Shown in pieces: positions 1-32,143 of a stretch of 32,143 nt of DNA. The stretch covers positions 1 through 32,143 of the forward strand of contig JAGGXR010000005.1 in the NCBI GenBank assembly GCA_021162935.1, in the 5' to 3' direction. The notes under the pieces are model-generated. The model was not told where the DNA came from. It saw only the letters and a list, made by a program, of their open reading frames with translations, and did no database searches. Each line of letters starts with the position of its first letter. The first letter of the stretch is position 1. The stretch is from Deltaproteobacteria bacterium (GTDB taxonomy: Bacteria; Myxococcota_A; Polyangia; HGW-17; SLPX01). The translations under genes were made by a program, and so were the position numbers.

Positions 1-68
1 CAAGGGGGCCTGCTTGTTGATGCGGCTTTGGCGGCTGATGGCGAAGGTGGATCGGTGTCGAGATCCGG

Positions 69-878
69 TCAGTTGGCGGGGCGGTAATTGGGGCGGCAGA
101 TGCCCATGTCGCACAGTTCCTGGGCGGCGCAGTCGGTGTTGTTGTTGCACAACGGATGGCAATACGTGTTCACGCACATGCATCCCATGTCCTTGCATTG
201 TATCTGGGAGGAACAGTCCGAACTGGTCACACAGGCGTCGGTGTGGCTTGGATTCGGGTCGTCCACGCAGATACTGTCCGCCGAGCAGATTTGGCCGTAG
301 GGGCACATGTCGTTCGTGGTGCAGGTGAACACACACTTGCCCGCTTCGTTGCAGGTTCGACCGGAACCGCATTCATCGTTTGTGTTGCAGTATCGCTTCG
401 TGTCGCCGCAGACCGGGTTGTCCTTGGGCTCGCATCGTCCGCATTCCGCGCAGACGTAGCCTGCCTGACAATCGTCGTCGCTTTGGCACTCGGCAGGTTG
501 GCACTGCATGCCGCCCTGATTGTCGGTCTGACAGATTTTTCCGGCACCACAGTCATCGTCCGAGGTGCAGTCCTGTTTGGGATTTTCGGCCGGGCTGCAA
601 TATCCCTCGGGCATGCAGCGTTCGCCTTCGTCACAGTTGCCGTCGAACTCGCAGCGTTGGGCACAGATGCCGTCGGACGTGCAGTACTCGTCCTGCGTGC
701 AGCCCTGGTCGCAAGGCGAGTTGACGATATCCCAGCAGTAGCAACTATCCGGGTCGCATGCGTGACAGCCCGAATCATCGCAGTACACGGACGGACACTG
801 GCCGTTGTCGTCGTCACTGCAAGCAGACATTCCGATTGTTGCCACGAGACCTACCAACAAAAAAGCGACGCGTTTCAT
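69..878 (-). CDS. Cys-rich secreted lipoprotein with Dickkopf/EGF-like repeats
   Basis: The protein is about 269 residues. It starts with a lipoprotein signal (two positive residues, a hydrophobic stretch, then a lipobox ending MSAC) followed by an acidic SDDDN linker, so it is probably lipidated and exported. The rest is extremely rich in cysteine, in repeating units of the form C-x-SDDDC-x2-G-x2-C, like the short disulfide-bonded modules common in surface lipoproteins of Myxococcota and Bradymonadota. The ATG at 878 is preferred over the adjacent GTG at 881 because the GGAGG lies six bases upstream of it. A strong hairpin and a sigma-54-like element lie upstream. No catalytic motif is visible. 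An adhesin or surface-scaffold role would be a guess. Confidence 0.85.
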   Translation of the reverse strand: MKRVAFLLVGLVATIGMSACSDDDNGQCPSVYCDDSGCHACDPDSCYCWDIVNSPCDQGCTQDEYCTSDGICAQRCEFDGNCDEGERCMPEGYCSPAENPKQDCTSDDDCGAGKICQTDNQGGMQCQPAECQSDDDCQAGYVCAECGRCEPKDNPVCGDTKRYCNTNDECGSGRTCNEAGKCVFTCTTNDMCPYGQICSADSICVDDPNPSHTDACVTSSDCSSQIQCKDMGCMCVNTYCHPLCNNNTDCAAQELCDMGICRPNYRPAN

Positions 879-914
879 CACAAACCTCCACGTGTTCGTT
901 GCGATTCGTTTTCA

Positions 915-947
915 ATCGGGTCATGACTCGTCTGGTCACGACCCGAT
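915..947 (-). promoter_or_regulatory. 13-bp stem hairpin in the leader of the Cys-rich lipoprotein gene
   Basis: The arms ATCGGGTCATGAC and GTCACGACCCGAT pair over 13 bp with a single G-U wobble around a 7-nt loop. It lies 37 nt upstream of the start codon and just inside the predicted 5' end of the transcript. No T-run follows on either strand, so a terminator is unlikely. A 5' stabilising stem or a protein-binding operator fits better. Confidence 0.5.
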
Positions 948-960
948 ACGCAGAACAATA

Positions 961-976
961 TACAAGTTTCGTGCCA
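961..976 (-). promoter_or_regulatory. Sigma-54-like promoter candidate (imperfect -12)
   Basis: The minus strand reads TGGCACGAAACTTGTA. The -24 half, TGGCACG, is a perfect match to the sigma-54 consensus and the spacing is correct, but the -12 GC is GT, a position that is normally important. The predicted start near 950 would place the 915-947 hairpin at the very 5' end of the message. Possibly degenerate or fortuitous. Confidence 0.3.
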
Positions 977-1110
977 CGGCAAGAGGTGCTTGCCGACGCT
1001 TGTGGAGGGGGGTGGAGCCTGGAACTGTGAAGAGATGTTCACAAGTCGTCTCGTGTGCTTGTCTCGATGGGTTCACAGAAGGAATCCATGGGATCCCCCT
1101 GACGGACCAT

Positions 1111-1692
1111 TTATTGGTGGTCCGTGCCCCGATTTTGGGACCCAACATTTGTTTTGGGATCCGTCCCGCCGCGTTCACGTGATGCGTCGTCTCTCTTGTC
1201 AGTGGTATCATCGAACATTCGGTACTCGGTCACCACGTGTCCGGCATCCTTGAGGAAGGAACGAAAACAACCCCAGCGACGACAGATTCCGACGAGATAG
1301 CCCAGGTCCGGGACCTGGACTGTGTGGATGGCCACGAATTCACCGCCGCAGGTGCAGGTTCCAAGGGCCTGCAGGGGGGTGCCGCAGATGGGACAGCTCA
1401 GTTCCAACATTGCGCCGTCCGGGAAATCCGGGCCGATCCTGCGTCGGTCCCCCTGAAAAGGGCTCAGGGTCAGGCGTGAGGACTGGCCCTGCCAGGTGGC
1501 CAGGAGGGAGATGCCCGGAAATTCGTCGAAACGAGGGGAGTCTTCGGAGATGAGAGGGCATCCGGTTGGACAGTAAGCACCGGTGAGCAGGACCAGGTTC
1601 GGTTCGGGGAGCACGATAGGACCGACCTCAGGCTTCTCATTGCGGTGGTGGATGAGCATGCCGCCTGCATCGTGGACGTGAAACGTGCTCAT
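1111..1692 (-). CDS. Unknown protein with zinc-ribbon-like cysteine cluster
   Basis: The protein is 193 residues from an ATG at 1692, chosen because GAGGG lies five bases upstream; an in-frame extension to 1731 has no such site. No signal peptide or membrane segment is visible. The N-terminal half is HxH- and proline-containing (MSTFHVHDAGG) with a GAYCPTGCPL motif. The middle carries CPICGTPL-x5-CTCGGEF, which looks like a zinc ribbon. The tail is hydrophilic and probably disordered. It diverges from the inositol-phosphate synthase gene with about 150 bases between. I do not recognise the family. Metal binding is inferred from cysteine spacing only. Confidence 0.7.
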   Translation of the reverse strand: MSTFHVHDAGGMLIHHRNEKPEVGPIVLPEPNLVLLTGAYCPTGCPLISEDSPRFDEFPGISLLATWQGQSSRLTLSPFQGDRRRIGPDFPDGAMLELSCPICGTPLQALGTCTCGGEFVAIHTVQVPDLGYLVGICRRWGCFRSFLKDAGHVVTEYRMFDDTTDKRDDASRERGGTDPKTNVGSQNRGTDHQ

Positions 1693-1842
1693 GGAGTCCC
1701 TCGGTTGTGTTTCATGGGGCCTCTTATCCATTAGGTCCTCAGTACCTTCAGTTCATTTCGCACTGTAGGATGCTTGACGGAAACCTTCAAATAATTTATT
1801 GGGAAGCCATCGATTGCCTATTTCCTAAGACAAAGGAATGGA

Positions 1843-3174
1843 ATGATGACAAATCTTGAATCGGGAAATGTGGATATCAAACCTGCCGATGGGAAGCTTG
1901 GCGTGCTCATTCCTGGGTTGGGGGCCGTTTCGACCACTTTCATCGCAGGTGTGGAAGCTGTGAAGCGTGGCCTTGGGCGTCCCATTGGGTCGTTGACCCA
2001 ACTGGGAACCATTCGGTTGGGCAAGCGCACCGAGAATCGTTCTCCTGCGATCAAAGATTTCGTGTCCCTATCGAATCTGGATGATCTCGTTTTCGGTGCC
2101 TGGGACATCCATGGGCAGGATGCCTATCAGGTCGCGCGTGACGCACGGGTGCTCGAGGAATCTTTGCTTGTCCCATTGGAGGAATCCCTTCGGGCCGTCC
2201 AGCCCATGAAGGCCGTGTTCGATCGTGAGTTCGTCCACAACCTCAAGGGCCCTCATGTCAAACAGGGGGCCACGAAGATGGATTTGGCGCGGCAGCTCAT
2301 GGATGATATTGCCTCATTCAAGGACCGCAACAAGGTAGACCGCATGGTCATGGTTTGGTGCGCGAGCACCGAGGCATTTTTGGAGCCGGGGGCGGCACAT
2401 GCGAGTCTGAGCGCGTTCGAGGCGGCCCTGGAGCGCAACGACCCGACGATTGCTCCATCCATGATTTATGCCTATGCGGCCCTCAAGAGCGGCGTGCCCT
2501 TTGCCAACGGCGCTCCGAACTTGACCGTGGATACGTTGGCCATGCAGGAACTAGCCAAGCAGAATCACGTTCCCACGGCCGGCAAGGACTTCAAAACGGG
2601 GCAAACCCTGCTCAAGACCGTTTTGGCCCCTGCTTTCAAGGCGAGGATGCTCGGCGTGCAGGGCTGGTTTTCCACGAATATCCTGGGCAACATGGATGGG
2701 ATGGTCCTCGACGATCCGGATTCGTTCAAAACCAAGGAAAAGAGCAAGCTGTCCGTGTTGGACGTGGTCCTTCAGCCTGATGTGTATCCCGAACTGTACG
2801 GCGATCTCATGCACAAGGTCCGGATCAATTACTACCCACCGCGCGGGGATAACAAGGAGAGTTGGGACAACATCGACATCTTTGGCTGGATGGGGTATCC
2901 GATGCAGATCAAGGTAAACTTTCTGTGTCGTGATTCCATCCTGGCGGCGCCGGTAGCCCTGGACCTCGTGCTGTTCATGGATTTGGCTCAAAGGGCGGGA
3001 ATGTACGGCATTCAAGAATGGCTTTCCTTTTATTGGAAGAGCCCGATGACCGCTCCCGGCCTCAAGCCCGAACATGATCTGTTCATTCAGTTGGCCAAGT
3101 TGAAAAACACGTTGCGGCACATCAAGGGAGAAAGTCTCATCACGCACCTGGGCCTTGACTACTATCAAGAATGA
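1843..3174 (+). CDS. ino1: myo-Inositol-1-phosphate synthase (inositol-3-phosphate synthase)
   Basis: The enzyme converts glucose 6-phosphate to 1D-myo-inositol 3-phosphate with NAD as an internally recycled cofactor, the first step towards inositol lipids and osmolytes. The 443-residue protein has the N-terminal dinucleotide-binding loop LIPGLGAVSTTFIAG, a WCASTE motif, PNLTVDT, the conserved KDFKTGQT stretch, NILGNMDG, DNKESWDNID and a late KSPMTAPG motif, all typical of the family. The length matches the family. AAAGGAATGG precedes the start. The stop codon overlaps the next gene's ATG, so the four genes up to 4723 look like one translationally coupled operon. Its neighbour is a sphingomyelin-synthase-like enzyme, which suggests that the product feeds lipid head-group synthesis. 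Confidence 0.95.
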   Translation: MMTNLESGNVDIKPADGKLGVLIPGLGAVSTTFIAGVEAVKRGLGRPIGSLTQLGTIRLGKRTENRSPAIKDFVSLSNLDDLVFGAWDIHGQDAYQVARDARVLEESLLVPLEESLRAVQPMKAVFDREFVHNLKGPHVKQGATKMDLARQLMDDIASFKDRNKVDRMVMVWCASTEAFLEPGAAHASLSAFEAALERNDPTIAPSMIYAYAALKSGVPFANGAPNLTVDTLAMQELAKQNHVPTAGKDFKTGQTLLKTVLAPAFKARMLGVQGWFSTNILGNMDGMVLDDPDSFKTKEKSKLSVLDVVLQPDVYPELYGDLMHKVRINYYPPRGDNKESWDNIDIFGWMGYPMQIKVNFLCRDSILAAPVALDLVLFMDLAQRAGMYGIQEWLSFYWKSPMTAPGLKPEHDLFIQLAKLKNTLRHIKGESLITHLGLDYYQE

Positions 3175-3548
3175 TGACTGGGGATTTACGACAAGATACA
3201 GAGACGCCACAGGTGCCCAGGGGCTGGCGGGGTTGGAAAAACCACCAGGTTCTCCGTCGTGACATGCCCCTGCACGAACTCCTGGTGACCATTATTTTGA
3301 TCGTGGTCGTGTGGGTCGCCGACGTGTTCGTGGTGCGTCCCGCCTATGATCGTGACTACTTCACGGTTCAACGAAGCGTCCGGGCCCAGAAGGCCAACTG
3401 CAGAGACATGGTCGTTGATTACCAAGCGCCTGGCCTGTACATGGTGAGCACCTGCGGAAGGAAGAGATTATATCGCGTCCATGGGAAGAAAGTCGTCCTT
3501 CTTTCCGATGTGCCAGATGAGGTTGGAACGTGTCCGAAAAAGCACTGA
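3171..3548 (+). CDS. Small single-pass membrane protein of unknown function
   Basis: The protein is 125 residues with one clear membrane helix at about residues 38-56 (LLVTIILIVVVWVADVFVV), a positively charged N-terminal side and a C-terminal domain of about 65 residues holding three cysteines. By the positive-inside rule the N-terminus is cytoplasmic and the cysteine-containing domain is periplasmic. The start overlaps the stop of ino1 (ATGA) and the end overlaps the next gene by 19 bases, so it is tightly coupled to both. No family is recognised. Its position between ino1 and a PAP2-like lipid enzyme suggests an accessory role in the same lipid pathway. Confidence 0.75.
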   Translation: MMTGDLRQDTETPQVPRGWRGWKNHQVLRRDMPLHELLVTIILIVVVWVADVFVVRPAYDRDYFTVQRSVRAQKANCRDMVVDYQAPGLYMVSTCGRKRLYRVHGKKVVLLSDVPDEVGTCPKKH

Positions 3549-4258
3549 GTATCCGTGCCGTGGTCGGGGCTCCACCTCGGCTCATGCAATATATTCTCGA
3601 GAAATGGCGGAAGGCCTTGCTGCGGCCGCACTTCTTTCATTCCGTGCTTCTTGCCCTGGTTCTGTTCTATTTTGCCATCTCGTTCATGCTCAATTGTGCA
3701 CGGTATGCAGAGACCTATCCGTACACACCGCGCATCCATGATTTTCTGCTGAACCTGCTTCCTGTCGTGGACATGAATGCGTTTGCGACTTTCGGAATCG
3801 AGTTGTTCATTTGGACCTTCTATTTGATGACGCTCATTTTTTTCCCGGAGCGATTTGCGTTCGTCATCAAGACCTTTGCCGTCTTTAAGATCGCCCGGGG
3901 CCTCGCACTCGTGATGACCCATCTCGGTCCGCCACTTTGCATGCTCGAAGATGGCTATCCTGGGTCTACCTTTGGAGGTATGTTTTTCACAAAGGATTTG
4001 TTCTTTTCAGGCCACACCGGGTACCCGATTTTGGCGGCCGTGCTGTTCTGGGATATACCCTGGATGAGATGGATTGGGCTCACGGTAGGGTTGATGCTTG
4101 GGTTCTCGACGCTGCTCATGCACGACCATTACACCATTGATGTTTTCGGTGCCATCGTGACGACGCCCGTTGCCTATTTCATCTCGAGGTGGCTGTTCAC
4201 CACCGATTACCTGGCGGGTGTCGATCCCTACCGTCCCGTGGTGCGGCAGGTCGAGTAG
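3530..4258 (+). CDS. Sphingomyelin-synthase-like / PAP2-C membrane phosphotransferase
   Basis: This is a 242-residue polytopic membrane protein with about six helices. It has the two signatures of the sphingomyelin/inositol-phosphorylceramide synthase branch of the lipid phosphatase superfamily: FFSGHTG (His162) and HDHYTIDVFGA (His200 and Asp204). The His/His/Asp set, and the His-to-Asp spacing of four, match the catalytic triad of sphingomyelin synthases. Such enzymes move a phospho-head-group from a glycerophospholipid to an acceptor lipid. The GTG at 3530 is chosen for a GAGG seven bases upstream. Following ino1 in the same operon, it could transfer phosphoinositol to a ceramide- or diacylglycerol-type acceptor. 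The substrate is inference; a plain lipid phosphatase remains possible. Confidence 0.8.
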   Translation: MSEKALSIRAVVGAPPRLMQYILEKWRKALLRPHFFHSVLLALVLFYFAISFMLNCARYAETYPYTPRIHDFLLNLLPVVDMNAFATFGIELFIWTFYLMTLIFFPERFAFVIKTFAVFKIARGLALVMTHLGPPLCMLEDGYPGSTFGGMFFTKDLFFSGHTGYPILAAVLFWDIPWMRWIGLTVGLMLGFSTLLMHDHYTIDVFGAIVTTPVAYFISRWLFTTDYLAGVDPYRPVVRQVE

Positions 4259-4273
4259 GCAGGAGGCGACGCG

Positions 4274-4723
4274 ATGGAAAAGGAGTGGTTCAATCCTCTC
4301 AATTATTGGCTCATGATCACGGCTGGCTGTGTCTTGGCCGACCTCGTGTTGCGTCGGGGCATGTACGTGGCCCTGGTCGGGGTTGGAGCGTTCATCGCCG
4401 CCTTTCTGGCTTCTGTCCGATGTGGCCTCATCACGCAGATTGTTGCGTTCATCCTCGTTTCCGGGTTCCTTGTTCTCAAGGCGCACCGGTCGTTGCTGGC
4501 CGGGCGTCTTCAGACCGAGCATTCGATCGAAGATGCGTTCAAGTGGATCAACGATCAGGATCCTGTGACGCTTGAGCCGATACGAGGCTGGTGGGCGCCG
4601 GGTCGGATTGCCGTCGGGGACATGGTGCTGCCTGCACGATCGAAACATCGGATCGACCCAGGTCGGGTCGTCGATGTGATCTCCACCGGTCGCGTCGAGG
4701 TGGTGGTGCGTCCGAGAACCTGA
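4274..4723 (+). CDS. NfeD-like membrane protein
   Basis: The protein is 149 residues with two or three hydrophobic segments in the first 75 residues (about 12-30 and 32-70) followed by a soluble C-terminal region (about 105-149) rich in short beta-type segments with V-G-D and G-R-V pairs, suggestive of the OB fold of NfeD proteins. AGGAGG lies eight bases upstream of the ATG. It starts 15 bases after the sphingomyelin-synthase-like gene, so it is the last gene of the ino1 operon. NfeD family members organise membrane microdomains with flotillins and proteases, but no partner is adjacent here. The family call is tentative. Confidence 0.65.
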   Translation: MEKEWFNPLNYWLMITAGCVLADLVLRRGMYVALVGVGAFIAAFLASVRCGLITQIVAFILVSGFLVLKAHRSLLAGRLQTEHSIEDAFKWINDQDPVTLEPIRGWWAPGRIAVGDMVLPARSKHRIDPGRVVDVISTGRVEVVVRPRT

Positions 4724-4783
4724 TGCTTCTGCCGCTGTCGTTCTGATTCGGCAGCCCAACAAGGGAAACCTGCGTCTGTCGTA

Positions 4784-4802
4784 TTGGTCATCAGATGACC
4801 AA
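4784..4802. promoter_or_regulatory. Perfect 19-bp palindrome, probable operator
   Basis: TTGGTCATCAGATGACCAA is a perfect 9-bp inverted repeat around one central base. Its shape resembles operators of dimeric helix-turn-helix repressors such as the GntR group. It lies 12 bp upstream of a TATAAA box (4814-4819), covering the place where a -35 element would be, and 117 bp upstream of the HTH protein gene at 4919. TTTT follows, so a weak terminator for the ino1 operon is the alternative reading. Confidence 0.6.
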
Positions 4803-4813
4803 TTTTGCTGTTG

Positions 4814-4819
4814 TATAAA
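4814..4819 (+). promoter_or_regulatory. Likely -10 box for the HTH-protein gene
   Basis: TATAAA at 4814-4819 fits a sigma-70-type -10 box. No good -35 hexamer is visible at 16-18 bp; that zone is occupied by the palindrome. The implied 5' leader is about 90 bases. Confidence 0.4.
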
Positions 4820-4918
4820 GACGAAAAGAGAATACCATAAGCGCAATTGTGGCATTGTACGAAGCGAGTTCATGGTCGCTGCTTTGTGAATCGCACGAAC
4901 TCTTCGAAGGAGGCATCG

Positions 4919-5344
4919 GTGGCCCGCAAGAAGAAGATTCCGTCCATTGATTACTCGATTAAGCTGATTGTCGAGCGCGTGCGTGACGAATTGAAGGTGG
5001 AGATGTCCGACGTGGTGAATACATTGGCTGAGGTGCAGCAAAAGCTTGCGGTCATCGAACGGAGGATCGGAACTCTGCAGCAGGCTGAGCGTTGGGCGAC
5101 TTTGCGTACCGAAATGGGCACCGCTGTTTCACGACACGAGCGTGTTTCACCGGAGATGGCGCGAAAATTCATCCTCGAGTCATTGACTCGGGCACACGGA
5201 GAGTATGTGCCGAGTAGTGAGTTGGGCGGGCCGCTCGGGATCGGCCGAGCGACGGTCGCTGCCCGCATGAAGGAACTGCGTGGAGAGGGGTACGAAATTC
5301 TTTCGGCGCCCCGAAAAGGATATGCGTTGGTAGAAGATGAGTGA
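4919..5344 (+). CDS. Coiled-coil protein with C-terminal winged-helix DNA-binding domain
   Basis: The protein is 141 residues from a GTG at 4919 with AAGGAGG five or six bases upstream, a much better start than the in-frame codon at 4847. Residues 1-15 are basic (ARKKKIPS). Residues 20-70 form a likely coiled coil with heptad hydrophobics. The C-terminal third has a BirA-type HTH pattern (SSELGGPLGIGRATVAARMKEL) followed by a wing-like EILSAPRKGYALVED. It therefore probably acts as a dimeric transcription regulator. The palindrome upstream is a candidate autoregulatory site. No ligand-binding domain is visible. The exact family is not recognised. Confidence 0.75.
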   Translation: MARKKKIPSIDYSIKLIVERVRDELKVEMSDVVNTLAEVQQKLAVIERRIGTLQQAERWATLRTEMGTAVSRHERVSPEMARKFILESLTRAHGEYVPSSELGGPLGIGRATVAARMKELRGEGYEILSAPRKGYALVEDE

Positions 5345-5400
5345 AGGCTTTGGGCCTTTCCTGCTGTGATTCTTGGTCGTCATTGGAGGAGATCGAAACC

Positions 5401-5772
5401 ATGAGGCGAGTGATGTTTGGCGCAGCGATGCTGCTCGTTTGGTCCGGTGCAATGGCCTGCGGACCGAAGGTGGATTGCGCCGCCCTGAACAAGAAATTGG
5501 ACACCTGTGCGGAAAGTCTCGTCTGGTCGCTCAAGGCGAAAGCCAAGGAAAATTTTGATAAGAATCCTTCTGATGAGGCGAAACAGAAGCTTGCCGCGAC
5601 GGTGGCTGTCTTGCGCAAGAAGCTCAAGGCGGAAGTCTACGAGCCTTGCAGGAAGAATCATGGAAAGGCGAAGGATGCGAAGCAGGTGAACGCCTGTTTG
5701 GCGAAGAAGTCGTGTGACGATTTTGCCGCCTGTTTCGTGAAGTACCTAACTGTCAGGAAAAAGCAGAAGTGA
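5401..5772 (+). CDS. Small lysine-rich lipoprotein
   Basis: The protein is 123 residues starting at the ATG at 5401, which follows GGAGGAGATCGAAACC and begins a lipoprotein signal ending in SGAMAC-G. The mature part is highly charged (many Lys, Ala and Glu), predicted helical, with about six further cysteines that could form disulfides. It begins 56 bases after the HTH gene and could be cotranscribed. The function is not recognised. It converges on the L,D-transpeptidase gene; a T7 run lies downstream at about 5802-5808 without a convincing stem. Confidence 0.75.
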   Translation: MRRVMFGAAMLLVWSGAMACGPKVDCAALNKKLDTCAESLVWSLKAKAKENFDKNPSDEAKQKLAATVAVLRKKLKAEVYEPCRKNHGKAKDAKQVNACLAKKSCDDFAACFVKYLTVRKKQK

Positions 5773-5901
5773 GCCTCTGAGGGTAAGAGACATCGGCCTT
5801 TTTTTGACTCGTGACCGGTCTGGTCCTGCGACGTGATGCCGTGGCGTTGTTTTCCCTTCTGTAGAAAATGATGGGTGGGACAGGAGACGCTGGCGATCGA
5901 T

Positions 5902-7422
5902 CTATTTCTTTGTCTTGAGGATGCGAAGGCTCTTTTGTCGCATCCGTTCTCGTCTGGCCTCGTCGAGCGCGCGAACAGCTTCGGGCGGGGCGAGTTCTCG
6001 TGCGTATCCATGGAAGGGCGGAAAATGGGTGATTTTATGCCGGACACGGACGATGGTCCCTGGGGCCTTTGCATTCATTCGGCGATTGAGCCAGCCGGCC
6101 GGTACAGGCTGTTCGGTCCAATCGTAGAGCCACTTGGCATCCATGGGTGAAAGGTTCACGCAGCCGTGGCTGCGTCGGTTGCCGAAGTCGTTGTGCCAGT
6201 ATGCGGCGTGGAGCGCCTGACCACGCCAAAAGAACTGAGCCCAGGGCACATCGTCCACGTGGTAGAATTCATTTCCGGCCATGCCAGACGTCATGTCTGT
6301 TTGGGATTTCTTCCACCAAATTCGAAAGATGCCGTACTTCGTGGGATGTCGCTTGTCCCCCGACGAGATCATGGTCATGTAGACAGGTTCGACTCCCTCG
6401 TATGCGACGAGGCTCTGCTGTGCGACCACGATTTCGATCCATTTTTCACATTCTTTGACGCCTGGGGGCGGCTTGCTGGGCCAGGCCGAGATGACCCGAC
6501 GAGCGAGAATCCAGCCGGGCTTGATGCGGTAGTACTTCGTGATTCCGACTTTGGCCTTATCGAGGATTTCCCAGTGGCTGTGATGTGGGACGCGTGAAAC
6601 CTCTCTTCCTCCCGGCTTGTCGTAGATGGCGGCTCCGCGTGTTTTCGCCCGGACGATGCAGAACGGAAGTTTGAAGTGACCCGCGCGCATGTCTACTCCA
6701 TGGAACTTGGAAACCTGGAAACGCAGCAGGGCGGCAGCCTTGACGAATACTTTCTTTGAAATGAGCCAATAGGGCGCACCGGCGATGGAGTAGGTCTTGA
6801 CCCAGCGAACCAGGGTGCCACCTCGAAGATGACCGGATGGATGATTCGCCTTGACGTCATCCTGCGAGCGAAAGACAGATGCACCCGATGCGCGCATCCA
6901 TGCGTATTTCCCAGGAATGATGTGGCCGGGCTTCATGATCGGCTGGATTTTGAGAAGCGGTTCACGGCGGTCCGGCCGTAGATCGTCTCCGCAGAGCCAC
7001 GCGCCTTCATCCAGTTTGAGCCAGAACTTGTTGCACCCTGCTCCCCTCGGTCGATACGGTAACAGAGGCAATCGGGAGACCATTTTGATTTCTCCCATTT
7101 CCGGGGCGTGGATGTCCGGGGTCTGCCGCACCGTGGCCTTGACCATCACCTTGAGGGATCGCGCCCAGGAGGGCAAGATGCGTGCGACGCTCGGCAGCCG
7201 TTCCGGTCGTGGCCTCGGGCGGGGTCGGTTGGCGCATTTCGATTGGACGTGACCTGGCTGTGCCTGACCAGCCTCCTTATTGGCTTCTTTCGAGTGGCCG
7301 CGTTTCGTCTTGTGGCAGGATGCGGCGCCCAGAGACAGGACGATCACCCCGAGGACCGACAGGAGGGCGCCTGCTGGATGCAATCTTTTTGTTTTGCTTT
7401 CTTGTCGTGTTCTCGTGTTCAT
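5902..7422 (-). CDS. L,D-transpeptidase (YkuD family) lipoprotein
   Basis: The 506-residue protein has a lipoprotein signal (hydrophobic residues 17-34, lipobox ending AASC), a long central region of about 270 residues that includes SH3-like segments, and a C-terminal YkuD domain. The catalytic signature reads HAAYWHNDFGNRRSHGCVNL, with the nucleophile Cys421 in SHGCVN. Such enzymes cross-link peptidoglycan stem peptides (3-3 links) or attach lipoproteins to the wall, using a cysteine that beta-lactams other than carbapenems largely spare. The protein is very basic at its C-terminus. No clear ribosome-binding site precedes the ATG at 7422, but no better start exists before the signal peptide. 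Confidence 0.9.
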   Translation of the reverse strand: MNTRTRQESKTKRLHPAGALLSVLGVIVLSLGAASCHKTKRGHSKEANKEAGQAQPGHVQSKCANRPRPRPRPERLPSVARILPSWARSLKVMVKATVRQTPDIHAPEMGEIKMVSRLPLLPYRPRGAGCNKFWLKLDEGAWLCGDDLRPDRREPLLKIQPIMKPGHIIPGKYAWMRASGASVFRSQDDVKANHPSGHLRGGTLVRWVKTYSIAGAPYWLISKKVFVKAAALLRFQVSKFHGVDMRAGHFKLPFCIVRAKTRGAAIYDKPGGREVSRVPHHSHWEILDKAKVGITKYYRIKPGWILARRVISAWPSKPPPGVKECEKWIEIVVAQQSLVAYEGVEPVYMTMISSGDKRHPTKYGIFRIWWKKSQTDMTSGMAGNEFYHVDDVPWAQFFWRGQALHAAYWHNDFGNRRSHGCVNLSPMDAKWLYDWTEQPVPAGWLNRRMNAKAPGTIVRVRHKITHFPPFHGYARELAPPEAVRALDEARRERMRQKSLRILKTKK

Positions 7423-7817
7423 GGCGCAAGTCGTGCGTGTTGAGTCTGGAGCAAGTGGTTTCGAGTTTCCCGTTCGCCCATGCTGATTCTCGTTTCAGCC
7501 GAGAGCCACTATCGTCCTTTTAGATACCGGCTTTGACGCAAAACGCAAGGGGTGGCACGATGTCGGCGGTTGTCCGAGCCTCGTTGGGTCATCATTGTTT
7601 ACACGACGCATGGATTTGGGCCATAATGGCGATGGTACAGGTTCGCCCGGGAAGGCAGTCGTGGGATTTGGAGCGCGATGTGCCCCACGTGACCAGAAGT
7701 GAGGCTGGCGCAGGGCCCGTCGTACCAACGGGCAACGCGTTTGTACGGGTTGGAGCGGCATCCAACGATGGAAGTCATGTTGAGGCGAGTCGTTTCGTCG
7801 GATCAGAGGAGGAGTCA
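7423..7817 (+). other. Intergenic region between L,D-transpeptidase and OmpA-like genes
   Basis: This 395-base divergent region has no convincing gene. The open frame that continues upstream of 7818 is unlikely to be coding because a full signal peptide and ribosome-binding site occur at 7818. It holds a candidate sigma-70 promoter (7598-7627) and a weaker sigma-54-like match at 7553-7568 (TGGCACG then ATGTCGGCG) in which the TT of the -12 box is missing. Confidence 0.5.
7598..7627 (+). promoter_or_regulatory. Sigma-70-type promoter candidate for the OmpA-like operon
   Basis: TTTACA at 7598-7603 and CATAAT at 7622-7627 each match five of six consensus bases, with an 18-bp spacer. The transcript would have a leader of about 180 bases. 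Confidence 0.45.
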
Positions 7818-9869
7818 ATGTCTCGGACGAGACTCAGTCTGGCGTTGATGGTGTTGGCGGTGGCCTGGGGGCGTCCGGTGAGGGCTCAGGTGCCACCCGC
7901 GGATGGGATGGACGTACAGATTTTTCATCCTGCGGTCGGTCGTTCCGGATATGTGACCGTCTATGGAGCCGAGGTCCCAGGGCATCTCAATTTTGGTGTT
8001 GGCTTGCTTGCGAGTTACCAGCGCGACCCCTTCGTCCTGCACCGGTCCAACGGTGGCGATCCGCTCAAGGGGAGCGTCGTACCCGTGGTGAGGAACCTGG
8101 TGGTGGGTGACCTGTACGGTTTCATCGGGTTGACCCGATATCTTTCCATCGGCCTGTCCATGCCCCTTGGTCTGTACATGAGCGGCTCGCTTCCGGACGA
8201 TCAGGGAAATGCGGAAGGGGATTTGAAACACTTTGGCTGGGGAGACCTGGCGGTTCATTTTCAGGGTGTGTTTCATCGTTTTGACCGGCTCCACCTGGTC
8301 TTGGCCGGCGTCCTGAGCGTGACCGTGCCCACCGGAAAGTATGCGGACAACTATTTAGGAGAGAAGATGGTGACCCTGATTCCGAGGGTCGTTGCCGAGT
8401 GGACGCAGGGGCGTTTTTCCGTGGCGGCGAATCTGGGCGCGGTGCTCAGGACGGAACCAGTTTCATTTTACGACGACACCTTTACGATCGGGCAGCAATT
8501 CCTTTACGGGTTGGCCGGTGGCTGGTTCGTGCATCCTCTGGTTCGACTCATGGTCGAGTTGACCGGGCGGAGCGGTTTTTCTTCTTTGGATGACAGCCCC
8601 ATGGAGGTCGCAGTTGCGGCCCGATGGTCGGTGTATCGCGGGATAGGCCTCTGTTTGGGGGCGAACGCCGGTGTGCTGGCTGGAATCGGAACGCCGCTGT
8701 TTCGCACCTATCTCGGGATTCGATGGACGCCGATCTTTACGGATAGCGACGACGACGGCGTTCCGGACGACGTGGACAAATGCCCCGGACAGCTAGAGGA
8801 TCATGACGGCTACAAGGACGGGGACGGGTGTCCGGATCCGGACAACGACGGCGACGGCATCCCAGACGCTCGAGACAAGTGCCCGAACGCCGTCGAGGAC
8901 TTCGATGGGTACAAAGATATGGATGGCTGTCCGGATCCGGACAACGACGGCGATCATATCTGCGACGCAAATATGACCATTCAACGATCGCTCGGCCGGT
9001 TTGCCTCACAATGTTCGGGTAAGGACAACTGTCCGATGAATGCTGGTCCAGCCGCGACTCACGGTTGTCCGAAGTCCATGCTGGACGACGATGGAGATGG
9101 GGTGCCCGACAGCCTGGATCGCTGTCCACATCAACCGGAGGACAAGGATGGGTTCCAGGACCAGGACGGGTGTCCGGATCCGGACAACGACGGCGACGGC
9201 GTTTGTGATCCGAATGCGGTGATTCAGGGCAACCTCGCCAGGTATGCCAAGATCTGCAAGGGCAAGGACGTATGTCCGGCAATGCCGGAGGACAGGGATG
9301 GCTACAAGGACGCAGACGGCTGTCCTGACCCCGATGACGATGGAGACGGTGTGTGTGACGCGAACAGCGTCATCCAGGCGCACCTTTCTGCGTTCACCGA
9401 TCGCTGCATCGGGGCGGATCGATGCCCGGGCAAGAAGGAGACGATCAACGGGAACAAGGACCTGGACGGCTGTCCGGATTCGGGGCGCTCGGACCTCGCG
9501 ATACGGGGAAACCAGATTGCGACGCCCAGGCATCGAATTACGTTCAAAGGGACCTCGTCCGTCATGGGAAGTGGTTCGGATCGTATTCTGTCGCAGCTTG
9601 CTGCGTTCATGCGAGCGAGACGGGACATAGGTCGGCTCGTGGTCGTTGGGTACACCGATACCTTCCTGCCAAAGGATGAGGCTCTCCGTGTGAGTCAGGC
9701 GTATGCGGATGCTGTTCGCAAGGCACTCGTGGCTCGTGGCATTGCTTCGAATCGCCTGATGGCGAAGGGATTGGGCGGAGCGAGACCGATCTATTCGGGG
9801 CGTTCCCGCAGGAAGCAAAGGAAGTTGAACAGACGGGTGGAGTTCTATGTGGTTCCGGCTGGCAAGTAG
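7818..9869 (+). CDS. Outer-membrane protein with thrombospondin type-3 repeats and OmpA-like C-terminus
   Basis: The 683-residue protein starts at 7818, after AGAGGAGGAG. A cleavable signal peptide (LALMVLAVAWGRPVRAQ) is followed by a region of about 280 residues with alternating strands, probably a beta-barrel. Residues of about 310-555 are calcium-binding thrombospondin type-3 repeats (DxDxDGxxDxxDxCP units). The last 120 residues resemble the OmpA peptidoglycan-binding domain (VVGYTD ... LMAKGLGGARP ... RRVEFYV). The diaminopimelate-contacting Asp of GYTD is kept, but the usual Arg of the LSxxRA motif is Tyr (VSQAYADAV), so wall binding may be weakened. A lipoprotein gene overlaps its 3' end. 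The architecture is common in Myxococcota. Confidence 0.88.
   Translation: MSRTRLSLALMVLAVAWGRPVRAQVPPADGMDVQIFHPAVGRSGYVTVYGAEVPGHLNFGVGLLASYQRDPFVLHRSNGGDPLKGSVVPVVRNLVVGDLYGFIGLTRYLSIGLSMPLGLYMSGSLPDDQGNAEGDLKHFGWGDLAVHFQGVFHRFDRLHLVLAGVLSVTVPTGKYADNYLGEKMVTLIPRVVAEWTQGRFSVAANLGAVLRTEPVSFYDDTFTIGQQFLYGLAGGWFVHPLVRLMVELTGRSGFSSLDDSPMEVAVAARWSVYRGIGLCLGANAGVLAGIGTPLFRTYLGIRWTPIFTDSDDDGVPDDVDKCPGQLEDHDGYKDGDGCPDPDNDGDGIPDARDKCPNAVEDFDGYKDMDGCPDPDNDGDHICDANMTIQRSLGRFASQCSGKDNCPMNAGPAATHGCPKSMLDDDGDGVPDSLDRCPHQPEDKDGFQDQDGCPDPDNDGDGVCDPNAVIQGNLARYAKICKGKDVCPAMPEDRDGYKDADGCPDPDDDGDGVCDANSVIQAHLSAFTDRCIGADRCPGKKETINGNKDLDGCPDSGRSDLAIRGNQIATPRHRITFKGTSSVMGSGSDRILSQLAAFMRARRDIGRLVVVGYTDTFLPKDEALRVSQAYADAVRKALVARGIASNRLMAKGLGGARPIYSGRSRRKQRKLNRRVEFYVVPAGK
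8829..9196 (+). repeat. Near-identical DNA units inside the thrombospondin type-3 region
   Basis: The same 26-base unit, encoding CPDPDNDGD, occurs at 8829-8854, 8928-8953 and 9171-9196, including a GGATCC-containing core. Identity at synonymous positions indicates recent duplication or gene conversion within the gene. Confidence 0.8.
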
Positions 9870-10770
9870 TCTCTGCACTGCAGTCGTCTTGTCGGGTTGC
9901 ATCAAGGGGTTTGACCCTGCGAGCAAGCTGGGGGGGGGCTTTCTGGTCCTGGCGATCCAGGTGGACCCACCTTCGGCCCATGCCGGCGAGCGGGTGCACG
10001 CATCTTCTTTGTGGTACGTTCCTGCCGATGCGACGGCTGCGGTCGATGCCCTGTGGATCCTGTGTGTGCCGCAGATGGGTGAGGGGCCAGAGGCCTGCAT
10101 GGATGCAGCCATGGGCCAGGTCTTCGGTCGACTCGGACAATGTAGGCAGGCATGCGAGTCGGATCCGGACCCAGAGTCCTGTCGGGACGACTGTGCGCTC
10201 ACGGCATTGTCTGATTCCATGTGTGGTCAGGGCGTCCCGGCTAAAGCCTGTGTTGCCGGGTTTGGTGGTCGGACAGATGTCGTTTTGCCCATTGTTGCCG
10301 ATCCTCCCCCAAAGGCGTATCTGTTCTTGCTGGCTGCAGCGGGAGCCGACGGCCTGTCTGGTTGTGCCGATGTCTGGGTCGAAGAGATCCGTGCGGGAAG
10401 TCCTGCTGCACCCACTGGAGACTGCACTTTGAGCGTCAAGTCGGTCGCCCTGGTTGGGCCCGGTGAAGAAGATGGAACCAATCCTGTCATCCAAGATGTG
10501 CTGATCGCTGGGGGGGCGAGCAAGGACGCCTCGACGCTTACGAGCGGCACGACTGTCGATCTGTCCGTGGTGCCGGCACCGGCGCAGGGGTCGTACCTGT
10601 CGTGGTTCTCTGATTGCGGTGATTTGGATCATTCAAAGACCCTCGGATCGGACAATCGTTTGAAACCATCGGTCGTTGGATCCTGTGAAGTGGACGTGGC
10701 AGTACGAGACGGACAGGGAGGACTGGGTTTTTTCCGGGTGGCTATTGCCGTCGCTCAGCCGGATTCATAG
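9847..10770 (+). CDS. Secreted lipoprotein of unknown function
   Basis: The protein is 307 residues with a lipoprotein signal ending VVLSGC-I. The mature part has about 17 cysteines, including clusters CRQACESDPDPESCRDDC, and two apparent domains: residues 30-180 and a C-terminal portion with strands resembling an immunoglobulin-like fold (VDVAVRDGQGGLGFFRVAIAV). The ATG lies inside the end of the OmpA-like gene, 23 bases before its end, with GGTGGAG just upstream, so the two are translationally coupled and probably work at the same place in the envelope. No known family is recognised. Confidence 0.8.
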   Translation: MWFRLASSLCTAVVLSGCIKGFDPASKLGGGFLVLAIQVDPPSAHAGERVHASSLWYVPADATAAVDALWILCVPQMGEGPEACMDAAMGQVFGRLGQCRQACESDPDPESCRDDCALTALSDSMCGQGVPAKACVAGFGGRTDVVLPIVADPPPKAYLFLLAAAGADGLSGCADVWVEEIRAGSPAAPTGDCTLSVKSVALVGPGEEDGTNPVIQDVLIAGGASKDASTLTSGTTVDLSVVPAPAQGSYLSWFSDCGDLDHSKTLGSDNRLKPSVVGSCEVDVAVRDGQGGLGFFRVAIAVAQPDS

Positions 10771-10788
10771 TCGTCTACAGGTGGATGG

Positions 10789-11529
10789 TCAGTCGTTGGC
10801 AACGTAGACCACCACCACGGTGATGTTGTCGTCTCCGCCTCGGTCGTTGGCGAGACCCACCAGGACGTCGGGTATCGTTGAGTAGTAGTGGGTGGTCATG
10901 AGTTGGGCCAATTCTTCGGTTTCCACGTGATTGGATAGACCGTCGCTGCACAGAAGGAAACAGTCTCCCATCAGGACGGGCATGGACAAGGTGTCCACCT
11001 CCACCTCCATCTCGAATCCGACCGATCGGGTGATCACGTGCTTGAGTTTGCTCGTCTTTGCTTCCGATTCGGACAAGAAGCCGGCGCGCACCTGCTCGGC
11101 AATCCAGGAATGGTCCTTGCTGACCTGTTCGACGCGCCCATCTCGGTATAGGTATGCTCGGCTGTCCCCCACGTGTCCCAGACAGACCCTTCCATCATAG
11201 AACAGGAAGCCCGTCAGCGTCGTGCCCATGCCTTCGAGCGCCGGATCGCGTTGAGCCGCTTGATAGATTCGGGAGCCAGCGCGTTTGGCTGCCTCGCGAA
11301 TCAGGGCACAGGCCGCTTGATCTCGACGACCGAGTTGGGTTGGGTCGGATTCCTCGATCACTTTATGAAATTCGTCGATAGCCAGGCTGCTGGCCTGGTC
11401 ACCACCTGCATGGCCCCCCATGCCGTCGGCTACGGCAAAGAGACCGAGGTCAACGTCCGCCAGAAAGCTATCTTCGTTGTGGTCCCGTTGCAGTCCCACA
11501 TCCGATTTTGCCCAGCTCAAGATCCGCAT
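10789..11529 (-). CDS. PP2C-type Ser/Thr protein phosphatase
   Basis: The 246-residue single-domain enzyme carries all the main PP2C motifs: [13 protein letters not shown], the metal-binding [56 protein letters not shown] and the final [11 protein letters not shown]. These supply the Asp residues that hold two Mn/Mg ions. It removes phosphate from Ser/Thr of proteins and would counter Hanks-type kinases, none of which is encoded in this window. No ribosome-binding site precedes the ATG, and the promoter at 11539-11567 places the transcript start almost on the ATG, suggesting a leaderless message. It may end convergently with the lipoprotein gene at 10770. Confidence 0.95.
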
Positions 11530-11538
11530 AATTCTGTG

Positions 11539-11567
11539 TGTATAAAGGACTTTGCCGATTCGGTCAA
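11539..11567 (-). promoter_or_regulatory. Strong sigma-70-type promoter of the PP2C gene
   Basis: On the minus strand TTGACC (11567-11562), a 17-bp spacer and TATACA (11544-11539) each match five of six consensus bases. Only nine bases separate TATACA from the ATG at 11529, so transcription should begin at or right next to the start codon. Confidence 0.7.
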
Positions 11568-11651
11568 CGTTTCAGATTCGCGCAAAGCCTGTGTTTGTCT
11601 ATGGGAGGTGACGGGCACCATGCGCCTTCCCTTGGTTCGTGGCTGCCCATT

Positions 11652-13154
11652 TTACGTCCTGGCCTTTTCTTCGTGAGTGGCTCCGTCATAACTCAACGTG
11701 ATCGGTTTGTCCTCCCGGATGGTCATGATGTGGACGGGTCTGGTCCAGACGCGGTGCAGGTTTTCCAGCGTGGCCTGAGCCTCGTCGAGCTTGAGTTCTT
11801 CTCCGTCGAACAGGTGTTTGAGGAGGAGTTCCCCACGGTTTCGCCAGTTGGCGTCTTCGACCACGATTCTGGGCTGCCCGAAGTTGGTGAGCATGGACAG
11901 GAGTCGATTTTTGATTTTGGGGAACTCGCGGCTTTCGATTTCCCAACGTTCGTGGTTCGAGTTGTAACTGAAGTTAAAGAATCGGTGTCTGCGACAGAAG
12001 TCCTCTGTGAAGAATTCATCGATGAAGGTGATGTCGTTGTAGAAACGGCGCACTTCGAAAATCTTTTCCCGGCCGAGTCCGAGTTTGATGTCCCAGTTGG
12101 ATCGGATGCTGATGTCCTGACATTCGTCCCACTGTCTCCCGAAGCGTCCCTTGTTCCAGCGGTCTTCGATGTCTCGAAAGAGGGCGACACCAATGGCATA
12201 GGGGTTCAGTTGGGCGCCACTCGTGGCTGTTACGCCGGCCGTCACCTGGGCGTAGTCCACCACTTCGGCATCGGTCATTGCCCTTTCGGTCATGATGGTC
12301 GAATGCCAGTAGACCGCCCAGCCTTCGTTCATGATTTTGGTCATGCCCTGAGGCGCAAAATAGTATGCCTCGTCCCGCACGATTTCGAGAATGTTGCGTT
12401 CCCATTCGGCCAGTGGGGCCTGTTCGAGGAGAAAGGTCAGGACATCCCGTCTGGATTTGGGCGGAATTTTGGTGAGTTCGGCCATGTTTTCGGTGGGATG
12501 CTTGGACGACTTCCGTTGCTTCGCTCTCTGGGTGTCGGCAATGAAAGAAGCAACATAGGGCCTCATAGATGACTCTGCATGGGGCACATCATCGCCTGAC
12601 GCGGCGCGTTGCTTTTCGGTCGAGTCAGACATCGCTTCGGTGTTCGACTTTCGATACGGCGCGTGGATATCGATCAGGTTTTCCAGGGACAGACATGTGT
12701 CGATGAAACTCTCCACACGATCGACTCCATACTGTTCCATGTAGCGTCGAACCCTCGTGGCATGGTTGGCCATTTCGTCGAGCATCTTACGATTCGTGGG
12801 TTCGAAAAAGGCGTTGTTTTTGAAGAAGTCCGAATGCCCCATGACGTGTGCCATGACCAACTTCTGGATCACCATGGCGTTGCCTTCGAGCAGGTACGCA
12901 TACGAAGGATCGTTGTTGATGACCAATTCGTAGATCATGGACAGGCCGTAGGTGTGGCTTTTGAACATTCGTTCGAAGTCCATGCCGAATCTCCAGTGGG
13001 GATAGCGCACTGGAAATCCGCCATAGGACGCGACTTCGTTCATTCGTCTGTAGTCCACCATCTCGAAGATGGTTTCAAAGGGGTCCAATCCGTACTGTCG
13101 CGCCCAGTCTTCGATCTGATCCTGCTTTTTTCGAAGTTCGTACGGAAGAGCCAT
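11652..13154 (-). CDS. spoVR: SpoVR family protein
   Basis: The 500-residue protein starts at the ATG at 13154, with GGAGG suitably upstream. It contains the family's typical segments: GLDPFETIFEMVDYRRMNE, GGFPVRYPHWRFGMDFERM, YGLSMIYELVINNDPSYAYL, AHVMGHSDFFKNN, and later MNEGWAVYWHS and NPYAIGVALFRDIEDRW. SpoVR proteins act in spore cortex formation in Bacillus and are linked, together with PrkA-type kinases and YeaH-like proteins, to stress and stationary phase in other bacteria. Neither partner gene is encoded beside it here. The biochemical activity of the family is unsettled. The length matches the family. Confidence 0.93.
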   Translation of the reverse strand: MALPYELRKKQDQIEDWARQYGLDPFETIFEMVDYRRMNEVASYGGFPVRYPHWRFGMDFERMFKSHTYGLSMIYELVINNDPSYAYLLEGNAMVIQKLVMAHVMGHSDFFKNNAFFEPTNRKMLDEMANHATRVRRYMEQYGVDRVESFIDTCLSLENLIDIHAPYRKSNTEAMSDSTEKQRAASGDDVPHAESSMRPYVASFIADTQRAKQRKSSKHPTENMAELTKIPPKSRRDVLTFLLEQAPLAEWERNILEIVRDEAYYFAPQGMTKIMNEGWAVYWHSTIMTERAMTDAEVVDYAQVTAGVTATSGAQLNPYAIGVALFRDIEDRWNKGRFGRQWDECQDISIRSNWDIKLGLGREKIFEVRRFYNDITFIDEFFTEDFCRRHRFFNFSYNSNHERWEIESREFPKIKNRLLSMLTNFGQPRIVVEDANWRNRGELLLKHLFDGEELKLDEAQATLENLHRVWTRPVHIMTIREDKPITLSYDGATHEEKART

Positions 13155-13177
13155 CACATACCTCCATGTGAAATCCA

Positions 13178-13186
13178 TTTATACCA
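13178..13186 (-). promoter_or_regulatory. Extended -10 promoter candidate for spoVR
   Basis: The minus strand has TGGTATAAA (13186-13178), a TGn-extended -10 element, with no recognisable -35. The predicted leader of about 17 bases would contain the GGAGG. Confidence 0.45.
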
Positions 13187-13206
13187 CGATTCGTTTTTCG
13201 GATGCA

Positions 13207-13254
13207 CATCTCCGTTTGCCGATCGCTGGAGATGGGTTCGATGCGCGATTCGCG
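13207..13254. promoter_or_regulatory. Two adjacent inverted repeats upstream of spoVR
   Basis: CATCTCC (13207-13213) and GGAGATG (13228-13234) form a perfect 7-bp inverted repeat with a 14-base spacer, and CGCGATTCGCG (13244-13254) is a perfect 5-1-5 palindrome. They sit between the end of the flippase-like gene and the spoVR promoter. No T-run follows, so regulator binding is more likely than termination. Confidence 0.4.
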
Positions 13255-13270
13255 AGTCTGTCTGTGACGG

Positions 13271-14254
13271 TTACGTGGTCGGGACGACTTCTTCGTGTCT
13301 CAGGCTGAAGAGGGCCAACAGACCGAGTCCGAGCAAGACGAGTGCCACCACTCGGAGACGCCGCAGGACTTCCATCGCAAGTCCGGTGGTGGCCGTGAGA
13401 CCGAGATACGGGAAGAGCAGGAAACTCGCCCCTTCGTTGGCGCCGAGTTGGGAGGGGATGAAGGCGAACAGGACGTAGACGATGAGGCTCGTGGCCTGAA
13501 TGAGGAACGCTGTTTGGGGGGACATCCACTGTCCCATGACCGCCAGGATGACCCAGACCTCCATGATCGATAGGCTTCGTCCGAAGAACACCCACAGAAA
13601 GGCGCCGTAGAAGGCAGCGGGATGGTGGGTTCGAAACTGGCGGACGAGAACGTCAGCCTTGCGGGCTTTTGCCAACACGTCGTCGGCATTCTTGAAGCGG
13701 ATGTGAAGGCGTGCCAGCAACCGAATGAATTTTTCCGATAGACCACGATGGACGAGCCAGATGCCGATGAGAACCGGGACGGCGACCGCAAGGGTCGTGC
13801 CCACCAGGATCCACGTGAGCCGCGTGGGAAGGTCCAGTAGAAAAATGGCCAAGGTGACGCCCAGTACGATCAGCAGGAGGTTGGAAAACCAGTAGAGGAT
13901 GTTGTGGAGCAATACCGTGGACAGGAGAGCCTCTGGGGATGCCCGGTCTTTGAGGAGCGTCGCTTTGACCGGTTCACCTCCCATGCTGCCAGGGGTCAGA
14001 AAGTTGATGGCTGCCCCGACGATGGAGGCTCCCACCAGTTCCCACAGACCGGCGGTGCCGCCCTCTGCATCGAGCAGCAGCTTCCAACCAATGGCCATGA
14101 CGACGATGGAGGCCAGCGCCACCGCTACGACGGCGGCGAACCCCCATCCTGCATGAGCCAGGTCCGACAGGAGCCGTCCCGCTCCGACCCGGTAGATTAG
14201 GTAACTCGCCAGAACGACGCCAATCACCAGGAATAGAGCGTGGAGACGTTTCAT
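13271..14254 (-). CDS. Flippase-like membrane protein (LPG synthase TM / UPF0104 family)
   Basis: The 327-residue integral membrane protein has about eight hydrophobic helices. It carries the family landmark INFLTPGSMGGEPVKATLL (about residues 87-105), and later a PSQLGANEGASFLLFPYLG-type segment, as in the membrane half of MprF and in bacterial and archaeal homologues thought to move lipid-linked substrates. There is no soluble aminoacyl-transfer domain. It starts two bases after the end of the aminoethylphosphonate aminotransferase fusion gene, so the two are translationally coupled, which suggests that it handles a lipid bearing the head group made by that enzyme. The transport role is known for only a few relatives. 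Confidence 0.88.
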   Translation of the reverse strand: MKRLHALFLVIGVVLASYLIYRVGAGRLLSDLAHAGWGFAAVVAVALASIVVMAIGWKLLLDAEGGTAGLWELVGASIVGAAINFLTPGSMGGEPVKATLLKDRASPEALLSTVLLHNILYWFSNLLLIVLGVTLAIFLLDLPTRLTWILVGTTLAVAVPVLIGIWLVHRGLSEKFIRLLARLHIRFKNADDVLAKARKADVLVRQFRTHHPAAFYGAFLWVFFGRSLSIMEVWVILAVMGQWMSPQTAFLIQATSLIVYVLFAFIPSQLGANEGASFLLFPYLGLTATTGLAMEVLRRLRVVALVLLGLGLLALFSLRHEEVVPTT

Positions 14255-14256
14255 TG

Positions 14257-16155
14257 CTACTTGCGAGCTTGGGCGACCCGTTCGAGCGCGTAGAGCCTCG
14301 GCCGGGCCGCGGCTCGATTCTTGGCCTGATGGAACACCATGTTCAAGGCGTCCAGGAATGCGTCGATGGTCTCGTTGTTCAGGTCTCCCATATTGGCGAC
14401 CTGGAAGTAACGGTCTTGGAGGTGCTCCTTACTGTTGTAGATGAGGTACCCTCTTCGTTTCATTTCATCGTAGAGTTCTGGGAAGGTGATGTAGTCGGGC
14501 ACCTTGACGCAGGTGATGGTCGATGATTCGCGTCCCGTCTCCGTCAGGAAGGACAGCCCCATTTTCCGAAACGCCTTCCGGATGCGTTGATTGCGCTCTC
14601 GATACATGGCGTAACGCCGCTGGAGGCCGTCGGCCAAGAGTTCATCGATTGCCGCATCCAAGGCGAAGAAGCTCGAAACGGCTGGTGTGAACGGCGTTTC
14701 CTCTTTCTCGACGGCGTACTTTCGATAGCGTTTCAGGTTCAGATAGTACACCCTCGGCGGCACGTCTTCGATACGGTCCCAGGCTCGTTTGCTTACGCAC
14801 ACGGCGGCCAGGCCGGAGATGGCGTGCAGGCATTTGTTTGCTGATGAGACGCAAACGTCGATCTTGTCACGCGTGACGCTGACGTCTTCGGCGCCGAGGC
14901 TCGCTACCGTGTCCACGATGAAGAGCCGATCAGCGGATCGGACGATGACACCGACTTCGTGGACCGGATTGAGCAGCCCGACGGACGTTTCGTGGTGGCA
15001 CATGGCAACGGCGAAGATGTCCGGATCCTGGTCCAGCGTGCGTCTTACGTCGTCGAGGTTCACTGATTCGGCCCATTTGTAATGGAGGGTGACCAGATTC
15101 ATCTGGTGAAGAGTGGCGATTTCGATGAAACGCTCTCCAAAGGCTCCGTTCGAAATGACGAGCAGTTTCTTGTCGCGAGGCACGCAGGAACTGACCGCCG
15201 CCTCCATGCCGGATGTGCCCGAACCGGTCAGAACCACGACTTCGTGTTCCGGACCGCCGTCGAATACTTTCCGGAGCTTTCTGCGGAGGCGCCGCACCAC
15301 CTTGGGAAACTCTCCATCTCGATGACACACGTCATGGTGGACCAGTGCGCTCTTGACCTTGGCCGTGGTGAGTACGGGGCCCGGGTTCATCAGGGTGAAA
15401 TGAAGACCATTTTTTTCATTCAGGATTCCCTCGATGTAGCTCAGCACCCTCGTAGATTCCTTGGGCCCCGTTGGTCCACATTTCGGTCCATGAGCCAAGA
15501 GGGTCTCCATGCTTTTACGGGTTACCGGATTGCGATGCGGGCTTTTCCACTGGTCCGACCTCGCGCTGAAGGTTTCCATCCGGGTGGATGCCGCCATGGC
15601 CTGGAAGGTCTCCCAGGCGGACACCGGATGTCCGTTTTCCAGGCGTCTCAGAGTCGTAAAGAAGGAATTTCCGACCACGAACCACCCAAGAGCCGTGGTG
15701 CCGCCATCCATGGTCCCCTCTTCTTCCAGGGCGATGACGCGGGTTCCGTCCAGGTTGGCAATGGGTAGATTTGCATGGATTCCTGAGCGATCCACCAGGG
15801 CACAAGACCCATCTTTGTCTACCGGCCAGGTGAGTAACTCGGCGATGAGTTCTGGTGTGGGTACGGCTTCGGGATAGACGAGTAGGACCGGTCGGCCTTC
15901 GACATGCGTGGAGACGTCTCGCAACGCAGCGCCCTGAGGGCGGCCAGGCAGCCAGGAAACTCGATCGGTCAAATCGGCTTCGGCTGCTGCCTGTCTCGTG
16001 GCAGCAGAGTCTTGGTCGCCCAGGAAGAGGACTCGTTCGATTCCTGCTCGTTCGAGGCTCGACAGAATCCAGGGCAACATGGCCCGAGAAGCAGTGGTTT
16101 GATGCCCGTACGGTGCATCGAAGAGCAGAACAGCAGTGTTGATTCGCAGCGGCAT
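14257..16155 (-). CDS. Degenerate nucleotidyltransferase fused to 2-aminoethylphosphonate-pyruvate aminotransferase
   Basis: The protein is 632 residues, with GGAGG eight bases before the ATG. Residues of about 260-610 are a fold-type I PLP enzyme matching 2-aminoethylphosphonate:pyruvate transaminase (PhnW): MNPGPVLTTAKVKSAL, GSGTSGMEAAVSS, VDTVASLGAEDV and the PLP-lysine motif SSANKCLHA (Lys441). Residues 1-240 look like a sugar/inositol-phosphate nucleotidyltransferase (AVLLFDAPY, SSLERAGIERVLFLG, ALVDRS, GWFVVGNSFF) but lack the usual GxGxR nucleotide loop and its following Lys. Fusions of an AEP cytidylyltransferase (PntC) with the aminotransferase are known in Treponema and serve phosphonolipid head-group synthesis. 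Here the first domain may be inactive or altered. PEP mutase and decarboxylase are not encoded in the window. Confidence 0.85.
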   Translation of the reverse strand: MPLRINTAVLLFDAPYGHQTTASRAMLPWILSSLERAGIERVLFLGDQDSAATRQAAAEADLTDRVSWLPGRPQGAALRDVSTHVEGRPVLLVYPEAVPTPELIAELLTWPVDKDGSCALVDRSGIHANLPIANLDGTRVIALEEEGTMDGGTTALGWFVVGNSFFTTLRRLENGHPVSAWETFQAMAASTRMETFSARSDQWKSPHRNPVTRKSMETLLAHGPKCGPTGPKESTRVLSYIEGILNEKNGLHFTLMNPGPVLTTAKVKSALVHHDVCHRDGEFPKVVRRLRRKLRKVFDGGPEHEVVVLTGSGTSGMEAAVSSCVPRDKKLLVISNGAFGERFIEIATLHQMNLVTLHYKWAESVNLDDVRRTLDQDPDIFAVAMCHHETSVGLLNPVHEVGVIVRSADRLFIVDTVASLGAEDVSVTRDKIDVCVSSANKCLHAISGLAAVCVSKRAWDRIEDVPPRVYYLNLKRYRKYAVEKEETPFTPAVSSFFALDAAIDELLADGLQRRYAMYRERNQRIRKAFRKMGLSFLTETGRESSTITCVKVPDYITFPELYDEMKRRGYLIYNSKEHLQDRYFQVANMGDLNNETIDAFLDALNMVFHQAKNRAAARPRLYALERVAQARK

Positions 16156-16223
16156 ATGAGTTCCTCCGTTGGTGGCGCGCGGAATTTCAGCTCAGTATTG
16201 GGTGCGGCCACAGTGACAGGCGC

Positions 16224-16252
16224 CATATACATGCAAGTTCGAGGCCATGCAA
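16224..16252 (-). promoter_or_regulatory. Weak promoter candidate for the aminotransferase/flippase operon
   Basis: The minus strand shows TTGCAT (16252-16247), a 17-bp spacer and TATATG (16229-16224), giving a leader of about 60 bases. The -35 matches only three of six positions. The remainder of the 16156-16417 gap holds an A/T-rich tract (16259-16275) and no visible gene. Confidence 0.35.
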
Positions 16253-16417
16253 TGGGAGTTTTTTTGGAAATGTTTAACCCTGTAGAAATTGTGAGATTCT
16301 GTTCAGATACGTGTGGCGAAGGGATGGGGGGATGTGTTGAAAATTCGACAGATCGTCGAAGGTCTGACAGGTAAAGGTGGCAACAGCTTTTTGTTGTGCT
16401 GGCGACTCGACTGGCCG

Positions 16418-16666
16418 CTATACGGGCAGGACCCAAGTTGCCAGGAGGGTGCCCAGGGCGATGCCGGCGGCCAGGATGCCGCCGAACACGGCCATGGTTT
16501 TTGCAAAGCTCGAATTCGGTGTCTGTTTGGCCGTCGGATTGTGTGGCCAGACGATGTAGACAGGCACAACGGACGGTTTGGGTGTGGGCTTGGCTTGGAA
16601 ATCGAAGGCCGCGGTCGACTGTTGAAGCCGTTGTTCGAATTCCTTCCACTCGATTCTGGTGCCCAT
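16418..16666 (-). CDS. Small tail-anchored membrane protein
   Basis: The protein is 82 residues from an ATG at 16666, chosen because AGGAGG lies six bases upstream. The N-terminal 55 residues are hydrophilic and proline/threonine-rich (AKPTPKPS), and one membrane helix ends the protein (MAVFGGILAAGIALGTLLATWVL). With the bulk in the cytoplasm and a helix at the extreme C-terminus, it looks tail-anchored. It precedes the aminotransferase/flippase genes on the same strand by about 260 bases. No family is recognised. Confidence 0.6.
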   Translation of the reverse strand: MGTRIEWKEFEQRLQQSTAAFDFQAKPTPKPSVVPVYIVWPHNPTAKQTPNSSFAKTMAVFGGILAAGIALGTLLATWVLPV

Positions 16667-16807
16667 GGCAAGCCTCCTGGCTGAGCGAGCCGTCTTCGGA
16701 ATGTTACTCCGAGTCCGTTGGCTGCTGTTCCACATATGAAGTTGGACACAGAACAGGTCGGAAACCTTGGTATCGGGTGGTCGCTCAGGTCGTCAGACGG
16801 AGGTGGT

Positions 16808-17320
16808 TCAGTCGGCCTGGTCGACGGATGGTTCGGACGTGTTTCCGGACAAGAGGGACAGGATGCGGTCGTCGCTGCCGAAGACGTGACTGTCTTGGTG
16901 GTAGTCGAGGTACAGCACGTACATGGCGACCTCGACCGGATCGTTATCCTTGCATAGGGCCAGGGCGGCCTCGATGAGCTTTGGTTCAGGCACTGTTTTG
17001 GTGAAGCTTTCTTCGGTTTCGCCACGGACATTTTCTACCCCAATGGAATTGAGATACTTGGTGAGCATGTCGCGACGATGGTGCAGGATCCATTGGTACA
17101 ACAATTCGCTGGCCAATGCATCGTTGTCGTGAGCCAGGCCGTCCCGGATCCTTTGTCCCCAGGCTTTTTTGCGCGCCTTCTGAGACACCTTTCCCGGAGG
17201 CAGTTTGGTGGCCAGGCTGCCAGCCTTGAGCACGGCCTTGCATTGGGCTGAATTGAGTTCCGACAGGATGGCGTCCAGTTTCTCTGTTTGTATTCCGTCG
17301 ATGATCTCGATTGGTTGCAT
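16808..17320 (-). CDS. Hypothetical soluble protein, all-helical
   Basis: The protein is 170 residues with no signal peptide or membrane segment. Charged helices dominate (KARKKAWGQRIRDGL, ALASELLYQWILHHRRDML, KLIEAALALCKDNDPVEVAMYVLYLDY). The reading frame shows normal amino-acid balance and a start codon at 17320 with only a weak purine-rich sequence upstream (GAGAACGAAAACC). It lies between the peptidase gene and the small tail-anchored protein gene on the same strand. The gap 17321-17526 contains a TTGACA hexamer on the minus strand without a matching -10. I do not recognise the family. Confidence 0.65.
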   Translation of the reverse strand: MQPIEIIDGIQTEKLDAILSELNSAQCKAVLKAGSLATKLPPGKVSQKARKKAWGQRIRDGLAHDNDALASELLYQWILHHRRDMLTKYLNSIGVENVRGETEESFTKTVPEPKLIEAALALCKDNDPVEVAMYVLYLDYHQDSHVFGSDDRILSLLSGNTSEPSVDQAD

Positions 17321-17526
17321 GGTTTTCGTTCTCGGTTGAAGGTTCTGTGCGCCTGGGCCGGATTCCGCTTCAGGGCGGCCTGTTCGGAGCGGGGCTTGTG
17401 AGCCTCGTGTCTCTGCCGGCCTCAGGGCTGTTTTTGCGATGCTTTGCCGTCGCTGTCAATGGGCGAGGAGGCCACGGCCCTGTCTGGTCATACGAATCAC
17501 GCATCTGTGCTCGTCACCCGAGGCGG

Positions 17527-20028
17527 TCAATGGGATAATGGCCCTTTGCTTGCCTGGTGCGACGCGGCTGGTCGGCCGGCAGTCCCCGTGGTCGTGGCTC
17601 GGATCGATTCCGGTCTGCGAGCAGCCATTTGGAGGAGTTGCGGTGGAGCCGGTTTCAGCCCCATTTGCCACATCATGAAGGCCAACTCGTCCGCTGTAGC
17701 GGCCACGCGTTTTTTGACCATATCTCCACCACCGTGTCCCGATTTGGTTTCGACCCGAAGAAGGACGGGGCGATGGCTGGACGTGGCCCATCGGATTGCG
17801 GCCGTGAATTTGCGCGCATGCATGGGGTCGACCCGGTCGTCGCTGTCCGCCGACATCATCAGGAGCGCCGGATAGGCGGTTCCTTTGCGAACCTGTTGGT
17901 AGGGAGAGTATGCACGGAGGAACCGGAATTGCTTTTCATTGTCAGCGGTTCCGTACTCGCTGATCCAGGTTTTGCCGCCTCCGAATTTGTGGTAGCGCAG
18001 CATGTCGAGGAGCGGCACGTGACAGATGACCACGCCGAACAATTTGGGCGCCTCGACCATGGCGGCACCCACGAGTAGGCCGCCGTTCGACCCGCCACGG
18101 ATGGCGAGTCGTTCAGGTCTCGTGTAGTGGTTTGCAATGAGCCATTTTGCCGCCCAGACGAAGTCGTCGAACACGTTTTGTTTCTTGTCGAGCATGCCTG
18201 CCTGGTGCCAGGCTTCGCCGTATTCACCGCCGCCGCGCAGGTTGGGGATCGCCACCGTGCCGCCCTGTTCGAGCCAGGTCATCCACGTGGCGCTGAAGTG
18301 CGGAGTCAGACTCACGTCGAAGCCGCCATAGCCGTATAGGATCGTCGGGTTGTTGCCGTCTTTTTTCAACTTGTTCGAGGGCGCCAGGGTCATGGAATGG
18401 GTGGTGCCGCCCCTTTTCCATGTGTGTGCGCCGATCAAAAACATGGAGATTTTGGTCCCGTCCTTGGAAGGATACCAGACCTGTTTGGTTATGTAGAGGG
18501 ACGAGTTGATGGGGAGCTTGACCTGGAAGTACAGGGACCGGCCGCCTTTTCGCATGGAGGTCCTGTAGATGGTCGTGGGCCTGGTAAACGATGAGTAGGA
18601 GTAGTAGGCGGCATCGTCTTCAGGGTTGCCGGTCAGCCCAGAGGCGGTCCCCAAGCCAGGGAAGCTCACTCTGCGGACGAACCTTCCCGACAGCCTGTGG
18701 ATGCGCAGCTCCGTGATGGCGTGTGTCAGGTAGCGCAGGGCGAGTCGGTTGCCTCGAATCGAAAAGCTGTCGAGGACAGCGTTTGTTTGTTCCGGGACGA
18801 TTTCCTTCCAATGCGAACGTTGCGGTCGGGTCGCACGGACCCTGAAGAGTCGGTAGCGCGGCGCTCCTTCGTTGGTCTGGATGTAGAACCGCCCTTTCCA
18901 CGCGAAGACCTGGTAGATCACCTTCTGTGCCTTGGGTGCCACGGCAAGGGGGACAAACGGACTCTTTGGTCCCTTGCGGAGATCCTTGTAATAAACGTCC
19001 ATGCGTGACCAGCCGTGGGCCTTGTACAAAAAGAGCCACCGACCATCCCGGGAGACTTCGGCTGCGATGAAGATGCTCGGATCGCCGGTTTTCGGGTAGA
19101 TGAGTCGGTCCGTCTTCGGATCCGTCCCGACGCGATGGTAGTAGACCTCGGCGTAGCCCGGTCGGTCGGCTGCTGAAATTTTCGGGTCCACAGGCAGCCG
19201 GGTGTAGTAGAACCCTTTTCCCTTCGGCGTCCAGGATGGGTCGGCGTACTTGGCTCCTTTGATCGTGTCGATGGTCGATACCTTACCCGTGGCCACGTCC
19301 ATGAGATACAGGGTCGCTTCGTCCGCATTGTTGTGGCTCAGAGCGTAAGCGACGCGTCGTCCCTGATAGTCCACCCAGACACCGTGGATGGCGATGCTGC
19401 CGTCTTTGCTCATGGTGTTCGGGTCCAAGAGGATGTGTTCGGTTCCCTGTGCGCCCTGGCGCCACGAGAAGATGGCCTTTTCTTTTGTCTTGGACCGGCG
19501 CGAGAAGAAGTAGCGCTTTCCCCGACGAAGCGGCGGGCTGACCCAGTCCACGTAGCTCAGTTGTGCCAAGCGTTTGGCGAGCGTGTCGCGACCAGGCAGT
19601 TTCGACAGGATGTGGCGGCTGTATCGGTCCATTGAATGGACCCATGCCTGGGTCTGGGGTGACTTTGCATTTTCGAGCCAACGGTAGGGATCTGGAATGT
19701 GGATTCCATACAGGACATCCACCACCGAGCCTCGGTGCGCCAGGGGCGGTCCTTGCTGTGGGCGGGTCTGTCTGGCCGATTGGTGCGCTGCCTTCGCCGG
19801 TCCAGTCTGTCTGGCTGATTGGTGCGCTGCATTCGCCGGTCGGGTCGCGGCAGCCGATGAAGTTGCATGTTTCGGTTCGGGACGATTCGAACATCCGGCA
19901 AGGATCAGCATGGCAGCGGATGCCGAGGTCATGGCGGCGACGGCCGAGCCGCTGAGCGTCGACCACCTGGTTGGGCTGCTGTCATCCTTGGAGACGAATC
20001 GTGCCGGGTCATGGTTCTTTGTTTGCAT
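17527..20028 (-). CDS. S9A prolyl oligopeptidase-like lipoprotein
   Basis: The 833-residue protein starts at the second of two adjacent ATGs (20028), six bases after GGAGG. A lipoprotein signal ends ILAGC-S. A linker rich in Ala, Gln and Arg holds a 13-residue tandem repeat. The family N-terminal motif IPDPYRWLEN is followed by a seven-bladed propeller region (about 110-540) and a C-terminal alpha/beta-hydrolase with nucleophile Ser647 in RGGSNGGLLVG, the Asp in SADSDDRVDP and the His in KSGHGGGD. Prolyl oligopeptidases cleave short peptides after proline. The lipid anchor would place this one on the periplasmic or outer-membrane surface, suggesting nutrient peptide breakdown. The S9A core length is normal. 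Confidence 0.93.
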   Translation of the reverse strand: MQTKNHDPARFVSKDDSSPTRWSTLSGSAVAAMTSASAAMLILAGCSNRPEPKHATSSAAATRPANAAHQSARQTGPAKAAHQSARQTRPQQGPPLAHRGSVVDVLYGIHIPDPYRWLENAKSPQTQAWVHSMDRYSRHILSKLPGRDTLAKRLAQLSYVDWVSPPLRRGKRYFFSRRSKTKEKAIFSWRQGAQGTEHILLDPNTMSKDGSIAIHGVWVDYQGRRVAYALSHNNADEATLYLMDVATGKVSTIDTIKGAKYADPSWTPKGKGFYYTRLPVDPKISAADRPGYAEVYYHRVGTDPKTDRLIYPKTGDPSIFIAAEVSRDGRWLFLYKAHGWSRMDVYYKDLRKGPKSPFVPLAVAPKAQKVIYQVFAWKGRFYIQTNEGAPRYRLFRVRATRPQRSHWKEIVPEQTNAVLDSFSIRGNRLALRYLTHAITELRIHRLSGRFVRRVSFPGLGTASGLTGNPEDDAAYYSYSSFTRPTTIYRTSMRKGGRSLYFQVKLPINSSLYITKQVWYPSKDGTKISMFLIGAHTWKRGGTTHSMTLAPSNKLKKDGNNPTILYGYGGFDVSLTPHFSATWMTWLEQGGTVAIPNLRGGGEYGEAWHQAGMLDKKQNVFDDFVWAAKWLIANHYTRPERLAIRGGSNGGLLVGAAMVEAPKLFGVVICHVPLLDMLRYHKFGGGKTWISEYGTADNEKQFRFLRAYSPYQQVRKGTAYPALLMMSADSDDRVDPMHARKFTAAIRWATSSHRPVLLRVETKSGHGGGDMVKKRVAATADELAFMMWQMGLKPAPPQLLQMAARRPESIRATTTGTAGRPAASHQASKGPLSH
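19766..19843. repeat. 39-bp tandem duplication in the peptidase linker
   Basis: Two adjacent 39-bp copies (19766-19804 and 19805-19843) match at 35 of 39 positions and encode the 13-residue repeat around AAHQSARQT. The period is a multiple of three, so length changes would keep the frame. Confidence 0.9.
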
Positions 20029-20299
20029 CATAGACCTCCAAGTTTCATTTGCCGCGCATCCTGTCACGCCTCCATCGTCGCGTCAATTGCATCGATACCG
20101 TCGAGCATGATGTCCGTCTTTTTTGCTGTCAGGTCGTTGGTTCATCCTGAATTCATGTCATCCAAGATCAGGTGCTGCATGAACGCGCGAGTTTTATCGT
20201 GACTGTATGAGAATCGCGACGGCACTGCCGAATATTTCGACAGAACATCGGCCTGCAGTCATGCCCATGAAGGTCCTCTTGCAGTCGTATATCTAAGTA

Positions 20300-20316
20300 A
20301 TGTCACACGGTTACAT
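20300..20316. promoter_or_regulatory. Imperfect palindrome next to the sigma-54 promoter
   Basis: ATGTCACACGGTTACAT has symmetric ATGT-n-AC ... GT-n-ACAT arms. It ends 14 bp before the -24 element, closer than usual for an NtrC-type activator site, so it could bind the activator, IHF-like factors or a repressor. Confidence 0.35.
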
Positions 20317-20330
20317 GATTTGCAAAAAAG

Positions 20331-20346
20331 TGGCTCGGACCTTGCA
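20331..20346 (+). promoter_or_regulatory. Sigma-54 promoter of the NADH-FeS operon
   Basis: TGGCTCGGACCTTGCA matches the sigma-54 consensus TGGCACG-N4-TTGCW at every defined position except one (T for A), with the required GG-N10-GC spacing. Transcription should start near 20358, about 39 bases before the first ATG. A sigma-54 activator gene lies downstream at 27618. Confidence 0.8.
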
Positions 20347-20396
20347 CTGTCAGTAAGCAAATGCGGCGATGAGGCAGCGATGAGAAGGAGTCAAAG

Positions 20397-21692
20397 ATGT
20401 CACTGGTTACTATCAAGATCAACGGAAGCGAAGTCCAGGTGGAACAAGGAGAGGCCATCTTAGGGCCGATTCGTGCTCAGGGAATCAAGGTCCCCACGTT
20501 GTGTCATATGGATGGTTTGGAGCCTTACGGTGCCTGTCGCCTGTGCATGGTGGAAGTGGGCGCCGGTAAGCGGACCAAGCTCGTGACGTCCTGTAACTTT
20601 CCCGCCAACGAAGGGCTCGAGATCCAAACGGACACGGAACGCGTTCATCGTCACAGGGCCATGCTGGCCGAACTGTTGTTGGCCCGTTCTCCCCACGTCA
20701 AGGTGGTTCAAGACATCGCAGCTTCTCTGGGAGTGGAGAAAGCGCGTTTTACCGACACGGAGGAGAGCGATTGCCTCCTGTGCGGACTCTGTGTCCGCGT
20801 TTGTGACGAAATCGTGGGAGCGTCCGCCATCGGGTATGAGGGGCGCGGTGTCGATCGTGTGGTCGGTACGCCATTCTACGTGAATCCGGACGCCTGCATC
20901 GCTTGCGGTGCCTGCACCGAGGTGTGCCCTACGGGCCTCATTCAAATGGAAGAACAGACCAAGGAGCGTTGGCGCAAGGAACTTAGCGGCAACGAACGGA
21001 TTTGTCGATACAGCAGAATGGGTGTGGTTTCCGCCAAGGTGTGCCCGCACAACTATGACTGTGCCACCTGCGAGGTGGACCAGAGCATCTGGGATGAGTT
21101 CGGCATGAACGCCATGCTGGCCTTGGCGCCAGGCAAGCGCCGTAAGCCAGAGAAGGTTTCACACTTCTTCGTGGTGGAGGATCGCTTCTACTCTCGGGGG
21201 CACACCTGGGCAAAACTCAAGGGCGATCATGCCCGGGTGGGGATGGACGACTTTGCCCAGAGAATCGTGGGACAGGTCTCGACGGTCACCCTCACGGCCA
21301 AGCCTGGAGACGTGGTGCAGAGCGGACAAGCTGCTCTGACCGTGGCCAGTAACGGCCATCAGGCGAACATGGTGTTTCCCGTGTCGGGCAAGGTCATGCG
21401 CGTCAATCCTCTCTTGGAAGACGATCCGACGGTGATCAATGACGACTGCTATCAGCGGGGGTGGCTCTATGTGCTGGAGCCTCAAGATAGTTACGAGGAA
21501 ACGCGCAAGCTGGTCGACCCGGAACATGCCGACCAATGGCTTTTGGCTGAGGCGGACGACCTGTTTCGTACTTTGAGCGCGAGCGGTGGTGCGGCGTTGT
21601 CCGATGGTGGTGAATTGCTGCCCAATTTTGCAAGCAACCTCGACAAGGAAAGCTGGGACCGTGTGGCCAAGCGTTTCTTTTCAAAGGTGTGA
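20397..21692 (+). CDS. NuoG/HoxU/HndD-N-like ferredoxin subunit with Cys-motif and degenerate H-protein domain
   Basis: The 431-residue protein has a good start (GAAGGAG upstream). Residues 1-75 form a plant-type 2Fe-2S domain (Cys36, 47, 50, 66). Two 4Fe-4S motifs follow (Cys126/129/132/136 and Cys167/170/173/177). The His/Cys cluster site that usually sits between them in NuoG and HndD is absent. Residues 203-225 hold a C-x12-C-x5-C-x2-C motif. Residues of about 260-365 resemble glycine-cleavage H protein (RGHTW, VGMDDFAQRIVGQV, FPVSGKV), but the lipoyl-lysine position is Gly. The tail is shared with the protein ending at 29826. It probably carries electrons to or from the HndC-like subunit encoded downstream. 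The catalytic hydrogenase domain of HndD is missing. Confidence 0.88.
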   Translation: MSLVTIKINGSEVQVEQGEAILGPIRAQGIKVPTLCHMDGLEPYGACRLCMVEVGAGKRTKLVTSCNFPANEGLEIQTDTERVHRHRAMLAELLLARSPHVKVVQDIAASLGVEKARFTDTEESDCLLCGLCVRVCDEIVGASAIGYEGRGVDRVVGTPFYVNPDACIACGACTEVCPTGLIQMEEQTKERWRKELSGNERICRYSRMGVVSAKVCPHNYDCATCEVDQSIWDEFGMNAMLALAPGKRRKPEKVSHFFVVEDRFYSRGHTWAKLKGDHARVGMDDFAQRIVGQVSTVTLTAKPGDVVQSGQAALTVASNGHQANMVFPVSGKVMRVNPLLEDDPTVINDDCYQRGWLYVLEPQDSYEETRKLVDPEHADQWLLAEADDLFRTLSASGGAALSDGGELLPNFASNLDKESWDRVAKRFFSKV

Positions 21693-21723
21693 GTGAGTTT
21701 GGCGGTGCCCGAAGAGGTGTATC

Positions 21724-22671
21724 ATGTCCGAAAAGAAAACGAATGAGAAGAAGCTCGAACCCATGTCGTCGGGACAGTGCATATGGGTCGATGCGGGCGT
21801 GATATCGTACAGACTGTGCACGCTGAATTATGACTGCGAGCACTGTTCGCTCCACCAGGCTTTGATCGATGGGCCCGTGCAGGTCCCAACTCCGTCCGTT
21901 CCTGCTTTGAACTACAAGGAGACAGAAGAACGACGGGCGGAGTTCGACCGGTTGTTCCACAAGTTGCCGGCTGCTGCTCGCAAGTGCCGCTATATGCTGA
22001 CGGGCGATGTGTCTTACAAGTTGTGTGTCGATCAGTTCAAATGCGCGAGTTGTTCCTTTGGGCAGATGATGGAAGATACGCTTGCGGATGAAGACGTTCC
22101 CGGCCTTGGTGAAGGTGACGTGCTGACCATCGCAGGACTTCGTTTTGCCGGCGGGGTACATTATCATAGAGGCCACCTGTGGGTTCGCGTGGAACGGGCG
22201 GGCAACGTGTGCGTAGGGTTGGACGACTACGGTCAGCAGTTGCTCGGTCGCATTGTGAACGTGCATCTGCCAGTCGCCGGACGGCCGATCTTCGAGGGCG
22301 CTTCGGCCTGCGACCTTCGTACTGAGCAGGGGGGCATCGAAATCCCGACACCGATATCAGGGCAGGTGATCGCCCGGAACACGAGGTTGCTCGAACAGCC
22401 TGGGCTGGTCAACGAATCGCCTTACACCGGTGGTTGGCTGTACCGTGTCAGACCTTCCAATTTGCAGTTCGAGTTGGCGAGTCTCCTATATGGCATGGAG
22501 GCCAAGAGGTGGTTCGAACTGGAAATCGAACGTGCAAAGGAAAGACTCCAGCAAACGGATCGAAATCAAGCGAACCTCACCACGATCGAAAAAGGCGCGA
22601 TTTGGCGGACAAATCACGATTCTGAAATGGTCAGCGAACTTCTACTTGCAACGTCGAAAAAGGCGGCCTGA
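21724..22671 (+). CDS. Double Cys-motif protein with degenerate H-protein domain
   Basis: The protein is 315 residues with no signal or membrane segment. It has two copies of the C-x12-C-x5-C-x2-C motif: Cys19/32/38/41 (starting CIWVDAGVISYRLC) and Cys88/101/107/110 (starting CRYMLTGDVSYKLC). An H-protein-like domain of about residues 140-255 follows, with RGHLW at 149-153, VGLDDYGQQLLGRIV and the PISG turn; the lipoyl-lysine position is Gln. The C-terminal tail contains the AKRWFELE segment seen in its relatives. The cysteines could bind a metal or FeS cluster. It lies 31 bases after the ferredoxin-like gene in the sigma-54 operon. The role is unknown; an electron-carrier or assembly scaffold is inference. 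Confidence 0.8.
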   Translation: MSEKKTNEKKLEPMSSGQCIWVDAGVISYRLCTLNYDCEHCSLHQALIDGPVQVPTPSVPALNYKETEERRAEFDRLFHKLPAAARKCRYMLTGDVSYKLCVDQFKCASCSFGQMMEDTLADEDVPGLGEGDVLTIAGLRFAGGVHYHRGHLWVRVERAGNVCVGLDDYGQQLLGRIVNVHLPVAGRPIFEGASACDLRTEQGGIEIPTPISGQVIARNTRLLEQPGLVNESPYTGGWLYRVRPSNLQFELASLLYGMEAKRWFELEIERAKERLQQTDRNQANLTTIEKGAIWRTNHDSEMVSELLLATSKKAA

Positions 22672-22703
22672 GTTGTTCCCGCTTGTGCAGAGACAAGGAG
22701 GAG

Positions 22704-23201
22704 ATGGATAAGATGGAAACAGGGTTCATTGATGTTGATGCGGTGGATAAGATTATCGATCGTTGGAAATACGATCCGAGCTATTTAATCGAAATGCTTC
22801 AGGATATTCAGGGGCATTTCCGCTACATCCCCAAAGAAGTGGCACAGAAGTTGTCTGACGATCTGGATGTGCCCTTGAGTCACATCTTCCACATTGCGAC
22901 CTTCTACAAGGGGTTTTCCCTGGAACCACGCGGTAAGCATCCCATCTACGTTTGTACCGGCACGGCCTGCCACGTCAAAGGCGGGGGGCGTATCTTGGAG
23001 AACGTCATGCGTGAACTCGGCGTGACCAAAGAGGGTGAAGCAACCGAAGATTTGTTCTTCAGCGTTGAATCAGTCCGCTGTCTCGGTTGTTGTGGTTTGG
23101 CACCGGTCGTCGAGATCGACGACGAGGTGTACGGACATACATCCACTGTGGAAGTGAGCAAGATCCTGAGCAAGATGCGAAAAGCCGAACAACCCGAGTA
23201 G
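22704..23201 (+). CDS. hndA: NuoE/HndA-like thioredoxin-fold 2Fe-2S subunit
   Basis: The protein is 165 residues, matching the 24-kDa NuoE family: helical N-terminus (YDPSYLIEMLQDIQGHFRYIP), SHIFHIATFYKGFSLEPRGK, then CTGTACHVKGG and RCLGCCGLAPVVEI. Cluster ligands are Cys84, 89, 126 and 130. It forms the electron-input pair with the NuoF-like subunit, taking electrons from flavin. The ATG at 22704 is used; AAGGAG lies close to it, and the second ATG at 22713 is possible. The symbol is by analogy with the NADP-reducing hydrogenase subunit HndA. Confidence 0.9.
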   Translation: MDKMETGFIDVDAVDKIIDRWKYDPSYLIEMLQDIQGHFRYIPKEVAQKLSDDLDVPLSHIFHIATFYKGFSLEPRGKHPIYVCTGTACHVKGGGRILENVMRELGVTKEGEATEDLFFSVESVRCLGCCGLAPVVEIDDEVYGHTSTVEVSKILSKMRKAEQPE

Positions 23202-23223
23202 CGATCCCATTTGGAGGCAATCG

Positions 23224-23607
23224 ATGTTCAAACTGAGAATTGAAGACCTCGACAGGATTGCCGAGGAAAACAAGAAGACCATGTCGTTACGGCACGGGGC
23301 CGGACGGGTCAAAATCACCGTGCACATGGGCACCTGCGGTATTGCGGCAGGGGCCAGGAACATCATGGCCGAGGTCATGCGCTGTGTCGGAGAGTCAGGC
23401 GCGAGCGACATTATCGTCACGACCTCCGGTTGTGCAGGGCTGTGCAGTCGTGAGCCCATGATGACCGTCGAAGTCACCGATCAGGCTCCCGTCAAGTACA
23501 TCGACCTCGACAAGAAGAAGACAAAACGGATTTTCGACGAGCATGTCATGAAGGGCAACATCGTTGAGGAGTACGCGTTGGCCATGGGAGGAGAACGGAC
23601 GTTATGA
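23224..23607 (+). CDS. hndB: HndB-like 2Fe-2S thioredoxin-like ferredoxin
   Basis: The 127-residue protein resembles the small ferredoxin subunit HndB and the homologous N-terminal domain of HndC. It has VHMGTCGIAAGAR (Cys38) and TTSGCAGLCSREP (Cys70, Cys74), then VKYIDLDKKKTKRIFDEHVMKG. Three of the four expected ligands are visible in place; the missing second cysteine (Ala in GIAAGA) is, as far as I recall, usual in HndB. GGAGG lies eight bases upstream. The end overlaps the start of the next gene by four bases, so synthesis is coupled to that of the flavoprotein. Confidence 0.85.
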   Translation: MFKLRIEDLDRIAEENKKTMSLRHGAGRVKITVHMGTCGIAAGARNIMAEVMRCVGESGASDIIVTTSGCAGLCSREPMMTVEVTDQAPVKYIDLDKKKTKRIFDEHVMKGNIVEEYALAMGGERTL

Positions 23608-25472
23608 GCGAAACACCGAGCAAGAACGAACAGAAGCCACCTGTCGGCGATGTTTCGAGCAGCAGCCGCATGCAGCTCATGTTGTGTGGTGGAACCGCCT
23701 GTGTTTCCAGTGGTTCCGTCAAGGTGAAAGCAGCCTTGGAACGTGAGTTGGCGAAACATGATCTGACCGACGAAGTGGACGTGGTCGTCACAGGTTGTAA
23801 TGGATTTTGTGCCAAGGGCCCGGTGATGGTCGTCCAGCCTGACGGCATTTTTTACCAGGAACTCAAGGAGAAAGACATCCCCCATTTGGTCGAGGAGCAC
23901 ATGCTCAAGGGGCGGCCGGTCGAGAAACTCATGTACAGCCCGCCGGACAAAAAGACGGCTGTTCCGACAATGAGCGAGATCGGCTTCTTCAAGAAGCAGC
24001 GTCTTGTGGCCCTACGGAATCGTGGTTTGCTCGATCCGGAGTCCATCGACGAGTACATTGCAAGAGACGGCTACAAGGCTCTTGCCAAGGTACTCTCGGA
24101 GATGACTCCCGAGGAAGTCATCGATGAGATGATTGCGTCCGGACTGCGTGGCCGTGGAGGTGGTGGTTTTCCGACTGGTATCAAATGGAAGACCTGTCGC
24201 ATGGCAGCCGGTGAGCCCAAGTACGTGGTCTGCAACGCAGACGAAGGAGACCCGGGCGCGTACATGGACAGGAGCATCGTCGAGGCCGACCCGCACGTCG
24301 TGCTCGAAGGGATGGCCATCGCCGCCTATGCCGTTGGGTCCAGCAAGGGGTATGTCTACATCCGTCACGAGTATCCTTTGGCTCTCAAGCGGCTGCAGAA
24401 GGCCATGGAAGATGCGAGAGAATACGGCCTTTTGGGTAAGAACATTTTCGGCAAGGGATTCGATTTCGACATCAGCATCCACTTTGGTGCCGGCGCGTTC
24501 GTGTGTGGAGAGTCAACGGCGCTCATGGCATCCATGGAGGGTCACGTCGGAGAACCCAGGGCCAAGTACATTCATACCGTGGACCATGGCCTGTGGGACC
24601 GGCCGACGAATCTGAACAACGTCGAAACCTACGCCAACGTGCCGGTCATTATTTTGCGTGGCACCAAGTGGTTCACGTCCATTGGAACCGGTGACGTGAG
24701 CAAGAGCCCCTGGGGCGGGAGCAAGGGCACCAAGGTTTTTTCGCTCGTTGGCAAGGTGAACAACACCGGTTTGGTCGAAGTTCCGATGGGGATCACCTTG
24801 AGGGAGATCATTTTCGACATCGGTGGTGGCATCCCCAATGGAAAGAAGTTCAAGGCGGTGCAGACCGGCGGGCCTTCGGGGGGGGTGCTTCCCGAAAGTT
24901 TGCTCGACATCCCGGTGGATTTCGATCAACTCACTAAGGTTGGTTCCATGATGGGATCGGGCGGCATGATCGTCATGGACGAAGACGACTGCATGGTCGA
25001 TATCGCTCGCTACTACATCGACTTTCTTGCCGGCGAGTCCTGCGGCAAGTGTGTTCCTTGTCGTGAGGGGCTCAGACAGATCAACAAGATGCTCACCGAC
25101 ATCTCCAACGGCGAGGCCGAAGAGGGTGTCCTTGAACTGCTCGAAGAAACTGCACATACCGTCGCTGAAACATCGCTTTGCGCGTTGGGTGGATCGGCGC
25201 CCAACCCGGTTCTTAGCACCTTACGGTACTTCCGGGATGAGTACGAGGCTCATGTTCGCGAAAAGAGGTGTCCCGCCGGTCTGTGCAAGAACCTCGTCAC
25301 CTACTCCATCGATCCCGTAAACTGCAATGGATGTACATTGTGCGCTATCAAGTGCCCACAGCACGCCATTACGGGTGAGAGAAAGAAGGTGCACACCATC
25401 GATACGAGTCTGTGTATCAAGTGCGGCATCTGTAGGGATGTCTGCAAACAGGATGCCGTCATCGTGAAGTAA
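23604..25472 (+). CDS. hndC: NuoF/HndC-like NAD(H)-binding flavoprotein with extra ferredoxin domains
   Basis: The 622-residue protein has three parts. Residues 22-110 are a thioredoxin-like 2Fe-2S domain (Cys28, 33, 65, 69). Residues of about 125-560 are NuoF-like: GRGGGGFPTG (183-192) for NAD/FMN, CNADEGDPGAYMDR, CGESTALMASMEG, the SLBB segment, and the 4Fe-4S site ESCGKCVPC with Cys480, 483, 486 and 526. The C-terminus has two 4Fe-4S motifs starting at Cys574 (CNGCTLCAIKC, CIKCGICRDVC). The layout matches HndC/HydB of multimeric, often electron-bifurcating, NAD(P)-linked hydrogenases. The GEST motif differs from the GEET of standard NuoF. It should oxidise or make NAD(P)H and exchange electrons with the ferredoxin-like subunits in the operon. 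Confidence 0.93.
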   Translation: MSETPSKNEQKPPVGDVSSSSRMQLMLCGGTACVSSGSVKVKAALERELAKHDLTDEVDVVVTGCNGFCAKGPVMVVQPDGIFYQELKEKDIPHLVEEHMLKGRPVEKLMYSPPDKKTAVPTMSEIGFFKKQRLVALRNRGLLDPESIDEYIARDGYKALAKVLSEMTPEEVIDEMIASGLRGRGGGGFPTGIKWKTCRMAAGEPKYVVCNADEGDPGAYMDRSIVEADPHVVLEGMAIAAYAVGSSKGYVYIRHEYPLALKRLQKAMEDAREYGLLGKNIFGKGFDFDISIHFGAGAFVCGESTALMASMEGHVGEPRAKYIHTVDHGLWDRPTNLNNVETYANVPVIILRGTKWFTSIGTGDVSKSPWGGSKGTKVFSLVGKVNNTGLVEVPMGITLREIIFDIGGGIPNGKKFKAVQTGGPSGGVLPESLLDIPVDFDQLTKVGSMMGSGGMIVMDEDDCMVDIARYYIDFLAGESCGKCVPCREGLRQINKMLTDISNGEAEEGVLELLEETAHTVAETSLCALGGSAPNPVLSTLRYFRDEYEAHVREKRCPAGLCKNLVTYSIDPVNCNGCTLCAIKCPQHAITGERKKVHTIDTSLCIKCGICRDVCKQDAVIVK

Positions 25473-25644
25473 TGGCCCCTGTGTGGCTTAGGTGCTCATG
25501 GTTCTTTCTTCGTGCCGAGATTGTTCTGGCCGACCGCATTTTTTTGCCCAATCTCCCCTTTGCCGCCGATGACCCAATACGATAAGGAGGCTGTTCAGGA
25601 AGTGACAATCCTATTTTGATCAACCTCCTACTGGGTGGTGTTTT
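25473..25644 (+). other. Gap between flavoprotein and kinase genes
   Basis: The gap holds a seven-T run at 25540-25546 without a convincing stem, and an AGGAGG (25586) facing a CCTCCT (25625) that could pair in RNA. A five-codon GTG frame follows the AGGAGG. No clear promoter is seen, so the kinase may be partly cotranscribed with the upstream operon. Confidence 0.35.
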
Positions 25645-27600
25645 GTGACGACTTCGAGGAACAGAGTCTGGCTCCGTCTGACGATAGGGTTTGTCGCCAT
25701 CATTATGGTGACCAACGTCGCCGTGTTTGTGGTCACCGTTTTCGGTGCGAAGAGGATCATTACCGAAGAGGCTCAGAGCCGTGTTCGCATGGATCTGAAT
25801 TCGGCGGACAGGGTGTTTGAGGAGCATGCAGCGGATATTTGCCTTCTGCTTCGGGGGGCTTCAGTGCGTCGCAATGTCCCTAGCCCACTGAGAGGTTGGA
25901 ACAAGAAGGATCTGCATGGATTCCTGGCGAGCGTTCGAAAAGCCGGGGGGTTGGATGTGCTGTCGCTGCTGGATAAGGATGGCCGAGTCGTCTATCGGGA
26001 GCACAACCCGGGACAGATGGGCGACGACATGTCGCATAATAGCATCGTTGTCCGGGCATTGGGACGGAAAGGGTGCGTCCACGGTATCGCGATCATCCGG
26101 CATATGGACTTGGAACGAGAAGGCAGCGATCTGCTTCATAGGGCATCTCTCAGGACCAATTCCAAAATCGGCCAGGCCGCAGCAAGGAGAATCCATCATG
26201 ATGGCATGATCATTGGGGCGGCGGTGCCCCTCGTGGATTTGCGAAGGGGGGGCGGAGTCGTGGGGTACCTGTATGGTGCGAAACTCCTAAACGACAGCTC
26301 CACGATTGTGGATGAGATCAAAGAGGATTTGTACAAGAGCAGCGCTGGTGTCGAGAAAAACCTGGGAGTCGTTAGCATTGTTCAGGGTGATGTCCGTGTG
26401 TCCACCAGTATGAAAACGAATTCTGGCCTGCGACCTGTTGGGACGCTTGTGAGCCCTACGGCTACCAAGAACGTGTTGAAAAAGAACAAGCCTTGGGTCG
26501 GCCGAGCTTTTGTGGTCAATGACTGGTACATTAGCGCCTATGCGCCAATTCGCGATCCCGAAAACAAGGTCATTGGAATGGTGGCCGTTGGTATGCGGGA
26601 AAAGCCGCTGCTCCGCAATTGGAAACGCGCAGCCTGGATTTTCCTTGGTGTGGTGTCGGTCCTGACCATTGTCAGCCTCTTGCTGTTGGCGCTTATGGCG
26701 AGAACTATTTTGTATCCCATTGCGCAGATTATCGACATGTCCAAGAAGGTTGTATCAGGCGACCTATCCATCCGATTGAAGGTGCGGCCTCCTGGTGAGT
26801 TGGGGCTGCTTTGTATAGCAGTCAACAAGATGGCCGACGCTGTGATGCAAAGGGAGGAGTCCCTGGTGCAGGCAACCTGTCAGCAGGTTGGGCGGAGCGA
26901 AAAGATGGCAGCCGTGGGCCGGATGGCGGCGGGTGTCTCCCACGAGATCAACAATCCGCTCACCGGACTGCTGACGTTGGAGTATTTACTCAAGAAAGAA
27001 GAGGGCCTCAGTGACAAGGCAACAGAATATCTGGACATCATGTACAAAGAAACTCTTCGAATGCGTGAAATCATTCTGAGCCTGTTGAATTTTGCGCACG
27101 AGTCCTCTGTGGAGATGAAGCCCGTGGAAGTGAACGACGTGGGGCGGGACTGGCTCAAGCTTTTGCGGAGCCAGAAAGAATTTAGGAACATTACCATCGA
27201 GGAACATTTTGGAGAGGGGCTGCCGAAGGTCAATGGAGATGCCAACCAACTGCAGCAGGTTTTTGCTAATATTTCTCTAAACGCCTGTGAGGCTATGATG
27301 CCCGATGGGGGTGTATTGACCATTACAACCTTGGAGAAAGAGGGAAAGGTGCAGATTTTAATTCAGGATACCGGCTGTGGAATCAAGGAAGAACACCTCA
27401 AAATGATCTTCGATCCGTTTTTTACGACCAAACCGGTCGGGCAAGGGACCGGGCTTGGTTTGAGCGTGAGTTATGGGATCATCACGAACCATGGTGGGAT
27501 CATGGACGTCAAGAGCCAAGAGGGTAAGGGGACGACTTTTATCATCACGTTGCCGACGGGAGCCCAAGCATCGTCAGGTGATCGACCAGTGGATAGTTGA
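25645..27600 (+). CDS. Membrane sensor histidine kinase with Cache domain
   Basis: The 651-residue protein has one helix at about residues 9-30, an extracytoplasmic region of about 290 residues with Cache-like features ([41 protein letters not shown]), a second helix (about 330-352) and HAMP (about 352-405). It has a HisKA domain with phosphorylated His433 in [12 protein letters not shown], then an ATPase domain with [27 protein letters not shown] and [11 protein letters not shown]. It presumably phosphorylates the sigma-54 activator encoded next. Cache domains often bind small organic acids or amino acids, but the ligand cannot be told. The start is GTG with only weak GGTGG upstream. Confidence 0.93.
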
Positions 27601-27617
27601 CGGAAGAGGAGTCAATC

Positions 27618-28973
27618 ATGCGCAAGAAATTTAGAATCCTCGTGGTTGATGACGAATTTTCTATCCGTGTTTCATTAGGAGATTTGCTGCGACACGATGG
27701 ATATCAGGTCGAAGTGGCCGAGAGCGCCGAGGCTGCCTTGGAGACGTTGAAGACACAGTCGTTCGACCTGATGATGGTAGACATCAAAATGCCAGGGATG
27801 GACGGCCTGGAGATGCTCAAGCAGGTCAAGGAGAACGAGCCCAACGCTACCGTGGTCATGATGACCGCCTATGGTTCTATCGATTCAGCGGTCGAAGCAA
27901 TGAAACTTGGAGCCACCGATTACGTGGTGAAGCCATTCGATCCCGTTAGGATGGAGGCGCTCATCAATCAGGTCTATGAAAACGACTTGATGCAACGCGA
28001 GCGACAGGTTCTTAGGCGGCAGGTCAGAGTATGCGGTTGCTACGGTCCCATGATCGGGCAGTCTCCGCCCATGATGAAGTTGTTCGAACTCGTCGAAGAT
28101 GTCGCTGCTACGGATTCGGTCGTTCTCATATTGGGTGAGAGTGGAACCGGTAAAGAGGTCCTGGCGCGTACCATTCACGAGAAAAGTGCGCGGGCGAATG
28201 GTTTATTCGTGGGGGTCAATTTGGGCGCTTTTACTGAATCGATTCAGGAAAGCGAGTTGTTCGGATATGAAAAGGGAGCTTTCACTGGAGCGAACACGGC
28301 CAAGAAGGGGCTGTTTGAAGTCGCCTCGGGCGGAACCCTGTTTCTGGATGAGGTCGGCAGTGCTTCTCAGAAGATGCAGATAGACTTGCTTCGAGTGCTC
28401 CAGGAACGCAAATTTCGGCGGGTCGGAGGGCTCATTGAGCAAGAGATGGACTTCAGGGTGATGGCGGCCAGCAATCGGGACCTCGAAGAGAGCGTCAAGG
28501 ACGGGAGCTTCCGGCAGGATCTCTACTATCGGCTCAACGTCGTGCAGATTCACATACCTACGCTCCGGGAACGCAGGGAGGATATTCCGGTTTTGGCGAA
28601 GCATTTTTTAGAGGTGATGCGGGTGCGGCTCGGAAAAAAGATCAGTACCATTTCTCCCGAGGCAATGGAGTGCTTGGTCAACTACGATTGGCCGGGCAAC
28701 GTCCGTGAATTGGAAAATGCGATTGAGCGAGCTCTGGTTGTAGGGAAAAGTAAATGGATTGTGCCGGAGGATTTGCCCATTGTGATGAAGCAATCTTTCG
28801 GCGGATCTGCCGATGAGTCCCTGGATGCATGGGAGCGGGACTACATTTCCCGCAAGCTTGAGCAGTATGAGTGGAATATCAGCCGGACGGCGGAGACGCT
28901 CAAGATCGATAGAGGGACGTTGTATGCAAAGATCAAGAAGTACGGCTTGACGTCAGGAGACGGTTCAAAATAG
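27618..28973 (+). CDS. NtrC-family sigma-54-dependent response regulator
   Basis: The 451-residue protein starts at 27618 with AGAGGAG seven bases upstream. Domains: receiver (VVDDEFSIR; phospho-acceptor Asp55 in [12 protein letters not shown] after the conserved Lys), AAA+ domain with Walker [12 protein letters not shown], the sigma-54-contacting loop GAFTGA in [16 protein letters not shown], Walker [10 protein letters not shown], and the arginine-finger region, then a Fis-type helix-turn-helix ([24 protein letters not shown]). It lies 17 bases after the kinase gene. It is the natural activator for the sigma-54 promoters at 20331 and 31734, although its binding sites are not proven. Confidence 0.96.
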
Positions 28974-29243
28974 GGTTGCCAATTTGGGGTGCTGCGGCGT
29001 CCCTTTGGCGCGAAACGACGAGGGTGCGGGTGATGCGCAACCGAGGAGCGACAAAGCCAGAGGGGATGGATCGGCGTTTCAGATGGCAGATGTATTCTCA
29101 TCAGCCGACTAAACTGGGGCTGCCTCGGTTGCGACGGAGATGATCATGGATGCTTCTCTTCATTGGGGTGCGCCGTACAATGTTTATGGCCCGTTTTGTT
29201 TTGGGATGATCAAAGACCTGCCACGTCTCATCGGCGTCCGAAC

Positions 29244-29822
29244 ATGGGTATGACGCTCGTGTCGGATCGCGTGGTAAAAATTGTGCCTCTGGGTCTGTCC
29301 GACGCCGGGCTCATGATGGCCTTGGCCGGGGAACTCGAACGGACGTTCCCGTTTTCATATCGGATTGGCACGGACGAAAAAATGCCCGTGGATGCTTTGG
29401 ATGGAATGAGAGGCCAATATCATGCCACTCGTATTCTTGAACACCTCGTTGCCTCCGATCGGACTGCGTTCCGGATTTTGGGAGTAACGTCATTCGATAT
29501 CTTCACGCCGATATTGCAGTATATTTTCGGGGAGGCAATGCTTGGAGGGAGGGCCGCCCTTGTGTCGACCTATCGGCTCGGCACAGTGCCCTTCGAAGGT
29601 GTCGTGCCCTGTCGTCATGCCGTCTTTGTGGATCGCGTTATCAAGGAAGGTATCCACGAACTCGGGCACACATTTGGCCTCACTCACTGTGACGATCATC
29701 ATTGCGTCATGACTGCCTCACTCACAGTGGGCGACATCGACGAAAAATCAACGCAAATGTGCTACTATTGCCAGATGGCGTTCAAGGATGAGTTGGCGAG
29801 GGCCGGGATTGCTCAATCGTAG
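29244..29822 (+). CDS. amzA: Archaemetzincin-like zinc metalloprotease
   Basis: The protein is 192 residues from the ATG at 29244; the open frame extends to 29163 but that part lacks family-like sequence. The archaemetzincin signature is complete: HELGHTFGLTHCDDHHCVM with zinc ligands His138, His142 and His148 and catalytic Glu139, followed by the structural-zinc cysteines including CYYC near the C-terminus. TPILQYIFGEA and ALVSTYRLG match the conserved upstream parts. Family members are found in archaea, some bacteria and animals, and their substrates are poorly known. There is no signal peptide. No ribosome-binding site is obvious at 29244 or at the nearby ATG 29250. The 270 bases before it show a TACAAT at 29176 and nothing else notable. 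Confidence 0.92.
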   Translation: MGMTLVSDRVVKIVPLGLSDAGLMMALAGELERTFPFSYRIGTDEKMPVDALDGMRGQYHATRILEHLVASDRTAFRILGVTSFDIFTPILQYIFGEAMLGGRAALVSTYRLGTVPFEGVVPCRHAVFVDRVIKEGIHELGHTFGLTHCDDHHCVMTASLTVGDIDEKSTQMCYYCQMAFKDELARAGIAQS

Positions 29823-29825
29823 GCA

Positions 29826-31661
29826 TCATTGGTTGAGGAATTTGTTCAGCACTTCGGACCAACGAACACCGGGGATGCCTGCCAAAGCATCGTGGGCGAG
29901 AGTGGCACCATCCGCGGCGGTTGCGATTTCGTCCTGAAACATTGCTTGTAGTCGAGTGACTTCGTTCTTTTGCCATTGGTGCGCGTTGTCCCCGAACTTG
30001 AGGTCATAGAGGGCGTCTTCGGTCAACGTGGGGCGAATCGTCATGAGCCAACCATCCTCGTATGGTTCGGCTGCGAGGATTCGAGGTGTGTCGATGACTG
30101 CCTGATTGACGATCGCTACCTCGCCATCCATTGGGGAGCAGACTTCCACGGTCTCGTCGTTGCGGATGAGGCGGAGCACAGGTTTTCCCTGGCGCACTGT
30201 TTCGCCGGGTTTGGGCATCTTGATGGCATCCACTTTGCCGATCAAGTGGGCCACGATATCGTCGAGTCCAATGCGGACGGAATCGTCTTTGTCAGGACGA
30301 ACCCAGGAGTGTCCACGATGGTACAGCAGATTGGAGGGCATCTTGCAGCCGAGCAACGTTGGATCCAGAGTTTCCATTTTTTGTGCTGCCTGGTTTTGTG
30401 CGAGAGACTGAAACTGTTTGGGGTCGCGAATGAGGTTATCTGCACCAAGGACGTCCAGCAATGCATTTGGAGCGGTCCGCATGTCACCCAGTTTTTTGAA
30501 TTGTGCCTGGAAAGCATTCAGCACTGCTCTTGAGACCATGGTGCGTTCACTGGTCGTCCAGTTTTGCCCTGAGGTCACGATTCCAGTAAGCAACGTTTGC
30601 GCAGTGATTGCGTCCAACGTTCCTTCCTCGATCATGTGCAACAGTCTGCGTTTGAGCACCAGGCCTGCGTGCGATATTCCTTCATCAGGCACGATGTCCA
30701 CAAAGCGGGAAAGTGTCAGCGCTGCCGATAACTCTGAAGGAGTGACGAGCACGTGATGGTACATTTTGCCGAGGAGATCGCCGGCAAAACTGATAAGGAT
30801 TGCCGCATGTGCCATCGTGTCGTCGCTGATGCGAACCGGTTCATACGTATTCGTTTTCAGGATGTTTTGGACGATCACAGCCTGCCGTGCCAGAGCCATC
30901 GATGGATAGTCGATGGCAGCGATGGACTCGTGCAATTGTCTGAGTACGTTGGCGTCAAAGGTGGGTGTCAGGCCGAGCAGTGCGAGGCCCTGCAATGCTC
31001 GAAGTGCCGCGCGTCGTTCCTCCCAAGATCGTTCCTCGGAGAACGAGTTGGACAGACCGTGTTGCATCAATCCTTGCCGCAACATTGATTCAGCAAATGC
31101 CTTGAGATCGAGCAATTCGAGACAGTCGAGAAACGAGGCTGCCGCCAGCAGGGCAAACTGTTCGTCCACTGTGGCCAATCCCAAATGCTGCGGAGCGAGG
31201 TTTTCCTCTGGTGCGACTTTTCCAAGATTGCGAAGCTCAAAGAGTCGACTGATCAAATCGACATACAGTCCATTTCTGCGGGCGACCTGTTGGATGAGCG
31301 ATGCGTTTGTGCCAATCGACAGGCTTCCGATGCCCGTCGAGGTCAGGACCCGGGAAGCAGCGCTGTTGGTCCGAGACCAATTGGGCATGCACTGAGCCGC
31401 GAACGGACAGGAGCGGCCGGGGCTTGCGCATGCCTTCACGTAACATTGGTCAAAGTAGTTCTTACCGAAGAAGTTCTTTCCCTGATGCGGGGCGAGCTTC
31501 ATGAGGGCGACGTCCACCGGACAGCCAGAGCAGTCATCGGGGCGCGTGTCGCATGTCTTGGACGACACGATACCAGACGAGTTCCAAGGGCATTGGTCCA
31601 GTTCCTTTTTGCCTCCAGTTTTCGTTTCAGTTTTCGTTGTGTCAAAATGAGTGGGCTTCAT
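29826..31661 (-). CDS. Large Cys-motif protein with helical middle domain and degenerate H-protein domain
   Basis: The 611-residue protein starts at 31661, with GGAAAGG eight bases upstream; the open frame reaches further but is non-conserved-looking there. Cys24/37/44/47 form C-x12-C-x6-C-x2-C (starting CPWNSSGIVSSKTC). A second cluster C-x4-C-x6-C-x5-C follows at about residue 68. Residues of about 110-430 are helical and Ala/Leu-rich with no recognised fold. An H-protein-like domain follows (about 443-550) with RGHSW at 449-453, IGLDDIVAHLIGKV and SPMDGEV; the lipoyl-lysine position is Asp. The C-terminal tail (AHQW, ADGATL, W-x2-V-x3-F) matches that of the protein encoded at 20397. It has its own sigma-54-like promoter and probably belongs to the same redox system. 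Confidence 0.8.
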   Translation of the reverse strand: MKPTHFDTTKTETKTGGKKELDQCPWNSSGIVSSKTCDTRPDDCSGCPVDVALMKLAPHQGKNFFGKNYFDQCYVKACASPGRSCPFAAQCMPNWSRTNSAASRVLTSTGIGSLSIGTNASLIQQVARRNGLYVDLISRLFELRNLGKVAPEENLAPQHLGLATVDEQFALLAAASFLDCLELLDLKAFAESMLRQGLMQHGLSNSFSEERSWEERRAALRALQGLALLGLTPTFDANVLRQLHESIAAIDYPSMALARQAVIVQNILKTNTYEPVRISDDTMAHAAILISFAGDLLGKMYHHVLVTPSELSAALTLSRFVDIVPDEGISHAGLVLKRRLLHMIEEGTLDAITAQTLLTGIVTSGQNWTTSERTMVSRAVLNAFQAQFKKLGDMRTAPNALLDVLGADNLIRDPKQFQSLAQNQAAQKMETLDPTLLGCKMPSNLLYHRGHSWVRPDKDDSVRIGLDDIVAHLIGKVDAIKMPKPGETVRQGKPVLRLIRNDETVEVCSPMDGEVAIVNQAVIDTPRILAAEPYEDGWLMTIRPTLTEDALYDLKFGDNAHQWQKNEVTRLQAMFQDEIATAADGATLAHDALAGIPGVRWSEVLNKFLNQ

Positions 31662-31733
31662 GGTTTTTTCCTTTCCGAGTCTATTGCCTGGCCCATGGTT
31701 TCTTGGGTGGCTCATGGTGTTGCCTTGTGAAAC

Positions 31734-31749
31734 AGCAAGAATCGATCCA
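31734..31749 (-). promoter_or_regulatory. Sigma-54 promoter candidate for the large Cys-motif gene
   Basis: The minus strand reads TGGATCGATTCTTGCT: GG-N10-GC spacing and the TTGCT -12 element are exact, and two of the seven -24 bases differ (AT for CA). The predicted start near 31723 gives a leader of about 62 bases. Confidence 0.55.
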
Positions 31750-31866
31750 AACGGTGACGTGCTGTGGGCGTGCGACGTATTTCGTGAATATGACGGGGTT
31801 TCCTGCTGTTTCAGCGCAGCACTTTTTCGGGGCACTGATATGTCTGGGCGTAGATTGGGGGAATTT

Positions 31867-31883
31867 CCCACACGTTCTGTGGG
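31867..31883. promoter_or_regulatory. Inverted repeat upstream of the sigma-54 promoter
   Basis: CCCACA-CGTTC-TGTGGG is a perfect 6-bp inverted repeat about 150 bp upstream of the predicted transcription start, the usual distance for a sigma-54 activator site. A GGGAATTTCCC near-palindrome adjoins it at 31859-31869. Confidence 0.4.
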
Positions 31884-32143
31884 CTTGGCGGGCAGTAAAT
31901 GGCTGATATTGTCGTAAGTGGCCGTTTTTTTTCGGAATATAACTGTGGCAAAATCCAACAGGAGGAACGAAAAGGCGGCCAAAACGGTACGCAGCTCGCC
32001 CAAGGCCCTCACTGCCTTCGACGCCGCAGTCAGAAAACGAGGCTGAACTGGGAACGTATGGGCCGGCTGCTGCGCAAATACCTGCCCCGCGGGATCCTCC
32101 ACCCTATCCCGAGCAGCCACTGGCCGTCATGACCCAGAGGCAC

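Follow-up and report, generated by a model that had tools for sequence, protein, structure and literature searches.

The window analysed here, the whole stretch of 32,143 nucleotides, carries on its plus strand a series of NADH-oxidoreductase-like and regulatory genes that runs toward one long gene on the minus strand. The series begins with a NuoG/HydA-N-terminus-like subunit (20397-21692) that combines Fer2 and Fer4 domains with a Cys motif and an H-like domain without the lipoyl Lys, and that features no H-cluster domain. It is followed by a protein with a double Cys motif and another H-like domain without the lipoyl Lys (21724-22671), a NuoE/HndA-like [2Fe-2S] thioredoxin-fold subunit (22683-23201), an HndB-like thioredoxin-fold protein (23224-23607; PF01257 just under the cut-off), and a NuoF/HndC-like FMN/NADH subunit with an N-terminal [2Fe-2S] domain and C-terminal 2x[4Fe-4S] domains (23604-25472). 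Profile matches and synteny identify the next three plus-strand genes as an sCache_3-HAMP histidine kinase (HK; 25645-27600), an NtrC-type sigma-54 response regulator (RR; 27597-28973), and an archaemetzincin (M54; 29163-29822). Archaemetzincins form a peptidase family that is known above all from archaea. Convergent with the M54 gene, and transcribed separately from and opposed to the Nuo operon, lies P0001 (29826-31661, minus strand), a 611-aa Cys-Cys-toroid-H protein defined by its open frame and by five full-length homologues. Elsewhere in this one window, inspection by eye picked out inositol-phosphate-synthase-like (1843-3174), PAP2/sphingomyelin-synthase-like (3530-4258), and flippase-like (13271-14254) genes as well as a nucleotidyltransferase-aminotransferase fusion (14257-16155), which possibly serve inositol or phosphonate lipid synthesis.

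The open frame around P0001 extends over 764 codons from a GTG at 32120, and the ATG at 31661 yields the 611-aa product. In each of the five homologues an ATG lies no more than a few residues from P0001 Met1, mostly behind a purine-rich Shine-Dalgarno sequence such as GGAGG, and the P0001 ATG is itself preceded by GGAAAGG. Given the homologue ATG positions and the Shine-Dalgarno sites, the frame upstream of 31661 does not belong to P0001. In the alignment, homology within the family sets in just upstream of the first Cys motif, and a start at 31661, at the cysteine motif, as proposed in an earlier note on this DNA, is therefore borne out. Pairwise identity averages 59% in the toroid and 63% in the H domain, and the alignment is nearly indel-free; this near-gapless conservation indicates that P0001 is a conserved protein rather than a chance frame. 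Its parts follow one another as Cys motif 1, Cys motif 2, a helical domain, a GCV_H domain, and a helical tail, and the motifs, the GCV_H match, and the helical prediction uphold the architecture of Cys motifs, helical middle, and H-like domain that had been read from the sequence before. As modeled, P0001 combines known parts in a new way and does not have a new fold.

Cys motif 1 (residues 24-47; 31521-31592, minus strand) has the form C24-x12-C37-x6-C44-x2-C47. Motifs of this type also occur once in the 20397 product and twice in the 21724 product, there as C-x11-C-x5-C-x2-C, and together with the common H-like domain they substantiate the kinship of P0001 with both. Cys motif 2 (residues 73-91; 31389-31445, minus strand) has the form C73-x4-C78-x6-C85-x5-C91 and is directly followed by an invariant N-W-S-R-T-N. 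All eight motif Cys, plus C180 and C439, are invariant in the alignment of six sequences, and motif 2 is kept even in a relative from genome G214 at about 28% identity. The second Cys cluster noted earlier is thus confirmed by its place among eight invariant Cys, with its position corrected from near residue 68 to 73-91. The Cys regions are of low confidence in the AlphaFold2 models. The N-terminal region might conceivably resemble CODH/HCP; CODH/HCP is absent from the fold-search matches listed for the whole and domain models of P0001, without this speaking decisively against a resemblance. Contig L038, which also carries a P0001 homologue, codes at 3-1631 for a hybrid-cluster protein (Prismane, E 6e-175).

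The H-like domain spans residues 441-556 (29994-30341, minus strand). Pfam GCV_H (PF01597) matches residues 446-557 with an E-value of 4e-19 and 69 bits (cut-off 22.2), and solved H proteins match this domain in both sequence and structure (Z 10-12). In contrast, it fails the GcvH equivalog test, with 62.8 bits against a TIGR00527 cut-off of 115.85, and the H domains of its neighbors also fall far below. With the ordinary GcvH of the window genome as reference (on contig C160, with Lys), P0001 has Asp502 in the column of the lipoyl Lys; its homologues have Gly or Arg there, 20397 has Gly, and 21724 has Gln. Since the Lys is missing, P0001 is not a lipoyl carrier by that site. The domain is followed by a conserved C-terminal helical tail (residues 557-611; 29829-29993, minus strand; ATAADGATLA...W..VL.KFL) that can be aligned with the tail of 20397. 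An H fold is also found in signaling, in that contig L034 encodes a receiver-domain protein (11-1384) within which a GCV_H-like domain (PF01597, E 8.5e-10) is embedded.

Between the Cys motifs and the H-like domain lies the helical domain (residues about 120-415; 30417-31304, minus strand), which is predicted to be a prenyltransferase-beta-like alpha/alpha toroid. Residues 110-430 contain 28% Ala+Leu as compared with 22% in the whole of P0001 and are predicted to be all-helical, in agreement with the Ala/Leu-rich helical middle described before. Two AlphaFold2 models were made from an input alignment of six sequences, one of the whole protein (pLDDT about 80 over residues 150-360) and one of residues 61-436 alone (core pLDDT 80-90, pTM 0.68), and Foldseek candidates were realigned with VIA-align, an aligner with which chance alone can give helical models a Z of about 13-14. 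The best toroid match of the whole model was GGTase3 beta (6o60_B; Z 14.7, rmsd 3.7, 242 residues over 121-412), followed by other prenyltransferases, transcobalamin (Z 11.9), squalene-hopene cyclase (10.3), and the C3 TED (9-10). The model of residues 61-436 likewise matched 6o60_B best (Z 12.2, rmsd 3.5, 216 residues), and then transcobalamin (10.4), C4b (9.6), squalene-hopene cyclase (9.1), and cellobiose 2-epimerase (8.2), with the first non-toroid match at Z 8.7 over 117 aligned residues. These top toroid matches belong to families unrelated in sequence, all of them alpha/alpha toroids, to which P0001 is 7-13% identical. Foldseek by itself is weak for residues 61-436 (RabGGTase beta, probability 0.99, E 0.38), and for the whole model it is dominated by H proteins, the toroid appearing only on realignment. 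Because of these weak Foldseek E-values and the chance level of Z for helical models, we hold it to be likely, rather than certain, that residues about 120-412 of P0001 form the predicted alpha/alpha toroid. The earlier note had seen a domain of unknown fold resembling no family and had looked to structure prediction and a fold search; the coherent toroid match in two models, an outcome of the kind by which the note itself said its description would fall, overturns that description at the level of fold, though not of family or function.

At the sequence level, the toroid matches nothing in Pfam, NCBIfam, or the PDB sequences (Pfam searched to E 1 with P0001 and to E 10 with six members), and PF00432, the prenyltransferase repeat, has no match in P0001 or the six members. 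A DUF6307 match in one member only (E 0.024) was taken as chance. Searched in the six-sequence alignment, the prenyltransferase zinc ligands (D-x-C and His) were not found: the toroid has no invariant His, and its only invariant Cys, C180, directly follows Asp179 and is not in a D-x-C. Nor does the toroid alignment contain the DxDD motif of type II terpene cyclases. Since the searches yield no relative by sequence and neither the zinc His nor DxDD is present, a role in scaffolding or ligand binding is likelier than catalysis for the modeled toroid.

Relatives of P0001 are few. The five full-length homologues, on contigs L034-L038 (L035 being genome G039 of the search set, in which the window genome is G000), are 51-59% identical (52-59% in the best segment) and almost gapless. 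Their MAG labels vary among Deltaproteobacteria, Fermentibacteria, and Lentisphaerota, which may reflect binning or labeling. The distant relative in G214 (about 28%) is split over two contig ends (L064 and L065; G214:C209 and C140) with a frame change near residue 105. A fragment in G516 (L066; G516:C475, about 5600-6700) covers P0001 residues 76-402 with other sequence on both sides; at its 3' end it continues into a histidine kinase gene encoded on the opposite strand, as a result of either an assembly error or a rearrangement. No P0001 relative was found in viral contigs. Among the 317 genomes of the class, P0001-type proteins occur only in G000, G039, and G516, while full-length NuoG-Cys-H fusions occur in these three and in G013. 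The P0001 family is thus present in 3 of the 4 genomes with the fusion and in 0 of the 313 others, as raw counts uncorrected for relatedness.

The gene-neighborhood survey proposed in the earlier note brought out a conserved oxidoreductase, regulator, and M54 context in L035 and L036 and partly in L037 and L038. In L035 and L036 the order NuoG-H/NuoE/Trx/NuoF/HK/RR/M54 converges on the P0001 homologue, and L037 and L038 show the same gene order as far as the contigs reach; a counterpart of 21724 was identified in neither L035 nor L036. M54 is a constant neighbor of the regulator/H-like gene set. The tie between P0001 and the oxidoreductase is not universal, because L034 has no Nuo-like operon on its contig, although the P0001 homologue there adjoins a HydS-like operon, and because only RR, M54, and HK are seen beside the P0001-like gene of G214. 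In G002, the place that corresponds to P0001 is taken by a double-Cys H-like protein without a toroid, which faces M54-RR-HK, and one CPBP-like (CAAX-protease-like) membrane protein gene, seen by eye at L068 7105-8265, stands between the H-like gene and M54. The toroid-less form agrees with the earlier description of the helical domain as inserted, but the N-terminal Cys regions of the two forms differ, so that replacement is as possible as a simple insertion.

On its other side, the P0001 homologue of L034, L037, and L038 adjoins DRTGG, HATPase, HydS-like, DRTGG, PHP, and HATPase genes, which are divergent from it in L034 and L038 and codirectional with it in L037. Upstream of P0001 the window contig continues for 482 bases to its end, and positions 32094-32143 of the window are identical to bases 1-50 of contig C103 (L086), which opens with an operon of the same DRTGG/HATPase/HydS-like/DRTGG/PHP/HATPase order. 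Judging from the sequence overlap, the two contigs probably adjoin; the exact 50-base overlap and the agreeing synteny would then make the HydS-like operon a neighbor of P0001 in this genome as well. The only Fe_hyd_lg_C protein of the window genome is the HydS-like protein of C103 (L086 1068-2423), which features H-cluster cysteines and a C-terminal Cx2Cx4Cx16C motif, as in group D (M2e); a HydS-like homologue has FeS PF04060 and no PAS domain. Group D (M2e) sensory [FeFe] hydrogenases are characterized by the Cx2Cx4Cx16C cluster motif, H-cluster cysteines, and no PAS (PMC8163306). In the window genome, which is 97% complete, HydG has no match, HydF has none over the cut-off, and no catalytic [FeFe] hydrogenase was found. 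The absence of HydG and HydF at this completeness suggests, from gene content, that no [FeFe] hydrogenase is matured in this organism, and the diiron site of the HydS-like protein may never be made. No paper on such an arrangement came up in a literature search covering DRTGG/PHP/hydrogenase clusters and GcvH-like proteins associated with hydrogenases.

Our tentative proposal, preferred while falling somewhat short of an even chance, is that P0001 serves as an accessory, non-lipoylated Fe-S docking subunit of a hydrogenase-less NADH oxidoreductase encoded at 20397-25472. This complex would have the NuoE-NuoF-NuoG core of the Hnd/HydABC type, with the [FeFe]-hydrogenase domain missing and a Cys-motif and H-like module ending the NuoG-like subunit. 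In its favor are the conserved gene order, the co-occurrence with the NuoG-Cys-H fusion, and the modules common to P0001, 20397, and 21724; against it stand the contexts in L034 and G214 and the transcription of P0001 apart from, and opposite to, the Nuo operon. By homology, the NuoF-like FMN would oxidize NADH and the electrons would pass through the Fe-S chain of 20397. P0001 would then dock by way of its H-like domain, common to P0001, 20397, and 21724, and its C-terminal tail, which aligns with that of 20397; since the Lys is replaced by Asp502, the H-like domain would act as a docking fold and not as a lipoyl arm. Each four-Cys motif, as the eight invariant Cys suggest, could bind an Fe-S cluster or zinc, for electron relay or for structure. 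The predicted toroid would serve as the scaffold, with its cavity or faces binding a partner protein or small ligand, and would tie the complex to an acceptor or to the adjacent HydS-like/HATPase/HK-NtrC signaling genes.

Other readings concern either the helical domain or the partners of P0001. The domain may be a generic helical-hairpin repeat, a HEAT- or TPR-like scaffold and no true toroid, as the Foldseek E-value for RabGGTase beta and the Z that helical models reach by chance would allow. However, toroids of different families top both lists over the whole domain (bar the H-protein rows of the full model), well ahead in aligned length of the first other fold in the domain-only list, and the core of the isolated domain is modeled with good confidence, which makes such a repeat quite improbable. 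Equally doubtful is the idea that the toroid has catalytic activity or carries a small molecule, binding a prenyl, terpenoid, or corrinoid compound, with P0001 as a substrate-specific component. Its best structural matches are indeed protein prenyltransferase beta subunits, cobalamin carriers, and type II terpene cyclases, yet the missing invariant His, the C180 outside any D-x-C, the missing DxDD, and the lack of a sequence match to those families all speak against it, and the toroid fold is used for many unrelated functions.

The main rival to the subunit proposal is a signaling partner, in which the Cys clusters would sense redox, the toroid would bind HATPase, DRTGG/PHP, or M54, and the signal would pass to the HK/NtrC pair. 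The DRTGG-HATPase-HydS-like-DRTGG-PHP-HATPase operon next to P0001 in L034, L037, and L038, and probably here, fits such a role, as do the RR and M54, then HK, that adjoin the P0001-like gene even in distant G214, and the receiver-domain/H-like fusion of L034. We nevertheless consider it rather unlikely, since P0001 has its Cys and H-like modules in common with the NuoG-like subunit and 21724, which points to an electron-transfer assembly. Unlikely too, on present evidence, is a derivative of a HydS-HydABC system that has lost its H2-reacting domain and acquired Cys-motif/H-like modules instead, with the toroid as a new acceptor-binding or sensing unit and the former H2-sensing circuit monitoring another redox couple. 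In place of a supposed new fold stands a testable picture in which Cys clusters connect a toroid to an H domain free of lipoyl, next to an NADH complex of hydrogenase type but without a hydrogenase. If the association is true, Fe-S oxidoreductases can use H-protein folds for docking, and it can be asked what replaces H2 as substrate or signal in HydS-linked operons.

Several parts of P0001 and of its neighborhood have counterparts among known systems. The glycine cleavage H protein has the GCV_H fold found at P0001 residues 446-557, whereas P0001 has Asp502 for the lipoyl lysine and is flanked by Cys motifs, toroid, and tail. Protein prenyltransferase beta, transcobalamin, the complement TED, and squalene-hopene cyclase have the fold predicted for residues ~120-412, but P0001 lacks the profile match, zinc His, and DxDD of the toroid enzymes and bears its Cys clusters and H-like domain in addition. 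Like the operon at 22683-25472, the Hnd/HydABC bifurcating [FeFe] hydrogenase has NuoE-, Trx-, and NuoF-like subunits in order; unlike it, the operon at 20397-25472 has no H-cluster catalytic subunit, and its NuoG/HydA-N-like subunit ends in a Cys motif and H-like domain. In the sHdr system, LbpA is a lipoate-binding protein (PMC6067878), and while the lysine is absent in the three H-like domains here (P0001, 20397, and 21724), H-like proteins are in both cases encoded together with a complex for Fe-S electron transfer. TamHydS (group D) is located upstream of a heterotrimeric bifurcating hydrogenase and beside an HATPase gene (PMC8163306), and by analogy the arrangement of HydS and NADH module in this genome looks like that of TamHydS without the hydrogenase.
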